Assembly: GCA_040743155.1 (NCBI GenBank)
Contig: JBFLJU010000001.1
Coordinates: forward strand, 372,001 to 436,000
Direction of reading: 5' to 3'
DNA from: Cycloclasticus sp.
Lineage (GTDB): Bacteria > Pseudomonadota > Gammaproteobacteria > Methylococcales > Cycloclasticaceae
DNA length: 64,000 nt
In this document: positions 1-64,000 of the stretch, in pieces
Layout: each line of letters starts with the position of its first letter
Position numbering within the stretch: the first letter of the stretch is position 1
The notes under the pieces: generated by a model
What the model was told of the DNA's origin: nothing
The model's database searches: none
The model's input: only the letters and a program-made list of their open reading frames with translations
Program-made: the position numbers and the translations under genes

Positions 1-286
1 CCAAAATACCCAGATCAATACGTACGGGCCCTAGTTTCATTTTTTGTAAGGCAATTAAAACTTTGAAGCTGTCGTGAATAGAAAGCTCAGTTTTTTCAAA
101 CTGGCGAACATAGCGATGGAGTTTAAGTAGAGTGACGGGTGAGGCGTTAATCAATGTTCGGCCATAAATTTTGAGGACGACCCCGCTTCCACGGTACATT
201 TTGCCAATGATAGGAATCATGCTTTCAGCAATTTCTTGGCGACTTTCCCACTCAGCTAAATATTGATCGTGTTGTTCTACACTCAT
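1..286 (-). CDS. GAPDH-like protein, N-terminal part (runs off window)
   Basis: A reading frame enters from the left edge on the minus strand and starts with ATG at 286, preceded by a weak AGGTACC leader. The first 95 residues, beginning MSVEQHDQYLAEWESRQEIA, resemble the N-terminal extension of the long (about 460-490 residue) glyceraldehyde-3-phosphate dehydrogenase-like proteins of Pseudomonas and relatives, with the typical AEWxxRxxxAExMIPxIGxxYR and IYGRxLIN stretches. The Rossmann fold and catalytic Cys would lie beyond the edge, so the enzymatic role (NAD(P)-dependent oxidation of glyceraldehyde 3-phosphate) is not shown here. Assignment is from memory of the family and rests on this extension only. 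Confidence 0.6.
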   Translation of the reverse strand, partial: MSVEQHDQYLAEWESRQEIAESMIPIIGKMYRGSGVVLKIYGRTLINASPVTLLKLHRYVRQFEKTELSIHDSFKVLIALQKMKLGPVRIDLGIL

Positions 287-422
287 AAAAGGTACCTGTA
301 TTTTTAAAAATTAAAGAAAAATTATATCAAACATTAACAGCAAATTGTGCGGCGCAACTTTGGCCGCGGCATTTTAAACGAGCTTAACGTTGGGTATTAA
401 AATTAAGCTGAACTGTTAAGGC

Positions 423-1427
423 TTAGTAACTGCGTTGAATGGAAAATAAAGCGAGTTGTTCCATCGCTTGCTTGTAATTGCTATCGGGAATATTACTTAA
501 GGCATCAATGGCTTTTTGGGCTTCTTGGTCAGCGAGCTGTGCCGTGTAGTCTAAAGAACCTGTTGACTTAATGATGGCCAGAATATCAAGGTATGCATCA
601 CGGTTGCCATTTTTAATGGTCTCCTTAATGAACTTGGACTGTTCTGCCGTTCCGTGCGCCATGGCGTGAATTAAGGGGAGAGTCGGTTTGCCTTCCGCCA
701 AATCATCTCCGAGATTTTTACCGAGCTCTGCTACGTCTGCGGTGTAATCGAGCATGTCATCCATAATTTGGAAGGCATTGCCTAAGTGAAGGCCATAGGT
801 GGAGAGCGCTTTTTCAGTTTCCTCATCTTTGTTTGCCAATACAGCACCTAGTCGGGTGCCGGCTTCAAAAAGTTTTGCCGTTTTTCGTCGAATAACTTCA
901 AGGTATTGTGCTTCACTGGTGTCTGGGTTGTTGATGTTGAGGAGCTGTAATACCTCGCCTTCAGCAATGGCGTTCGTGGCGTGGGACAAAATATCCATTA
1001 CGCGCATATTGTTGACGCCAACCATCATTTCAAATGAACGTGAATACAAGAAATCACCCACTAGAACGCTAGCGGCATTGCCCCATATGGCATTCGCAGT
1101 CTCATCGCCACGCCGCATGTCTGATTCGTCAACAACATCGTCGTGTAATAAGGTGGCGGTGTGAATAAATTCAATAACAGCGGCCAGTGTTGTGTGGTCT
1201 TTTCCTTCATAGCCTAATGCGCACGCCGATAATGCAACTAGCATGGGTCTTAGGCGCTTGCCACCACTATTAACAATGTGAAAACCAATTTGATTGATTA
1301 GCACGACGTCTGAATTTAACTCTTGTAAAATCTCTTTATCAACTTGAGCCATGATGGGCGACATCAGCTGCTGAATTGTTTTAAAGTCTATTGGTTGTGA
1401 TGCTGCTGATGAATTTGTGCTGCTCAT
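423..1427 (-). CDS. ispB: Octaprenyl diphosphate synthase
   Basis: Trans-polyprenyl diphosphate synthase that elongates farnesyl diphosphate with isopentenyl diphosphate to make the ubiquinone side chain. Both aspartate-rich Mg-binding motifs are present, DDVVD at about residues 96-100 and DDMLD at about 223-227, as is the substrate-binding GGKRLRP near residue 63. From the ATG at 1427 the protein is 334 residues, close to E. coli IspB (323). The frame is open to an ATG at 1481, which would add 18 residues with no family match; neither start has a clear ribosome binding site, so I prefer the shorter form. It is divergent from rplU, the usual gammaproteobacterial arrangement. Confidence 0.93.
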   Translation of the reverse strand: MSSTNSSAASQPIDFKTIQQLMSPIMAQVDKEILQELNSDVVLINQIGFHIVNSGGKRLRPMLVALSACALGYEGKDHTTLAAVIEFIHTATLLHDDVVDESDMRRGDETANAIWGNAASVLVGDFLYSRSFEMMVGVNNMRVMDILSHATNAIAEGEVLQLLNINNPDTSEAQYLEVIRRKTAKLFEAGTRLGAVLANKDEETEKALSTYGLHLGNAFQIMDDMLDYTADVAELGKNLGDDLAEGKPTLPLIHAMAHGTAEQSKFIKETIKNGNRDAYLDILAIIKSTGSLDYTAQLADQEAQKAIDALSNIPDSNYKQAMEQLALFSIQRSY

Positions 1428-1518
1428 GTGGCGGTAATGTGAAGTAAAATGAATTAATGGAGTATGATAACAAGGATTCATGCTTTTTAAGAAAAAGCTT
1501 TTCTATGTTTATTTGGGA

Positions 1519-1547
1519 TTGACCAAATGCGCGCTAAAGGATAAAAT
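1519..1547 (+). promoter_or_regulatory. Sigma-70 promoter of rplU-rpmA
   Basis: TTGACC at 1519-1524 and TAAAAT at 1542-1547 are separated by exactly 17 bp, close to the sigma-70 consensus, and lie 46 bp before the rplU start codon. A GGGAG ribosome binding site precedes the ATG. Confidence 0.7.
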
Positions 1548-1593
1548 TCGCCTCTTTTTTAAAACCACCCACAAACTAGGGAGTCTCTAGACA

Positions 1594-1908
1594 ATGTACG
1601 CGGTAATTCAAACAGGCGGTAAACAATATAAGGTCGCCGAGGGTGATTTCCTTAAGATCGAAAAATTAGACGTTGAAGAAGGTAGCGAAGTTACTTTTGA
1701 ATCAGTTCTATTGGTGAATGGTGAAGCGGGCCTTAAGGTTGGCACACCTAATATTGATGGGGCAACGGTTACAGCAACTGTGAAATCTCAAGGGCGTCAC
1801 AAAAAAATACATATCATTAAATTCAAACGTAGAAAACACCATATGAAGAAAATGGGTCATCGTCAGTATTACACTGAAGTACTCATTACTGGTATTTCTG
1901 CGGCTTAA
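1594..1908 (+). CDS. rplU: 50S ribosomal protein L21
   Basis: Large-subunit protein that binds 23S rRNA, near L20. The 104-residue product starts [14 protein letters not shown] and has the C-terminal basic stretch with [15 protein letters not shown] and the YTEVLITGI ending, all typical of L21; length equals the usual 103-104. It is followed 18 bp later by rpmA, with which it forms the standard two-gene operon, and it is driven by the promoter at 1519-1547. Confidence 0.98.
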
Positions 1909-1926
1909 TCAACAAAGGACAGATTC

Positions 1927-2184
1927 ATGGCACATAAGAAAGCAGGCGGTAGTACTAAGAACGGTCGCGATTCCGAGTCGAAGCGGCTTGGCGTTAAGCG
2001 TTATGGCGGTCAAAGTGTTCTAGCGGGTAATATTTTAGTTCGCCAAAGAGGCACACGTTTCCATGCAGGCGAAAATGTAGGTATGGGTAAAGATCACACC
2101 TTATTTGCGACTGAAGAAGGCAAGGTGGTTTTTGAAGTTAAAGGCCCGAAGCGTAGAAAGTATATTCGTATCGAAACTGTTTAA
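1927..2184 (+). CDS. rpmA: 50S ribosomal protein L27
   Basis: Large-subunit protein whose N-terminus reaches the peptidyl transferase centre. The 85-residue sequence begins [20 protein letters not shown], with the AHKKAGGS tail seen in Gram-negative L27 (no cleaved prosequence), and continues with [20 protein letters not shown]. An AAAGGA ribosome binding site lies just before the ATG. Co-transcribed with rplU and closed by the terminator at 2230-2258. Confidence 0.98.
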
Positions 2185-2229
2185 TGTAAAAAACAGTGCG
2201 CTGCGGTGATAACGGCAGGTACGTATTTT

Positions 2230-2258
2230 AAAAAACCCTGTCTTTGACAGGGTTTTTT
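2230..2258 (+). terminator. Intrinsic terminator after rpmA
   Basis: An ACCCTGTC/GACAGGGT stem with a 3-nt loop is flanked by A and T runs (6 Ts), a classical Rho-independent terminator between rpmA and obgE. The flanking A run means it may also work on the minus strand. Confidence 0.9.
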
Positions 2259-2299
2259 ATTGCTTCAAAAGACCGGTAGGCTTTGAACGACTAAATTAA

Positions 2300-3379
<1,080 letters not shown>

Positions 3380-3388
3380 TTCACTGGT

Positions 3389-4513
3389 ATGAAGTCAAGA
3401 GCGGATTTAAAACGGGCGAAATGTTGTGTCATCAAGATTGGTAGTGCGGTCCTGACAGACAACGGCCAAGGGTTAAATCGTGTGGCTATTGATAATTGGG
3501 TGGCGCAAATTAGTGAGTTAAAGTCACGTGGTATTGCTGTGATTGTCGTCTCATCAGGGTCTGTTGCTGAAGGGATGGTGAGGCTGGGTTGGTCTGAACG
3601 CCCTCACGCGCTGCAAGAGCTTCAAGCGGCGGCTTCGGTTGGGCAAATGGGGTTAATTCAAGCGTATGAGCGAAGTTTTCAGGAACAAGGGTTTAAAACC
3701 GCTCAAGTTTTACTAACGCACGATGACTTGGCCAATAGAAAACGCTATTTAAACGCACGTGCAACAATCAAAACGTTGTTGGCTTTATCGGTTGTTCCTA
3801 TTATTAATGAAAACGACGTGGTGGCGAACGAGGAATTACGTGTAGGTGATAATGATACCTTGGCCGCTATTATCGCTAACTTAATGAGTGCTGACTTGTT
3901 AATGATTTTAACGGATCAAGACGGTTTTTTTGACAGTGATCCAAGGGTGAACCCTGCGGCGACGTTAATAGACTACGCAAGCGTGAACGATGAAACCTTA
4001 GACTCAGCTGCCAGTGGTGGTTCAGGTAGTCTCGGACGTGGAGGGATGCAGACGAAATTAACCGCAGCGCGAATAGCATCGCGTTCTGGGACGGCTACCA
4101 TTATTGCGCCGGGTTTAAAGCAGCGTGTTATTTTGGACGTTATCGACGGTGAATCGGTTGGGACGTTGCTAATACCAGACGATGCGCCTGTTTCAGCTCG
4201 TAAGCGTTGGCTAACGGCGCACTTGGATATAAAAGGTCAGGTGGTAATAGATAACGGCGCAGCTCAGGCGATTAAAAAGTCTGGCGTTAGTTTGTTGCCG
4301 ATTGGTGTCGTAGCCGTTAGCGGCGATTTTGATAGGGGTGAGTTAGTCGCTTGCGTTAACCAGAACGGTAAAGAGCTTGCGCGAGGTTTGGTGAATTACA
4401 GTTCAGCCGATATTGATATTATTAAACAGAATAAAAGTACTGAGATTGAACAGTTAATTGGTTTTGTAGGTGAATCTGAAATTATTCACCGAGATAACTT
4501 AGTATTGCTTTGA
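3389..4513 (+). CDS. proB: Glutamate 5-kinase
   Basis: Phosphorylates glutamate with ATP in the first step of proline synthesis. The amino-acid-kinase domain starts VIKIGSAVLT and has the VVSSGSVAEG and NENDVVANEELRVGDNDTLAA signatures plus the GGMQTKLTAARIA substrate region. A C-terminal PUA domain follows from about residue 280 (DIKGQVVIDNGA through LARGLVNYSS). The 374 residues match the usual 367-375. It lies 9 bp after obgE, and a shared terminator separates it from convergent rpsT. Confidence 0.96.
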   Translation: MKSRADLKRAKCCVIKIGSAVLTDNGQGLNRVAIDNWVAQISELKSRGIAVIVVSSGSVAEGMVRLGWSERPHALQELQAAASVGQMGLIQAYERSFQEQGFKTAQVLLTHDDLANRKRYLNARATIKTLLALSVVPIINENDVVANEELRVGDNDTLAAIIANLMSADLLMILTDQDGFFDSDPRVNPAATLIDYASVNDETLDSAASGGSGSLGRGGMQTKLTAARIASRSGTATIIAPGLKQRVILDVIDGESVGTLLIPDDAPVSARKRWLTAHLDIKGQVVIDNGAAQAIKKSGVSLLPIGVVAVSGDFDRGELVACVNQNGKELARGLVNYSSADIDIIKQNKSTEIEQLIGFVGESEIIHRDNLVLL

Positions 4514-4533
4514 GCTTAGAAAATTAGGGCAAT

Positions 4534-4562
4534 AAAAAGCCGACCATAAGGTCGGCTTTTTT
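4534..4562. terminator. Bidirectional terminator between proB and rpsT
   Basis: AAAAAGCCGACC and GGTCGGCTTTTTT form a perfect 12-bp stem with a 4-nt loop between two convergent genes. A run on one arm and T run on the other let it act on both strands. Confidence 0.92.
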
Positions 4563-4577
4563 AGATCTTGCAGAAAA

Positions 4578-4847
4578 TTATGCTTGTTTTAACTTTACGA
4601 CTCGAGCATTAAGGCGGCTTTTTAAACGAGCTGCTTTGTTTCTGTGGATTAAACCTTTGGTGACAGCGCCATCAATATAAGGCACGGCTTCTTTATAAGC
4701 GGTTTCACTTGCTTCAGCATTGCCATCATCAGCACTATAAATAACACGTTTAATTTTTGTACGTAATCGAGTACGAGCTGCCATGTTAGTCTGACGGTTT
4801 TTTTCTGCTTGTTTGGCGCGTTTTAACGCTTGTGCACTGTTAGCCAA
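4578..4847 (-). CDS. rpsT: 30S ribosomal protein S20 (UUG start)
   Basis: Small-subunit protein binding the 5' domain of 16S rRNA. S20 begins (M)ANSAQALKRAKQAEKNR; that sequence here is preceded directly by a TTG codon at 4847, with an AGAGGAT ribosome binding site upstream. The frame stays open to an ATG at 4910, but those 21 extra residues have no S20 counterpart. With the TTG start the protein is 89 residues, against 87 in E. coli, whose rpsT also starts with UUG, a feature tied to its autoregulation. Gene is monocistronic and divergent from murJ. Confidence 0.93.
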   Translation of the reverse strand: MANSAQALKRAKQAEKNRQTNMAARTRLRTKIKRVIYSADDGNAEASETAYKEAVPYIDGAVTKGLIHRNKAARLKSRLNARVVKLKQA

Positions 4848-5145
4848 GGTAAATCCTCTATTGATGTAAAAAAGATTTGGCATTTTGCTGAAATATTTAA
4901 GATTTGTCAAGCCTGAGAGACGTTTACATTGCTAATAATACATAAACGCAAGGATTTTAATGAATACTTAAATCTAAGCGCGCTTAAATCAACCATTCGA
5001 CCCTAGTTTTTTTATCGTGCGGCGATGATTAAGCAACGCTTCTTAAATCTAAGGTGTGTTGCCTAGCGTATCGTCTTATAATGAACCCGAGTTAATCAAT
5101 CAAACCAACCCTCTGTGAGGGTAAAAAGAAACTTAATACACAGGG

Positions 5146-6690
5146 GTGAAGACGCTGAGTAAAACGCTAATAAAATCGACAGCTATTGTTGGTAGCATGA
5201 CGATGGTTTCGCGTGTCTTAGGATTTATTCGCGATATTGTTATTGCGCGTTATTTTGGTGCGGGTGAAGGTACCGATGCTTTTTTTGTGGCGTTTAAAAT
5301 CCCTAACTTTATGCGACGTTTGTTTGCAGAAGGTGCTTTTTCACAAGCATTTGTGCCGGTGTTGTCAGAATATAAAGAAAGCCAGTCAACCGAGGCGTTA
5401 AAAGAACTGATTGGCAAAACAGCGGGTACGCTGGCGACCGTGTTGTTCTTTATAACATTACTTGGCGTCATTGGTGCACCGATTTTAATTTATCTATTCG
5501 CGCCAGGCTTTGCATCAGAAGGCTCGCGTCATGATTTGGCGGTGGAAATGCTGCGGCTCACCTTCCCGTACTTGTTTTTCATTTCCTTAACAGCAATGGC
5601 GGGCGGGGTGCTAAACACCTTCGGTAAATTTGCTATCCCAGCGATAACACCAGTGTTGTTAAACCTATCATTCTTAGCGGCGGTTTTTTGGTTGTCCCCT
5701 TTGTTGGATGAACCGATTATGGCGCTGGCTTGGGGTGTTTTATTTGCGGGAATAGCTCAGTTGGTGTTTCAATTCCCATTCTTGAAAAAACTGGGCTTAA
5801 TGCCACGGTTGAGTTTTAGTCGTGATCATGCGGGTGTAAAAAAAATCATGAACTTGATGTTGCCGGCGTTATTTGGCGTGTCGGTCACGCAAATTAACTT
5901 ATTGGTTGATACCTTGTTGGCATCATTTTTAGTGACCGGTAGCGTATCTTGGCTTTATTTTTCAGATAGGTTGGTGGAGTTCCCTCTAGGTATTTTTGGC
6001 ATTGCTCTGGCAACCGCTATTCTGCCAAACTTATCTAAAAGCTATGCCGCTGGTAAAACCGACGATTTTTCAGCGAGTTTAGATTCTGGCTTGCGTTGGG
6101 TGGTTCTGTTAGGGTTACCGGCCGCCGCAGGGTTATTCTTTTTGGCACAACCGATGTTGGCGACGCTGTTTCAATACGATGCTTTTAGCACGAGCGATGT
6201 GGATAGTGCTTCGCTCAGCCTGATGGCCTATGCGGTTGGCTTGCCGGCATTTATATTGGTTAAAGTGCTAGTGCCGGGGTTTACCTCAAGGCAGGACATG
6301 AAAACGCCGGTAAGAATAGGTGTGATAGCGGTGGTTTCAAATATGCTGATGAGTGTGACGTTAGTGTTCTTTTTTCAACACGCGGGTTTAGCCTTGGCGA
6401 CTTCGTTGGCGGCTTTTTTAAATGCCGGTCTGTTGTATAGAGCCTTACTTAAAGAGGGTATATTTAAACCGCAACAAGGCTGGGCGAGTTTTATTGTAAA
6501 AGTGCTGTTTGCAAACCTCATCGTTGGCGTTATTTATTTTTATGACTATTCGTTGATGCAGTGGTACGAATGGGGTGCATTTGATAGGGCACTGCATTTA
6601 ACACTTGAAATATTATCGGTGGCTACTTTGTATGTCGCGAGCATCTTGTTGCTCGGTATTCGGCCACGACATTTGTTGTTTAAAGGTTAA
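5146..6690 (+). CDS. murJ: Lipid II flippase
   Basis: Inner-membrane MOP-superfamily transporter that moves lipid II to the periplasmic face for peptidoglycan synthesis. The N-terminus contains the conserved SMTMVSRVLGFIRDIVIARYFG and GTDAFFVAFKIPNFMRRLFAEGAFSQAFVPVL blocks (quoted here in part), with the arginines needed for flipping. There are about 14 hydrophobic segments across 514 residues, the usual size. The start is a GTG at 5146 without a good ribosome binding site; a different nearby start cannot be ruled out. It begins the murJ-ribF-ileS-lspA run and is 8 bp before ribF. Confidence 0.95.
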   Translation: MKTLSKTLIKSTAIVGSMTMVSRVLGFIRDIVIARYFGAGEGTDAFFVAFKIPNFMRRLFAEGAFSQAFVPVLSEYKESQSTEALKELIGKTAGTLATVLFFITLLGVIGAPILIYLFAPGFASEGSRHDLAVEMLRLTFPYLFFISLTAMAGGVLNTFGKFAIPAITPVLLNLSFLAAVFWLSPLLDEPIMALAWGVLFAGIAQLVFQFPFLKKLGLMPRLSFSRDHAGVKKIMNLMLPALFGVSVTQINLLVDTLLASFLVTGSVSWLYFSDRLVEFPLGIFGIALATAILPNLSKSYAAGKTDDFSASLDSGLRWVVLLGLPAAAGLFFLAQPMLATLFQYDAFSTSDVDSASLSLMAYAVGLPAFILVKVLVPGFTSRQDMKTPVRIGVIAVVSNMLMSVTLVFFFQHAGLALATSLAAFLNAGLLYRALLKEGIFKPQQGWASFIVKVLFANLIVGVIYFYDYSLMQWYEWGAFDRALHLTLEILSVATLYVASILLLGIRPRHLLFKG

Positions 6691-6698
6691 GAAAACAC

Positions 6699-7628
6699 AT
6701 GAAGTTAATTAGATATTTACCTGATGAAGCCGTTTTTCCTAATGGATGCGCACTAACCATTGGCAACTTTGATGGTGTTCATGCCGGCCACCGTATGGTG
6801 TTGGCTGAGTTAATGAACCAAGCGGCGGCATCGGGTTTACAGGCCGTTGTGATGTGTTTTGAACCACAACCGATTGAATATTTTAGGGCAGATGCTGCGC
6901 CAGCAAGAATTTCAACAGCACGAGATAAAATAGAACAATTATCGGCGGTGGGTGTCGATGCGCTTTACCTCGTACGTTTCAATGCTGCACTGGCGAATAT
7001 GTCAGCCGAGCAATTTGTGCAAATGCTCGTTCAGCAGCTCAATATTAAAAAACTGATTGTTGGGGATGATTTTTGTTTTGGTAAGAACCGGCAGGGTAAC
7101 TTTGACTACTTAACCGTTGCCGGCGAAAAATTCGGTTTCTCCGTACAACGATCTAATTCATTTAAGATAGAAAATGAGCGTGTCAGCAGCACCTTAATTC
7201 GTCATGCCTTTGAAAAAGGCCAGTTAGAAAAAGCCGCGATATATCTAGATCGACGTTACAACATGTCAGGTCGTGTTATACATGGTCAGAAAAGGGGGCG
7301 AGAGCTAGGTTTTCCTACGGCGAATATTCGTGTCAAGAATAGAAAAACTCCGCTTCAGGGGGTTTTTGCCGTTACAATAAGGCTTGAATCTGGCTTGTTA
7401 TATAAAGGGGTCGCTAATGTTGGTACGCGACCTTCTATTGAAGACGTAACTGCTGTTCTATTAGAGGCGCATTTGTTTGAATTCTCAGGCAATTTATATG
7501 GTCAACGCGTCGTCGTTACTTTTGCAAAAAAGCTTCGAGATGAGAAAAAATTTGAGAACTTAGAACAGCTAACACAGCAAATTTTAATAGATTCTGCACA
7601 AGCCAAAAAACACTTTAATCAGACATAA
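6699..7628 (+). CDS. ribF: Bifunctional riboflavin kinase/FMN adenylyltransferase
   Basis: Makes FMN and then FAD from riboflavin. The N-terminal adenylyltransferase domain carries [12 protein letters not shown] (residues 21-32) and the [14 protein letters not shown] block; the C-terminal kinase domain has [13 protein letters not shown] and the [14 protein letters not shown] signature. Length 309 matches the prokaryotic family. It sits between murJ and ileS with short gaps, as in many gammaproteobacteria. No FMN riboswitch is seen upstream. Confidence 0.95.
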
Positions 7629-7644
7629 ACACCCTAAGAGCACG

Positions 7645-10458
7645 ATGGATTACAAAACTACACTGAACTTGCCGAAAACGAGCTTTCCAATGAAGGCGAA
7701 CCTTGCTAACCGTGAACCCGCCGTGTTGAAGCGTTGGCAAGAAATGGGTTTATATCAGAAAATTCGCGATAAATTTGCAGGTTGCCCACCATTTGTTCTG
7801 CACGATGGTCCTCCGTATGCGAATGGGCCCATTCATATTGGCCATGCGGTTAACAAAGTGCTGAAAGATATGATAATTAAGAGTAAAACCTTGCAGGGTT
7901 TTGATTCGCCTTATGTGCCAGGCTGGGATTGTCATGGTCTGCCGATCGAATTAATGGTCGAGAAGAAAATTGGTAAGGCGGGTGTTAAGGTGTCGGCGTC
8001 TGAATTCCGTAAGGCGTGTCGAACGTATGCGACAAAGCAAGTGGCGATGCAAAAAGAAGAGTTTGTTCGACTCGGCGTTTTTGGTGATTGGGAACGGCCT
8101 TACTTAAGCATGGACTTCCAATTTGAAGCGGACGTTGTTCGTTCATTGGGCCGTATTATTGAAAACGGCCATTTACACAAAGGTTCAAAGCCTGTGCACT
8201 GGTGTACGGATTGTGGCTCGGCGTTAGCTGAAGCCGAGGTTGAATACGAAGACAAACGTTCGCCGGCGATTGATGTGCGTTTTACAGTGAAAGATGAGAC
8301 GACCTTTGTTGAACATTTTCACAGTAGCGATGGCTCACCTGGGCACGGCCCTATATCGGTGGTTATTTGGACCACAACACCATGGACGTTACCAGCAAAC
8401 CAAGCGGTTTCTTTAAACCCTGAGTTTGACTACGTGATGGTGCAAAGCGGTGAAGAGCGTTTGGTTTTAGCCGAGAAGTTGCTTAAAGACACCATGCTAC
8501 GTTATGGCGTTGATGATTATCGTGTTATCGCTTATTGCAAAGGCAGCGATTTAGATTATATGACGCTTCACCACCCGTTCTATGATCGCGTGGTGCCGAT
8601 TATTGTGGGCCACCACGTGACCGCCGAAGCTGGCACAGGCGCTGTTCATACCGCGCCCGGTCATGGTCAAGATGATTACGTTATCGGTCAGCAATATAAC
8701 CTGCCGGTGGACAACCCTGTTGGTGATAACGGTGTGTTCTTAGCGAGCACGCCATTGTTTGCTGGCAAGCATGTATTCAACGCGAATAATGATGTGATTG
8801 ATGCTTTAAAAGAGCGTGGTGCGTTAGTGCACGAAGAAGCACTAAATCACAGCTATCCGCATTGTTGGCGGCATAAAACTCCCATTATCTTTAGAGCTAC
8901 CCCGCAGTGGTTTATCTCAATGGATAAAAATAACTTACGCGATAAGGCACTAGCAGAAATCAAACGCGTGTCGTGGATACCAGAATGGGGCGAAGCGCGT
9001 ATCAATAGCATGGTAGAGGGGCGCCCAGATTGGTGTATTTCTCGTCAACGTAACTGGGGCGTACCCATTGCGTTATTTGTGCATAAAGAGAGCGGTGAGT
9101 TGCACCCCAATACGGCCAGCTTGATAGAGCAGGTCGCTACCATGATTGAGAAATCGGGTATTGATGCATGGTTTGAATTAGAGTCGGCTGAATTGTTGGG
9201 TGATGAAGCGGCTGATTACACTAAAATTAATGATATTTTAGACGTTTGGTTTGATTCAGGTGTCACCCATTCATGTGTCTTAGAAAGGCGTGAACAACTG
9301 ACATTCCCAGCGGCAATGTACCTTGAAGGCTCTGATCAACATCGTGGTTGGTTCCAGTCATCATTGTTAACATCGGTAGCGATGAATGGCTGTGCACCCT
9401 TTGAATCGGTGTTAACGCACGGTTTTACGGTTGATGCAAAAGGCATGAAAATGTCTAAATCACGAGGCAATGTGGTGGCGCCGCAAAAAGTGATTAAGTC
9501 ATTGGGTGCAGATGTTTTACGCCTTTGGGTGTCGGCGAATGATTACACCGGTGAAATGACGGTCTCTGATGAGATCTTAAAACGTGCAGCGGATGTGTAT
9601 CGTCGTTTAAGGAATACCGCGCGTTATTTATTGTCCAATCTAAATGATTTTGACCCGGCTAGCGATGCCTTATCTTTTGATCAGATGTTACCGCTAGACC
9701 GTTGGGCGATTGAAAAAACGCAGCAAGTACAAAAAGAGGTGCTGGATAATTATGACCAGTATCAATTCTTGCAAGTGCACCAAAAAATCCATCATTTTTG
9801 TTCGGTCGATATGGGTAGTTTTTATCTAGATGTGATTAAGGATCGTCAATACACATTGCAACAGAACAGTTTGGCAAGGCGTTCTTCTCAAACGGCGATG
9901 TTTCATATTGCCGAGGCATTTGTACGTTGGATTGCCCCCATCCTGAGCTACACGGCAGAAGAAATTTGGTTAGCGATGCCGGGTGAGCGAGAGGAGTCTG
10001 TATTTTTAGCAAGGGCGTATGACAGTTTCCCAGACTCAACTAGCAAGGAAATGGCTGAGTTAGAATTTTGGCAACCGATTATTGATACTCGAGAATTAGT
10101 GAGTAAAGAACTGGAGCGAGTTAGGGCGGAAGGACTTATTGGCTCTGCGCTTGATGCCGATGTAACTTTGTATTGTGACGGTGAACTTTTTGAACGGCTT
10201 TCGCAGTTAGAGGATGAGCTTCGCTTTATCTTGATTACGTCGTATGCGCAGGTCAAACCACTTTCAGAGAAAACCGAGCAAGCCAACGCAACAGAGAATA
10301 AAAACCTGTTTATTGACGTGCTGGCGAGCGGGCATGAAAAATGTGTGCGTTGTTGGCATCATCGCGAAGACGTTGGTCAGTCGGAAGCACACCCTGAATT
10401 GTGTGCTCGCTGCGAAGACAATGTTGACGGTGTGGGTGAGGTTAGGCAGTTCGCCTAA
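7645..10458 (+). CDS. ileS: Isoleucyl-tRNA synthetase
   Basis: Class I aminoacyl-tRNA synthetase charging tRNA-Ile, with an editing domain against valine. HIGH is at residues 64-67 within [12 protein letters not shown], and KMSKS lies near residue 603. The CP1 editing domain shows [11 protein letters not shown] and the [16 protein letters not shown] block. A C-terminal zinc site has the CxxC pairs CVRC and CARC (about residues 894-917). At 937 residues it has the length of the bacterial zinc-containing type. It lies between ribF and lspA. Confidence 0.98.
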
Positions 10459-10466
10459 ACAAATCA

Positions 10467-10940
10467 ATGCTGAAGTGGCTGTGGCTTTCGTTAGTCGTTA
10501 TTGTGTTTGATCAGGCGAGCAAGTTTTGGGTTGTAAGTCATTTTGAACTCTATGAATCGTTGAGGTTATTGCCCTCTTTGAACCTAACGTATGTCCGTAA
10601 TACGGGTGCTGCCTTTAGTTTTTTAAGCTCGGCAGGCGGTTGGCAACGTTGGTTTTTTGTTGTGATCGCGCTTGTTGCCACGCTGGTTCTAAGCATTTGG
10701 TTGGCGCGATTAAAATCATCTGAACGTTGGATGGCTGTTACCTTATCGTTGATTTTAGGCGGCGCCGTGGGTAATTTGTATGACCGTATTTCATACGCCT
10801 ATGTCATTGATTTTATAGATGTATATTATAAAACTTGGCACTGGCCGGTGTTCAATGTCGCGGACTCTGCTATTTCAGTTGGGGTTGTGATGATGTTGAT
10901 TGACATTTTTAGAGCTAAGGATTCAAGCCTCGCCGAGTAG
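10467..10940 (+). CDS. lspA: Prolipoprotein signal peptidase (SPase II)
   Basis: Inner-membrane aspartyl protease that removes lipoprotein signal peptides. Four hydrophobic segments and the family blocks are present: YVRNTGAAFSFL, the first catalytic Asp in GNLYDRISYAYVIDFID, and the second in FNVADSAI. The 157 residues match the usual 155-170. It starts 8 bp after ileS. Its last 18 bp overlap the 3' end of convergent ampD. Confidence 0.96.
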   Translation: MLKWLWLSLVVIVFDQASKFWVVSHFELYESLRLLPSLNLTYVRNTGAAFSFLSSAGGWQRWFFVVIALVATLVLSIWLARLKSSERWMAVTLSLILGGAVGNLYDRISYAYVIDFIDVYYKTWHWPVFNVADSAISVGVVMMLIDIFRAKDSSLAE

Positions 10941-11489
10941 GCGTCTAAACCTTTCCCAATCAAAGCTCTCACCGGGGTCTGTTTTTCGTCCAGGTGCAAC
11001 ATCACTGTGGCCGACAATGGACTCGGCTGAAAGGGTTTTGTAGTGCTCAAATAAAGCCTTACAACAGCATGCCAGTTCAACATACTGTTCATCTGTGTAT
11101 GGAATATAATCGGTACCTTCTAACTCAATGCCGATAGAAAAATCGTTACAGTTTTCTTGGCCTTTATAACTGGATAACCCTGCGTGCCAAGCACGTTCAT
11201 GGAAAGGGACGTATTGCGTAATGCTCCCATCACGCCGAATTAATAAATGTGAAGAGACCTCGAGTCCGCATATTTTCTGAAAGTATGGATGTTGATTAGG
11301 GTCTAATCGATTTAGAAAAAAATCATCAATCCAGCCCTCACCAAATTGCTCTGGAGGCAAGCTGATTCCGTGAACAATAATGAGTCGAATGTCAGAGGGA
11401 TTCGGGCGGCTATTTTTATTGGGTGAGGCGATGAAGTTGGCAGCGCTCAGTAAGCCTTGTTGAATTGATGTTGAAGAAGCGTGGGTCAT
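10923..11489 (-). CDS. ampD: 1,6-anhydro-N-acetylmuramyl-L-alanine amidase
   Basis: Cytoplasmic zinc amidase of peptidoglycan recycling that splits anhydro-muropeptides and so controls AmpR-type beta-lactamase induction where that exists. The Amidase_2 domain has IIVHGISLPPEQFG (zinc His), VSSHLLIRRDG, ERAWHAG, IGIELEG, and the distal zinc ligands in IVGHSDVAPGRKTDPG. I use the ATG at 11489 (188 residues; E. coli AmpD 183); an upstream in-frame start at 11531 would add 14 residues without a family match. No signal peptide, consistent with the cytoplasmic form. Tail-to-tail overlap with lspA. Confidence 0.93.
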   Translation of the reverse strand: MTHASSTSIQQGLLSAANFIASPNKNSRPNPSDIRLIIVHGISLPPEQFGEGWIDDFFLNRLDPNQHPYFQKICGLEVSSHLLIRRDGSITQYVPFHERAWHAGLSSYKGQENCNDFSIGIELEGTDYIPYTDEQYVELACCCKALFEHYKTLSAESIVGHSDVAPGRKTDPGESFDWERFRRLLGEA

Positions 11490-11591
11490 ATAAAAATGGG
11501 TGGCTGTTCCAATCTGTGCTCTAGTGCACAACTTTATCAGTGAGCTGACTATACTCTAAACATCAAAGTACATGAATCGATTCTTTAAGTT

Positions 11592-13886
11592 ATGGAAAAT
11601 GCAAAATCAACCGTCGTCCCTATTCGTCAAACTAGCGAGAAAGCTAAGAGCGGAGCCAAGTCAGTTGATAAAAGCAGTATTCTGAATGCATCGTCTAGTT
11701 TGTTGAAAAGTTATTTACAAAAAGCGATTGCAACACATGTAGAGAAAATTGAGCAACAGATGTTTGCCGCTGATAGTGAAAAGGTGGCGTCAGCCGCTAG
11801 TGATATTCAGGTGTTTCAAAAAGTCTCTAAATATTTGTCATCCTTGTATATCGATAGCATTATTAAAAACATCTCAAGCTTCTCGGGGGATGCAAACCGT
11901 CACGCAGGGTCGAGTTTTTATTCGTCAAAAGAAGTAGAGGACTGGTCAGGACTTGAGCTACTCGCAACGGATGAAATTGAAAACCAGTTATTACTCGATG
12001 GCTATATTGCGTCATGTGAAAACCGACTTTCAGAAGTGCTTTATGCCTTACAGCGTAGGGTTGAATTTATTTCGACAGCCAAAGAACTGAGGTCCCGTAA
12101 AAATCCGTTTGGCCCCGCCGTGTTAATGAATACGTATGTTGAACTGATTAAGGGTGAATCATTTTCAAAAGAGGCACGCAAAGTTTTGTGCGAATCCTTT
12201 TCACAGTCGCTTTTTGCAGACCTAGGTGATGTGCTTGAAGAGATCAACGAACTCTTTATTCAAGCGAATATCCTTTCGACATTACCAAAGCCCAAAGTTA
12301 AGAACGCTAATGCAGCGATAAAGAAGGAAACAAAATCATTTGTTAATGAGAAAGTAGCTCGTGTTTTATCAGAGCAGTCTCAAGTAGTAACGCCTATGAA
12401 GGAACATGCGGCACCAATGCCTATGATGGGCGAGGCAGTGGAAATTGCCCCTGAGTTATATAACGGCTTGGTTGAAATGGCGCAAGCGTATCGCTCTAAA
12501 GCTGGTGACAATGTGGTGTCTGATGGCTTAGTGGTTGCCGGTCAACAACTACCTACAGCTGAACTTATCGATACCTTAACTAACTTGCAAAAAGAAAGCG
12601 CTGTTGGCGGTGTGGATATAAAAGAAAGTGTTCGCCTGCAAATTGGTTCAAGAGTTCAAGTCGATGGGCAGCGTCAGCCGTATGCGGAACAAGACGAGAC
12701 ATTGATTGACGTGGTGGCGATGTTTTTTGATGTCATTTTACAAGACAGGCATCTGCCTGATGCGGTGCGAGCAATGATTGGCCAACTGCAGATACCTATT
12801 TTAAAAGTGGCGATGATTGATAAAGAGTTTTTTGCAAGGAAGAGCCACCCAGCTAGAAAGTTTTTGAACTCTCTGTCACAGGCTGGCTTAGGCGTGAGTG
12901 AAAAGAACCGCCAAGTCAAAAGTGCTGTCTTTGAAAAAATGGAAGAGTTAGTGGCACGTGTGTTAATGGACTTTGTTGACGACGTGGAGATATTTGCAGA
13001 ACTGTTTGAAGAGTTTGACATCTTCATGGAGCAACAGCAGCGCCAAATTGATCTGATTGAAGAGCGCTCTCGTAAGGTAACAAAAAGTAGCGAGCAGTTA
13101 GAATTAACTAAACGTCAAGCTGCTTATGAAATTGCCCTAAGATTAAATGGCAAAGCAATACCCGAGTTTGTGCAGTTATTTTTGGACGAAGCGTGGAAAG
13201 ACGTACTGGTGTTAGCCTTGTTGAGACGCGAACGGGAACCGGCCGAAACGCAGCAATGTATTGAAGTGATCGAGCGCTTAGTGACCAGCGTTATTAAACC
13301 GAATGATGCTGCAGTTAGAAATGAGGTCATCAATGGTTTGGCACGGTTACTCAAAGATATTAAGGTTGGGTTGGAGAATATTTCATACGACTTCCATGAG
13401 TCCGCCCCATTTTTTAAGGAGTTAGAGTCTAGGCATAAGCATTTGTTGGCAGTGGGCTTGAGTGAAAGTGACGCTCCTGCTCTTGATGAAGAAGTGGTGT
13501 TAGTCGAGTTTGATGATGTTATATGCGCTAGCCCTGAGGATGACTTGTTACAAGAGCTCGAAAGTGAAATAGCACAAATGCCGGATGATAAATTCAGCAA
13601 ACGCGCGAATAACATGGAAGTGGGTGATTGGGTTGAGTATAACAGTGCGGAGGGCACTGCGTTGCGTGCTAAATTATCGTGGAAAAGCAGCGTTACGATG
13701 CAATGTTTGTTCGTCAATGAACTTGGCGCGAAAGCAATGGATATCAGTCTGGCTGATTTTTCAGAAGAGTTAAGACAAAAACGGATGACATTGCTTGGGC
13801 ATGAAAAAGTACCATTAGTGGAGAGGGTGCTGATGGGTATGAAAAAATTAATGACGCCTGACGGTGTTGAGCCAAGTTTGGCATAA
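11592..13886 (+). CDS. DUF1631 family protein
   Basis: A 764-residue cytoplasmic protein with no signal peptide or membrane segment, rich in charged alpha-helical sequence. It resembles the DUF1631 family, whose members in Pseudomonas are sometimes misannotated as thymidine phosphorylase and have no established function. The central part (residues about 340-600) is the most family-like, with repeated acidic helices such as FVDDVEIFAELFEEFDIF. The C-terminal 110 residues (from about MEVGDWVEYNSAEG) look like a separate small beta-rich domain, perhaps PilZ-like, but I cannot confirm that. It stands alone between ampD (divergent) and nadC, with a terminator after it. Confidence 0.7.
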   Translation: MENAKSTVVPIRQTSEKAKSGAKSVDKSSILNASSSLLKSYLQKAIATHVEKIEQQMFAADSEKVASAASDIQVFQKVSKYLSSLYIDSIIKNISSFSGDANRHAGSSFYSSKEVEDWSGLELLATDEIENQLLLDGYIASCENRLSEVLYALQRRVEFISTAKELRSRKNPFGPAVLMNTYVELIKGESFSKEARKVLCESFSQSLFADLGDVLEEINELFIQANILSTLPKPKVKNANAAIKKETKSFVNEKVARVLSEQSQVVTPMKEHAAPMPMMGEAVEIAPELYNGLVEMAQAYRSKAGDNVVSDGLVVAGQQLPTAELIDTLTNLQKESAVGGVDIKESVRLQIGSRVQVDGQRQPYAEQDETLIDVVAMFFDVILQDRHLPDAVRAMIGQLQIPILKVAMIDKEFFARKSHPARKFLNSLSQAGLGVSEKNRQVKSAVFEKMEELVARVLMDFVDDVEIFAELFEEFDIFMEQQQRQIDLIEERSRKVTKSSEQLELTKRQAAYEIALRLNGKAIPEFVQLFLDEAWKDVLVLALLRREREPAETQQCIEVIERLVTSVIKPNDAAVRNEVINGLARLLKDIKVGLENISYDFHESAPFFKELESRHKHLLAVGLSESDAPALDEEVVLVEFDDVICASPEDDLLQELESEIAQMPDDKFSKRANNMEVGDWVEYNSAEGTALRAKLSWKSSVTMQCLFVNELGAKAMDISLADFSEELRQKRMTLLGHEKVPLVERVLMGMKKLMTPDGVEPSLA

Positions 13887-13921
13887 CGTTTTTATCACCA
13901 CTAAAATGTGTGATAATAAAG

Positions 13922-13944
13922 AGCCTCCACTGGGAGGTTTTTTT
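13922..13944 (+). terminator. Intrinsic terminator after the DUF1631 gene
   Basis: CCTCC and GGAGG pair around a short loop and are followed by 7 Ts. The stem is short (5-6 bp), but its position just after the stop codon and the T run fit a terminator. Confidence 0.7.
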
Positions 13945-13967
13945 GTTTTTAAGAGTAAGTGTATTTC

Positions 13968-14804
13968 ATGGTTGACCCAAAAATAATAGACGAAGACGTA
14001 ACTCGTTTTCTTGCAGAAGATGTCGGAACAGGTGATTTAACAGCTCTGGTTATTCCAGAGGGGAAATTGGCTAAAGCGACGATTGTCACTCGAGAGGCCA
14101 TGTTGGTTTGCGGCCAAGCATGGCTCAATGCAGTTTTTAAAAAACTCGATGCCGGTATTGTCATTGATTGGCAACACGAAGAAGGCCAGCAAGCGTTTGC
14201 TGGCGATGTTTTGTGTTATCTGTCGGGTTCCGCCCGCGCCTTATTAACGGGTGAGCGTGCAGCGTTAAATATGCTTCAAACATTATCTGCTACAGCCTCA
14301 CTTGCAAACCAGTTTGCTAAGGCAGTAGATGGCACTCAAACGGTCGTGTTGGACACACGTAAAACTATCCCAGGTCTACGATTAGCGCAAAAGTATGCGG
14401 TGCGATGTGGTGGAGCATCTAATCATCGTGTGGGCTTATATGACGGTATTTTAATCAAAGAAAACCATATTATGGCAGCGGGTTCTATAGCTAACGCGGT
14501 TGCTGCGGCTCGGTTAGCGAGTGATACGGTGGCGGTTGAAGTGGAAGTCGAAAGTATTGATGAAGTAAAGCTAGCACTTGAGGCGAAGGCTGATATCTTA
14601 TTATTAGATAACTTCACGCTGGATCAATTAAGCGAGGCGGTTGAACTAAATAATGGTGTAGCAAAACTCGAGGCGTCAGGCAATGTGAGTTTATCGACGA
14701 TACGCGACATTGCGAAAACTGGAGTGGACTTTGTGTCAGTGGGCGCGTTGACGAAAAATATTCAAGCGGTCGATCTATCCATGCGTGTAGACCTCGAAGC
14801 CTAA
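13968..14804 (+). CDS. nadC: Nicotinate-nucleotide diphosphorylase (quinolinate phosphoribosyltransferase)
   Basis: Converts quinolinate and PRPP to nicotinic acid mononucleotide, CO2 and PPi in NAD synthesis. Family blocks include EDVGTGDLTA at the N-terminus, LDTRKTIPGLRLAQKYAV (substrate-binding Arg and Lys), GGASNHRVGLYDGILIKENH, VEVEVES, LLLDNF and the C-terminal SVGALTK. The ATG at 13968 gives 278 residues; a GTG at 13959 is an alternative in-frame start. Monocistronic; it ends 2 bp from the convergent universal stress gene. Confidence 0.96.
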   Translation: MVDPKIIDEDVTRFLAEDVGTGDLTALVIPEGKLAKATIVTREAMLVCGQAWLNAVFKKLDAGIVIDWQHEEGQQAFAGDVLCYLSGSARALLTGERAALNMLQTLSATASLANQFAKAVDGTQTVVLDTRKTIPGLRLAQKYAVRCGGASNHRVGLYDGILIKENHIMAAGSIANAVAAARLASDTVAVEVEVESIDEVKLALEAKADILLLDNFTLDQLSEAVELNNGVAKLEASGNVSLSTIRDIAKTGVDFVSVGALTKNIQAVDLSMRVDLEA

Positions 14805-14805
14805 T

Positions 14806-15252
14806 CTATTCTCCTACTCTAACAGCTAATACGTCGCAGCTGACACCGTGCATAATAGCATTGGCGGTTGAGCCTAGTAATAATGCGAGTCCATGTCGCC
14901 CATGGCTCCCCATCACGATCAGGTCACAAGGTATCTTTTCACTTAATTGATGGATCTGCTCGGAGGGGCGACCAAACTCGATGAGCAGGTTTTCCTCTGG
15001 AAGACTGATAGACGCGGCTAACTTTCTTAGTTTAGTGTTTGCCGTGGCTTCAATTTCATCTTGAAGAGGCAATATGTCCGTTGCAATACTGCCATCAAAG
15101 GCTAAGTATGAGGACTCTATAAGGGGTTCAATAATATGAATGATTGATAATTTGGCCTGATTTTGTTGGGCTATTTGGTGCGCTTTATTTAAAATCAAAG
15201 CTGATTGTTCACCAAGGTCAAGAGCAACAAGAATATGTCGATAATTCATCAT
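14806..15252 (-). CDS. Universal stress protein (UspA family)
   Basis: A 148-residue single Usp domain starting MMNYRHILVALDL. The ATP-binding motif G-2x-G-9x-G-S is intact in GSHGRHGLALLLGSTANAI, so it is probably of the nucleotide-binding type. Its physiological role cannot be read from sequence. A second ATG three bases downstream of the first is an equally good start. It is convergent with nadC and sits 73 bp downstream of the broken FAD-oxidase gene on the same strand. Confidence 0.88.
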   Translation of the reverse strand: MMNYRHILVALDLGEQSALILNKAHQIAQQNQAKLSIIHIIEPLIESSYLAFDGSIATDILPLQDEIEATANTKLRKLAASISLPEENLLIEFGRPSEQIHQLSEKIPCDLIVMGSHGRHGLALLLGSTANAIMHGVSCDVLAVRVGE

Positions 15253-15325
15253 AATGCGTCCATAAATTCATATGTTGTGTTACTAAGGATACGAGCTTAT
15301 CCGCTTGTTTGGCAAGCCTTTTTCA

Positions 15326-16692
15326 TTAATTTATTGGGAATACTTTGTCGGGGTTTAAGAGGTTTCCTGGGTCAAACTGGGCTTTAATTTTTTTCATAAT
15401 GCTAATAGCAGTAGGGTCTAATTCTAAACTTATATAGTCACGTTTTTCGAGGCCGATACCGTGCTCACCTGAGAGGCTGCCGTTAAGGGCTATCACCAAT
15501 TCAAATACATCCGCTAAACACGCTTTTGCTGTCTCAAGTTGCCCAAGTTGAACCAAGAGGTTGACGTGAATATTGCCATTTCCAGCATGACCAAAATTAA
15601 CGATGGGTGTTTGATATTGTTTGGACAATGCTTGAAGCCCGTTGATTAGCGCTGGAATGTTACTGACAGGGACTACAACGTCTTCATTGATTTTTTTCGG
15701 GGCTATTTTTCGTAAAGAAAGAGACAGCGCTTTTCTGGTCGACCAAAGTTGTTTAATTTGCTTGGGCGTGTTCGCAATATGGATAAGGCCATCAACGGAT
15801 GCGCTGGCAGCGACTTTCTCTGCTACTGCATCTAGCTCAAATTGATCGCCATCCACCTCAATCATTAACAAGGCTTGTGCATTCTCGGACAAATCGAGCT
15901 GGGCATTCTCCTTAACAAGGGAAAGGGCCGTGCCGTACATAAACTCTAACGCGCAAGGTGTAATGGGTTGCGCCATAATGCTGGCAATTGTCGCCGCCGC
16001 AGCCTCTAAAGAATTGTAAGTGGCTTGAAGTGTTCGTTTGCCTTCCGCCAAGGATGTTAACTTCAGTGTGGCTTGAGTGATAATCGCCAAGGTTCCTTCT
16101 GAACCAATAATAAGCCGGGTAATGTCGTACCCAACTATGCTTTTACTTGTGTAAGCGCCTGTTTTAAGGGTTTTTCCGTCTCCAGTGACAGAGGTTGGGG
16201 CCTAATGTGTTTTCACGGGGTGTGCCGTATTTAACGGCGCGGGGGATGGCAGAATTGTATGCGAGGTTGCCGCCAACCGTACAAATAGCAGAACTAGTGG
16301 GGTCCGGGCGGCCAAAAGAATCCGTATTGGCAGCGGCTTGTTGAATGGCCTGATTAGTGACGCCAGGCTCGACCACCATCAGACGGTTATCTGAGTCAAT
16401 TTTAATGATGTTGGCCATTTGTTCAGTAGACAAAACAATCGCCTTGTCGGAGGGCACGCTCGCGCCCGTTGTGCCGGTGCCGCGCGCAGTAATGGCGACA
16501 TGGTGAGCCTTACATAATGTAAATGTATCGTCTATTTGCTGGTGTGTGGTAGGAAAACCAACGGCAAGAGGTTCTTTGTGTCGACGGCTATTGTCGTAGC
16601 GATAACTCCAGCAATCGGTAGGGTCTGACAATAGCGATTCTTCGGGATATTTTTTTTAGTTGAGGCAAAAAGTCGTTAGGGTCGCCGTGCAT
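15326..16692 (-). pseudogene. FAD-linked oxidase, GlcD/D-lactate dehydrogenase family, with two frameshifts
   Basis: The gene reads from ATG at 16692 (MHGDPNDFLPQL) through three frames. The first shift is in an 8-A run near 16653-16660 (minus-strand sense), after which SDPTDCWSYRYDNSRRHKEP follows; the second is near 16195-16203 (GGCCCCAACC region), after which SVTGDGKTLKTGAYTSKS continues into GSEGTLAIITQA. Both behave as single-base insertions: the 1367-nt span minus 2 is exactly 455 codons. The joined 454-residue protein has the FAD-binding (PCMH-type) domain with RGTGTTGASVP and GNLAYNSAIPRAVKYGTPREN, and the C-terminal GHAGNGNIHVN and GSLSGEHGIGLEKRDY blocks of D-2-hydroxyacid dehydrogenases. 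The start overlaps the dolP stop as TAATG. Either a real inactivation or sequencing error. Confidence 0.85.
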
Positions 16693-17279
16693 TAGCCAAT
16701 AATTTCGAATAACTTAACAACTCGCTGTACACCGCCAACGCGTCGGACGGTTTCAATGACTGGGTTCACTTCGTGTTGTCTTAGTATGCCGAGTAAATAA
16801 ACCACGCCGTTTTCGCTAACCACTTTGACTCGTGTCGGGTCAAAATCTTTTATGTCGTTAAGCTTAAGTAAAGCTATTTTGGTTTTGCTGGTGATTAGGC
16901 TGTCACTGCTTCTAGCAACGAGCGAGCTTGGTGCGGCTAATATGATTTCATTGTGTACTTGGCGAACTTTGGTTATCTGGCGCAATCGGTTGCTGATGTC
17001 ACTGCGTAAACCTTCAGTTGGTGCTTCGCCGGTGAGTAGCAGTACGCCATTGTAGCAAGTGGCATTTACATGGGTGTTAATGCGGATTTTATCTACGCCA
17101 TATAAGATATTGAGCGCCTTTAGCTCTATGGTTTGGTCATCAATGACCGTGCCAGCGGTTCTTCTATCGTGGATGACCGCAACACCCGTTGTTGCCGTTC
17201 CAACAGCGACTGCAGCGCAGCCAGATAGCAAAATAGTGCAAAGTAATAAGGCAAACAGGGGGGCTTTCTTTAATAACAT
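16692..17279 (-). CDS. dolP: Outer-membrane BON-domain lipoprotein (DolP/YraP)
   Basis: Lipoprotein with a signal peptide ending in the lipobox LSGC (Cys21) followed by two BON domains, roughly residues 50-115 and 125-190, each with a VxVxxxNGVVxLxG-like core (for example ATCYNGVLLLTGEAPTEG and VVSENGVVYLLGI). In E. coli DolP binds anionic phospholipid at the division site and supports outer-membrane integrity and BamA function. Length 195 matches (191 in E. coli). Last gene of the conserved lpoA-yraN-diaA-dolP run; the FAD-oxidase start overlaps its stop. Confidence 0.9.
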   Translation of the reverse strand: MLLKKAPLFALLLCTILLSGCAAVAVGTATTGVAVIHDRRTAGTVIDDQTIELKALNILYGVDKIRINTHVNATCYNGVLLLTGEAPTEGLRSDISNRLRQITKVRQVHNEIILAAPSSLVARSSDSLITSKTKIALLKLNDIKDFDPTRVKVVSENGVVYLLGILRQHEVNPVIETVRRVGGVQRVVKLFEIIG

Positions 17280-17285
17280 GAAAAT

Positions 17286-18236
<951 letters not shown>

Positions 18237-18237
<1 letters not shown>

Positions 18238-20183
18238 TACAACGGTGAAGTGTTGGGTTGTTTAAGCTCCTGGCTGCTGGCATCTGCGGGTAGCATATTG
18301 AGTGCTCTTTCAAGGTGGGGTGCAAGCCCTAGCGATTTAATACTGCCGCGTTTGAACCGACCGCAACTTAGCTGACGGCTAATGACGTTGCTATTATTCA
18401 CCGCAAGAATGCCTGTTTTTCCTTTGAGGCGAGCAAAATCATTAGACTGTAAGCGCTCTAAGTGAGGGATAAGCTGATAGGCATCATAACCAAACGCGAG
18501 TAATCGACGGTGTAAGCCACGCGCGTTTGGCCAAAGTTTTAGCGCCTTGTTGAGCTGATCATCGAGCTCATTATTAGGTTCGATAAGCCAAGGCATATCA
18601 CAGAAAAAAGTACCGTCTAAATCACGATTGGCAACCTTATTAAGCTCGCCTTCATAAATCTTTGATGTGCTAAAAACGGTAACATTCGCAGCGCGATGAA
18701 AACGCAATTGCGGTTTGATTAGGCGACCCTCTCGCGGCGCGGCTAATAGAAAAATAAAGTCGGCATCGTGTCGACGCCGTTCTTCAAATTCAATATTTAA
18801 GTTGAGGCGTTGGCGAAGTTGCTTAAACCGATGAATACTATTATCTATTTGTAATAGGTTTTTAATGGGAGCAGAGTAATCAGCTTGCTTAAGGGGGTAT
18901 GTCTGTACGCCAAGAATGTCGCCACCTAGTTGCTGCCAGAGGGTTGAGAAGTGGCGCGCTAAACGCTCTCCACTGCGTGATTGGGGTGCTAGGATTAAAG
19001 CTTTTTCATGCCCTTTTAACCAAGCGAGGCTTAATACTTGGGTGATATCTTCTTCGGGCGATAATGAAAATTCATAATAGTTATGACTGTGGTGGTTACC
19101 ATTTTTATTGAGCCCTATAACCGGGATAGCCAATTCATTTAACGCGGTTATTTTGGCAATATTGGCTTTGTCTAATGGGCCGATAATGACGTTAATACCA
19201 TCGTTAATAGCTTGTTGGTATAGCGTTTCGATAGAGGCAGCGGAGGTATCGTAAAACGTTATATTTAAAGGCCAGCTATTAGCCATTGAATACGCAGCAG
19301 CGGTGATGCCTTTTCTAATGCTCTGAGCGGCCGTTGCAAAAGGCCCTTGGCTAGGTAAAAACACGCCAACTTTATCGGGCGTTTTGAAATCAATTTGAGC
19401 CTGTTCAGCAAGGCTGTAAAGAAAGGCGCCATTGGCTGTATGCGATGGGTGTTGCTCTTTCCATACATCGACAACTGAGCTGTTGGCGTTAAAAATCACT
19501 TGCTGTTTGAATATAAGTGCAAGGTCAATCCAGCCAGCCATATTGTTGTCAGCCGTGGGACGTAAGAAAGTTAGAGCTTGTTCAGACAGCAAGGATAAGA
19601 CTTCAAGTAATTCTGCTTGGTTGTTAAGTTTTTCATCGGACTGATTCAGTAGAGCGTCTAATAAAACACGCTCTCGCGCACTTTCAATTAAATTGCCCGA
19701 TTGGAAAAAAGCAGAGCTACTCAGCGTATGTAAATGAATACGTTGCTGAGTGGCTAAGTTGCTTTCATCGATGCTCATCAGGAGTTGAATGGCATTCTCG
19801 GCCTTACCTTGGTTTAACAGGGCGCTGGCGAGTTGTAATTTGCTGTTAGCAGACAGTTGTGATGAACGGTCTAATAAAACGCTAATGAGTAAATCGGCGT
19901 TGGCTAAATCGTTGGCCTTTAAATAAGCATCAATGGCAGAGATGAAATGTTGGTTTTTTAAGGGCGCGTTGCTGCCGTTGGCTAGTTGTACAAACAGTTG
20001 TGCAGCAACCGCGAACCGCTGCTGAGATAAAGCTTCTTGGGCTTGTACTGCCAATGGGTTAGACTGTTCAACCCTTGTGGTTTCTGAAGGTTGAATGTTG
20101 GCGCAATTTGATAAAGCCATTGCGACTAATAGGATAAAGAACAGCCTTAAAGGCGCGATGAAATTTTTTTTGTAATAACTCAT
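18237..20183 (-). CDS. lpoA: LpoA, outer-membrane activator of PBP1A
   Basis: Large outer-membrane lipoprotein that reaches through the peptidoglycan to activate penicillin-binding protein 1A. The signal peptide (MSYYKKNFIAPLRLFFILLV) ends in the lipobox LSNC at Cys27. An N-terminal TPR-like helical part (about 45-250) is followed by a periplasmic-binding-protein-like C-terminal domain beginning near KVGVFLPSQGPFATAAQSI, as in YraM/LppC. Length 648 is in the family range. First gene of lpoA-yraN-diaA-dolP, divergent from rsmI with a 71-bp gap. Confidence 0.93.
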
Positions 20184-20254
20184 AAATGAACGATTTAAAT
20201 CGGAAAATTAAAAAATGATCAACTCGGTGTTTAGTATCTTTTTCGAGGTCGGCG

Positions 20255-21187
20255 ATGTCAAATGATAAAGCTGAATTAAGTAGGGGGGGTGTCTCTTCGG
20301 CTTCAACGAAACTGTACAGCAATGAGCGTAAAGGCGTACTTTTTATAGTCGCGACACCGATTGGCAATTTAGCTGATATTAGCCTGCGCGCCCTAGAGGT
20401 GCTAAAGCAGGTTGATCTTATTGCCGCTGAAGATACCCGTAATAGCAAGGTATTGTTGAATCATCATTCAATTCAAACAGCGATGACGGCGTACCATGAA
20501 CACAACGAAGACAGTAAAAGTAAGTTTCTACTGGAGAAATTGAGCGCCGGTGAATCGATCGCGTTAATATCCGACGCAGGTACGCCACTGATTAACGACC
20601 CCGGTTATTCCCTAGTTGAGAAAGTGAAACAAGCGGGCTTTAGCGTGATACCTATTCCCGGTGCCTGCGCGATTATTACTGCACTAAGCGCGTCAGGTAT
20701 TGCAACAGACCGCTTTAGTTTTGAAGGCTTTTTGCCAAGAACATCCGGCGCGCGAAAAGCGGTATTCGAAGCGTATCAAAAACGTCAAGGCACACTGGTT
20801 TTTTATGAATCGAGTCACCGTATCGCAAAATGTATGGACGACGTGGTCGCTGTGTACGAACCCATGCATAAAATGTCGATAGCAAGAGAGCTGACGAAAA
20901 CCTACGAAACAATTGTCACCGGTACGGTGGAAGAGGTGTACCAGCGAGTACTAGCTGATGCGAATATGCAGCGCGGTGAATTTGTTGTCTTGATTGAAGG
21001 TTTCGATAAAAAGAAACACGCAAATGACGGTCTATCAGACGACGATATCACTATCTTAAAAACCCTGATGAGCGAATGCTCCGTTAAAACAGCGGTGAAA
21101 CTCGCGGTGCAGCTGACAGGACAATCAAAAAAAGAGTTATATAAAACAGCGTTAACATTAAACAATGATAGTGATATGAAAGGCTGA
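20255..21187 (+). CDS. rsmI: 16S rRNA (cytidine1402-2'-O)-methyltransferase
   Basis: SAM-dependent methyltransferase of the tetrapyrrole-methylase fold that modifies C1402 of 16S rRNA. The family blocks are clear: FIVATPIGNLADISLRALEV, IAAEDTRNSKVLLNH, ISDAGTPLINDPGY, VIPIPGACAIITALSASG and FYESSHRI. Length 310 (E. coli 286) because of about 25 extra N-terminal residues; a GTG or ATG further in is possible, but the ATG at 20255 after GAGGTCGGCG is acceptable. Divergent from lpoA as in E. coli and Pseudomonas. Confidence 0.96.
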   Translation: MSNDKAELSRGGVSSASTKLYSNERKGVLFIVATPIGNLADISLRALEVLKQVDLIAAEDTRNSKVLLNHHSIQTAMTAYHEHNEDSKSKFLLEKLSAGESIALISDAGTPLINDPGYSLVEKVKQAGFSVIPIPGACAIITALSASGIATDRFSFEGFLPRTSGARKAVFEAYQKRQGTLVFYESSHRIAKCMDDVVAVYEPMHKMSIARELTKTYETIVTGTVEEVYQRVLADANMQRGEFVVLIEGFDKKKHANDGLSDDDITILKTLMSECSVKTAVKLAVQLTGQSKKELYKTALTLNNDSDMKG

Positions 21188-21188
21188 T

Positions 21189-23204
21189 TTAAAAGTCGAC
21201 ACGAACTTTTATACCTAGAGACCTGGGCTTATTGGGAACCCCCGCATTCATGGTTGGCAGGATGGAACGATAATATTCATTATTGGTCAGGTTTTTAGCA
21301 AATAGATAAACGCTTAGCTGTTGACCGTGATAGCCAAGTTGCATACTTAGGTTGGAGTAGCTGTCTTCTTTAAAACTATTTGAATTAGCATCGTCAAAAT
21401 AAATTTTGTCACTCCATTGCCATTCGGTTCTAATGAAATAGCCTGTTTGATGTTTGTATTGTGCCGCTACCGTTAGGTTCTTTTCTGGAATGAAGGGGGG
21501 GCTGTGCCCTTTTGACGTAGAGTTTTTAAATTTATTAAAACGGATGTGGGTATAACCAAAACCGCCTTCTACTTTCAATCCAGGTAACAACTCTGCACTT
21601 GCTTCTATTTCCATTCCTTGTGAGGTTGTTTTTGCAACATTAATGATCGTGTAATCCATTAGTGTTACTTCTTTTTCAAGCTGGTAGTCGTCAATTTTGT
21701 AATAAAAGAAAGCGACATTAGTTTGTATACGATTTTCTGCCCAATTTAATTTAAAGCCTATTTCACTAGCCCACATGGTTTCACTGTCAAACTCAGACAT
21801 CAAGGGGTTTACTGCTAAGACGGAGAATCCCCCAGGTTTAAAGGCTAAACCTGTCGACGAATAGAGTAAAAAATCATCTGAAAGCAAATAATCGATACTG
21901 ATTTTTGGGCTGATATGAAAAGAGTGTCGTTTTTTTTGATAACGGGTCGTTATACTGATGCCTCTGTCTACTTGTTGATAGGCATAATCCAGCCGCAAGC
22001 CGGTATGAATGCGTAACCTGTCTGACACGTTATAACTTAGGTTGGTGAATGCTGCCGTGTCACTTTTTTTAACTTGGCTATCTAAGAGGATGTCGGGTAA
22101 GCCAAAGGGTTTCAAAGCCCTTTTGCCGTGGTTGTCATCAATGGAGCCAAAAAGCCCAACAACCCAATCAAGATTTGAGTAACTCCCGCTAATTCGAAAC
22201 TCTTGATTCCATTGAATTTGCTCTTGTTTCCCTTCTACGCTAGTTATGGCTAACGGGCTAAGGTCAGTATCAACAAAATAGTCATCGAGTTGCCATTTCC
22301 TACGAGAGGTTGCTGATAAAAAGCGGAAGGCACTGTTTTGGTAAATGACTTTAAAAGCCGTTGTATTAGAGTGATGTTCTGATACGCCATTTTGGTTGGA
22401 TTCAATGGTCAATGGATCGTTGCTTGCTAAAGAGGAAATTAGCGGCGTATTATCATTAAAGTCATCTCTATTAATCGTAAGGCTAATATCCCACGCCTTC
22501 GATGGTATCCATATCAGTGATGCATGCCCGCTCATACGTTGCTTCTCATCGGCTGGCTTGTTTAAAAAACGATTATATAAATAGCCATCAGTTTGGGAGA
22601 ATGCCCCGCCGATATTAAAAAACAATTCATTGGCTATCAGTGAGCCGCTACTGTAACCATCTACACCCCAACTGTTAAAACTTGAATATTCAGAAGACAT
22701 CGCTGATTTTGTCTGATTGCTTGGTTTTTTTGTTTTGATTGAAACAACGCCACCATAACTATTTTTACCAAATAGAGCGCCTTGCGGACCTCGATAAACA
22801 TCGATGCTTTTTGCGTTATGTATTCTGCTAGCAAAACTAAACACATCACTATATGGGATATCATCTATATAAAAAATAACCGACGGTGGGCTGTATAACG
22901 GTGTATTACCTAAACCTCTCACAGTTACGACGCTGTTAAGTGAGCCCATTCCAAGGTCTAAAAAATTAAAGTTCGGGGTTTTTGAGCTAATGCTTTGCAT
23001 TGAGTTAATATCTTGCTCTTTAATGTCTTGAGCCGTAAAAGATCGACTACTGTACGGGGCATCCTTGAATGGGTATTCAGTATTAACCGAGTGATTAACA
23101 ACGAGGTCTTTTAATTGTATGCTGCTAATGGGTGAATTTTCAGCCAATACACCGCTAGAAAAAACAGTTAATATCAATAAGGATTTTTTTATTCTCAGGC
23201 ACAT
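21189..23204 (-). CDS. TonB-dependent outer-membrane receptor
   Basis: A 671-residue outer-membrane receptor with a signal peptide (MCLRIKKSLLILTVFSSGVLA), a TonB-box-like LKDLVV stretch soon after, a plug domain (about 45-160; SARIHNAKSIDVYRGPQGAL is the typical end) and a beta-barrel ending in aromatic F (VRVDF). No siderophore- or cobalamin-specific signature is visible, so the ligand is unknown. It ends 2 bp from convergent rsmI and follows the ToxR-like regulator on the same strand after 55 bp; that pairing suggests regulated uptake. Lower GC than the flanking core genes. It lies between rsmI and rnpB, where I would expect no insert. Confidence 0.88.
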   Translation of the reverse strand: MCLRIKKSLLILTVFSSGVLAENSPISSIQLKDLVVNHSVNTEYPFKDAPYSSRSFTAQDIKEQDINSMQSISSKTPNFNFLDLGMGSLNSVVTVRGLGNTPLYSPPSVIFYIDDIPYSDVFSFASRIHNAKSIDVYRGPQGALFGKNSYGGVVSIKTKKPSNQTKSAMSSEYSSFNSWGVDGYSSGSLIANELFFNIGGAFSQTDGYLYNRFLNKPADEKQRMSGHASLIWIPSKAWDISLTINRDDFNDNTPLISSLASNDPLTIESNQNGVSEHHSNTTAFKVIYQNSAFRFLSATSRRKWQLDDYFVDTDLSPLAITSVEGKQEQIQWNQEFRISGSYSNLDWVVGLFGSIDDNHGKRALKPFGLPDILLDSQVKKSDTAAFTNLSYNVSDRLRIHTGLRLDYAYQQVDRGISITTRYQKKRHSFHISPKISIDYLLSDDFLLYSSTGLAFKPGGFSVLAVNPLMSEFDSETMWASEIGFKLNWAENRIQTNVAFFYYKIDDYQLEKEVTLMDYTIINVAKTTSQGMEIEASAELLPGLKVEGGFGYTHIRFNKFKNSTSKGHSPPFIPEKNLTVAAQYKHQTGYFIRTEWQWSDKIYFDDANSNSFKEDSYSNLSMQLGYHGQQLSVYLFAKNLTNNEYYRSILPTMNAGVPNKPRSLGIKVRVDF

Positions 23205-23259
23205 TTAATAGCTATTGAATAAACAAAATATACACTTTTCTGAGCAACGCAAACTTGAG

Positions 23260-24864
23260 TCATTTGGTACTTTTAATATTTTGGTTTTCTATATCAGAGT
23301 AGAAACGCGGTATAGATTTCCTTACCTTTTCAGGAACAATACTGCAACCATGAAGGTTATAGAATAAATTAACGGGGCCTTTCAATAGGTTTTCTCTATG
23401 TTTTTCATGATGAAAAAGTCGAGCCCCAATGTGGTATATAACCTCTAGCAAATACCTTGCAAACTCTACAGGAAGTTGCTTTGATGTTTCAATGTATGCT
23501 GGGCTAAATACTTCTCGGTCACCGGCTAAAAACATGATTCCCAAAGCAATTTTTTTATGCTCTTCAGGCTCCATCTTGATAATATAGGCCGCTAAGTTTC
23601 GTACCTGCTCATGCTCACCTAATGATAGGTAGGCAATGCATTTCATTGTCTGCAATAAAATGTACATAGTGTCACCTTCTTTAGACATTTCTATGCTTTT
23701 TTCATAGTATGAAATCCCTTCATATATATCACCTTGGAGCACTTTTATACGGCCAATAACCAGGTAGCATGCTGCATAGCTGGGCCCAAGATCCAAAGCT
23801 CGATATGCCAAGAGTTCCCCTAAATCATGGTGGCCTTGCCCATATAACCGTTCGGCTGCAGCGGATAAATAAAGCGCATCATTCTGTACGTATGGCAGAT
23901 GCTTTAGCACCAATACCTCAATCTCTTTTTCCCTAGTCTCTAAATGATTTAAGTTACCGGTATACATTTGAATGTGTAGGTTGGTTGCTAATAAGATAGC
24001 GGCATAGTGATCTTGAGGGTTTAACCGTAAACATTCTCTTAACTTTTTTTCGACCTCACTAAAATCATCTAATCCAGGTTCAAACAACATAGACGCTTTA
24101 TATAAACCAACAACTAGAGAGTCACTAGAAGCCTTGATTTGCTCATTTTCACGAAATATCTGTTTGTTCCAGATTTTTTCTTTAATTTTTTCTACCAGTA
24201 TGCAAATTGAGTTATTGCTACCACTTTTTTGCTGGAGAGGGAGGGTGTGAAGAATACTATCAAAAACTTGCCCCGTTTTTTGGTTGAGTGTTACAAGAGA
24301 GCATGTCCATATATCTTTGAGCATCAAAAAACTAAGCTCCAACGTGTAATGCAATTGATATCTAGTGATATTTTCGGTTTTTTCTGCGCCAATTAGTTCA
24401 ACACGGTGCTCGGAGCCTAAGCTTTCTCTTAACAAGAACTTGAGGTCATTGACGAATTTTTGGCCTATTTTGTTTTTTTCATCTATTTTCTCAAGTCCAT
24501 AAATAGGGCCAATAGAAAAGTAAATTCCTTGCTCTATTTTTGGTTTTTGTTCATTTCTTTTAGCAATCCATATGTAACCTTCGCCATATTGAGTTGCAAT
24601 AAATAAAGGGTTGCCAGCAGAGTCTCCTAATTTTCGTCGTAAGCGGCTAATTAGATAATCAATATTTCGATCAAAGCTAGTCTTATCAATTCCTACAACA
24701 AAGTCCAATAACATGGAACGGCTTAGTAATTTCCCAGGGCGAGAGGCGAAGTTTGTTAATAATGCACGCTCGTACTTAGTAAATTTGATTTTTTTATTAT
24801 TTTTAGTTGTCGCAAAAATAAAATTATTATCAAAAATCAGATCGCCATAATACATTTCTTCCAT
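23260..24864 (-). CDS. Winged-helix transcriptional regulator with TPR-like C-terminal domain
   Basis: Residues 1-105 form an OmpR/PhoB-type DNA-binding domain: FTKYERALLTNFASRPGKLL, the recognition-helix region FDRNIDYLISRLRRKLGD and the wing IATQYGEGYIW. No receiver domain precedes it and no transmembrane helix is evident, unlike CadC or ToxR. The remaining 430 residues are helical with TPR-like periodicity (for example LRLNPQDHYAAILLATNLH and ALDLGPSYAACYLVIGRIK), as in HilA-type regulators. A plausible controller of the adjacent TonB receptor and of the divergent small secreted protein. AT-rich compared with neighbouring core genes, which fits acquisition. Confidence 0.8.
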   Translation of the reverse strand: MEEMYYGDLIFDNNFIFATTKNNKKIKFTKYERALLTNFASRPGKLLSRSMLLDFVVGIDKTSFDRNIDYLISRLRRKLGDSAGNPLFIATQYGEGYIWIAKRNEQKPKIEQGIYFSIGPIYGLEKIDEKNKIGQKFVNDLKFLLRESLGSEHRVELIGAEKTENITRYQLHYTLELSFLMLKDIWTCSLVTLNQKTGQVFDSILHTLPLQQKSGSNNSICILVEKIKEKIWNKQIFRENEQIKASSDSLVVGLYKASMLFEPGLDDFSEVEKKLRECLRLNPQDHYAAILLATNLHIQMYTGNLNHLETREKEIEVLVLKHLPYVQNDALYLSAAAERLYGQGHHDLGELLAYRALDLGPSYAACYLVIGRIKVLQGDIYEGISYYEKSIEMSKEGDTMYILLQTMKCIAYLSLGEHEQVRNLAAYIIKMEPEEHKKIALGIMFLAGDREVFSPAYIETSKQLPVEFARYLLEVIYHIGARLFHHEKHRENLLKGPVNLFYNLHGCSIVPEKVRKSIPRFYSDIENQNIKSTK

Positions 24865-25137
24865 GTGCTTAAGACCAAAGTGGTTTTCCTTAACGGTTCA
24901 CTTTAATGATAACTAAAAGCATTAAATATTCCTATTAAAATAACTAAATCACATATTTCTGCAACATTCTTTGGATACATTTACACCTAATTAGTGTTGC
25001 TGAAAACATTATAAGTTTTGAAGTAAGTTAACCCGGATGACTGGCTTAATTAGGGATTATTAAAAGCTTATTTTGGATTGAAAATTAGCAGTCACGGGCC
25101 TAAAAATTATAACGCTTCATGTGATATGGGAATTAAT

Positions 25138-25449
25138 ATGAGAAAAACTACAGTTTTAAATGTTACTTTATTGGCATTAATTTTTAACTACTCTTTTGTA
25201 AATGCAAAAGACAGCTTCACAGATGAGCCGAATATGGCTTCCCAGCAATTTGAGCAAACTCGTAGAGGGCCCAGAGAAGAAAAGAGTATCAATTCCTCTC
25301 AAGCAAACTTAGTGTTAGACAATAAGGTTTTTCGTCCGCGCCAAAGAGGCGTTCGCGTTAGCCTCGATCAATCCTCTGAAATAAATATTGACGTACATGA
25401 CTTTAACGAAATTAAAAGGATAAGACGGGGGAAGAGAAAAAACTATTAG
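25138..25449 (+). CDS. Small basic secreted protein, unknown
   Basis: From the ATG at 25138 (GGGA ribosome binding site 7 bp upstream) the product is 103 residues, beginning with a signal peptide MRKTTVLNVTLLALIFNYSF that ends at VNA. The mature part is hydrophilic and has three arginine-rich patches: RRGPREE, RPRQRGVRVS and the C-terminal IRRGKRKNY. I recognise no family. Divergent from the ToxR-like regulator with 273 bp between them. A longer frame to a TTG at 25078 exists but would hide the signal peptide. Function unknown. Confidence 0.6.
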   Translation: MRKTTVLNVTLLALIFNYSFVNAKDSFTDEPNMASQQFEQTRRGPREEKSINSSQANLVLDNKVFRPRQRGVRVSLDQSSEINIDVHDFNEIKRIRRGKRKNY

Positions 25450-25592
25450 TTGTAGATTATGGGCTTGCACTATGAAGTGCATTGTCAAAAGTATACGGTT
25501 CTAATAGGCTTGATACCCTTTCTTAACGGATAATTCGGAGAGGGGTTTGATGTTAAGGAAGGGTGAAAACACCGAGCCTGCCTTCTGAGTCA

Positions 25593-25640
25593 TTTCATTA
25601 TTAGGAAGAAATTAATCGTAATCTCCCCCTAATAATGAAA
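25593..25640. repeat. 13-bp perfect inverted repeat between convergent genes
   Basis: TTTCATTATTAGG at 25593-25605 is the exact reverse complement of CCTAATAATGAAA at 25628-25640, with a 22-nt spacer. It lies between the small secreted protein gene and the convergent DUF1329 gene, so it may act as an unusual bidirectional terminator; the stem is AT-rich and has no long T tail. Confidence 0.55.
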
Positions 25641-25673
25641 AATCAAAAAAGACGCTGTATACCTAAATTGTCG

Positions 25674-26912
25674 TTACTTTCCTCTGCTACGCAAAGACTG
25701 GACAGTGAAGTCTTTCTGTTTAACTGAAAGGTGGTTAACCCGTGTTTTCATTTTGAGAGTCGTACAGTGCTGGGCTTCAACATCAATCATTGAAATAAGC
25801 GATGGAATAGCAACGCCAGAGCCTTTATTGTGCTCAAGGTGATCATCAGGGTGTGAAAAGCTACTTATTGCGATACGCCAAATTTTATTATTTCTATCAT
25901 AATAACGCCCGGCGATTGGGATATGTGTTTGAGAATCTACATAGAAAAGGCGTTTAGATAAAGGGTGATCTGCTAATTTTGGTTTAGCCTCTAAGACATA
26001 AAGCTCCCTTAGTTGCCATGGCACATTTGGGAAACAATTGCCTTGCCCATGGAAATTCCCAAACTTATACTCACCGGCCTGCGCAGATTCAATTTCTTGC
26101 GTATTTGCATTATGTTTATAAAAGGGAGCTAATAAATTTTCAGTGCCCAAATAAGTCCAACTCATGTCGTTGATTCTGCCGTTATAACCAAGAAAATCCT
26201 CGATCATAATATCGCTACCTAAGAAAGCATCTGTTGTTTGCCCAGCAGGTAAACGACGAACGCGTCGTTGAACCGATAAGTATAGCCAAGTCCTTTCTCG
26301 GGCACTGTCATCCTCTAAGCGGTGAACCAATAATTGCGTATTCTTTAAATCAAACGGTTCTTTTGCTTGCAAGTAAATACCATTAAAAATACTGGCGGGG
26401 TTTCTGGGAAGGTCAGGTTTGGGTTGCATTAACAACCGGTGTTTGTAGCGGATGACCTTGCCCACAAATTTAAGCGTACGCTCAACTTTACCGCTTTTCA
26501 TATTAATGTAATCCCAAATAAAAGGGTCGACTAAAGAGGTGTCTCCACCATAGGCGTAACGCATATTCCAAGCTAATTTCAGCCCTGCTAGTGGATCACT
26601 AACAGTTGGTTTTTCAGGGAAGGGAAGGCCATCTTGGTAGTTAAGTATTTGACCCGTTTTAGAATCGATTGAGACAGTCCCTTTGTTTTTTTCTGTTTGC
26701 TGTAAAAAAAGTGGGTTCGGTGCGATATCAAAATGCTCTCCCACGGTCACAGATAGCTGGCCTTTTGTTAGTAGGTCCACAACAGGTGGATCTAAATAAT
26801 CTGCAAATTGTGCAACATTACTTTGGTTAATTAAGCTGCCGGGTATCGGCGTGGCTTGTGCGAGGATAGAAAAGCTCAATGCAATGAGCGATAACACGAT
26901 GACTTTCTTCAT
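25674..26912 (-). CDS. DUF1329 family periplasmic/outer-membrane protein
   Basis: A 412-residue protein with a signal peptide (MKKVIVLSLIALSFSILAQA, cut before TPIPG). It matches the DUF1329 pattern from memory: LKLAWNMRYAYGGD, the WTYLGTENLLAP region and the VPWQLRELYVLEAKPK block; these proteins are related to lipoprotein-sorting folds. In Pseudomonas DUF1329 genes often pair with a DUF1302 outer-membrane protein, but none is present here. The cargo is unknown. Stands alone between the convergent small gene and rnpB. Confidence 0.75.
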   Translation of the reverse strand: MKKVIVLSLIALSFSILAQATPIPGSLINQSNVAQFADYLDPPVVDLLTKGQLSVTVGEHFDIAPNPLFLQQTEKNKGTVSIDSKTGQILNYQDGLPFPEKPTVSDPLAGLKLAWNMRYAYGGDTSLVDPFIWDYINMKSGKVERTLKFVGKVIRYKHRLLMQPKPDLPRNPASIFNGIYLQAKEPFDLKNTQLLVHRLEDDSARERTWLYLSVQRRVRRLPAGQTTDAFLGSDIMIEDFLGYNGRINDMSWTYLGTENLLAPFYKHNANTQEIESAQAGEYKFGNFHGQGNCFPNVPWQLRELYVLEAKPKLADHPLSKRLFYVDSQTHIPIAGRYYDRNNKIWRIAISSFSHPDDHLEHNKGSGVAIPSLISMIDVEAQHCTTLKMKTRVNHLSVKQKDFTVQSLRSRGK

Positions 26913-27126
26913 ATTTTTAACCCTTCCTTGGTGTAGCTAAATGTATGAGTAAACATTTGGTATAGCTCTTATGTTCACACTTAAGTAATTTGTTAGCGCA
27001 TAACATTAGCTAATACTGATGAAGTTATCAATGAAAAATTTACTACTTTTGCCGATCAGGCAACTTGATAGGCTTTTAAGGTGTGCCCCATTATCTGTCA
27101 GTATGACAATTTTTAAAGAATATAAA

Positions 27127-27155
27127 TTGCTCCAGCGCGTGTTAGTTTGTACACT
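27127..27155 (+). promoter_or_regulatory. Promoter of rnpB
   Basis: TTGCTC at 27127-27132 and TACACT at 27150-27155 are 17 bp apart and place transcription start near 27162, exactly where the paired 5' end of the RNase P RNA begins. Confidence 0.65.
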
Positions 27156-27160
27156 GCACT

Positions 27161-27523
<363 letters not shown>

Positions 27524-27655
27524 ATTTCTAAAAAATTGATTTAGCAGGTCGAATGCACGACATGTTATCTACAATAAAGAGATCTTATTTCTTAACTTTT
27601 GTGGGTGCTGTGGAGTAGTGCGTTAATGCAAAACTAGGCCCTACTAACTGATAGT

Positions 27656-27829
27656 ATGTTTGGTAAAACAGATAAGGTGCTAGATAGAACAGAGTTGGTT
27701 GTGCTCTTGACACCTAGGGTGATTAAAAACGAATTGGATGCGAGGCTTGTCACTCGAGAATTCAAGCGGAAGTTAACGGGTATATACCAAGAACTTGAAA
27801 GTGAAGAAGGTACGGCTTCGACAGATTAG
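27656..27829 (+). pseudogene. Secretin (GspD/PilQ family) C-terminal remnant
   Basis: A 57-codon frame, MFGKTDKVLDRTELVVLLTP then RVIKNELDARLVTREFKRKL, looks like the end of a type II secretion/type IV pilus secretin: the last barrel strands (LFxxTxxxxxRTELVVLLTPRVI) and the DARxVTxEFRRKL tail. The frame is open a little upstream (to the TAG at 27635-27637), giving ALLTDS in the place where secretins have IPLLG-like sequence, but nothing further of the protein is visible and rnpB lies just before. I read this as a broken gene fragment, not a functional small protein; a real 57-residue peptide is the alternative. Confidence 0.6.
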
Positions 27830-27938
27830 GGGCAGTACGTTTAACCCCTCAATTTAAAGATAGTGTTAAGGAAGGGAGTTAGTACGAAAGAACGTTGACC
27901 GGCGTTTTCACTGTCGACGGCATAGAGATACATTTGAG

Positions 27939-27969
27939 AACGGGCTTGCATTAACAGGCCCGTTTTTTT
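27939..27969 (+). terminator. Intrinsic terminator
   Basis: AACGGGCTTG and CAGGCCCGTT pair (one G-U) around a short loop and are followed by 7 or more Ts. It lies between the secretin remnant and the metalloprotease gene and would end transcripts coming from rnpB or the remnant. The rest of 27524-28069 holds no other gene I can support. Confidence 0.85.
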
Positions 27970-28069
27970 GCCTACAATAAATACGTACTTTAAAAGTATG
28001 ACTCTGTTCACAGATTATTTTCGTTGTTTCTCTACACTGCTAGGACAGTGTCGATAAACAGGAGTGAAC

Positions 28070-30430
28070 GTGAGAATAATAACCTTAGCCATAATTGCAT
28101 TAACTGCATCAATGAATGCGCAAGCAGTTCCTGATGAATCAAAAATGTTCGGCGGAGCAGCTCCTTTTACGTTTGATGAAATGCCGAATGGCCGTCTTAA
28201 GTCACAGCTTGAAGCGTTACCTGCTCCGGCTAAAAAAAGAGGCATGGCGTGGTTAAATCGTTTTAGCTTTCCTGCCAATGATATTGCGCAGATTCATGTT
28301 GATGGTCGCGGCGGGGTTTTCTATCAAGACACTTTACTGCCAGATGATATTAGCCAGGCGGATTTAGAGGCCGATCCAACACTGGAAGGCATTAACCCAA
28401 CTGATGTTTTTAAACTGCACAGCAGACCCGGTGCTGCAAATGTGGTTTACGTTAATTTTAAAGGCCATACGATTACAGATACCGCCTGGAACTCAAGCGG
28501 GCAGTCGAGTTATCAAGCAAAACCATTCAACAAAGACGCTGACCCCAACAGCTTTTCAGTAGCGGAAAGGGCGGATATGGCTGAAATATGGCACCGAATT
28601 GCCGAAGATTTTAGTGCCTTTGATATTGATGTCACCACAGAAGCGCCTGCGTCTTTCGGACCAAAAGTTGGCCATCTACTTATTACCAGTAACTCAACGG
28701 TAACAGGTGGCGACATGCCGCATCCCAATGCTGGCGGTGTGGCCTATGTTGGTGTTTGGGGTGCATCGTATTATGAATATTACCAACCGGCATTGGTTTA
28801 TTACGATCAATTGGCATCAGCGCCGTATTATATTTCAGAAGCTGCCTCACATGAATTGGGCCATAACTTAGCACTATCACATGATGGTACAAGTACAGTG
28901 GGCTATTACTCGGGGCATGGGACAGGGTTGAGTTCGTGGGCTCCAATTATGGGTGTGGGCTACTATAATAATGTTACTCAGTGGAGTAAGGGTGAATACC
29001 CTGATGCAAATAATACTCAAGATGATTTAGCGATTATTAGTGCTCAGCTGTCATTTGCCGCTGATGACCATGCAAATGATCATGCATTTTCAACGGCGTT
29101 GATTGTTGACTCGGCTGGTAATATTGCCAGCAGTAATCCTGAGTTTGATCCGCTTAATGCGCGCCCTGACAATAAAGGTATTATTGAAAGTAGTGCTGAT
29201 ACAGATGTTTTCTTTTTCGATACGGCAGCGGGCGATATTAATGTCACCATAACACCTGCATGGGCGGCGTATACACGTTCAAGTAAACGCGGGGCAAACC
29301 TTGATATTAAAGCAACCCTTACGGATGGTGCTGGCATTACTATTGTCGACGATTATTTAGATGATACAGAAGCGTTAATTACAGCAAACGTTCCTGCAGG
29401 TCGATACTATCTTGAAATCACCGGTGTTGGAAACGGTGCAGTACCGTACTCATCTTATGGTGGTTTAGGCGAATATTTTATTGTCGGCAACGTCGTTCCC
29501 ACGAGTGCAGATGCAACGGCTCCTAACCCTGATCCAATGTCATTAGCCAGTGCTCCAGTAAGTACTAGCCGCACCAGTATTGAGATGGAGGCAACGGTGG
29601 CTTCTGATGACTCAGGTTTTGTTGAATATCAATTTGTTTGTACGACAGGTGGCTTAGGCTGCGTTACCAGTGCATGGCAAACGGAAACGCTATATGTGTC
29701 ACCGAGTTTAGAGCCAGATACCGAGTATAGCTATCAGGTGAAAGCGCGGGACAGTGTCGGTAATGAAACTGCATTATCGTCTGTATTATCGGCCACAACC
29801 TGGGTTAATACGCCACCCGTTAGCGTTGCTGACTCAGCAGAAGTCGACAAAAACGCAAGCGTAATTATTGATGTGCTTATAAATGATAGTGATGCTGACG
29901 GCGATACATTGGCTGTTAATAGTATTCCTATGACGGCTGCCAACGGTGATGCCGTGATCAGTGGTAACAATATCTTGTATACGCCAGATGTTGGCTTTGT
30001 AGGCACCGATCAATTCTCGTACAGTATTGCAGATGGTTTTAGTGGTTATTCTACTAATGCTGAAGTCACAGTGGATGTGATGGATGTTAACTCAGCGCCA
30101 GTAGCCAACCCAGATAGTGCAGAAGTGCTAATACAAGGTAGCGTTGTTATTAATGTACTCGTTAATGATAGCGACCCTGAAGGAGCTCCCTTGTCCATTG
30201 TCGCGGTAACAAATGGAGCAAAGGGAACCGTTGTTAATAATTTTAATGGAACGGTGACTTACACGGGGGCAAGTAGAAAGCGCGGTGGTGATACCTTCAG
30301 TTATATAGTGTCCGATGGTCAGCTTAATTCTACATCCACAGTGTCTGTATCAATCGTAAAGTCGCTTTCGGGTGGAGATAGTGAAGATGGAGGCGGTGGT
30401 GGGCGTTGTCACCCTAAAAGAGGGTGTTAA
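28070..30430 (+). CDS. Secreted metzincin-like metalloprotease with FN3 and cadherin-like domains
   Basis: A 786-residue secreted protein: signal peptide MRIITLAIIALTASMNAQA, then a zinc-protease domain with HELGHNLALSH (HExxHxxxxxH, about residues 261-271) and a possible Met-turn in WAPIMGVGYY. Next come a jelly-roll-like region (about 330-475), a fibronectin type III domain (about 490-580) and two cadherin-like/VCBS-type repeats (PPVSVADSAEV, and APVANPDSAEV with VLVNDSDPEG). The tail is Gly-rich with two Cys (RCHPKRGC). I chose the GTG at 28070 because AGGAG lies 5 bp upstream; a GTG at 28064 is too close. Probably degrades extracellular protein; the substrate is unknown. Confidence 0.85.
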   Translation: MRIITLAIIALTASMNAQAVPDESKMFGGAAPFTFDEMPNGRLKSQLEALPAPAKKRGMAWLNRFSFPANDIAQIHVDGRGGVFYQDTLLPDDISQADLEADPTLEGINPTDVFKLHSRPGAANVVYVNFKGHTITDTAWNSSGQSSYQAKPFNKDADPNSFSVAERADMAEIWHRIAEDFSAFDIDVTTEAPASFGPKVGHLLITSNSTVTGGDMPHPNAGGVAYVGVWGASYYEYYQPALVYYDQLASAPYYISEAASHELGHNLALSHDGTSTVGYYSGHGTGLSSWAPIMGVGYYNNVTQWSKGEYPDANNTQDDLAIISAQLSFAADDHANDHAFSTALIVDSAGNIASSNPEFDPLNARPDNKGIIESSADTDVFFFDTAAGDINVTITPAWAAYTRSSKRGANLDIKATLTDGAGITIVDDYLDDTEALITANVPAGRYYLEITGVGNGAVPYSSYGGLGEYFIVGNVVPTSADATAPNPDPMSLASAPVSTSRTSIEMEATVASDDSGFVEYQFVCTTGGLGCVTSAWQTETLYVSPSLEPDTEYSYQVKARDSVGNETALSSVLSATTWVNTPPVSVADSAEVDKNASVIIDVLINDSDADGDTLAVNSIPMTAANGDAVISGNNILYTPDVGFVGTDQFSYSIADGFSGYSTNAEVTVDVMDVNSAPVANPDSAEVLIQGSVVINVLVNDSDPEGAPLSIVAVTNGAKGTVVNNFNGTVTYTGASRKRGGDTFSYIVSDGQLNSTSTVSVSIVKSLSGGDSEDGGGGGRCHPKRGC

Positions 30431-30480
30431 GTTTATTTTAACCACGTTAGGAATATATTGGGGCTTTGAAGCCTTAACTA

Positions 30481-30514
30481 AAAAAACCAGCGGCCAATGG
30501 CCGCTGGTTTTTTT
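30481..30514 (+). terminator. Intrinsic terminator after the metalloprotease gene
   Basis: ACCAGCGGCC and GGCCGCTGGT form a perfect 10-bp stem with a 3-nt loop, flanked by A and T runs (7 Ts). The symmetry allows action on both strands. Confidence 0.93.
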
Positions 30515-30625
30515 ATGCGTGGTTTAAACTAATCTTTTGCTGAGCTAAATAGGTGAGTGGGCACATAGTAGCCACAGCTTAGCGGTGAAAGAGCAGGCGT
30601 AGTAGGGGCTGTAATGTGACTAATT

Positions 30626-30688
30626 GGTTAACGTTCGAGTTTTGTGGCTGCAGCGAAGCGGAGATCACGCTTGAACGACTTGTATGGT
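30626..30688. mobile_element. Degenerate integron attC-like site
   Basis: This 63-bp stretch lines up with the reverse complement of the aadA attC (59-base element): GGTTAAC for the R'' box, CGTTCGAG and CTTGAACG as the paired inner L boxes, a central AGCGAAGCGG as in the aadA core, and GTATGGT where GTTRRRY is expected. The inner arms pair 7 of 9 with G-T wobbles. Outer boxes are imperfect (6/7 and 5/7). No integrase or further attC site is in the window, so this would be a decayed single site. Identified by eye only. Confidence 0.4.
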
Positions 30689-30736
30689 GACTTTATGACG
30701 CAGCATGAACAATAATCTCTATATTCAATAAAAATT

Positions 30737-30768
30737 GAGTGGCGCGCAAAGTGTCACTCTTTTTTTTT
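30737..30768 (+). terminator. Intrinsic terminator with no matching upstream gene
   Basis: GAGTGGC and GTCACTC (one G-U) close a 9-nt loop and are followed by 9-10 Ts. The preceding gene already has its own terminator at 30481-30514, so this one implies a transcript starting between them. A weak TTTAAA (30523)-17 bp-TAAATA (30546) promoter is possible. The rest of 30515-30816 shows only the attC-like site. Confidence 0.65.
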
Positions 30769-30816
30769 GGTATTAATATTGCTTGATTATTCATATAACT
30801 AATTTATGAGGTAACC

Positions 30817-31278
30817 ATGAATATTGACATATCGTCTCAATACCAAAGAGTTTCTCAGCTTACCCGCAACTCGATACCGATCGCACACAAAGAGCCTGTT
30901 GATAATACATTAAAGAGTACTACAGCAGATACGGTAACGATCAGTAATGATACAAAAAATAAATTGGAACGAACGACTGAAATAATGGCTAAGTATGACC
31001 TTAGAAATATATCTCATAATACATTTGAAAAAATGAGTGATGAGCTTCGTAATTCAGGGCTTATGAGTGATCATGAATATTTAATGATGGTAAGACCTAG
31101 CAATAATATGGAAGGATTACACAACATGAAAAATGATCCTAACCAACCAATAGACATGATAGCCAGATTTGAAGAACTACTTGATGTACAAACAAGTAGT
31201 AATTCGAACCCTAAATTTATCGATAATGACCAGAAACGCCTTGATTCACTGATTTATTTTGAAAGCCGACAAAGTTAA
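30817..31278 (+). CDS. Hypothetical protein, 153 residues
   Basis: No family recognised with confidence. The N-terminal 50 residues (MNIDISSQYQRVSQLTRNS through DTVTISNDTKNKLE) recall the disordered start of FlgM and other flagellar or export-associated proteins (DTVTIS/LS followed by a charged helix). The rest is helical, with FEKMSDELRNSGLMSDHEYL as a possible helix pair seen in small proteins linked to flagella. No signal peptide or membrane segment. It is preceded by GAGGTAACC as ribosome binding site. It stands alone between the attC-like site and a hairpin. Low GC. Confidence 0.65.
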   Translation: MNIDISSQYQRVSQLTRNSIPIAHKEPVDNTLKSTTADTVTISNDTKNKLERTTEIMAKYDLRNISHNTFEKMSDELRNSGLMSDHEYLMMVRPSNNMEGLHNMKNDPNQPIDMIARFEELLDVQTSSNSNPKFIDNDQKRLDSLIYFESRQS

Positions 31279-31283
31279 CTTTA

Positions 31284-31320
31284 CGGCAAGTAATAGCCAG
31301 GGAAAGGATATTACTTGCCG
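31284..31320. terminator. 12-bp perfect hairpin after the 153-residue gene
   Basis: CGGCAAGTAATA (31284-31295) and TATTACTTGCCG (31309-31320) are perfectly complementary around a 13-nt loop, 5 bp after the stop codon. It lacks a good T tail on either strand, so it could be a terminator of unusual form or a 3'-stabilising hairpin between two convergent genes. Confidence 0.5.
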
Positions 31321-31349
31321 CCTTTACAGCCTAACTAGGTATTAACCGC

Positions 31350-34232
31350 TTAGAAGACGACGGTCAGCGTATTAGAACAACCCGTTAGGCTACCAGCGGG
31401 GCATACTTGATAAATGTACGTTGCGCCACCCTTAGTACCAATGAGGTCAAGGTAGCTATCCGTCTGATTATCAAAAGCTTCCGATGACGTGCCTGTGCGA
31501 TAAATATCAACCGCTCCATCGTAGCTCCAAGTTAGATCTACTTGCTGCCTGCCTTTTACTTTAGAACCGCTAGCCGAATCCAATGTTGGAGCCCCTGCAA
31601 TTGGTGTTGCTAATGTTGTAGCGGAGTCCTGATTACTACAAATAAGGGCGCTGGATGGATCAATGCCACAGACTTCATAGCTATACTTGGTTTCTGCTAA
31701 CAGCCCAGTTATTGAGGTTGAGGTTGAATTGCTTGCGATGCCCGAGTTTATAGTTGTCCCGCTAGCATCAAGAACAGTGTAGCCGCTCTCTCCTGAGCCA
31801 TCTGTCCAGCTTAAATCAATTTGCGTGTCTGATATAGCTGTCGCGCTTAAGGTAGTGGGTGCGGTAAAGGTAACGTCATCCGTCCAGTCTATGGATATTT
31901 GACGGATGCTGATGCTATCAAGATTGCGGTTTCCTCGCGTGGGGTCTGTATCTTCAACCTTGACGAGAACGCTATCAACAACAGAGGAAAGTTCACCTAA
32001 TAGAATTTGATCGGCGCTTGCTGCCAATTCAAATATAGGGATGTAGCTCTGCCCACCATCAACCGAATAACTAAAGGCAAAATTATCGCCTTCGCTATTG
32101 GCTGGCGCAGCAGCATTAACGGAAAGCGTGGTGACTATGCCAGAACCAATATTATCAAATTGCCAGATATGCTCTAGCCGGCTGGTTCGTTTTGATGGCT
32201 TACCACCTGACTCCACTTCAGTAAGGGTTTCTGAATCGTTGATGCTAAATGTATTGAGATATGACCCCGTCATGCTGCCGAATGTAGTTGCTTCACCCGA
32301 AGCATAACGAATAGGAGGGAGCACCACATCTACGTTGATTGCATTGGAATTTGCAAGCCCACCAGCGTTGAATGCTTGTACATAGTATTCGTGCACGCCA
32401 TCGGCAACGCCAGTGTCGGTATAAGTGACATTATTGGCAGAAACATTCGCAATTTCACTGCCGTTACGGAAAATGTTGAAACCGTCTTCGTTATCCGAAT
32501 TGTCGCTCCACTGTAAAGTAACATCACTGACGCCATCATACGTAGCAGACGTTAGAGTTGGCGCTGTGGGTGGGTCAATAGGGCTTAATCCATTGTCATA
32601 GTCAAAAGACATGGAGCTGCTAGCGGTGCTTATATTGTATAGGCGGTTTCCGGTTGGGTTTATTGTTCCGCCCTGGTAAGTGTCTGTACTGGGCAAAGTC
32701 GTTCCATTAATTTCATCTACACCAGCGGCGTGCCATACGTCATCAGCGTCCCCACGGTTGCGACCCCACTCAAGGTCATATTCGCCATCAGCCTGTAACA
32801 AAGCGACGCGGTAATGAGCACCATTAGTAGGCCAAGGTGGAACTTGCCCTGGAAAGCCTTGCGTGTTGTAACCAGCATTGTCATCAATATGCCAAATAGT
32901 TAGGCCACCTTGAGTCATTGCTGCATCAAACCCGATGGGTTGACGGTTTTCAATTAATAAGTATTCGCCATTGGGGTAGCCATGATCAATGCGGTAGACA
33001 GCAGCAGTATCTTCTGCTTGTTGTAAGCTATATGTGCCAGGGGCACTAATAACGGTTGGACTGACCCAACCAAGATTGATTTTACTCCAAGGAGAGAAAT
33101 GAGGCGGATAGTGCTGGCTGTTATCAAACCCCCACGAATTTGCCATTAAGCCATAAGAGCCGATGCCTTGGCCTCCGCCGTTTGTGTCATACAGATCAGG
33201 CAGACCAAAAAAGTGGCCAGTTTCGTGGGCGATGACGCCGATTCGGCCAATAGCCGAGCCGGAGATGCCCCATAAACTAGGGCTTATATGATAATCAAAT
33301 ACTTTAATACCGGATGTTGAAACCCAAGAAGGTTGAATGGCCCAGCGATGTGACCAAATGCGGTCTGCAGTGTTAGCTCCATCAGTGTCTGTACCGCCCC
33401 ATTCGGCGCCATATCCAGAATGAATGAATGAAATTGAATCGATATAACCATCATTATCTTGGTCGTATTCGTTAAAATTTAAACCGTGTTCCGTTTCGAG
33501 CTTATTAAGGGCCTCTTGTAAGGCTCCCCATAATGTCGAGCTGCCGGATTGGCCATCAGCGTAATAAGCCTCTGTGCCAGAAACATCAATCCAACCTGAA
33601 ATGGTTGAGTTAAGGGTCATCTGACCATATGAATTTTCGAGGTATACGGCTTTCACACTACCCGTCGGTGCTAGAGCAGGGTCAGGAGTGTCGGCATTAA
33701 ATAACACATCTATATCAGTGGCGCTCGGGAGTGTGCGAAATTCGTGGTCAGAAAACCGAATCATCACAACGAGGTTCTTGATAGTACCTGATGGTGGAAC
33801 TTGTTCGGGTGTGCTGGCGCTGCTTTCGCTGGTTGATCCAGGAGCAGAAGCTTTTTGTTGATTTATAATTGATTGAGAAGGGAGGATTCTTTTTTGTAAG
33901 CCATTCGCTTTAGGGTTCGATTGGCCAACTTCAAGTTCGGTTGGAATTAAATGCCCACTAGGCCCTTTTTGAGCATAAACATAGCGACCTTTTTCTTTGA
34001 GAACAGTGTAACCATTGTTGTCTTCCTGCCAGTGAAAGTGTTCATCGCCTTTGATTTTTAAGACGATTTTGGTGCCATCTGGCTGTGTGGCGTTGATTGG
34101 ATGTGGACTGGCATTAATTGCAAATACCTCAGTAATGTAACTGAGGGAAATGAAAGCGATTAAGGTAATAAGGAAATATTTTGTATGAAAGGTGGCTTTT
34201 GTAGATGATTTTTTAAGTGTAAGTGCAGACAT
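31350..34232 (-). CDS. M6-family secreted metalloprotease with FN3 domains
   Basis: A 960-residue secreted protease related to immune inhibitor A. An N-terminal signal region (hydrophobic YFLITLIAFISLSYITEVFA) precedes a propeptide with the WQEDNNGYTVLKE pattern. The catalytic domain carries the zinc motif HETGHFFGLPDLYD near residue 337 and NSWG after it. Downstream are two fibronectin type III domains (about 545-640 and 790-880) with a beta-rich region between, and a final beta-sandwich ending LTGCSNTLTVVF. Second large secreted zinc protease of the neighbourhood, on the opposite strand from the first. Monocistronic; substrate unknown. Confidence 0.88.
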   Translation of the reverse strand: MSALTLKKSSTKATFHTKYFLITLIAFISLSYITEVFAINASPHPINATQPDGTKIVLKIKGDEHFHWQEDNNGYTVLKEKGRYVYAQKGPSGHLIPTELEVGQSNPKANGLQKRILPSQSIINQQKASAPGSTSESSASTPEQVPPSGTIKNLVVMIRFSDHEFRTLPSATDIDVLFNADTPDPALAPTGSVKAVYLENSYGQMTLNSTISGWIDVSGTEAYYADGQSGSSTLWGALQEALNKLETEHGLNFNEYDQDNDGYIDSISFIHSGYGAEWGGTDTDGANTADRIWSHRWAIQPSWVSTSGIKVFDYHISPSLWGISGSAIGRIGVIAHETGHFFGLPDLYDTNGGGQGIGSYGLMANSWGFDNSQHYPPHFSPWSKINLGWVSPTVISAPGTYSLQQAEDTAAVYRIDHGYPNGEYLLIENRQPIGFDAAMTQGGLTIWHIDDNAGYNTQGFPGQVPPWPTNGAHYRVALLQADGEYDLEWGRNRGDADDVWHAAGVDEINGTTLPSTDTYQGGTINPTGNRLYNISTASSSMSFDYDNGLSPIDPPTAPTLTSATYDGVSDVTLQWSDNSDNEDGFNIFRNGSEIANVSANNVTYTDTGVADGVHEYYVQAFNAGGLANSNAINVDVVLPPIRYASGEATTFGSMTGSYLNTFSINDSETLTEVESGGKPSKRTSRLEHIWQFDNIGSGIVTTLSVNAAAPANSEGDNFAFSYSVDGGQSYIPIFELAASADQILLGELSSVVDSVLVKVEDTDPTRGNRNLDSISIRQISIDWTDDVTFTAPTTLSATAISDTQIDLSWTDGSGESGYTVLDASGTTINSGIASNSTSTSITGLLAETKYSYEVCGIDPSSALICSNQDSATTLATPIAGAPTLDSASGSKVKGRQQVDLTWSYDGAVDIYRTGTSSEAFDNQTDSYLDLIGTKGGATYIYQVCPAGSLTGCSNTLTVVF

Positions 34233-34329
34233 TTCTCAAATCCTTTGGTTGTTAGCGCTATCTTCGTTTGCACAGTATACACTTTGAATTGAATACATGG
34301 TTTTACCACTGTATTGATGTACTACAGAT

Positions 34330-34350
34330 AGCATTTTTGCCCAAAATGCT
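34330..34350. terminator. Small hairpin between narL and the M6 protease gene
   Basis: AGCATTTT and AAAATGCT form an 8-bp perfect stem with a 5-nt loop in the 185-bp gap downstream of narL and upstream of the M6 protease. It has no T tail, so a terminator role for narXL is only possible. Confidence 0.35.
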
Positions 34351-34417
34351 TGTACTCATTTAAAATGAACGCCTAAAGTGACTCAACTAGGTGAGTGAAA
34401 ATTACGTCGTTAAGCAA

Positions 34418-35059
34418 TCACAAGGTGATTTTGTTTCTAACGGCCCAAACGGCTGCTTCAACTCGAGTTCTAAGAGAGAGTTTCTTTAGGAGGTTCTTAA
34501 TATGGACTTTAACGGTTGCTTCCGTTATGCCGAGCACCTTTCCGATCACTTTATTGCTGTCGCCCCGTGTAATATGCCTAAGAATTTCAACTTCTCTCTT
34601 TGTTAGTTTTTCGAATATTGATGGGGTGCTTGATGATTGCTGTATGGAGCGTGCGACGATTTGAGTGAGAGGGGCGCTAAGAACCAATTCCCCTTCGATT
34701 GCCTTGCTGATTTTATCAATAACCTCTTCTGGCTCTGAATCTTTTAGCAGATACCCATCGGCACCAAACTTAAGTGCTTGTAGAACGTCCGTTTCATTGT
34801 CTGAGACGGTGAACATGACAATTTTACTGGTTATTTTTGCTTGTCGTAGTTGGTGCAGAGTATCAAGCCCATTCATGCCTTTCATATCTAAATCGAGCAA
34901 AATAAGATCAGGGGAGCAAGTGGTTGCGAGAGCAATGGCTTCTTCACCTGAAGAGGCTTCGCATTTCACTTCGAGTTTATCTTCCAGTGAAATTAGTTGC
35001 GCAAGGCCTTTTCTTAATAAGGGATGGTCATCGACCAGCATGATTGTTGATATATGCAT
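34418..35059 (-). CDS. narL: Nitrate/nitrite response regulator NarL
   Basis: Two-component response regulator that activates nitrate respiration genes. The receiver domain has the acid pocket D10-D11 (MLVDDHPLLRKG) and phospho-acceptor Asp56 (LILLDLDM), followed by a LuxR/NarL-type helix-turn-helix (LTKREVEILRHI to EATVKVHIKNLLKKL). 213 residues versus 216 in E. coli. It lies 4 bp after narX on the same strand, and the pair is divergent from narK1, which fits control of the nar operon. Confidence 0.93.
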   Translation of the reverse strand: MHISTIMLVDDHPLLRKGLAQLISLEDKLEVKCEASSGEEAIALATTCSPDLILLDLDMKGMNGLDTLHQLRQAKITSKIVMFTVSDNETDVLQALKFGADGYLLKDSEPEEVIDKISKAIEGELVLSAPLTQIVARSIQQSSSTPSIFEKLTKREVEILRHITRGDSNKVIGKVLGITEATVKVHIKNLLKKLSLRTRVEAAVWAVRNKITL

Positions 35060-35063
35060 ATGT

Positions 35064-36764
35064 TTAGCTATTCGTGTTTATTTTGAAGTGCAAAGAAATG
35101 AGGGTGCCATGGGGCGTGTTCTGTGTGATTTGTAAGTTCCCATTAAGAGATTTAGCTCTTTCTTGCATGATTTTCAGGCCAAAGTGCCCTTCTTGAGAGG
35201 CGTTTTCGGGTAGACCGCAGCCGTCATCGCTTATTTCAACGTACACTTGCGAACCTTCGGTAAGCACATTGACTGTCGCTGCTGAGGCTTGGGCATGCTT
35301 GTGTATATTTGATAATGCTTCTCTAATAATCTGAAGTAAATGAATCTCTTGATGTGGGTTCATCGCATTCTCCCCCAATCCATAATGAAACTTAATAATG
35401 TAATTACATTTTTCACTGAATTCATTCACCGCATCTTGAAGTGAATTTTGAATTGAATCATTATCTAATTTTAGCCTGAACGTTGTTAAGATTTCTCGTA
35501 ACTGCTTATAAGCTAAGTTAGTTCCTTTGCTGATTTCTTTAATAGTTGGGGAGATCTGTTCTTGAGTAAGCCCTTTTTGGTATTGTTTATTTAGCAGGCT
35601 TATTTGAAGTTTTAGGTAAGAGAGCGACTGAGCAAGTGAGTCGTGAAGTTCCCTAGCGATAACGGCTCGTTCTTCCATAATTTCTAAACGAGTTATTGCG
35701 CGCCTTCTATTGGATAATTCATGAGACGTCGCTATTAAGTTACTCATGGCATCGAGTAGTTTGTTTTGCCAAGGCTCCAGCCGTAGTTTAGATTCCGTTT
35801 CCCAAATAAGCTGCCCATATTTATGGCCATTTTTCTTGATGGGGTAGATATGCCGTGCCGCCAAATGGGCATTTGGTGAAGTAATGGGGTTGACTACATC
35901 TTGGCCAGCTAAGCTGAGTGAAATTGAGCCGGCACTTAATGTTTTTTCAAGTTCAAAAAGCAAAGGGCTTAAGTTGCCAGACTGCTCAATTGCTGAAAGG
36001 CTATGGGCTGAACGATAAAGTATGCTGAGGGAGCGGTTAGTTTGTTCGAGTTCCGCTGTTTTAGAGGCGACCTTCTTTTCAAGCTCTTGATGGCTAAGTG
36101 ACAGTTGTTTGCTCATGTTGTTAAGGCTTATTCCGAGGAGGCCTATTTCGCCGCTTGCGCGTTCATCTGCTTGGGGGCTGAAATTCCCTCGACCGGCTTC
36201 TTTAGCCACTAATAAGAGCTGCTTGAAAGGGGTGATGAGTCTATCGTGAGAACGATAAAGAGCGGTACTGCTGACCGCCACCATCAAAAAAAGTCCAAGG
36301 TACTGGATGATTCTTAATAACTGAACATGTTTCTCAGTTTCACGCTGAAAGTAGCTGACTAAACTATCAAGCTCGCTAATAAATAGGTCAGATTCAGCAT
36401 TTGAATAAGCAGCAGTTTGTATTTTTTGCCACCTTGTTTCAATGCGGGTAAATAGAGTCGCTAGAACTTGATCAGATTTGAAGTCACGTTGACTTCTACT
36501 CCTTACACCGTCGAGACGCTTTTGAAAGTCGTTCAGTTCTTTTTTTAAAAGAGCTGTATCGCTTGAGAAGTGAGCTACTGACATCCGTACGGCTAACATT
36601 CTTAACGAGCCGGCGGTGTTTATTTGTGCAGCATTCTCATTGACTCTTTCGGAAACAATAATAGAAGACACCATGCCCGCTAAAGCAAGGGTAATGAGTA
36701 AAACTAATACTTGGCTTACGCGGGTGACCAGAGATGTATGGCGCGTGGGTGAGTGGGTCTGCAT
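35064..36764 (-). CDS. narX: Nitrate/nitrite sensor kinase NarX
   Basis: Membrane histidine kinase. Two transmembrane segments (about residues 15-37 and 148-170) flank a periplasmic sensor with a nitrate-binding P-box, INTAGSLRMLAVRM, matching INKAGSLRMQSYRL of NarX. A HAMP linker (about 170-220), a central Cys-poor region and an HPK7-type transmitter follow, with the phospho-acceptor His at about 371 in ARELHDSLAQSLSYLK and the ATPase boxes EISDDGCGLP and GHFGLKIM. 566 residues (598 in E. coli). Forms the narXL operon with narL. Confidence 0.93.
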   Translation of the reverse strand: MQTHSPTRHTSLVTRVSQVLVLLITLALAGMVSSIIVSERVNENAAQINTAGSLRMLAVRMSVAHFSSDTALLKKELNDFQKRLDGVRSRSQRDFKSDQVLATLFTRIETRWQKIQTAAYSNAESDLFISELDSLVSYFQRETEKHVQLLRIIQYLGLFLMVAVSSTALYRSHDRLITPFKQLLLVAKEAGRGNFSPQADERASGEIGLLGISLNNMSKQLSLSHQELEKKVASKTAELEQTNRSLSILYRSAHSLSAIEQSGNLSPLLFELEKTLSAGSISLSLAGQDVVNPITSPNAHLAARHIYPIKKNGHKYGQLIWETESKLRLEPWQNKLLDAMSNLIATSHELSNRRRAITRLEIMEERAVIARELHDSLAQSLSYLKLQISLLNKQYQKGLTQEQISPTIKEISKGTNLAYKQLREILTTFRLKLDNDSIQNSLQDAVNEFSEKCNYIIKFHYGLGENAMNPHQEIHLLQIIREALSNIHKHAQASAATVNVLTEGSQVYVEISDDGCGLPENASQEGHFGLKIMQERAKSLNGNLQITQNTPHGTLISLHFKINTNS

Positions 36765-36960
36765 ATTGTAATAAGTATTTTTAAGGTCTTAGGGAGTTTA
36801 CTACTACTTTATACCTTGAGATCTGAATAGTAGCGAAGGGTTTTGTTTAATAATATTAAAACATCTTAAATATCAATTAGATAGCTTTGTTTGGCGAGTA
36901 CAACTTTAGTGGTAGTTTGTGGTGTTTCCAGCGATTTTCTGATCTTTAAAGCTTATAAAT

Positions 36961-36972
36961 TACTTCTATAAT
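36961..36972 (+). promoter_or_regulatory. -10 element and possible NarL heptamer upstream of narK1
   Basis: TATAAT at 36967-36972 is a perfect -10 element, 35 bp before the narK1 ATG. TACTTCT at 36961-36967 fits the NarL heptamer TACYYMT and overlaps it. A CTGAT half near 36939 resembles one half of an FNR/Anr site, but the other half is poor, so I do not call an FNR box. Confidence 0.4.
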
Positions 36973-37006
36973 GCAAAAAAATTAAGAGGGTATTACGGAA
37001 AATATT

Positions 37007-38260
37007 ATGGCAACACATACACAAAAGCAGTGGTCAGTATTGACGATGAACACCGTCGCATTCGCATGTAACTTTGCGGTGTGGACAATGTTTTCGATCA
37101 TTGGGCTAAAAATCAAGGATGAGTTGGGTCTAAGCGATACCCAGTTTGGTGTGTTGGTGGCAACGCCAATTCTGACAGGCTCTATTACTCGTTTGCCGTT
37201 AGGCATTCTTACCGACCGCTTTGGTGGTCGTATTGTCTTTTTCATTCAAATGGTTTTGGTTGCGGCAGCAACTTATGGCTTGGCTCTGGCTACTGAATAT
37301 TGGCAGTATTTGTTGGCGGGGCTATTTGTTGGCCTAGCCGGTGGGTCATTTGCGATTGGTATTGCCTATACATCTGCTTGGTTTGATAAAAACCGGCAGG
37401 GTACTGCACTGGGTATTTTTGGTGCAGGTAATGCTGGTGCGGCGATTACAAACTTGGTTGCGCCCTTGATTGTGGTAGCTGCTGGCTGGCAAATGGTGCC
37501 AAAGGTTTATTCAGTTGCGATGTTAGTTATGGCGATTGCTTTCTGGTTTCTTACTTATGACGACCCCATGCAGGAGGAGCGTAAACGGACCGGTACACAT
37601 AAGAAGTTATCGGAGCAGTTAGCCCCTTTAAAAGAGCTTAGAGTGTGGCGTTTTGGTCTTTATTATTACTTTGTCTTCGGTGGTTTTGTCGCGCTGGCAC
37701 TTTGGTTGCCAAAGTATTACGTCGGCGAGTATGGAATGGACCTTAAAACGGCTTCATTTATCACAATTCTGTTTACGCTACCGTCGGGCTTGGTTCGAGC
37801 ATTAGGTGGCTATGTTTCGGATAAAGCGGGTGCGCGGGTAGTGAACTGGTGGGTTTTTTGGGTTTCTGCAGCATGCCTGTTCTTTCTTTCTTATCCAAAC
37901 ACGAGTTTCATTATCCATGGTATGGAAGGTGATATGGCCTTCGATATCAATCTAGCCGTATGGCCATTTACTGCACTTATTTTTGTAGTGGGTATTGCGA
38001 TGGGCTTTGGTAAAGCCAGTGTTTATCGAATTTTGCATGATTACTACCCTGAAAACATGGGTTCTGTCGGCGGTATGGTAGGTGTGCTAGGTGGTTTAGG
38101 CGGCTTTACGTTACCAATCCTCTTCGGCTTGCTTTCAGACTACACCAATATTCGTACGTCTTGCTTTATGTTGCTGTTCGGTTTGGTAGCGGTATGCATG
38201 ATTTGGATGAACTACTCTATTTTGCAATTGAAAAAAGAGAGTGAATTACTAGGGCAGTAG
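37007..38260 (+). CDS. narK1: Nitrate/nitrite transporter NarK1
   Basis: Major-facilitator nitrate/nitrite porter with about 12 transmembrane segments across 417 residues. The substrate-binding arginine in helix 2 is in ILTGSITRLPLGILTDRFGGR, and the nitrate-signature glycine stretches are present (GLAGGSFAIGIAYTSAWF and MVGVLGGLGGFTLPILFG). First gene of the nar operon, divergent from narXL, followed by a palindrome and narK2. In two-NarK systems the first is usually the proton-coupled nitrate importer; this is by analogy. Confidence 0.92.
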   Translation: MATHTQKQWSVLTMNTVAFACNFAVWTMFSIIGLKIKDELGLSDTQFGVLVATPILTGSITRLPLGILTDRFGGRIVFFIQMVLVAAATYGLALATEYWQYLLAGLFVGLAGGSFAIGIAYTSAWFDKNRQGTALGIFGAGNAGAAITNLVAPLIVVAAGWQMVPKVYSVAMLVMAIAFWFLTYDDPMQEERKRTGTHKKLSEQLAPLKELRVWRFGLYYYFVFGGFVALALWLPKYYVGEYGMDLKTASFITILFTLPSGLVRALGGYVSDKAGARVVNWWVFWVSAACLFFLSYPNTSFIIHGMEGDMAFDINLAVWPFTALIFVVGIAMGFGKASVYRILHDYYPENMGSVGGMVGVLGGLGGFTLPILFGLLSDYTNIRTSCFMLLFGLVAVCMIWMNYSILQLKKESELLGQ

Positions 38261-38267
38261 TTATAGG

Positions 38268-38295
38268 CCTGGCTATTGAATATTCAATAGCCAGG
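38268..38295. terminator. 28-bp perfect palindrome between narK1 and narK2
   Basis: CCTGGCTATTGAAT is followed immediately by its exact reverse complement, 8 bp after the narK1 stop, and the tail TTTGATTTTAATTT is T-rich. RNA would fold to a stem of up to 12 bp. It may be a leaky terminator or attenuator that reduces transcription into narK2, or an mRNA processing/stabilising element. Confidence 0.6.
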
Positions 38296-38347
38296 TTTGA
38301 TTTTAATTTAAAGGTTTGATTGTTTTTTTTCACAACAGGAGTGAATT

Positions 38348-39961
38348 GTGTCAGATATTAAAAAGTGGGATGTAGAAGATCCTAAATTTTGGGAGGAAGA
38401 GGGCAAAGCGATTGCGAATAGAAATCTGTGGATTTCGATTCCAAGCTTACTTTGCGGTTTTGCGGTTTGGCTGTACTGGGGGATTATCACCGTACAAATG
38501 CTAAACATTGGCTTTCCTTTTGAGAAGTCGGAATTATTCACCTTGATGGCGATTGCTGGCCTCACAGGTGCAACACTACGAATTCCAAGCAGCTTCTTTA
38601 TTCGTATTTGCGGTGGTAGGAATACTATTGTTTTTACAACGGCGTTATTAATGTTGCCAGCGGTTGGTGCAGGTATTGCGTTATCAGACCCAACCACACC
38701 TTTATGGGTTTTCCAGATCCTAGCTTTATTATCAGGTTTTGGTGGTGGTAACTTTGCTTCATCTATGTCAAACATCAGCTTCTTCTTCCCTAAAAAGCAG
38801 CAGGGTTTAGCGCTAGGTTTGAATGCAGGCTTGGGTAACTTTGGTGTAACCACCATGCAAATTCTGGTGCCATTAGTGATGACACTGGGTTTATTTGGTT
38901 CATTTGGCGGTGATTCAATGGTGCTACAAAGCGGTAGCGGTACATTGATTGGCAAAATTCCAGCCGGTACAGAAACCTGGATTCAAAATGCCGGTTTTGT
39001 TTGGCTATTATTTTTAGTGCCACTAGCAGCGGTTGGCTGGTTTGGTATGAACAATATTCGCGCTGAACACGTATCACCGGGTTTAGGCAGTCCATTAGGT
39101 TCAATTTCAAAAATAATCATGATGCTGTCGATTGCCTTTGCAGTGGCTATTTTTGGTTTATGGTTGCTATTACCAGAGGCTACAAATGGTTCAGGTTGGG
39201 GTGTTCCAAAAGAAATCGTACTAGTTATAGTTATTAACTTAACGGTTTTGCTTTTGAAACTCATTCCAGGTGAAATTGGTTCAAGCCTTAAGCGTCAATA
39301 TAAGATTTTTAACAATATTCATACTTGGGTGATGAGCACAATTTACACCATGACATTTGGTTCTTTTATTGGTTTCTCTGCTGCCTTCGCATTATCAATT
39401 AAAGTTATTTTTGGTTATCAACATGTGATGGTTGATGGTGTGATGAACCATGACCTGATCAACACAAATGGCCCAAGTGCATTGATGTACGCTTGGATGG
39501 GGCCGTTTATTGGTGCGTTAATTCGGCCAGTGGGTGGTTGGATAGCTGACAAAATGGGCGGCGCTAAAGTGACGCAAATCTGTGGGTTAGCAATGGTTGG
39601 TAGTGCCTTAGGTGTTGCTTACTATATGAAAGCAGCTTACAGCTCAGCAACACCTGAAGAATACTTTGTCGAATTTTTAATCTTATTCCTGATTCTTTTT
39701 GCAGCAACAGGGATTGGTAATGGCTCAACATTCCGCACCATTGCGATGGTTTTCAATAAAGAACAAGCGGGCCCAGTGCTGGGTTGGACATCAGCGGTAG
39801 CTGCCTACGGTGCTTTCTATATTCCTAAAGTATTGGGTGAGCAGATTAAGTTAACAACACCCGAAAATGCGTTATATGGTTTTGCTATTTTCTACGCAGT
39901 TTGTTTAGCGCTTAATTGGTGGTTTTACTTAAGGAAGGGTGCTGAGTTTCATAATCCTTAA
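38348..39961 (+). CDS. narK2: Nitrate/nitrite transporter NarK2
   Basis: A second nitrate/nitrite porter, 537 residues and longer than NarK1 because of a central insert (about 170-240 and a long cytoplasmic loop near 300-320). It has the helix-2 Arg region (TGATLRIPSSFFIRICGGRN) and the GFGGGNFASSMSNISFFFPK signature. Starts with GTG at 38348 with AGGAG upstream. N-terminal NLWISIPSLLCGFAVWLYWG resembles E. coli NarK (nitrate/nitrite antiporter). Part of the nar operon; a hairpin separates it from narG. Confidence 0.92.
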   Translation: MSDIKKWDVEDPKFWEEEGKAIANRNLWISIPSLLCGFAVWLYWGIITVQMLNIGFPFEKSELFTLMAIAGLTGATLRIPSSFFIRICGGRNTIVFTTALLMLPAVGAGIALSDPTTPLWVFQILALLSGFGGGNFASSMSNISFFFPKKQQGLALGLNAGLGNFGVTTMQILVPLVMTLGLFGSFGGDSMVLQSGSGTLIGKIPAGTETWIQNAGFVWLLFLVPLAAVGWFGMNNIRAEHVSPGLGSPLGSISKIIMMLSIAFAVAIFGLWLLLPEATNGSGWGVPKEIVLVIVINLTVLLLKLIPGEIGSSLKRQYKIFNNIHTWVMSTIYTMTFGSFIGFSAAFALSIKVIFGYQHVMVDGVMNHDLINTNGPSALMYAWMGPFIGALIRPVGGWIADKMGGAKVTQICGLAMVGSALGVAYYMKAAYSSATPEEYFVEFLILFLILFAATGIGNGSTFRTIAMVFNKEQAGPVLGWTSAVAAYGAFYIPKVLGEQIKLTTPENALYGFAIFYAVCLALNWWFYLRKGAEFHNP

Positions 39962-39980
39962 TAGAGCATATATAGGTTAA

Positions 39981-40016
39981 ATGACAACAGCTGAGCTTTG
40001 GGTTGGTTGTTGTCAT
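39981..40016 (+). terminator. Hairpin between narK2 and narG
   Basis: ATGACAACA (39981-39989) pairs with TGTTGTCAT (40008-40016), 9 bp perfect with an 18-nt spacer, followed by ATTTTAAAAAAAG. A leaky terminator or processing site at the narK2/narG junction is possible. Confidence 0.4.
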
Positions 40017-40070
40017 ATTTTAAAAAAAGTGGTTTGCATTGCAGTTTAGTCAGAATCAATGGAGAGAAGA

Positions 40071-43000
40071 ATGAGTCAATTTCTTGATCGGTTACAGTTT
40101 TTTAAGAAAAAAGTAGGTGAGTTTTCAGATGGTCACGGTGAAACGACCAATGAAAGCCGCGAATGGGAAGATAGTTATCGCCAGCGTTGGCAGCATGACA
40201 AGGTTGTTCGTTCCACCCACGGTGTAAACTGTACGGGCTCTTGCTCATGGAAAATTTACGTTAAAAATGGGTTGGTTACTTGGGAGACACAGCAGACTGA
40301 TTATCCTAGAACGCGCCCAGATTTACCTAACCATGAGCCTAGAGGTTGCCCACGTGGAGCAAGTTATTCGTGGTATCTCTATAGTGCAAATCGCCTGAAA
40401 TACCCAAAAGTTCGCAAACCTTTATTAAAACTCTGGCGTGAGGCGAGGCGTACGATGGAGCCTGTAGCCGCTTGGGCTTCAATTGTTGAAGATAAAGAAA
40501 AAGCTGACTCTTATAAATCTAAACGTGGATTGGGTGGTTTTGTTCGTTCTAGTTGGGATGAGACGAATGAAATAATCGCGGCAGCGAATGTTTACACGGC
40601 TAAGGAGTTTGGCCCAGATAGAATTATTGGCTTCTCTCCAATTCCTGCGATGTCGATGGTTTCTTATGCTGCTGGTTCTCGTTATTTGTCACTGATTGGT
40701 GGTGTTTGCCTTAGCTTCTATGATTGGTATTGCGATTTACCGCCTGCCTCACCAATGACTTGGGGCGAGCAAACGGACGTGCCTGAATCAGCTGATTGGT
40801 ACAACTCTAACTACATTATCGCTTGGGGTTCTAACGTTCCTCAAACAAGAACACCCGACGCTCACTTTATGACAGAAGTTCGATATAAAGGAGCTAAAAC
40901 GGTATCAATCACCCCCGATTATTCAGAAGTTGCGAAATTGACTGATGAATGGTTAAACCCTAAGCAGGGAACAGATGCCGCGTTGGCAATGGCTTTCGGT
41001 CATGTCATTTTAAGAGAGTTCCACCTAGATAACCCCAGTGAATACTTTACGGATTATGTCCGTCAGTACACGGATATGCCGATGTTGGTTGTGTTGGATA
41101 AACACGATGAAACATCGTTGAAATCGGCTCGTTTCTTACGAGCTTCTGATCTAGTGGATAACCTTAATCAGGAAAATAACCCTGAATGGAAGACGATTGG
41201 CTTAGATGAAACGACTGACCAATTGGTTTCTCCGCAAGGTTCTATTGGTTATCGTTGGGGTCAAAAAGGCAAATGGAATATTGATGAGCGTGAAGGGCTA
41301 GAAGGAAAAGAGACAAAACTTAAACTATCGTTGATTGGAGGTGATGTTTCTGCCGTTTCTTTCCCTAACTTTGGAGCCGACAGTTCTAATAAGCACTGGC
41401 AGGCAGGTGGTCATGACGAGATTTTAGTCAAAAATGTACCGACCAAAAAGATCACAGGGGCTAATGGCGAAGAGTTAGTTATTACAACCGTTTATGACCT
41501 GATGATGGCTAATTACGGCCTTGATCGTGGGCTGGGTGGTGACAATGTTGCCGCCAGTTTTGATATTGATGTTCCAGGCTCACCGGCTTGGCAGGAAAAA
41601 ATCACCGGCGTTGCGCCAGACAAAGTCATAAAAATTGCACGTGAATTTGCGGATACTGCGAATAAAACCCGCGGCAAATCGATGATCATCATTGGTGCCG
41701 CGATGAATCACTGGTACCACATGGACATGAACTACCGTGGCGTTATTAATATGTTGATGATGTGTGGTTGTATTGGTCAATCAGGTGGTGGCTGGGCGCA
41801 TTATGTTGGGCAGGAAAAATTACGTCCACAAACAGGCTGGTTACCGTTAGCCTTTGGTCTCGATTGGTCGCGTCCACCGCGCCAAATGAATGGCACGTCT
41901 TTCTTCTATAACCACTCTTCACAGTGGCGTCATGAGAAAGTGAACGTGCATGAAGTTTTATCGCCATTGGCGGATAAAAGTGAGTTCCCTGAGCATATGC
42001 TCGATTACAACATTAAGGCAGAGCGTTTGGGCTGGTTGCCATCCGCGCCACAGCTAAACCGTAATCCACTGCAAATTACTAAAGATGCAGCAGCAGCCGG
42101 TATGGAGCCAAAAGATTACGTTGTTGAGCAGCTTAAAAGTGGCGGGTTAAAATTTGCCGCAGAAGCACCAGATGCTCCGGAAAATTTCCCACGTAATATG
42201 TTTATTTGGCGTTCAAATTTACTCGGTTCTTCGGGTAAAGGGCATGAATATATGCTCAAGTATTTATTGGGTGCTAAAAACGGCGTTATGAATGATGACT
42301 TAGGTCAGCAAGGTGGTTTTAAACCCGGCGAGGCTGAATGGGTTGACGAGGGCGCAACAGGCAAACTGGATTTAGTGACAACACTGGATTTCAGAATGTC
42401 ATCGACCTGTATGTATTCAGATATCGTTTTACCTACGGCCACGTGGTATGAAAAAGATGATTTGAATACCTCCGATATGCACCCCTTTATTCATCCGCTG
42501 TCGACCGCTGTTGACCCTGCGTGGGAATCTAAGTCAGATTGGGATATTTATAAAGGCATTGCCAAGAAATTTGCAGAGGTTTCTGTGGGTGTGCTCGGTG
42601 TAGAGAAAGATTTAGTGACTGTTCCGTTGCTTCACGATACAGCAGGAGAATTGGCGCAGCCGTTTGATGTTAAAGACTGGAAAAAGGGCGAATGTGACCT
42701 GATTCCAGGCGTTACCGCGCCCAATATGGTAGTGGTTGAACGGGACTACCCTAATATTTATAAGAAATTTACCTCACTAGGGCCGCTGCTTGAAAAGTTG
42801 GGCAACGGTGGTAAAGGTATCGGCTGGAATACCGAAGAAGAAGTTAAGTTGTTGGGTGAGCTGAATTATCGCAACACAGATGAAGGCGTTAGCGAAGGTC
42901 GTCCAAAAATCGAATCAGCCATTGATGCTTGTGAAACTATTTTGACCTTAGCGCCAGAAACCAACGGCAATGTAGCGGTTAAAGCATGGGAAGCGATGGG

Positions 43001-43826
43001 TGAGTTTACCGGTATTGATCACACTCATCTTGCGAAACCTAAGCAAGATGAGAAGATTCGTTTCCGCGATATTCAGGCGCAACCTCGGAAGATTATTTCA
43101 TCGCCGACCTGGTCAGGTTTGGAAGATGAGCATGTTAGCTACAACGCGGGTTACACCAATGTGCATGAGCTGATCCCTTGGAGAACAATAACAGGTCGTC
43201 AGCAGTTCTACCAAGACCACAAGTGGATGCAAGCTTTTGGTGAGCAAATGATGTCTTACCGACCACCCGTCGATACCAAAACCATTGACGTCGTTAAAGG
43301 CACCAAAGATAACGGTAATAAAGAGATCTTGCTGAACTGGATTACACCGCATCAAAAATGGGGTATTCACAGTACCTATACTGATAACTTACTGATGTTG
43401 ACGCTATCACGTGGTGGCCCAATTATTTGGCTGAGTGAGGTTGATGCTAAAGAGGCGGATATTGAAGATAACGACTGGGTTGAAGTTTTTAATGCCAATG
43501 GTGCGCTGACTTGTCGTGCCGTTGTTTCGCAACGAGTTAACCAAGGCATGGTGATGATGTATCACGCTCAAGAACGTATCGTTAATATTCCGGGCAGTGA
43601 AATGACAGGCACTCGCGGTGGGCATCATAACTCGGTCACACGAGTGATTATGAAACCAACGCATATGATTGGTGGTTATGCTCAGCAATCATGGGGCTTT
43701 AACTATTACGGAACAGTGGGTTGTAATCGTGACGAAATGGTTGTGGTTAGAAAAATGGGTAAAGTTGACTGGCTGGAAGGTTCAGACAGTGACGAGCTTC
43801 CTCAACCACTTCCACAAACCGTATAA
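40071..43826 (+). CDS. narG: Respiratory nitrate reductase alpha subunit
   Basis: Catalytic bis-MGD molybdoenzyme subunit that reduces nitrate to nitrite with electrons from quinol via NarI and NarH. The N-terminal [4Fe-4S] cluster FS0 is held by His50, Cys54, Cys58 and about Cys93 (HGVNCTGSCSWK, RGCPRG), as in E. coli (H49/C53/C57/C92); the Asp ligand of Mo lies near residue 223. The ATG at 40071 with GGAGAGAAG upstream gives 1251 residues (1246 in E. coli) and MSQFLDRLQFFKKK, matching NarG; an ATG 12 bp upstream is less likely. No Tat signal cleavage is expected. Leads narGHJI. Confidence 0.97.
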   Translation: MSQFLDRLQFFKKKVGEFSDGHGETTNESREWEDSYRQRWQHDKVVRSTHGVNCTGSCSWKIYVKNGLVTWETQQTDYPRTRPDLPNHEPRGCPRGASYSWYLYSANRLKYPKVRKPLLKLWREARRTMEPVAAWASIVEDKEKADSYKSKRGLGGFVRSSWDETNEIIAAANVYTAKEFGPDRIIGFSPIPAMSMVSYAAGSRYLSLIGGVCLSFYDWYCDLPPASPMTWGEQTDVPESADWYNSNYIIAWGSNVPQTRTPDAHFMTEVRYKGAKTVSITPDYSEVAKLTDEWLNPKQGTDAALAMAFGHVILREFHLDNPSEYFTDYVRQYTDMPMLVVLDKHDETSLKSARFLRASDLVDNLNQENNPEWKTIGLDETTDQLVSPQGSIGYRWGQKGKWNIDEREGLEGKETKLKLSLIGGDVSAVSFPNFGADSSNKHWQAGGHDEILVKNVPTKKITGANGEELVITTVYDLMMANYGLDRGLGGDNVAASFDIDVPGSPAWQEKITGVAPDKVIKIAREFADTANKTRGKSMIIIGAAMNHWYHMDMNYRGVINMLMMCGCIGQSGGGWAHYVGQEKLRPQTGWLPLAFGLDWSRPPRQMNGTSFFYNHSSQWRHEKVNVHEVLSPLADKSEFPEHMLDYNIKAERLGWLPSAPQLNRNPLQITKDAAAAGMEPKDYVVEQLKSGGLKFAAEAPDAPENFPRNMFIWRSNLLGSSGKGHEYMLKYLLGAKNGVMNDDLGQQGGFKPGEAEWVDEGATGKLDLVTTLDFRMSSTCMYSDIVLPTATWYEKDDLNTSDMHPFIHPLSTAVDPAWESKSDWDIYKGIAKKFAEVSVGVLGVEKDLVTVPLLHDTAGELAQPFDVKDWKKGECDLIPGVTAPNMVVVERDYPNIYKKFTSLGPLLEKLGNGGKGIGWNTEEEVKLLGELNYRNTDEGVSEGRPKIESAIDACETILTLAPETNGNVAVKAWEAMGEFTGIDHTHLAKPKQDEKIRFRDIQAQPRKIISSPTWSGLEDEHVSYNAGYTNVHELIPWRTITGRQQFYQDHKWMQAFGEQMMSYRPPVDTKTIDVVKGTKDNGNKEILLNWITPHQKWGIHSTYTDNLLMLTLSRGGPIIWLSEVDAKEADIEDNDWVEVFNANGALTCRAVVSQRVNQGMVMMYHAQERIVNIPGSEMTGTRGGHHNSVTRVIMKPTHMIGGYAQQSWGFNYYGTVGCNRDEMVVVRKMGKVDWLEGSDSDELPQPLPQTV

Positions 43827-43838
43827 GGAGACAATACA

Positions 43839-45374
43839 ATGAAAATACGTTCACAAGTTGGCATGGTATTGAATCTCGATAAATGTATCGGTTGTCATAC
43901 CTGCTCTATTACATGTAAAAACGTTTGGACCTCTCGCGAAGGGGTTGAATACGCATGGTTTAACAACGTTGAAACCAAACCGGGTATTGGTTACCCGAAA
44001 GAATGGGAAAATCAAGATAAATGGAAAGGTGGTTGGATTAAGAAAGCAGACGGCTCCATTGAGCCAAAAATTGGCGGTAAATTTCGTGTGTTAGCGAATA
44101 TTTTTGCCAATCCAGACCTGCCTGAAATCGATGACTACTATGAACCATTTGATTTTGATTACCAGCATTTGCATACCGCACCAGAATCGGCTCACCAGCC
44201 GACTGCTCGCCCAAGATCTTTGATCACCGGCAAGCGGATGGAAAAAATCGTTTGGGGCCCTAACTGGGAAGAAATTCTTGGTACTGAGTTTGAAAAACGC
44301 AGCAAAGATAAAAACTTCGACAATATGCAGAAGGAGATGTACGGCGAATTTGAAAATACATTCATGATGTATTTGCCGCGCCTGTGCGAGCATTGTCTGA
44401 ATCCTACGTGTGTTGCCGCCTGTCCTTCTGGCGCGATTTATAAGCGTGAAGAAGATGGTATTGTGTTGATTGATCAGGACAAATGCCGTGGCTGGCGTAT
44501 GTGCGTCAGTGGTTGCCCTTACAAAAAGATTTACTTTAACTGGAAATCAGGAAAATCTGAAAAATGTATTTTCTGTTACCCAAGAATTGAAGCGGGACAA
44601 CCAACCGTTTGCTCGGAAACATGTGTCGGTCGAATCCGTTATTTGGGTGTGCTGCTTTATGATGCAGACAAGGTTAAAGAGGTTGCTTCAACCACTTCAG
44701 ATGTTGATCTGTATGAAAAACAGCTAGAAATTTTCCTTGATCCGAATGATCCAAAAGTTATTGAACAAGCGAAAAAAGATGGTATCGCCGATTCAATTAT
44801 CGAAGCCGCTCAGAAATCACCGGTTTATAAAATGGCGGTTGACTGGAAGTTGGCATTGCCACTTCACCCAGAATATAGAACGCTGCCAATGGTTTGGTAT
44901 GTACCCCCTCTAAGCCCAATTCAGAGCGCGGTAGATGCTGGGCAACTGGGTAAAGCAGGCGTGATCCCAGATATTGACTCATTACGTATTCCACTAAAAT
45001 ACTTGGCTAATTTATTAACCGCAGGCGATGAGAAACCGGTTTCATTAGCACTTAAAAGGTTGCTAGCGATGCGTGCTTACAAACGAGCTGAGAATGTTGA
45101 AGGCATTGAAGATTTAGAAGTGCTTGAGCAAGTTGGCTTGAATAAGAAGCAGGTTGATGAAATGTATCGTTACTTAGCCATTGCTAACTACGAAGATCGT
45201 TTTGTTGTTCCTTCTGGACACCGCGAGTTGAATATTCCAGAAGCGTTTGATGAAAAAGGCGGCTGTGGCTTTACTTTTGGTAATGGCTGTAGTTCAGGCA
45301 ACAATGACTTGAATATGTTCGGTGCTAAAAAAACCACTAGCCAACCGGTCGTCTTTAAAATGAATAGGGAGTAA
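43839..45374 (+). CDS. narH: Respiratory nitrate reductase beta subunit
   Basis: Iron-sulphur electron-transfer subunit. Four cysteine clusters are intact: CIGCHTCSITC (C16, C19, C22, C26), CEHCLNPTCVAACP, CRGWRMCVSGCP, in which Trp replaces a Cys and makes the [3Fe-4S] cluster, and the downstream CIFCYPRIEAGQPTVCSETC region. 511 residues versus 512 in E. coli. It begins 12 bp after narG and is followed 4 bp later by narJ. Works at the cytoplasmic face with NarG, anchored by NarI. Confidence 0.97.
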   Translation: MKIRSQVGMVLNLDKCIGCHTCSITCKNVWTSREGVEYAWFNNVETKPGIGYPKEWENQDKWKGGWIKKADGSIEPKIGGKFRVLANIFANPDLPEIDDYYEPFDFDYQHLHTAPESAHQPTARPRSLITGKRMEKIVWGPNWEEILGTEFEKRSKDKNFDNMQKEMYGEFENTFMMYLPRLCEHCLNPTCVAACPSGAIYKREEDGIVLIDQDKCRGWRMCVSGCPYKKIYFNWKSGKSEKCIFCYPRIEAGQPTVCSETCVGRIRYLGVLLYDADKVKEVASTTSDVDLYEKQLEIFLDPNDPKVIEQAKKDGIADSIIEAAQKSPVYKMAVDWKLALPLHPEYRTLPMVWYVPPLSPIQSAVDAGQLGKAGVIPDIDSLRIPLKYLANLLTAGDEKPVSLALKRLLAMRAYKRAENVEGIEDLEVLEQVGLNKKQVDEMYRYLAIANYEDRFVVPSGHRELNIPEAFDEKGGCGFTFGNGCSSGNNDLNMFGAKKTTSQPVVFKMNRE

Positions 45375-45378
45375 GCCA

Positions 45379-46089
45379 ATGTATATTTTAAAAGTTATTT
45401 CACGCTTATTGGACTACCCGTCTCAATCATTGAACGAGCATTCTGATGAACTTGTTACTGTCGTTAATGACAGTAACTTATCGGCAGACAATAAACAGCA
45501 GTTGGTCGCTTTTATTAACACCTTAGCGGCGACAGATCTGTACGACTCACAAGAGCGTTATGATTTGCTGTTTGAACGAGGCCGTTCACTGTCGCTGTTG
45601 TTGTTTGAACACGTTCACGGGGAATCGAGAGACCGTGGTCAGGCGATGGTTGATTTGATGGCGGAATATGCAGAGCATGGTTTTGACGTTCATTCAGAGC
45701 AGATGCCAGATTATATTCCACTGTACCTCGAATTCCTTAGTGAACAGGATGAATCGTATGTGCATGAATGGTTGGGTGATGTTAGCCATATTCTGACGGT
45801 CTTGAGTGAACGACTGCTTGACCGTGAATGTGATTATCGAATTCTGTTTGAATCGCTTATTGAATTATCCGGTGCAACCGTTGAGCGTGAAAAAATTGCT
45901 GAAGCTGTTAAAAAAGAGCAGCCAGATGACACCATGGAGGCGATTGATAAAGCCTGGGAAGATAAGGAAATTCGTTTTGATGACCCTATCGAATCGGGTT
46001 GTGAGTCATCCTGCAGCGGTGGTTACTCAGCAGCAACAGAAGCACCTGTTACATGGCATAAAGCAGCGGAAAGCACTGCTGCAAGATAG
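45379..46089 (+). CDS. narJ: Nitrate reductase assembly chaperone NarJ
   Basis: Redox-enzyme maturation chaperone of the TorD/NarJ family that binds NarG and directs insertion of the molybdenum cofactor and FS0. All-helical 236 residues; the YILKVISRLLDYPSQSL start and the core LLFEHVHGESRDRGQAMVDL and YIPLYLEFLSE blocks are typical. It is not part of the final complex. Located between narH and narI as expected; a GTAAGCC leader precedes the start. The acidic tail with CESSCSG is not a known functional motif. Confidence 0.94.
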   Translation: MYILKVISRLLDYPSQSLNEHSDELVTVVNDSNLSADNKQQLVAFINTLAATDLYDSQERYDLLFERGRSLSLLLFEHVHGESRDRGQAMVDLMAEYAEHGFDVHSEQMPDYIPLYLEFLSEQDESYVHEWLGDVSHILTVLSERLLDRECDYRILFESLIELSGATVEREKIAEAVKKEQPDDTMEAIDKAWEDKEIRFDDPIESGCESSCSGGYSAATEAPVTWHKAAESTAAR

Positions 46090-46108
46090 CTAGATAAAGG
46101 AGAATATA

Positions 46109-46786
46109 ATGTCTTATTTAAATAATTTACTTTTTGGGATTTATCCCTACATCGCAATTTTTGTTTGCCTACTGGGCTCATGGATCCGGTTTGATCGTGA
46201 AGCCTATACCTGGAAAGCCGGTTCAAGCCAAATGCTCAACTCGAAAGGAATGCGCGTTGCCAGTAACCTTTTCCATGTTGGCGTTATCTTTGTCTTAATG
46301 GGGCACTTTGTTGGCCTATTAACGCCAGAGGCGATTTATCATGTTTTTATTAGTACGGAAAACAAACAGTTGCTGGCTATGGTGAGTGGTGGTTTTTTTG
46401 GACTTATTTGCCTGGTTGGTTTGGTCATGCTACTTAAGCGTCGCTTAACTGATCCACGCGTTCGCGCCACGTCGAGTAACTCTGATATTTTTATTTTGGG
46501 CTTATTGTTGGTGCAACTGGTGTTGGGGCTTTTGACTATCATCGCGTCAGCAAGTCATATGGATGGTTCGGTGATGGTGCTACTCGCCACTTGGGCACAA
46601 AGTATTGTTACTTTCCAAGCTGTGCAAGCTGCGCAAGCGATTGAGTCTGTTGGAATCATTTATAAACTACATGTTTTTGTCGGTCTGACGATGATTCTAG
46701 TGTTCCCATTTACCCGTTTAGTACACATGATCAGTGCGCCAATCTGGTATTTGGGTCGTCGTTACCAAATTGTTAGGCAGCGTTAA
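46109..46786 (+). CDS. narI: Respiratory nitrate reductase gamma subunit (cytochrome b)
   Basis: Inner-membrane diheme cytochrome b that oxidises quinol and passes electrons to NarH. Five transmembrane helices over 225 residues, as in E. coli (225). Candidate haem ligands are His in LFHVGVIFVLMGHFVGL (helix 2) and in KLHVFVGLTMIL with RLVHMIS (helix 5), the conserved positions. It follows narJ after 19 bp with AAAGGAG as ribosome binding site. Confidence 0.95.
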   Translation: MSYLNNLLFGIYPYIAIFVCLLGSWIRFDREAYTWKAGSSQMLNSKGMRVASNLFHVGVIFVLMGHFVGLLTPEAIYHVFISTENKQLLAMVSGGFFGLICLVGLVMLLKRRLTDPRVRATSSNSDIFILGLLLVQLVLGLLTIIASASHMDGSVMVLLATWAQSIVTFQAVQAAQAIESVGIIYKLHVFVGLTMILVFPFTRLVHMISAPIWYLGRRYQIVRQR

Positions 46787-46867
46787 GAGTTTATTTGCTT
46801 GAATTGGGAGCGTGTTGAACGTTCTTGATTCAAGGTCATTTATCAAACCAAATTGAAGAGAGAAAAA

Positions 46868-47665
46868 ATGAGCCATTGCACACTACATTCAAATGAGGCT
46901 GCTAACCTGTCTTTGCCCGAAATACGAGTTAATGGTGTTTTGTTAGATGAAGCGCTTTATGCACAGGAATTGCAATATCATCAGGCCGAAACACTGGATT
47001 CTGCACTTCAAAAGGCGGGGCAGGCACTCGTTATTCGGCAGCTTTTAATGAATGAAGCTGGGAACGATGCAGCTAATGATGAAGAGGCTGCAATTCAGTT
47101 ACTTGTCGAGAAAAACAGCTCATTCGTTGAGCCTTCGGAGAGTGATTGTAGCCGTTATTTTGAAAATAATAGTGAGCGCTTTAAAACAGAAGTGTTAATG
47201 GAAGTTGACCATATTTTGTTGGCCGCACCGAAAGATGATGTTGAAGAGAGAAGTGCGGAAAAATTGAAGGCTGAATCCATTATCGAGCAGCTGAAAGAGG
47301 ATATTTCACTGTTTCCAACATTAGCGGAACAGTATTCAATTTGCCCGTCTAAGAAAATGGGTGGTTCACTTGGGCAGATCGGTAAAGGACAAACAGTCCC
47401 TGAATTTGAAAAGCAACTGGTTAGGCTACCTGAGGGTTTGGCAAAAATAGCTATTGAAAGCCGTTACGGTTTTCACGTTGTAAGGGTTAATAGAAAAGTA
47501 GACGGTAAACAGCTTGAATACCCAATGGTTGCTGAAAAAATAAAACACTACCTTACTCAGAAAGCGTCTCAGCTTTCTATTCAAGGCTACATTCAATCAC
47601 TGGTGGAAAAGGCTGAAATTGAAGGGCTTCAAATTGCTTTTAGTGATACGAATATCATTATTTAA
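46868..47665 (+). CDS. Parvulin-type peptidyl-prolyl isomerase (PpiC family) of the nar operon
   Basis: A 265-residue protein with a helical N-terminal part and a parvulin domain (about 120-220): VDHILLAAPKDDVEER, FPTLAEQYSICPSKKMGGSLG, VPEFEKQL and the SRYGFHVVRVNRK end. No signal peptide, so cytoplasmic and probably involved in folding or maturing the nitrate reductase. A homologous gene follows narGHJI in Pseudomonas. I use the ATG at 46868 after GAGAG; a TTG at 46853 is upstream. Confidence 0.88.
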   Translation: MSHCTLHSNEAANLSLPEIRVNGVLLDEALYAQELQYHQAETLDSALQKAGQALVIRQLLMNEAGNDAANDEEAAIQLLVEKNSSFVEPSESDCSRYFENNSERFKTEVLMEVDHILLAAPKDDVEERSAEKLKAESIIEQLKEDISLFPTLAEQYSICPSKKMGGSLGQIGKGQTVPEFEKQLVRLPEGLAKIAIESRYGFHVVRVNRKVDGKQLEYPMVAEKIKHYLTQKASQLSIQGYIQSLVEKAEIEGLQIAFSDTNIII

Positions 47666-47697
47666 CACAGTATTTTTATAAACAAAAGGACATGAAA

Positions 47698-48924
47698 ATG
47701 AAACTAAGTAAACTAGCCGCAGCTATATCTATTGCTGCTCCACTAGCCCTTGCATCGTCGCTGACACAAGCGTCTGACTCACTCTTGATCGCGCCTGAAA
47801 TGGGAAAAATTAATTTTGATGCGCGTCTTCGTTATGAAGATGTTGATGATAATTCAGCTAAAAAAGATGCCGATGCATTAACAGCAAGCATTCGTTTGGG
47901 TTATTTAACACCGGATTTTAATGGCTTTAAAGCGTATGCCGAAGTTGAATCCACAACACCATTGGGTAGTCGTGATTATAACGATAAGCGTCTTAACGTA
48001 GGATCAGATCGAAGCCAGTACTCAGTTATCGCTGACCCTGACAATAGCAGCGAACTCAACCGTGCATGGATTGCATATTCAGGTTTTGACGATACCTTAA
48101 TTAAGTTAGGTCGTCAGCGTATTATTCTTGATAATTCCCGTTTTGTAGGTAATGTTGGTTGGCGTCAAAATGAACAAACTTATGATGCACTAACCATTGT
48201 GAATACCTCACTAACAGACACTCAAATTATCGTGAGCTATGTTAATAATGTTCAAACGATTCTAGGCACACACTTTGAAGCGGATGTTCCCGTTTTTAAT
48301 ATTAAGTACTCAGGCTTACCTTTTGGTGATTTAACGGCTTATGGTTACTTTGTTGATGTGGCTGCTTCTGGTGCAACTGACCGCGACACGTTGGGTCTAC
48401 GCTTTAATGGTTCAACTAAGGTGTCAGATGTGTTATCGGTACTTTATACCGCTGAATATGCACAACAAGATATTGATCGAGCAGCTTCAAGTAGTGAAGA
48501 TGCTGATTATTATCTGTTAGAAGGTGGTGTGAAGTTTGCGGGTATTACTGCGAAAATCTCTCGTGAAGTACAAGAAGGGCATAAGGGCGAAACGGACGCA
48601 TCTTTTAAAACACCTTTAGGAACTAACCATAAATTCAATGGTTGGGCTGATCAGTTCTTAGGAACACCTGATGATGGCTTAGAAGATACTTACTTAACTC
48701 TTAGCACCAAAGTAGCGGGTGTTAAATTAATGGCTGTTTACCATGACTTTGAAGCTGAAGATAGCGGCATGGATTACGGCAATGAACTTGATTTATTAGC
48801 GGTTAAAAAATTCGGTAAAAACTATAAAGTTCTTGTTAAATATGCTGCTTATGACCGTGGTGATTCAACCAGTGGTAAAGAAGACAGCGACAAATTATGG
48901 ATTCAAGGCGAAGTATCGTTTTAG
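47698..48924 (+). CDS. Outer-membrane porin-like beta-barrel protein
   Basis: 408 residues with a signal peptide (MKLSKLAAAISIAAPLALAS, cut after TQA) and a series of amphipathic beta-strands throughout ending in the aromatic F of QGEVSF, as in outer-membrane barrels. Blocks such as INFDARLRYEDVDD and IKLGRQRIILDNSRFVGNVG resemble porins of the alginate-export/DUF1302-like groups, but I cannot choose. Placed after ppiC and closed by a strong terminator, it may supply nitrate or another anion, an inference from context only. AAAGGA lies 7 bp before the chosen ATG; another ATG is 6 bp upstream. Confidence 0.75.
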   Translation: MKLSKLAAAISIAAPLALASSLTQASDSLLIAPEMGKINFDARLRYEDVDDNSAKKDADALTASIRLGYLTPDFNGFKAYAEVESTTPLGSRDYNDKRLNVGSDRSQYSVIADPDNSSELNRAWIAYSGFDDTLIKLGRQRIILDNSRFVGNVGWRQNEQTYDALTIVNTSLTDTQIIVSYVNNVQTILGTHFEADVPVFNIKYSGLPFGDLTAYGYFVDVAASGATDRDTLGLRFNGSTKVSDVLSVLYTAEYAQQDIDRAASSSEDADYYLLEGGVKFAGITAKISREVQEGHKGETDASFKTPLGTNHKFNGWADQFLGTPDDGLEDTYLTLSTKVAGVKLMAVYHDFEAEDSGMDYGNELDLLAVKKFGKNYKVLVKYAAYDRGDSTSGKEDSDKLWIQGEVSF

Positions 48925-48938
48925 AATTGGATCGTATG

Positions 48939-48973
48939 TAAAAAAGGCCCTGATCAAATCAGGGCCTTTTTTT
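48939..48973 (+). terminator. Intrinsic terminator closing the nar/porin region
   Basis: AAGGCCCTGAT and ATCAGGGCCTT form an 11-bp stem with a 3-nt loop, followed by 7 Ts. Confidence 0.93.
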
Positions 48974-49059
48974 GAAACCTACTAACGCTTCATAATAGAA
49001 AGGAGTGGCATAAGTAAGGGTGAACTATTGTGGCTATATTCGTTCAGAAAGTTGTAGCT

Positions 49060-49410
49060 TTAGTCAAAGGTGGCTTTTATATCATCAAATTTTGCAGTTA
49101 TGGCGTGTACATTGCTGTAGCCCATTTCTTGTAACCTTACGGCGGCTAGTGAGGCGCGACCACCGGCGGCACAATGTATTAAAATCAGGCTGTCGGCCTC
49201 GCCACAATGCTGTTGAATTTTCATTTCTAATAAGCCACGAGGAATGTTGATTGAACCATCTATCTTAGATTTGGCCGCTTCTTGAGGTTCACGCACGTCA
49301 AGTAGTACGGCAGAAGTAGTGGTATCAAACAGCGTTTTTGCATCGGCTATATTTAAACAATTACAATTTTGTTGTGCCTCGGCGATAAATTCACTGGCTG
49401 GCTTTATCAT
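49060..49410 (-). CDS. Rhodanese-domain protein
   Basis: A 116-residue single rhodanese domain with the active-site Cys in ILIHCAAGGRAS (about residue 79) and the LLDVREPQEAAKSKIDGSIN block. It likely carries persulphide sulphur for transfer or detoxification. No signal peptide. It stands between the porin (convergent) and the divergent dioxygenase gene, and its partner is unknown. The N-terminal CNCLN is a second Cys pair outside the active loop. Confidence 0.88.
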   Translation of the reverse strand: MIKPASEFIAEAQQNCNCLNIADAKTLFDTTTSAVLLDVREPQEAAKSKIDGSINIPRGLLEMKIQQHCGEADSLILIHCAAGGRASLAAVRLQEMGYSNVHAITAKFDDIKATFD

Positions 49411-49533
49411 GTTTGGACTCCTGTTGGTTTCGTGAGGTGAACGTTAACCTTACTTTGAAATGAGCGTTAAATGCATAGAGCTTGTTTGATTCATGTCATT
49501 CTTTGTCGTTACTAAATGAATAAAGGGTAACTT

Positions 49534-49548
49534 TATAATGCGTATAAT
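49534..49548 (+). promoter_or_regulatory. Tandem -10 elements directly before the dioxygenase start
   Basis: TATAAT occurs at 49534-49539 and again at 49543-49548. A transcript from the second would start at or within one base of the ATG at 49555, and no ribosome binding site is present, so the mRNA may be leaderless. Confidence 0.4.
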
Positions 49549-49554
49549 AGCGCC

Positions 49555-50346
49555 ATGATAGGTGTTAAAACAATAAGCCCAGAAACTAATTTAACCGATA
49601 GCCAGTACCAAGATTTCCAGCGAGATGGTTATTTAAAGGTTAGTGGTCTAGCGGCTAAAGAATTACAGATAAGAATGCTTAGTAGCATTCAATCATCCCT
49701 TGCGCCGGCCGTTTCCCCTTTGGAGTATGAAGCTGATGTGCATTACCCTGGCGCACCTGAAAGTCGAATTTCAGTGGGTGGTGATACGCCGCGGCGCTTA
49801 TTAAACGCGTATGCACGTGATGACGTTTTTCGAGAATGGGCGCATACAACGGAGATAGTGCAAACAGTTAAACAATTACTCGGTTCGGATGATGTGCTGT
49901 TAACGCAAAATCACCATAACTGCGTGATGACTAAGATGCCTAAATTTAGTAGTAAAACAGAATGGCATCAAGATATTCGTTATTGGAATTTTTCACGCCC
50001 AGAGCTGGTTAATGTCTGGTTGGCGTTGGGTGATGAGCATCGTGAGAATGGCGGCATGAAGTTTATTCCTGGTAGCCATGCGATGAATTTTGAGCGTGAT
50101 CGGTTGGATGAAAATTTATTTCTTCGACAAGATTTGCCTGAAAATCAAACGATACTGGCGACAGTGGTAGAACTGGAATTACAGGCAGGAGACGTGTTGT
50201 TCTTTCATTGCCGTACCTTTCATGCGGCGGGCGCAAATAAGACTGATAAGCCTAAATATTCGGTGGTGCTGAGCTATCATGCGGCGGATAACCTAGCTAT
50301 TGAGGGTACACGCTCAACTCGCTTGGATAGTATCGTAATAGATTAA
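49555..50346 (+). CDS. Phytanoyl-CoA dioxygenase (PhyH) family protein
   Basis: A 263-residue non-haem Fe(II)/2-oxoglutarate dioxygenase. The iron ligands are visible as WHQDIRY (HxD) and the distal His in FFHCRTFHAAGANKT, with the 2-oxoglutarate Arg/Lys region (KPKYSVVLSYHAAD) after it. The substrate cannot be predicted; family members hydroxylate alkyl-CoA, ectoine and many small molecules. It starts at ATG 49555 without a leader. It is convergent with the aldehyde dehydrogenase genes and is probably not in their operon. Confidence 0.85.
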   Translation: MIGVKTISPETNLTDSQYQDFQRDGYLKVSGLAAKELQIRMLSSIQSSLAPAVSPLEYEADVHYPGAPESRISVGGDTPRRLLNAYARDDVFREWAHTTEIVQTVKQLLGSDDVLLTQNHHNCVMTKMPKFSSKTEWHQDIRYWNFSRPELVNVWLALGDEHRENGGMKFIPGSHAMNFERDRLDENLFLRQDLPENQTILATVVELELQAGDVLFFHCRTFHAAGANKTDKPKYSVVLSYHAADNLAIEGTRSTRLDSIVID

Positions 50347-50433
50347 GCGTTTATTGAGTGAGGCAAACCACCCTAGCCATTATGAGAATGAGCTAAGGCG
50401 GTTCGTTCAATTCAATAAGCTTAATACCAGCGC

Positions 50434-51882
50434 TTAGTGTGCGGCTGCCTCGTCAGTCGGTGTTTGAATGGTAATCCATTTCCACTCGGTAAGTGCTTCT
50501 ACATCCACTTCAATGCCTTCACGGCCAAAGCCGCTATCACCTGTGCCGCCGAACGGAACATGTGGTTCGTCGTATAAGGTAGGTGCGTTGATATGTACCA
50601 TGCCAGAATCAATATTCTCTGCAAAGTCTAAGGCTTTATTGAGATTATTAGTGATGATAGATGAGCTTAGGCCGTATGGTGTGTCATTAGCCATGTTGAG
50701 TGCAGCATCATAATCTGTTACGGAGTAGACAGAGGTGACAGGGCCAAAGGTTTCTTCATAGCAGACGGTCATATCTTCGGTGACATTGGTTAAGATTGTA
50801 GGTTGGCAACGGTTACCTTCCCATTCTCCACCCGTGACTAGGGTTGCGCCTTTTTCAACAGCATTGTCAATATGACCACGTACGCGATCGCGTTGGCGTT
50901 GTGAAATAATGGGCCCAAGGATGGTAGACATCTCACGTAAATCGCCCATAGAAAGTTGGCTGGCGGCTGCTTTGTAGGCGGCTAGGAATGAGTCGTAAAT
51001 GCCTTCTTCAACAATGATACGGCTTGAGGCCATACAGGCTTGCCCTTGATACAAGAACATGCCGAAAACAGCGGTTTTAACGGCCAGCTCAAGGTCGGCA
51101 TCGTTAAGAATGACTAACGGGCTTTTGCCGCCCAATTCCAATACTGCGTGTTTCATACCTCGGCCACAGATTTCGCCAATGTGTTTGCCGACACGGCTTG
51201 AACCGGTGAACATGACTGTTTTAACTAACGGGTGACTGTTTAATGTGTCGCCAACATCAACACCAAAGCCTGAAACAACGTTGATGGAACCTGCAGGGAA
51301 GCCCGCTTCATGTAAGAGTTGTGCAAAACGGTAGGAAAGTGTCGGTGCTTCTTCTGAAGGCAGAAGTACAACCGTATTTCCCGTTGCTAGTGGCGACGCC
51401 ACTAATTTTGCAGCTTTAATTAACGGCACATTAAACGGTGTGATAGCCGCTACAACTCCTAATGGTTTACGTACACTCATACTAATTTTACCGGCTGTGT
51501 CAGACGGCATGGTTTGGCCGGTAACGCGACGAGCGATGCCTGCTGCTGCACGTAGGTGGCCGATAGCATACTGAATTTCAAAATTGGCTTTGTTGATAGG
51601 TGAGCCGATTTCATCAATTAAAATATCGGTAAATTCAGCGCGATCTCTTTCTATCAAATCAGCAGCTTTACAGAGCATACGTTCGATGTCTTTAGCCAAT
51701 GTTTTGCTGTACGTTTGGAAACAAGCGTGAGCAGCGTCCACAGCCTTGTTAATATCGGCATCATTTGATTCGGCTGCTTGGCAATAAACCGAGTCATCAA
51801 GTGGGTTGAGTACCTCAAAATACTTGTTACTTTCAGGCTTTGTGTGTTCGCCATTGATCCATAGTTCGTGTTTTACAGTCAT
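50434..51882 (-). CDS. NAD(P)-dependent aldehyde dehydrogenase (downstream paralogue)
   Basis: A 482-residue aldehyde dehydrogenase with catalytic Cys in YQGQACMASSRIIVEEG (about residue 283), Glu in AVLELGGKSP (about 250), and the cofactor-binding AITPFNVPLIKAAKLVASPL and FTGSSRVGKHI (about 225). It resembles benzaldehyde, vanillin and salicylaldehyde dehydrogenases by eye. About three quarters identical to the gene just upstream, so it is a tandem duplicate. It follows that gene after 47 bp, last in the phenolic cluster; oxidation of the flavoenzyme's aldehyde product is the likely role. Confidence 0.9.
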   Translation of the reverse strand: MTVKHELWINGEHTKPESNKYFEVLNPLDDSVYCQAAESNDADINKAVDAAHACFQTYSKTLAKDIERMLCKAADLIERDRAEFTDILIDEIGSPINKANFEIQYAIGHLRAAAGIARRVTGQTMPSDTAGKISMSVRKPLGVVAAITPFNVPLIKAAKLVASPLATGNTVVLLPSEEAPTLSYRFAQLLHEAGFPAGSINVVSGFGVDVGDTLNSHPLVKTVMFTGSSRVGKHIGEICGRGMKHAVLELGGKSPLVILNDADLELAVKTAVFGMFLYQGQACMASSRIIVEEGIYDSFLAAYKAAASQLSMGDLREMSTILGPIISQRQRDRVRGHIDNAVEKGATLVTGGEWEGNRCQPTILTNVTEDMTVCYEETFGPVTSVYSVTDYDAALNMANDTPYGLSSSIITNNLNKALDFAENIDSGMVHINAPTLYDEPHVPFGGTGDSGFGREGIEVDVEALTEWKWITIQTPTDEAAAH

Positions 51883-51929
51883 GAGTTATCCTTAGAAATT
51901 ATTTAAATTGTTAGCGTGGATAGGCAGAA

Positions 51930-53375
51930 TTAATGTGCCTGATCGTACCCCGGTAATTGAATGGTAATCCACTTCCACTGCGTCAGAGCATCGATATCAA
52001 CATCAACCCCTTCACGTCCAAAGCCACTATCACCAACGCCACCAAATGGAACATTTGGCTCATCGTAAACACTTGGAGCATTAATATGAATCATGCCGGT
52101 TTTAACTTCATGAGCCAGCATAAGCGCCTTATTAAGGTCATTGGTGTGAATAGCACCACTAAGCCCATAATGCGTATCGTTTGCGAGTGCTAACGCCTCA
52201 TCAGCATCTTTAACAGAATAAATTGAAGTAACTGGGCCAAAGGTTTCTTGACGACAAACGGTCATTTCGTCGGTGACACCGGTCAAAATAGTCGGTTGGC
52301 ATCGATTGCCTTCCCATTCGCCACCGGTTACGAGTGTGGCACCTTTTGCGACGGCGTCTTCAATATGCGTGCGAACTCGGTTACGTTGTCGAGGTGAGAT
52401 AATAGGGCCAAGAATGGTTGCTATGTCGCGTAACTCACCCATTGAAAGCTGTTTGGCAGCGGCGCTATACATTTCAACAAATTGTTCATAAATAGCTTCT
52501 TCAACAATAATACGGCTAGATGCAATGCAAGCCTGACCTTGGTAGAAGAACATACCAATAATGGCATTTTGCACCGCAAGACCAATATCTGCATCGGCCA
52601 AGACGATATAAGGGCTTTTGCCACCGAGCTCTAAAACGCAAGGCTTCATGTTTTTACCACATAGCTCGCTAATGTGTTTACCAACAACGCTAGAGCCGGT
52701 GAACATGACCGCTTTCACCAATGAATGGCCAGTTAAGAAATCACCAACATCAACACCAAAACCAGACACTACATTTAAGCTACCTGCCGGAAAACCTGCT
52801 TCTTCCATAAGCCGTGCAAAGCGGAAGGATACGGCGGGGGCTTCTTCGGATGTTAATAGTACAACGGTATTGCCGGTAGCCAGAGGCGATGCAACCAACT
52901 TGGCCGCTTTCAGTAAGGGCACGTTAAACGGTGTAATGGCGGCTACAACGCCCAAGGGTTTACGCACACTCATGCTGATCCTACCTGGTGTGTCAGATGG
53001 CATGGTTTGCCCAGTGACGCGGCGAGCTGCACCAGCGGCAGCGCGTAGTTGCCCAATAGTTTGGCTAACTTCAAATTGCGCCTTGTTCATCGGTGAGCCC
53101 ACTTCATCGATCAATATCTCAAGAAACTCTTCACGGTCACGTTCTAGTAAGTCAGCGGCTTTGCATAGCATCGCTTCACGGTCTTTTGCTAGGCTCTTGC
53201 GGAACGTTTGGAAGCAGGCATGTGCGGCGTCAACGGCTTTATTTATATCGGCTTGATTGGATTCGGCAGCTGTACAAAACACGCTATCATCTAATGGGTT
53301 TAAAACATTAAAGTATTTTCCTGAAGTGGGCTTGGTGTCTTGCCCATTGATCCATAAATCGTAAGTCTTAATCAT
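51930..53375 (-). CDS. NAD(P)-dependent aldehyde dehydrogenase (upstream paralogue)
   Basis: A 481-residue aldehyde dehydrogenase with the same layout as its downstream neighbour: Asn/Phe cofactor loop (ITPFNVPLLKAAK), FTGSSVVGKHISE, catalytic Glu in CVLELGGKSP and Cys in YQGQACIASSRIIVEEA. The two copies differ most at the N-terminal 30 residues and in the C-terminal end (LPGYDQAH against TPTDEAAAH), so they may have diverged for different aldehydes. Separated by 161 bp from the upstream flavoprotein gene, where an inverted repeat lies, so it may have its own promoter. Confidence 0.9.
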   Translation of the reverse strand: MIKTYDLWINGQDTKPTSGKYFNVLNPLDDSVFCTAAESNQADINKAVDAAHACFQTFRKSLAKDREAMLCKAADLLERDREEFLEILIDEVGSPMNKAQFEVSQTIGQLRAAAGAARRVTGQTMPSDTPGRISMSVRKPLGVVAAITPFNVPLLKAAKLVASPLATGNTVVLLTSEEAPAVSFRFARLMEEAGFPAGSLNVVSGFGVDVGDFLTGHSLVKAVMFTGSSVVGKHISELCGKNMKPCVLELGGKSPYIVLADADIGLAVQNAIIGMFFYQGQACIASSRIIVEEAIYEQFVEMYSAAAKQLSMGELRDIATILGPIISPRQRNRVRTHIEDAVAKGATLVTGGEWEGNRCQPTILTGVTDEMTVCRQETFGPVTSIYSVKDADEALALANDTHYGLSGAIHTNDLNKALMLAHEVKTGMIHINAPSVYDEPNVPFGGVGDSGFGREGVDVDIDALTQWKWITIQLPGYDQAH

Positions 53376-53459
53376 AAGTATTTCCTGATATTTGAGTGTT
53401 AGTGAAAGTCAATATTGCTTATTACGTAGACAAAAAGTGGTGGCTGGAGGTTTAAAGTG

Positions 53460-53508
53460 TGTCGGATAATTAAGCGATATGCTTATTGCAAAGCTTAACT
53501 ATCCGACA
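53460..53508. repeat. 16-bp inverted repeat before the aldehyde dehydrogenase pair
   Basis: TGTCGGATAATTAAGC (53460-53475) and GCTTAACTATCCGACA (53493-53508) pair at 15 of 16 positions around a 17-nt spacer, in the 161-bp gap between the second flavoprotein gene and the aldehyde dehydrogenases. No T tail on either strand, so an operator or mRNA processing site is as likely as a terminator. Confidence 0.6.
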
Positions 53509-53536
53509 ACTGAATACTTGATATTGAATGCTGTCC

Positions 53537-54973
53537 TTAACCAAAGACAGATTTTGGGTCGAGCGCATTTTTAACGCGTTTTTTTAGCGTTTGGAGACCG
53601 GGAAGGCTAACGGCATCGACGGCTTCTTGCAGATCGGCATCCACCAAACAAGCAGGGTAGCCTTGGGCTGAAAAATCGTTAATGAGTTGCTGCGCTAAAC
53701 TTCTAGCTTGCGTTAGCTTTTCTGCATCTCCCGTTGGGTACAAGATTTGTAGCTGGCTCATCATTGTTCGCCAAGTTAGCGCATATTGACTAATGATTTT
53801 AAGTTTTTCAGGGTTATTTAAATTTTGCAGTAAGGCTTCCATTTTATTCGCATCATCGCCGTCGATTGGGCTGGAAAAATGAACATTGATTGATGAGTAC
53901 GCCGCTAAGTTTTTATTAATAGCGTTGAACTTGCCGTTCATTTTCATTTCACGTTGTGCCCACACCGGGTTGCTGCTGGTGGCCTCTTGCAGTATAAATT
54001 TGCCGCCTTCAATTTGACCAAAAGCACCGCTAATGGCTTGCCATAAAAAATCAACGTTGGCGGGAATGTTGTAGAGTGCGCCGTACATGTTCCACTGGCC
54101 TAACTGATGTTTTTCAGCCATTTCATTATTGCTACCAATTTGATCGACTGCTTCGTCAGCAAACTGTAAGGCATCTGACTGTGCTGATGCCACGGTCACG
54201 GTGTTAGGTACCAACATGTTGATTTTCATGCCACGCATAATCTCAATCGCTTGATTGAGGGCTGCTTCATTCGGTAATTGAAGGGCAAAAGGTTTGTAGG
54301 CTGGTGCTTTAGGCATCAGCCAAATACCTACTTTAGTCACAATGCCTAGACTCGATTGGGTGAAAGTACCGTCAAGATAAGGGCCAAAGCCATATTTAAA
54401 TAATTGCCATGAATTACTTTTAGGCATCGCACCCATTCCTGTCCTGATGAGGCGGCCACTGGCGAGCATGATTTCCATACCACACTGCATCATCAGGTGG
54501 TCACCATAAGGCGTGTAGCCATAGCTTCTATTGGAAATGCCGCCGGATACAGACTGTGTTGAATTTTTGTCAAAATCGACCACAAAAGGAATGTTATTGG
54601 TTTCCAAGTACGTATTTAACTGGGCGTAGCTAACGCCAGGTTCGACAAGCGCGTAGGCCGCTTTGTCGTTGACCTCAATAATTTTATTGAGCTTTTTGAG
54701 GTCAATCACCACAATCGCACCTTCAGCAGGAATAGGCGCGGTGTTGATTTCGCCTGGGCTTAGTAGGTTAAATAACGAAAAGTCTTTATCCGTTGAGATA
54801 ACCAGTAAGTCCTTTAATTCATCTAAATTGCTTGGGGTAACTACGGCAGCCACTTCACGTGCTGAGTTGTTAATTCTATCCGCTAAAAACTGGTATTCAG
54901 CATGCTCTTCAGTCAGAGCGCTAATGTTATCGGCACTAAATATAGTGCTTAGAGTTTCAATAATGGTTTTCAT
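53537..54973 (-). CDS. Degenerate VAO/PchF-family flavoprotein paralogue
   Basis: 478 residues, clearly related to the flavoprotein encoded at 57136-58704: LVEPGVSYAQLNTYL, YGYTPYGDHLMMQCGMEIML and LFKYGFGPYLDGTFTQSS are conserved. The catalytic features are missing: the pyrophosphate loop STGKNFAYGG is replaced by LLSPGEINTAP; the His that takes the covalent FAD has no counterpart in SINVHFSSP (361-369); the HH pair is replaced by RTMMSQ (402-407); and the YRTHL block is lost (GYPACLVDADLQ). It is about 44 residues shorter than the partner. It may be a structural or regulatory subunit, or a gene losing function. It follows the small VdcD-like gene by 11 bp. Confidence 0.85.
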   Translation of the reverse strand: MKTIIETLSTIFSADNISALTEEHAEYQFLADRINNSAREVAAVVTPSNLDELKDLLVISTDKDFSLFNLLSPGEINTAPIPAEGAIVVIDLKKLNKIIEVNDKAAYALVEPGVSYAQLNTYLETNNIPFVVDFDKNSTQSVSGGISNRSYGYTPYGDHLMMQCGMEIMLASGRLIRTGMGAMPKSNSWQLFKYGFGPYLDGTFTQSSLGIVTKVGIWLMPKAPAYKPFALQLPNEAALNQAIEIMRGMKINMLVPNTVTVASAQSDALQFADEAVDQIGSNNEMAEKHQLGQWNMYGALYNIPANVDFLWQAISGAFGQIEGGKFILQEATSSNPVWAQREMKMNGKFNAINKNLAAYSSINVHFSSPIDGDDANKMEALLQNLNNPEKLKIISQYALTWRTMMSQLQILYPTGDAEKLTQARSLAQQLINDFSAQGYPACLVDADLQEAVDAVSLPGLQTLKKRVKNALDPKSVFG

Positions 54974-54984
54974 AATCAGTTGGT

Positions 54985-55218
54985 CTATTTATATTGAGCC
55001 GGCGGCATAATAACGGGGTAAGACTTTTCAGGGTCGACTCTAAAAAATGCCTCGCGTTTGTCGTAATCGATAGTAGTAGCGGGTTCGCTGTCGCGCCAAG
55101 TGAATTCACAACTGACGCAGTGAAAAATGCTCCAGACTAATTCACCTTGAGCGTTAAGCCCCTTATGTTCCGTGCGTATTTTTTCTTTTGCTGCTTGACA
55201 ACGTGGGCATGTGCTCAT
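54985..55218 (-). CDS. VdcD/BsdD-like small subunit of a phenolic acid decarboxylase
   Basis: A 77-residue protein with two CxxC pairs, CPRC (C4, C7) and CVSC (C34, C37), plus W.IFHC..CEFTWRDSEP, matching the small D subunit (about 75 residues) of vanillate and hydroxyarylic acid decarboxylases (VdcD, BsdD), from memory. Its role there is unclear, but it accompanies the UbiD-like C subunit and UbiX-like B subunit. The start overlaps the UbiD stop (ATGA), showing coupled translation. Its presence points to a phenolic-acid decarboxylase and not the ubiquinone enzyme. Confidence 0.8.
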   Translation of the reverse strand: MSTCPRCQAAKEKIRTEHKGLNAQGELVWSIFHCVSCEFTWRDSEPATTIDYDKREAFFRVDPEKSYPVIMPPAQYK

Positions 55219-56696
55219 GAGCTCTCTCCATTTTGTAAGACCTGAATAAGTTTCGCTATGGCATCAATTTCAGGGCCTGCGGGTGGGGTAACTATTTTTG
55301 AGTCAGAACCGAGTTTATCCGGTGGCATAAAGCTAGTCGCATCAATAATTAAACGATGTCCTTTACCAGCAATTTCGGCGGCTGGGTCAATAGGAATTAA
55401 CGGCATATTTGGGATAACGATGGTGTCATCAGCTCGGGTGCGAGTAGATAATGCCCACATCACCTCGTTAAGATCGAATGGATCAACGTCATCATCCACC
55501 ATAATAAGGTTTTTAAGATACATGGTGCCATGAGGCGTACCTAGCGCGCGCATGGCGACGGATTTTGCAAACCCAGCAAATCTATTCTTAACCGAAATAA
55601 TCCCTGTAAGGCCATGTTGGTATAGTGCGTTAACGGCAACAACTTCCGGGAAGTCTTTGACTAATTGCGCGTAAATAGGGGCGGAGGTGTTAAGTCCAAT
55701 TAAGGTGTCGTGTTCTGTCCAACCTCGGCCAATGTATATATTTTCAAAGATCGGGTCAGTACGGTGAGAAATGGCGGTGACTTTAAAACGAGGTATTTTT
55801 CTAACGCCACTGTAACTACCCGGGAATTCACCAAAAGGGCCTTCCAAGGTACGAACGCCATTCATCAGCTCTGCTTCAATAATCATTTCTGAATCAGCAA
55901 GAATATCCATGCCGTTGCCAGATTTTGTTAAGCGAAGAGGGCTGCCCATCATTTGCGACGCATACGCAAATTCAGATTCGTCGTAACCCACTGGAGTTGC
56001 AGCAAACATGCACATGGCAGGGTGGTTGCCTAACATCACAGAAATTTTTAGTGGTACGTTTAGCTGCTCGGCGGCCATGATGTGACGGCCCATGTCGTGA
56101 GCCGGAATAGAGAGCAGAGTGAACTCGCCAGGTGCTTGGACTTGAATGCGATAGATGCCGACATTTTGTTTGCCAAAGTTATCAGGGTCAGTAGGGTCGC
56201 GACTAACGACGTTGGCCTTGCCAATATAAAAACCACCGTCGTACTCATTAATTCGATATAGAGGTAGCAAGTCGTATAAGTTGAAATTTTCGGTGATGCG
56301 GTTTTCGTTAACCGGTGCGGCTTCAGGTTCGATAAAGTCGAGCAGTGGTTTATCGTCTCCCCAGCGTGAAATAATGTCATAGAACAACTCTTTAATGGTT
56401 GTTCCCTTGGGGTGGCCTAATAATAAGGCAAGGTTAGTGAAGCTACCGTGCACACCAAGAACAAGTTTTTTGCCGGGGTAGCCGGCAATATTACTAAAGA
56501 CCACGGCGGGGCCATTCATCGAATCCCTACCCGCGGCGACAGCAATATTGCGGATGTCAGGCTCTGGGTAAACTTCGTCGCTCCAAGTAATGCATTGACC
56601 GTTTTCTTCTAGAAATTCTAGGAAGTCCCTTAGGCAGCCAATACGTTCACCAACTTCTTTTGCTTTAGCGGATAGAGGCTTCTTTACAGTACTCAT
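55215..56696 (-). CDS. UbiD-family (prenylated-FMN) aromatic acid decarboxylase
   Basis: A 493-residue UbiD-fold enzyme, C subunit of a VdcBCD/BsdBCD-type decarboxylase. Non-oxidative, reversible removal of carboxylate from a 4-hydroxybenzoate- or vanillate-like acid would be expected. The Glu pair of the Glu-Arg-Glu proton-relay is in LEGPFGEFPGSY (about 284-295) and the Arg in VGIYRIQVQ (about 175-185). Glu/Asn metal-binding residues appear in QNVGIY and DSEMIIEAEL. Its start overlaps the upstream cytochrome stop (TAATG). Sits with the UbiX-like and VdcD-like genes but separated from UbiX by three genes. Confidence 0.88.
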   Translation of the reverse strand: MSTVKKPLSAKAKEVGERIGCLRDFLEFLEENGQCITWSDEVYPEPDIRNIAVAAGRDSMNGPAVVFSNIAGYPGKKLVLGVHGSFTNLALLLGHPKGTTIKELFYDIISRWGDDKPLLDFIEPEAAPVNENRITENFNLYDLLPLYRINEYDGGFYIGKANVVSRDPTDPDNFGKQNVGIYRIQVQAPGEFTLLSIPAHDMGRHIMAAEQLNVPLKISVMLGNHPAMCMFAATPVGYDESEFAYASQMMGSPLRLTKSGNGMDILADSEMIIEAELMNGVRTLEGPFGEFPGSYSGVRKIPRFKVTAISHRTDPIFENIYIGRGWTEHDTLIGLNTSAPIYAQLVKDFPEVVAVNALYQHGLTGIISVKNRFAGFAKSVAMRALGTPHGTMYLKNLIMVDDDVDPFDLNEVMWALSTRTRADDTIVIPNMPLIPIDPAAEIAGKGHRLIIDATSFMPPDKLGSDSKIVTPPAGPEIDAIAKLIQVLQNGESS

Positions 56697-57139
56697 TATT
56701 TACCTTCCTTTGGCACATAGGCCTTGGCGTTGTCGACGATATAGTTTGATAAATTATCTAATTCAGAATTGTTGAGGTCGGTTGGGCGAAATGGAGGCAT
56801 TTCGAGCAGACCATCTCTAACAACATACTTGATGTAAGCGGGGGTTAAATCCTTACGTTGCATGATAACGGCCAAGTCTTTTCCACGAACCAAGGCGAGC
56901 TGTTTAGTCGCTGCGTGGGCAGTACCGGGGTTGTGACAGCCGGCGCAATGGAGATCAAAAAGAACCTTACCTGAGCGGTTGCTGATCGTGCCTTCAACGG
57001 TTGGTTCGGGCGTTACAGGTTCAGCTATAACGGCAGCTGCAGGAGTTTCTTGCTGTTGTACAACAGCGGGCGCGTTAGTTTGTTGCTCGCAGGCCATCAG
57101 CGTTAGAGCGCTTAACGCAATAATTATGTGTTTTTTCAT
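56696..57139 (-). CDS. Lipoprotein cytochrome c, electron acceptor of the flavoprotein
   Basis: 147 residues: signal peptide with lipobox LMAC (Cys17), a Pro/Ala-rich linker, and one class I c-type haem with CAGCH (Cys65, Cys68, His69) and a candidate axial Met in LLEMPPFRP. Anchored in the periplasm. The start overlaps the flavoprotein stop by 4 bp (ATGA). In 4-cresol methylhydroxylase (PchCF) the cytochrome takes electrons from the flavoprotein, so this is the likely acceptor. The lipid anchor and the linker differ from PchC as I recall it. Confidence 0.85.
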   Translation of the reverse strand: MKKHIIIALSALTLMACEQQTNAPAVVQQQETPAAAVIAEPVTPEPTVEGTISNRSGKVLFDLHCAGCHNPGTAHAATKQLALVRGKDLAVIMQRKDLTPAYIKYVVRDGLLEMPPFRPTDLNNSELDNLSNYIVDNAKAYVPKEGK

Positions 57140-58704
57140 GATGTAGCTCTTAGATTTTTTGGCCAAATTCCCATTTTCCCAGGTGACAGAATGCCGTTAG
57201 GATCCAGTTCATCTTTTAAAGCGTGATGGGTATCCCAAAGCGCGTTGTTATTCCAACCATAGGTGCCCGCAATTTGATCCATGAAGGATAAATGGGTGCG
57301 GTATTCACCGTAGCCCAAGGCGGCGGCATCGTCTACTAGCACGGCGAATAACTCGTGTGCGCGTTTCTTCTCTTCTTCGTTCATGCGGTCAAACATCAGC
57401 ATAAAGATGTGATGCTGGTCTCTCCAGCCAATTAGAAACTCACCGATGTAGTCAAAACCATATTCATGAGAGCGTTGGCGAATCATTTGATATTGATTCA
57501 TCGAGTCTTTTCCGTCGGCAGCTGAAATGGGTGAGAAATTGATATGACCACCACCGCCTATCCAGTTTAATAAACTGAATTCGGTCATATTGGGCTCACC
57601 TTTCATGAGCTTTACACGGTAGTCCCAGCCGGGATCACCTTTGCGGGTATCATCAAAGTGAAATTTAGCGCCGGGAATACCGCTAAAGGTATCGCGAATG
57701 ATTTCCATGTTGTTTTTCATCATCGGTTCTGGCCCGTAGACAGCAGCGTAGTAGTTCCAGATACCGAGGTCTAAATCTTTGGCCATTTTTTTCCGGTTGC
57801 TCTCTGGCATCGGGCCTTTTCCGGTGTAGTACTGGCGTTTACTCACCGACATGGCTGATTCCCAGATAAGGTCAACGGTCATCGGTGCATTGTGAATAAC
57901 CTGATTTAGTCTTAACGGAAGCGTTAGGTCGGTGACTATTTCAAGGTCTTGCTCGTTTTCAAGCGTAATCATAAAGGGTGTGTAGCCCGGAGGTTCTGGC
58001 ATAAGCCAAATGCCCATGCGGGTAATAACGCCAAAGTTTGATTGGGTGAACAAGCCATCAATGGCAGGGCCTTGGCCGTACTTATACAGTGCGCCAGATT
58101 TACTGTTAGCGGTGGTGTCCATGCCGGTTTCGACAACGGTGCCATCGGCTAAAACAACTTGCATGCCGCATTGCATTAATAAGTGATCGCCATACGGGGT
58201 ATAGCCCGCACCATGGTCAGAAGTGTTGCCAACAAAGCCGCCCCAAGCAGGCGCAGCGCAGTCAATCCACAGTTTTATACCTTTTTCTTGTAGGTAATTG
58301 TATAAGTCATAGTAACTAACACCGGGCTCAACAATGGCATAACCATGTTTTTCGTTGACCTCAAGAATTTTATTCATGAGCTTTAAATCGAGAACGATAT
58401 AGCCCGGTTTACGGGGCGCAGGGCCGCCGTATGCAAAATTCTTCCCCGTTGAAATAGTCCAAATGGGTATTTTGTAGTTATTAACGATAGAGAGAATTTT
58501 TTGAATTTGCTCAACGTTTTTAGGTGCGACAGCGGCGGATGGCGCAAAGTCGGCATCATTAGTGGTGTTGTATGGGTCGCGGTAACTTCTTAGTTCTTTT
58601 ATATCATCTAAAAAGACAAAGTCCTTACCGACAACTTTTTCAATCTCAGCGATAGCAGCATTCAGCTGATTTAATGTGATGCCCTGTGGGAGTGGTTTAG
58701 TCAT
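57136..58704 (-). CDS. VAO/4-cresol dehydrogenase family flavoprotein (covalent FAD)
   Basis: 522-residue enzyme of the vanillyl-alcohol oxidase/4-cresol methylhydroxylase group, which oxidises 4-alkylphenols or 4-hydroxybenzyl alcohols. FAD domain blocks: PIWTISTGKNFAYGG (80-94), VEPGVSYYDL and GYTPYGDHLLMQCGM. His387 in GGGGHINFSPI aligns with the FAD-binding His422 of fungal vanillyl-alcohol oxidase, while the Tyr that carries FAD in PchF is Leu379 here. His431-His432 (RDQHHIF) and Tyr468-Arg469 (GEYRTHLSFMDQ) match the VAO active site. No Asp170-like base is seen near residue 151. Likely histidyl-FAD, dehydrogenase mode with the adjacent cytochrome. 15 bp after the Tat-signal gene. Confidence 0.9.
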   Translation of the reverse strand: MTKPLPQGITLNQLNAAIAEIEKVVGKDFVFLDDIKELRSYRDPYNTTNDADFAPSAAVAPKNVEQIQKILSIVNNYKIPIWTISTGKNFAYGGPAPRKPGYIVLDLKLMNKILEVNEKHGYAIVEPGVSYYDLYNYLQEKGIKLWIDCAAPAWGGFVGNTSDHGAGYTPYGDHLLMQCGMQVVLADGTVVETGMDTTANSKSGALYKYGQGPAIDGLFTQSNFGVITRMGIWLMPEPPGYTPFMITLENEQDLEIVTDLTLPLRLNQVIHNAPMTVDLIWESAMSVSKRQYYTGKGPMPESNRKKMAKDLDLGIWNYYAAVYGPEPMMKNNMEIIRDTFSGIPGAKFHFDDTRKGDPGWDYRVKLMKGEPNMTEFSLLNWIGGGGHINFSPISAADGKDSMNQYQMIRQRSHEYGFDYIGEFLIGWRDQHHIFMLMFDRMNEEEKKRAHELFAVLVDDAAALGYGEYRTHLSFMDQIAGTYGWNNNALWDTHHALKDELDPNGILSPGKMGIWPKNLRATS

Positions 58705-58719
58705 GTTTATTCCAAGCGG

Positions 58720-59304
58720 TTAAATATGTTTAGGGGAGCTAAGCGACCAAGACACTAAAAAGTCATGTTGATCAGTATCGGGTAGAGATAGTTGGGTTTT
58801 GCTGGTGATAAACTCTGAATTTCCACGCGGCAAAATACGCATATTATTAGCGAGCCACTGAGGCCACTGCGCTTTTGCATTTTTGAGTGAGGACGCAATA
58901 AGCTCAGCCGAATCTTTAGACGTTGAAACTTCGTGTACTAAGGTGTCGTTGGCGTATCGATGTGTCGCAGAATATTGGGTGTAAAAACCAAAATCTTTAG
59001 CTACTTGTTCGAGTACAAAAAAATCAGAGTCTCGGGTGAGGCCTGTGATTTGGCCATTAGGGGATTCTTTGCAAAATTTTCTGAGTAAGTCAAAGTGCTG
59101 GCCAATATCTAAATCAAGGTTGGAGTTTTTGTCCTCCACGTTAGAAATAAAGTGCTTTGAATTTAAGGCATGGTCATCAGCAAAGACGAGCAAAGGAATA
59201 TCTTGTGAACTTGCTAATACTTGCTGAAGCGCCAGTGACGGGGTTGCTAATAAGGCTATGTTGCTAGCCAATGCGGATTTAATGAATGTGCGTCTGCTTA
59301 ACAT
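58720..59304 (-). CDS. Tat-signal protein of unknown function in the phenol-oxidation operon
   Basis: 194 residues starting MLSRRTFIKSALASNIALLA, a twin-arginine signal (SRRTFIK) followed by a hydrophobic stretch. No cofactor motif or recognised domain in the rest, which is charged and helical. AGAGGAG lies 5 bp before this ATG; an upstream in-frame start at 59367 would bury the signal. Sits between the UbiX-like gene and the flavoprotein. The flavoprotein itself has no export signal, while its cytochrome acts in the periplasm, so co-export (hitchhiking) is a possible role; PchX of Pseudomonas 4-cresol operons is a position counterpart. Function unproven. Confidence 0.75.
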   Translation of the reverse strand: MLSRRTFIKSALASNIALLATPSLALQQVLASSQDIPLLVFADDHALNSKHFISNVEDKNSNLDLDIGQHFDLLRKFCKESPNGQITGLTRDSDFFVLEQVAKDFGFYTQYSATHRYANDTLVHEVSTSKDSAELIASSLKNAKAQWPQWLANNMRILPRGNSEFITSKTQLSLPDTDQHDFLVSWSLSSPKHI

Positions 59305-59342
59305 AAGCTCCTCTTTACATTTTAATTTAAGGGATTTAGCCT

Positions 59343-59921
59343 TTATGGGTTTGTAAGGCCTTTCCAACGTTTGACATAATCTACATTAGAAATATCTAAT
59401 GTGTCTAGTATTCTTCCAACTGTGTGGTTAACAATATCGTCAATAGTCTTGGGTTGCGTATAAAATGCAGGTACAGGTGGCGCGATGATGGCACCCATTT
59501 CAGATAGTGTTGTCATGTTTCTTAAATGAACGAGGTTCAAGGGAGTCTCCCTAGTCATTAAAATAAGTTTCCGGCGTTCTTTTAACACCACATCGGCGGC
59601 TCTTGAAACGAGGTTATCGGCAATGCCATTGGCAATACAGCCGAGTGTTTTCATTGAGCACGGTGCAATGACCATTCCATGAGTAATGAAAGAGCCGCTA
59701 GATAATGTGGCACCAATGTCTTTTGGGCTATGTGTCACATCTGCCAATGCAGTGATTGTTTTCTTATCCATATTAAGCTCATATTGAGCGGTTAGCGCAC
59801 CAGCACTAGACAGGATCAAGTGAGTCTCAACATCGTCAACCGTTTGCAGAATTTCAAGCAAACGAGTACCGTAAATGGAGCCGGTGGCACCGGTTATAGC
59901 GATAATAATTTTCTTTTTCAT
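59343..59921 (-). CDS. ubiX: UbiX-like flavin prenyltransferase (decarboxylase B subunit)
   Basis: 192 residues. UbiX family enzymes attach a dimethylallyl group to FMN to make the prenylated cofactor needed by UbiD. Blocks: GATGSIYGTRLLEIL, PCSMKTLGCIANGIADNLVSRAADV and LKERRKLILMTRETPLNLVHLRNM. It is the first gene on the minus-strand run and divergent from a 77-residue gene. Located with the UbiD- and VdcD-like genes, it probably serves that decarboxylase; it may be additional to a housekeeping UbiX elsewhere, which cannot be seen here. Confidence 0.9.
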   Translation of the reverse strand: MKKKIIIAITGATGSIYGTRLLEILQTVDDVETHLILSSAGALTAQYELNMDKKTITALADVTHSPKDIGATLSSGSFITHGMVIAPCSMKTLGCIANGIADNLVSRAADVVLKERRKLILMTRETPLNLVHLRNMTTLSEMGAIIAPPVPAFYTQPKTIDDIVNHTVGRILDTLDISNVDYVKRWKGLTNP

Positions 59922-59994
59922 GCGACCTTATTATTGTTAGATTTTATGACACTATCGTCAAACAAAAGTAGCGTCAATACTAAGTGAGGATAAA

Positions 59995-60228
59995 ATGACA
60001 GAAAGCACCATTTCACTAGAAGATAAAAAAACCATCATTATTGACTTTCTTATGCAGTGTAATAACTACAGCGAGTCGATGCTTGATAAATATAAAAAAC
60101 AGTTATTGGACGAGCAGCTGAATGAGTCGGCGGACCAAAAGATACACGACTGGACTGTTTACAAAGACTTTAATGATTACGCCATTAGAGAACTTAATGG
60201 CAGAGAGTTAGACGACTGGTTGATTTAA
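59995..60228 (+). CDS. Small acidic hypothetical protein
   Basis: 77 residues, MTESTISLEDKKTIIIDFLM onward, very acidic and charged, no signal peptide, membrane segment or known domain. GAGG lies 8 bp before the ATG. Divergent from the UbiX-like gene (73 bp) and 86 bp ahead of the sigma-54 regulator. Function unknown; possibly an accessory of the regulator. Confidence 0.6.
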   Translation: MTESTISLEDKKTIIIDFLMQCNNYSESMLDKYKKQLLDEQLNESADQKIHDWTVYKDFNDYAIRELNGRELDDWLI

Positions 60229-60235
60229 CTATTTT

Positions 60236-60287
60236 ATGAAATCATCAAATTTAATGAAATGGTCAAATATATGTTCTATGATGATTT
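60236..60287. repeat. Tandem 15-bp direct repeat with overlapping inverted repeat before the sigma-54 regulator
   Basis: ATGAAATCATCAAAT (60236-60250) and ATGAAATGGTCAAAT (60254-60268) match at 13 of 15 positions with an 18-bp period. AAATCATCA (60239-60247) is also the reverse complement of TGATGATTT (60279-60287). All lie 27-79 bp before the regulator start, suggesting an operator or upstream activator site. Confidence 0.45.
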
Positions 60288-60314
60288 TACTCCTATGACA
60301 CGTTGACTTTAAGC

Positions 60315-62003
60315 ATGGCAAATAAAACTGATTATAAATTACCACCGAGTGATGACTTAAAAGACCGTATTCGTTTTTCTTATGAAACAGGGCATATTTG
60401 GTTAGGTGAACAACGAATGCTGTTACTGCATAGCGCAGCAGCAGGTTCAATACGTAAGGAATTGGTTGAAACGGTCGGTATTGAACATGCTAAAGGCGTG
60501 ATGATGCGGACAGGCTTTCAAGCTGGCCAAGCCGATGCAAAGCTGGCAAAAAAGATGCGCCCAGATGCATCTGAATTAGATCAGTTTCTTGTTGGCCCGC
60601 AACTTCATCAATTGGAAGGGCTTGTGCGTGTGAAAGTGCTTGAAATGGAAATTGATGTAAAGAAAAAAAAGTTTCACATGGAACTGGTTTGGGAGAACTC
60701 ATACGAAAGTGAAGTGCATAAAAAGGAGTATGGTGCTTCCGATAAACCGGTTTGTTGGATGGAGGTGGGTTACGCCAGTGGTTATAGTTCTGAGTTTACC
60801 GGCCAATCCATTATATTTGTTGAGGAAACATGTAGCGCTTGCGGTAGTGCGGGCTGCTTAGTTATTGGCAAACCGGTTGCTGAATGGGATAACCCTGAAG
60901 AGCTGACTAAATACTATAAATCAGAAAGTATTGTTGACCAGATTCTTGATTTGCGCGAAGAAGTCGATAGCTTACGATCCACAATGACGGATCTTGCAAA
61001 AGAAGAACAACATATCATTGGTGATTCTAAGGCGTTTAAAAATTCATTGGCATTGTTGCAAAAAGCCATTCAAGGGCCAGTAACTGTTTTACTGTTGGGC
61101 GAAACGGGGGTTGGTAAAGAACTATTTGCGCGATCTTTGCATCGCAGAAGCTGTAGAGTGAATAAAGAATTTATTGCAGTGAACTGTGCGGCCATACCTG
61201 ATGACTTGTTAGAGGCAGAGTTGTTTGGCGTAGAAAAAGGTGCGTACACGGGCGCTCATGAGTCACGAAAAGGGCGTTTCGAACGGGCAAGTGGTGGCAC
61301 ACTGTTTTTAGATGAAGTGGGTGATTTATCTTATTCTGCACAAGCTAAATTATTGCGTGTGTTGCAAGAAGGTGAGTTAGAGCGGGTCGGCGGGACTAAA
61401 GTCATTTCAGTTGATGTAAGAGTTGTTGCCGCAACGCACGCGGATTTACTGGATAAGGTTGAACGAGGTGAGTTTAGGCGCGATTTGTTTTACCGGCTAA
61501 ATGTTTATCCGATTATTATTCCACCGCTTAGGGAGAGGCAAGGAGATATTTCCTTATTGGCTAGCAATTTTGTTGATCAGTACAAAGCTAAGTACCAAAA
61601 AGAGGTTAAAGGTATTACTGGGCATGCCATGGCTCAATTAGATATGTATCAATGGCCGGGGAATATCCGCGAACTTGAGAACGTCATTGAACGCGGTGTT
61701 TTGCTTTGCGAAAATGGCGGTTACATTGAGCTTGAGCATCTATTTGCCATGATGAAAGTGGAAGAAGCGCCAGAAGAAGTAGTGGATGAGAATGGTCAGT
61801 TAAAATCACTTAAAAAGGGTGTTTATAAGCAATTCGTGGAAATGTTTTTTGAGGCTCAAAATAACCTTTTCGAAATTGAGGAAACTATTCTTAAAGAAGC
61901 GGTAAAAAGGTCTAGTGGTAACTTGTCGGGTGCCGCTAGGAAGTTGGGTATGAGTAGGCCGCAATTGGCTTATAGGCTCGGGAAAATAGAAGAGGATAAA
62001 TAG
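60315..62003 (+). CDS. Sigma-54-dependent phenol-sensing regulator (MopR/DmpR/XylR family)
   Basis: 562 residues from the ATG at 60315 (a TTG at 60303 is the longest frame). Domains: XylR-type sensor (about 10-130), V4R zinc domain (about 140-195), AAA+ ATPase (about 237-460) and a Fis-type helix-turn-helix (about 530-553). Walker A GETGVGKE (262-269), GAYTGA loop (309-314) and Walker B GTLFLDE (328-334). With an 8-residue shift, the MopR phenol-pocket residues F99, H106, W134 and Y165 and zinc ligands C155, E178, C181 and C189 are all present; F132 and Y176 are Leu and Phe (comparison from memory). A likely activator of the phenolic cluster with a phenol-like effector. Confidence 0.9.
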   Translation: MANKTDYKLPPSDDLKDRIRFSYETGHIWLGEQRMLLLHSAAAGSIRKELVETVGIEHAKGVMMRTGFQAGQADAKLAKKMRPDASELDQFLVGPQLHQLEGLVRVKVLEMEIDVKKKKFHMELVWENSYESEVHKKEYGASDKPVCWMEVGYASGYSSEFTGQSIIFVEETCSACGSAGCLVIGKPVAEWDNPEELTKYYKSESIVDQILDLREEVDSLRSTMTDLAKEEQHIIGDSKAFKNSLALLQKAIQGPVTVLLLGETGVGKELFARSLHRRSCRVNKEFIAVNCAAIPDDLLEAELFGVEKGAYTGAHESRKGRFERASGGTLFLDEVGDLSYSAQAKLLRVLQEGELERVGGTKVISVDVRVVAATHADLLDKVERGEFRRDLFYRLNVYPIIIPPLRERQGDISLLASNFVDQYKAKYQKEVKGITGHAMAQLDMYQWPGNIRELENVIERGVLLCENGGYIELEHLFAMMKVEEAPEEVVDENGQLKSLKKGVYKQFVEMFFEAQNNLFEIEETILKEAVKRSSGNLSGAARKLGMSRPQLAYRLGKIEEDK

Positions 62004-62026
62004 GGTTTCTATTGCTCAACGCTATT

Positions 62027-63094
62027 CTAGTGTTTTTGTTGTTTCCTATATTGTTGAGGAGTGAGCCCGAACCAACGTTTAAAACTACGCCGGAAGTTAG
62101 CCGGGTCTTGGTAACCAAAAATGATTGAAAGAGTGTTCACCGAAAGGCTACTACGACGCAGGTAGTTTGCAGATTGAAATGCATAGACACTGTCTTTGAT
62201 GGCTTGGTAGGAGGTATGTTGTTTATTGAGTTGACGGATGAGCGTTCTTGACGAGACATTCAATACTTGGGCAACGTGTTCTAAAGTAATGTTATGGCCC
62301 AAATGGCTTGAAATATAATCATGAACATCGCTGCTTATATTAATGGTTCGCTGTAACTGGCGTGAAGATTCTTGGCATTGTTCAAGTGCCAAATGATACA
62401 TTTGACTATCAGCATTGGGGTTCTCGATGTTTTTTAATGCCAACGGTAACTGAATTTCAAGGTGTTCAGCATCAAAATAAACAGGGCAATGAAAATAATG
62501 GTGATAACTTTTGGCATAATCAGGCTTTGAGCTATTAATGCACAGTATTGCTTCATCCATTTCTCGGCCTAAAATAAACTCAATAACGTGCTGTAGCAAC
62601 ATAAGCATTGCCTCAACAAAAATCATATGGGCAGTTTTTAGGTTCTGCGTCAGTGTTAAGCGAATAATATATTTATCATCACGGATCATGGGGTTGTACA
62701 GGATAAATGGAGTGCGTATATGACTGTATTTTTGGAAAATTTCGATAGCGTCAGATAATGTGGGGCTATTGATGGCAGCCCAACCAACCGGGCCATGAGT
62801 AGAAGGGTGAAGCAAAGAGCCTAATAGTAATCCTATGGCGGGGTTGCCGGACATTTTCTGAGTATTCAAAATAACGGATACAAACTGATCTAGTGAAACA
62901 TAATCACTGTTATGCAATGTTTCGGAGGTTAGCCCAACTTCATGGAGGATTTTTTCCGTTGATATACCCTCGTTTTCCAATGTCCGTATGGCTATTTGGA
63001 TATAGCTAACGGGCAATGTTTTTATTGTTGACATGCTGAGATGATGATGGGTTTCAATTGGTAACTCAGGAAGTTCGCTTAACTTGATTGTCAC
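62027..63094 (-). CDS. AraC-family regulator (arabinose-binding-like N-terminal domain)
   Basis: 355 residues from a GTG at 63094. N-terminal ligand domain of the OruR/PF12625 type (SVILNTQKMSGNPAIGLLLG, STHGPVGWAAINSPTLSDAI) and a C-terminal double helix-turn-helix AraC domain (about 256-350) with ASRTLIRQLNKQHTSYQAI-like first HTH (VSSRTLIRQLNKQ) and IIFGYQDPANFRRSFKRWFG. An internal ATG at 63034 (MSTIKTLPVSYIQ) is an alternative start. Divergent from the membrane desaturase-like gene, its probable target. Its own start lies at the edge of the palindrome at 63090-63123. Confidence 0.85.
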   Translation of the reverse strand: MTIKLSELPELPIETHHHLSMSTIKTLPVSYIQIAIRTLENEGISTEKILHEVGLTSETLHNSDYVSLDQFVSVILNTQKMSGNPAIGLLLGSLLHPSTHGPVGWAAINSPTLSDAIEIFQKYSHIRTPFILYNPMIRDDKYIIRLTLTQNLKTAHMIFVEAMLMLLQHVIEFILGREMDEAILCINSSKPDYAKSYHHYFHCPVYFDAEHLEIQLPLALKNIENPNADSQMYHLALEQCQESSRQLQRTINISSDVHDYISSHLGHNITLEHVAQVLNVSSRTLIRQLNKQHTSYQAIKDSVYAFQSANYLRRSSLSVNTLSIIFGYQDPANFRRSFKRWFGLTPQQYRKQQKH

Positions 63095-63123
63095 TTATTG
63101 ACACCCATGTGTCAAATAATGAC
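63090..63123. promoter_or_regulatory. Large palindrome with TGACAC/GTGTCA boxes in the araC-desaturase gap
   Basis: GTCACTTATTGACAC and GTGTCAAATAATGAC are reverse complements at 13 of 15 positions, separated by CCAT. It contains the core TGACACCCATGTGTCA. It overlaps the AraC-type start codon, and a TGACAC copy ends near position -37 of the desaturase gene's likely transcription start. This fits an operator of the adjacent regulator. Confidence 0.6.
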
Positions 63124-63149
63124 ACTGGTCTGGCAGTGCTGATTGGACA

Positions 63150-63155
63150 TATAAT
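63150..63155 (+). promoter_or_regulatory. -10 element of the desaturase-like gene
   Basis: TATAAT, perfect, 54 bp before the ATG at 63210. No -35 match is found at 16-18 bp, which fits an activator-dependent promoter. Just downstream is a GTTCGAAC palindrome (63160-63167), with GTTCG repeated at 63178. Confidence 0.45.
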
Positions 63156-63209
63156 TACTGTTCGAACGAAAAATAATGTTCGTTTATTCTAAAATATGAG
63201 GAGTATGTA

Positions 63210-64000
63210 ATGGCGACAATAGAACAAGAATTGCCGAAAGAATCGCCGAGTGAGGCGTTGTTTCAGTCTTACCTTAAAGCACCAACACTAGCGATCCCAA
63301 CTGTTTTGATTTTCATTGGCGTTATGGCCGGTCTTGCAACAGTCTGGTATTACGCATTAGCGGGAGCGCTTCCCTTGTGGCAAGGCGCGCTTATGAATGG
63401 TCTCTTAACGTATTGGTTGTTTAGCGTTATTCATGATGCGTCACACCATTCATTGTCTAGTATTAAACCGATTAATGAAACACTAGGTGCCATAGGCCTG
63501 TTTTTCTTATTTCCCTATGCGCCGATGGTTGCGCTTAGATGGGTGCATAACAAACACCATATCCATGCAAATGGCCCTATGGATCCTGACCGTTTTGAAC
63601 ATGATGCAACATGGTGGCAAGCACCATTCAAATGGTCTTTCTTTGACGGATATTATATTTATTACTTCTTTAAGTACGGAATGAAAGTTGTAAAAAGGCA
63701 TTTGGTGAGCCTTATCATGTACTACTCAGCTCTAGTGGCTTTGTTTGTTACGGCATTGTACTTTGGGTATGGTTACGAGTTATTTATGTTGTGGTTTATA
63801 CCGTCACGCATCACCGTATTTTTGATTTGTGTTGTGTTTGTTATTTTGCCTCATGCGCCAGGTACAGTGGGCCAAGAACAAGATAAATACATGGCAACAA
63901 CAATGCGTATGGGTTGGGAGTGGCTATTAACACCAGTATTGGTGTATCAAAACTATCACTTGATTCATCATCTCTGGCCAGAAATACCGTTTTATAAAAT
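63210..64000 (+). CDS. Membrane di-iron fatty acid desaturase/hydroxylase-like protein (runs off window)
   Basis: First 263 residues from the ATG at 63210, after GAGGAG; the gene continues past the window. It is a membrane protein with several hydrophobic segments (for example residues 25-52 and 160-185) and His boxes of the desaturase/hydroxylase superfamily: HDASHH (75-80), HNKHHIHAN with DPD (about 112-125), and YHLIHHLWP (about 250). The family includes fatty acid desaturases, carotene hydroxylases and related hydroxylases; the substrate is not evident. Divergent from the AraC-type regulator, which may activate it. Confidence 0.8.
   Translation, partial: MATIEQELPKESPSEALFQSYLKAPTLAIPTVLIFIGVMAGLATVWYYALAGALPLWQGALMNGLLTYWLFSVIHDASHHSLSSIKPINETLGAIGLFFLFPYAPMVALRWVHNKHHIHANGPMDPDRFEHDATWWQAPFKWSFFDGYYIYYFFKYGMKVVKRHLVSLIMYYSALVALFVTALYFGYGYELFMLWFIPSRITVFLICVVFVILPHAPGTVGQEQDKYMATTMRMGWEWLLTPVLVYQNYHLIHHLWPEIPFYK

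Follow-up and report, generated by a model that had tools for sequence, protein, structure and literature searches.

What does a flavoprotein related to p-cresol methylhydroxylase (PCMH) do beside a UbiD-family decarboxylase? The question is raised by nine closely spaced genes on the minus strand, at positions 50434-59921 of the window, a 64,000-nucleotide stretch of the chromosome of a Cycloclasticus, an oil degrader of the sea (Table 1). With corrected starts their order is ubiX, Tat protein, flavoprotein, cytochrome c, vdcC, vdcD, second flavoprotein and two aldehyde dehydrogenases (ALDHs), and the successive intergenic gaps from ubiX on are 38, 15, −4, −1, −4, 11, 161 and 47 nt. A first-pass annotation had read these genes as a single set with overlapping or short junctions that oxidizes and then decarboxylates phenolics. 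All the genes it named are intact and lie on the minus strand where it had placed them; the only large gap is that of 161 nt. No description of this gene set was found in the open-licence literature searched.

Table 1. Positions of the cassette genes and neighboring features in the window.
Feature	Position	Strand	Basis
Small ORF, 77 aa, conserved beside cassette	59995..60228	+	identity across loci
XylR/DmpR-type sigma-54 activator, divergent, upstream	60315..62003	+	XylR_N, V4R, AAA, Fis HTH
Conserved promoter-like stretch upstream of ubiX	59947..59979	-	alignment of nine upstream regions, eight distinct
UbiX/VdcB-like flavin prenyltransferase, expected prFMN source for VdcC	59343..59921	-	NF004685 277.9 bits, cut-off 188
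Tat-signal protein, 194 aa	58720..59304	-	directly upstream of active flavoprotein gene
First flavoprotein, PCMH/VAO type, predicted active dehydrogenase (alpha subunit)	57136..58704	-	PDB matches and conserved residues
Lipoprotein cytochrome c, proposed beta subunit/electron acceptor	56696..57139	-	LMAC lipobox-like start (by eye), one CXXCH
VdcC, UbiD-family hydroxyarylic acid decarboxylase (by family)	55215..56696	-	NF041204 662.6 bits, cut-off 650
VdcD, small zinc-ribbon activator of VdcC (predicted)	54985..55218	-	77 aa, 4-nt overlap with vdcC
Second flavoprotein, PCMH-like with degenerate catalytic residues, proposed as alpha'	53537..54973	-	PCMH 1dii 275 bits
Strong RNA hairpin (predicted)	53456..53511	-	161-nt gap between alpha' and first ALDH genes; −27.3 kcal/mol, z −6.1
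ALDH, proposed 4-hydroxybenzaldehyde dehydrogenase	51930..53375	-	Aldedh 520 bits; ELGGKSP, GQAC motifs
Second ALDH	50434..51882	-	Aldedh (Pfam) 523 bits

The Pfam domain FAD_binding_4 was found in both flavoproteins. The best PDB match of the first is a vanillyl-alcohol dehydrogenase (VAD; 8s7p, 668 bits), and PCMH (1dii) matches at 472 bits. Its residues Y92, E375, H387, E422, Y468 and R469 are present in 45/45 sequences of the active type. The equivalents of PchF Y95, E380, E427, Y473 and R474, which together with H436 we take to be catalytic, are likewise kept in all 45, and that of H436 in 41/45. Unlike PchF, the protein lacks the flavin-linking Tyr384, a position held by Leu in the window and by Met or Leu in all 45 sequences; a VAO-type histidine at PchF position 392 (45/45) is present instead, and the dehydrogenase-type proline near flavin N5 is found in 43/45. 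The c-type cytochrome expected of a PCMH-type enzyme is encoded alongside, by a gene for a CXXCH protein (Cytochrome_CBB3, 45.9 bits) that has a 4-nt overlap with the flavoprotein gene.

A close known arrangement is pchACXF, the operon for p-cresol methylhydroxylase in Pseudomonas putida NCIMB 9866/9869, which shares with the cassette a flavoprotein, a cytochrome c, an aldehyde dehydrogenase and an unassigned gene immediately preceding that of the flavoprotein. In the cassette this preceding gene encodes the Tat-signal protein, whose position is presumably that of PchX. It has no match in Pfam or NCBIfam, and its predicted model (pLDDT 79.9) gave no confident fold match; homologues occur at the same place in other loci, and R4, R5, G88, H115, H124 and W186 are invariant in 18 aligned sequences. 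We propose that it is an export or assembly partner of the flavoprotein. The cassette differs from pchACXF in adding vdcC, vdcD, ubiX and a degenerate paralogue of the flavoprotein, and in that the acid would be decarboxylated rather than ring-hydroxylated.

The first-pass annotation had listed the second flavoprotein without noticing its degeneracy. The predicted model superposes on 1dii (Z 26.9, rmsd 3.6 over 431 residues). A catalytic PCMH-type role is improbable: among 45 relatives the equivalents of PchF Tyr473 and His436 are lost in 45/45 and that of Arg474 in 43/45 (kept on pBN2 and pBN3), whereas Y95 is kept in 15/45 and E427 in 34/45. E380 and the flavin-linking histidine each survive in 1/45, and no relative (n = 45) combines even two of the residues E380, His392, Y473 and R474. 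Because key catalytic residues are lost though the fold is kept, the protein is probably a non-catalytic alpha' subunit, a dead paralogue. Two paralogous flavoprotein subunits also occur in the p-cresol methylhydroxylase PcmI/PcmJ of Geobacter metallireducens, a strict anaerobe; Johannes et al. (2008) reportedly described an alpha-alpha'-beta2 enzyme with an alpha' subunit that lacks FAD. PcmI and PcmJ are named in the context of this organism in passages of PMC12724174, and its 4-hydroxybenzoate is predicted in part of PMC1924859 to go to benzoyl-CoA. Degenerate orthologous paralogues kept beside the live flavoprotein in three bacterial classes provide a clear example of a dead enzyme subunit that has been conserved, amenable to tests of assembly, export and half-of-sites control.

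The decarboxylase genes resemble the VdcBCD systems of Sedimentibacter and Bacillus. VdcC passes the curated family cut-off, has VdcC 7ae4 as its best PDB match (444 bits) and keeps the YRIQ and EGPFGE stretches. VdcD carries two CXXC motifs (CPRC at 4 and CVSC at 34 of 77 aa), and UbiX passes the general UbiX models but falls just short of the VdcB model (NF041206, 268.3 against a cut-off of 290). Whereas the VdcBCD genes stand alone, those of the cassette lie inside what reads as a methylphenol oxidation operon. The two ALDHs close the gene set, the best PDB matches of the second including NahF and vanillin, benzaldehyde and 4-hydroxybenzaldehyde dehydrogenases. The hairpin in the large gap before them is a further feature beyond the first-pass account. 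At five further distinct loci of Cycloclasticus type, hairpins of differing sequence are predicted (without shuffle control) in the equivalent gap. The gap and its hairpin may uncouple the ALDHs from the upstream genes, which speaks against a single oxidation and decarboxylation module.

On balance we favor, with moderate confidence, the reading of the cassette as a module that strips para-methyl groups from phenols, a p-cresol-type methyl being oxidized stepwise and lost as CO2. A periplasmic flavocytochrome composed of the active flavoprotein, the dead alpha' and the lipoprotein cytochrome c would use water to oxidize the para-methyl (or para-hydroxymethyl) group, with the cytochrome taking up the electrons. 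4-Hydroxybenzoate would then be formed by one ALDH or by both, and VdcC/VdcD, with prFMN supplied by UbiX, would release the carboxyl group as CO2 and leave a para-unsubstituted phenol. In the window genome the input would most likely be p-cresol, formed from toluene by a nearby ToMO-type monooxygenase, and the phenol would pass through a nearby phenol hydroxylase into the catechol meta pathway. The frequent oxygen sensitivity of UbiD activity (described in part of PMC8379154) counts against the proposal.

The gene content of related genomes is consistent with such a route. In 18 genomes of the family, neither 4-hydroxybenzoate 3-hydroxylase over cut-off (0/18) nor intradiol dioxygenases (0/18) were found, and LigA was found in one but not in the window genome; both ring-cleavage families searched for are thus absent from 17/18 Cycloclasticus-type genomes. 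At a distance of 20-36 kb from its cassette, the window genome encodes a phenol hydroxylase, catechol 2,3-dioxygenase and a toluene/o-xylene monooxygenase. Phenol/toluene hydroxylases (PF02332) occur in 10/18 genomes, all 10 of which have a close VdcC (12/18 overall), with an exact probability of 0.0015 if genomes were independent, which they are not. An orthologous cassette also lies on plasmid pBN2 of Paraburkholderia aromaticivorans BN5, a BTEX degrader in whose toluene-grown cells 4-hydroxybenzoate was detected; pBN2 carries tmo, pchCF, pchA, dmpKLMNOP and xylE (as given in sections of PMC6351602). The same sections place tmo and pchCF in separate clusters, a point against the proposal, and leave the fate of 4-hydroxybenzoate open; the words decarboxylase, UbiD and protocatechuate do not occur in the paper's main text. 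For the window genome we regard the decarboxylative reading as well supported. The first-pass scheme, in which a 4-alkylphenol or 4-hydroxybenzylic alcohol would be oxidized to the acid and the acid then decarboxylated non-oxidatively, is supported in part, by these findings and by the enzyme families, with its second flavoprotein corrected.

The nearest solved relative of the active flavoprotein, VAD, raises the alternative of a lignin-type route, in which vanillyl or 4-hydroxybenzyl alcohol would be converted via vanillate or 4-hydroxybenzoate to guaiacol or phenol. VAD of Marinicaulis flavus, which shares the N5 proline and the histidine at the flavin-linking place, prefers these alcohols, being active on vanillyl alcohol, 4-hydroxybenzyl alcohol and eugenol, and is described as inactive on p-cresol (passages of PMC7617285), which also counts against our proposal. 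Part of PMC8379154 describes assays of VdcCD from Sedimentibacter and Bacillus with vanillate and 4-hydroxybenzoate. However, the glutamate of PCMH (E427) is kept in the window enzyme as E422 (45/45) where VAD has leucine, and the neighborhood is one of hydrocarbon degradation (toluene, phenol, meta pathway), in keeping with the BTEX degradation reported for BN5 (sections of PMC6351602). We consider the lignin-type route improbable, and nothing in the analysis points to guaiacol, which the first-pass annotation had named as a possible product.

It is also conceivable, though highly improbable, that the decarboxylase genes have a separate function and merely share the locus, the flavoprotein/ALDH pathway having the acid as its end product, like the p-cresol operons already described. 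One locus (L039) has VdcC-VdcD-UbiX without flavoproteins, gene order varies between classes, and 4-hydroxybenzoate hydroxylase exceeds the cut-off in 9/23 cassette-bearing sphingomonads, where the decarboxylase would not be needed for 4-hydroxybenzoate, a point that also counts against our proposal. Against this stand the 1- and 4-nt overlaps joining the cytochrome, vdcC and vdcD genes, the absence from the window genome of the enzymes for 4-hydroxybenzoate that were searched for, and the persistence of the combination. A search with VdcC alone gave 36 loci flanked by 6 kb or more on each side; the first flavoprotein is present in 31 of these and the second in 29. Where VdcC identity is 69% or higher (30 loci), both are present in 29. 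These counts include many related sphingomonads and Cycloclasticus and ignore kinship. Protein distances run parallel (r 0.97-0.98, 38 sequences, shared ancestry ignored). Other groups of pollutant degraders share the core combination, which is found across the Alpha-, Beta- and Gammaproteobacteria and on betaproteobacterial plasmids, and its recurrence with a close VdcC and presence on plasmids show that it is no accident. The first-pass remark that VdcBCD genes are unusual in such an operon holds against the p-cresol operons then considered, but not across these classes.

A third alternative keeps the chemistry and changes the substrate: in the breakdown of xylene or methylnaphthalene, a substituted para-methylphenol (such as 2,4-dimethylphenol or 5-methylsalicylate) would yield o-cresol or salicylate, to be taken up by a Rieske-type hydroxylase or the meta pathway rather than phenol hydroxylase. 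The cassette persists in two Cycloclasticus genomes (G001, G016) in which neither PF02332 nor PF07976 was found, and among 23 sphingomonad genomes with the cassette PF02332 exceeds the cut-off in 1 and PF07976 in 2, so phenol has no recognized use in 20/23; this lack in relatives likewise counts against our proposal. A benzoate/toluate-dioxygenase-type Rieske oxygenase is encoded near the cassette in G000, G001, a Porticoccaceae MAG, pBN2 and pNL1, and on pNL1 the genes upstream of the cassette include those for a 2-hydroxychromene-2-carboxylate isomerase and two pairs of oxygenase subunits. Yet the top model of the Rieske subunit is benzoate dioxygenase (580.5 bits, under the cut-off of 780.95), the salicylate 1-hydroxylase model is absent among its matches, and Rieske matches in L013, L014, L016 and L032 are weak and partial (26-28%). 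To our knowledge, VdcCD has not been reported to act on hydroxyisophthalate, and BN5 forms 4-hydroxybenzoate itself from toluene (sections of PMC6351602). We judge a substituted substrate unlikely.

If the para-methyl-stripping reading is true, methylphenols would feed into the pathway of unmethylated phenols, which would explain the use of p-cresol or para-hydroxylated toluene by bacteria without a recognized protocatechuate route, and prFMN aromatic decarboxylases, often oxygen-sensitive, would be placed in marine aerobic hydrocarbon degradation. More tentatively, the cassette could represent a widespread, undescribed demethylation route in which a ring methyl becomes a carboxylate for a prFMN decarboxylase, served by a flavocytochrome that pairs a live flavoprotein subunit with an obligate dead one and is exported together with a Tat carrier dedicated to it.

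Upstream of ubiX, the first-pass account had not included the divergent activator, whose domains all exceed their Pfam cut-offs (XylR_N 121 bits, V4R 44.8, Sigma54_activat 231, HTH_8 32.7) and which scores 607.3 bits against the phenol regulator model MobR, under its cut-off of 999. Its place beside the cassette, together with sigma-54 boxes that precede the phenol hydroxylase and ToMO operons of the window genome, speaks for the para-methyl-stripping proposal. Against it, the upstream-region alignment shows no convincing sigma-54 box ahead of ubiX, so the activator may not control the cassette, and genome G001 has no sigma-54 activator gene beside its cassette. The window copy of the conserved promoter-like stretch contains TTGACG and a GAC-N6-GTC repeat and is not sigma-54-like. 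The adjacent small ORF is 60-70% identical in eight Cycloclasticus-type loci (seven distinct) and 42% identical in L013, L014 and L016.

The genes listed in the first-pass annotation for an oxidise-then-decarboxylate pathway are borne out, and the logic proposed for them, in which a 4-alkylphenol or 4-hydroxybenzylic alcohol would be oxidised to its acid and decarboxylated by the Vdc enzymes to phenol, probably holds as well. The source genome is a single contig of 2.56 Mb, of which the window covers bases 372001-436000. All nine genes named (ubiX, a Tat protein, the active flavoprotein, cytochrome c, vdcC, vdcD, the second flavoprotein and two aldehyde dehydrogenases, ALDHs) form an uninterrupted run of intact genes on the minus strand of the window. 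Genes from the active flavoprotein through vdcD overlap by 1-4 nt, and the other gaps are short except one of 161 nt that precedes the ALDH genes. This gap holds a strong hairpin, which may control ALDH level. Five further distinct loci of Cycloclasticus type were examined whose corresponding gap is >100 nt (L003, L004, L005, L007 and L049, whose contig recurs as L092), and each has a predicted hairpin of differing sequence there (no shuffle control); there is no hairpin to speak of at L009, where the gap is 34 nt and the first ALDH is absent.

VdcC scores 662.6 bits against a curated NCBIfam cut-off of 650 and has the solved VdcC 7ae4 as its best structure match; UbiX passes general UbiX models and narrowly misses the VdcB model (268.3 of 290), and VdcD carries two CXXC motifs. 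The ALDH at 50434-51882, the only one of the two compared with solved structures, has aromatic-aldehyde dehydrogenases among its matches. The active flavoprotein best matches vanillyl-alcohol dehydrogenase (VAD) 8s7p (668 bits), with PCMH 1dii also matched (472 bits). Judged from its sequence, it is a dehydrogenase and not an oxidase: dehydrogenases are marked by proline or isoleucine next to flavin N5 (PMC7617285), 43 of 45 active flavoproteins have the proline, and in the window the genes for cytochrome and flavoprotein overlap. VAD accepts vanillyl alcohol, 4-hydroxybenzyl alcohol and eugenol as substrates and is inactive on p-cresol (PMC7617285), which counts against p-cresol as the cassette substrate. 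At E427, however, where PchF and 45/45 cassette enzymes carry Glu, VAD carries Leu, so its specificity is not simply transferable to the cassette enzyme.

To compare the two flavoproteins, 45 active-type (39 distinct) and 45 second-type (40 distinct) sequences were put into one alignment that also included PchF and VAD. Of the PchF positions, Y95, E380, E427, Y473 and R474 are retained throughout the active type (45/45), as well as a His at 392 of the VAO flavin-linking type (45/45) and H436 (41/45). In the second type, Y473 and H436 are found in 0/45, E380 and His392 in 1/45 each and R474 in 2/45, both from the BN5 plasmids; Y95 persists in 15/45 and E427 in 34/45, and no sequence (0/45) combines at least two of E380, His392, Y473 and R474. 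The comparison builds on the roles ascribed to PchF Y95, E380, Y384, E427, H436, Y473 and R474 and to VAO His422. The glycine-rich stretch near PchF 88-97, which presumably holds FAD, is disrupted in the window second flavoprotein. On these sequence grounds the second flavoprotein is probably catalytically dead. The first-pass annotation had taken it for a second working enzyme, and two working flavoproteins could serve two substrates; this reading was rejected on the loss of most key catalytic residues across the 45-sequence alignment. Decay to a pseudogene was rejected on 45 near-full-length reading frames in loci of three classes, and the one computable dN/dS value is 0.05, synonymous changes being mostly saturated.

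Against VAO/PCMH structures, the model of the second flavoprotein (pLDDT 75.9) scores Z 25-28 along ~430 residues (1dii, Z 26.9, rmsd 3.6), so that as modelled the VAO/PCMH fold is kept. Residues ~150-209 are strongly conserved and have the lowest model confidence, which would fit a surface folding on a partner. The Geobacter enzyme is reportedly an alpha-alpha'-beta2 assembly with a flavin-free alpha'. Used as a query against the genome, the active flavoprotein returned itself and the second flavoprotein, and nothing else. Elsewhere in the window (15326-16631, minus strand), translations suggest a FAD-linked oxidase of the glycolate-oxidase kind apparently split across two ORFs, perhaps by a frameshift.

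In most loci carrying the set, a Tat-type protein is encoded directly before the active flavoprotein, a place we compare with the position that pchX presumably holds; at L013, L014 and L016 an unrelated ORF lies there, and the pBN3 listing shows no Tat gene ahead of the flavoprotein gene. Profile search matched the Tat protein to no family, and six residues are invariant across 18 aligned homologues. Fold comparison of its model gave it no identity: the best Foldseek match has E 0.0036 and TM-score 0.25, and the highest structural Z, 5.4 with rmsd 3.6 across 96 residues, belongs to a lac repressor. We do not claim a new fold. Because the active flavoprotein has no signal peptide visible by eye and PchCF is described as periplasmic (PMC12724174), we propose the Tat protein as an exporter, with a predicted role of carrying the active flavoprotein.

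With VdcC as sole query, the genome collection yielded 56 loci. VdcC is 87-95% identical at the nine closest loci listed (mostly labelled Cycloclasticus, one Methylococcaceae, one Piscirickettsiaceae) and 94% identical at L049, and on this ground the source genome is taken as Cycloclasticus-like. Among the 36 loci flanked by 6 kb or more on each side, the active flavoprotein is present in 31, the second in 29, the cytochrome in 31 and vdcD in 34. The association goes beyond chance: both flavoproteins lie beside VdcC in 29 of the 30 well-flanked loci where it is at least 69% identical (exception, L039), in counts uncorrected for kinship and from a sample of mainly sphingomonads and Cycloclasticus. 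An active and a degenerate flavoprotein also occur together at two more distant loci (L042, L047); L040 has two active-looking flavoproteins (1900-5071), with no degenerate copy matched within its 9.3 kb. The protein distances of both flavoproteins and VdcC run parallel (r 0.97-0.98, 38 sequences).

The set is plasmid-borne on pNL1 (Novosphingobium aromaticivorans), p1 (Sphingobium fuliginis KK22) and both pBN2 and pBN3 of Paraburkholderia aromaticivorans BN5, with a constant core of two flavoproteins, cytochrome, vdcC and vdcD. Gene order, ALDH number, ubiX and the Tat protein vary between loci, and no adjacent ALDH was found at L013-L016. A fatty-acid-desaturase-type protein (L079:5211-6140; window from 63210) is 65% identical to one ~8 kb from the pNL1 cassette.

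Strain BN5 lends the pathway separate support. The pBN2 cassette is orthologous to that of the window (active flavoprotein 60%, VdcC 70% identical). The benzene/toluene/xylene genes described for pBN2 include tmoABCDE, pchCF, pchA, dmpKLMNOP and xylE, in two clusters, and 4-hydroxybenzoate was detected in toluene-grown cells and phenol and catechol in benzene-grown cells (PMC6351602). In our reading, the flavoprotein, cytochrome and ALDH of the pBN2 cassette are what that paper names pchCF and pchA; decarboxylase, UbiD and protocatechuate never occur in the main text of that paper. A pchF/pchC cluster is among the lignin-dimer-responsive genes of Novosphingobium MBES04, again with no decarboxylase in the main text, and the account of an anaerobic benzene flavoprotein in PMC13416013 has no bearing on the set. 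No description of the combined set was found in the open-licence papers searched. The chemistry of each step is already known; new against these papers are the way the genes are combined, the conservation of a degenerate subunit and how widely the set is spread across phylogeny.

Genes that could deal with the acid were sought in 18 family genomes. None has 4-hydroxybenzoate 3-hydroxylase over cut-off (weak matches in 16, all <50 bits) or intradiol dioxygenases, and LigA occurs in one (G009), not the source genome. PF02332 phenol/toluene hydroxylase genes are present in 10/18 and cassette-type VdcC in 12/18 (11 over cut-off and a 584-bit match in G013, which is 58% complete). All 10 PF02332 genomes have cassette-type VdcC, G001 and G016 have VdcC without PF02332, and six have neither. 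In the source genome the PF02332 genes make up a set of phenol-hydroxylase type, after which come catechol 2,3-dioxygenase (423 bits, cut-off 320), hydroxymuconic semialdehyde dehydrogenase (805, cut-off 693) and then a monooxygenase; the best match of its large subunit is toluene/o-xylene monooxygenase (963 bits). At the threshold used, NCBIfam matched no phenol hydroxylase subunit except the reductase (under cut-offs), and Dmp and Tou gene letters follow general usage where no search supplied them.

Upstream of the phenol hydroxylase operon lie about three near-identical tandem copies of a ~50-nt unit (L080:1751-1960; L080 is the source-genome stretch with both hydroxylase operons). Two proteins with acyl-CoA-dehydrogenase-type domains and a flavin reductase, possibly a two-component monooxygenase, are encoded between the Rieske oxygenase and phenol hydroxylase genes (L079:18521-19732 and L080:34-1750); the group is kept in G016, and the reductase alone matched in the G001 stretches fetched. 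A XylR/DmpR-type activator adjoins the cassette. Direct control of ubiX by this sigma-54 activator was rejected, as no convincing -24/-12 box was found before ubiX; a strict sigma-54 pattern gave no match in seven short loci of relatives, which may stop short of promoters.

Features in and near the cassette of the source genome
Feature	Location	Strand	Context
PF02332 genes	452.6-467.4 kb of source genome		cassette at 422.4-431.9 kb
Sigma-54 -24/-12 box	L080:2098	+	precedes phenol hydroxylase (dmpK) operon
Sigma-54 -24/-12 box	L080:13860	+	precedes toluene monooxygenase (touA) operon
Hairpin	window 53456-53511	-	inside 161-nt gap between alpha' (second flavoprotein) and first ALDH gene
Small ORF, 77 aa	window 59995-60228	+	adjoins cassette; conserved, also in L013, L014, L016 (other gammaproteobacteria)

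Universal coupling of the cassette to a phenol hydroxylase was rejected, given cassette-bearing genomes without PF02332 or PF07976. PF02332 occurs in 5 of the 29 further cassette-bearing genomes (4/6 gammaproteobacteria, 1/23 sphingomonads, order Sphingomonadales) and PF07976 phenol hydroxylases exceed cut-off in 2 of the 41 genomes searched, both sphingomonads, so that 20/23 sphingomonads lack both families. The neighbourhood in G001 and G016 is otherwise similar, with the phenol-hydroxylase and ToMO genes missing; the activator beside the cassette is absent in G001 and kept in G016. This tells against one product for all hosts: those without these hydroxylases would either form a different product or have another enzyme that consumes phenol. 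4-Hydroxybenzoate hydroxylase is over cut-off in 10/29 further genomes, nine of them sphingomonads, with strong sub-cut-off matches (447-455 bits) in G019, G020 and G021. Five places examined (genomes G000 and G001, the Porticoccaceae MAG locus L012, pBN2 and pNL1) have a Rieske oxygenase of the benzoate/toluate type near the cassette, which makes other substituted substrates possible. Nothing found points to guaiacol, the other product named in the first-pass annotation. UbiD acting as a carboxylase, from phenol to 4-hydroxybenzoate, is not favoured, as by argument it would make little sense beside an oxidising flavocytochrome. On the plus strand of the window (37007-47665), translations indicate two apparent nitrate/nitrite transporters, a respiratory nitrate reductase set and a parvulin-like protein, and the strain may respire nitrate.
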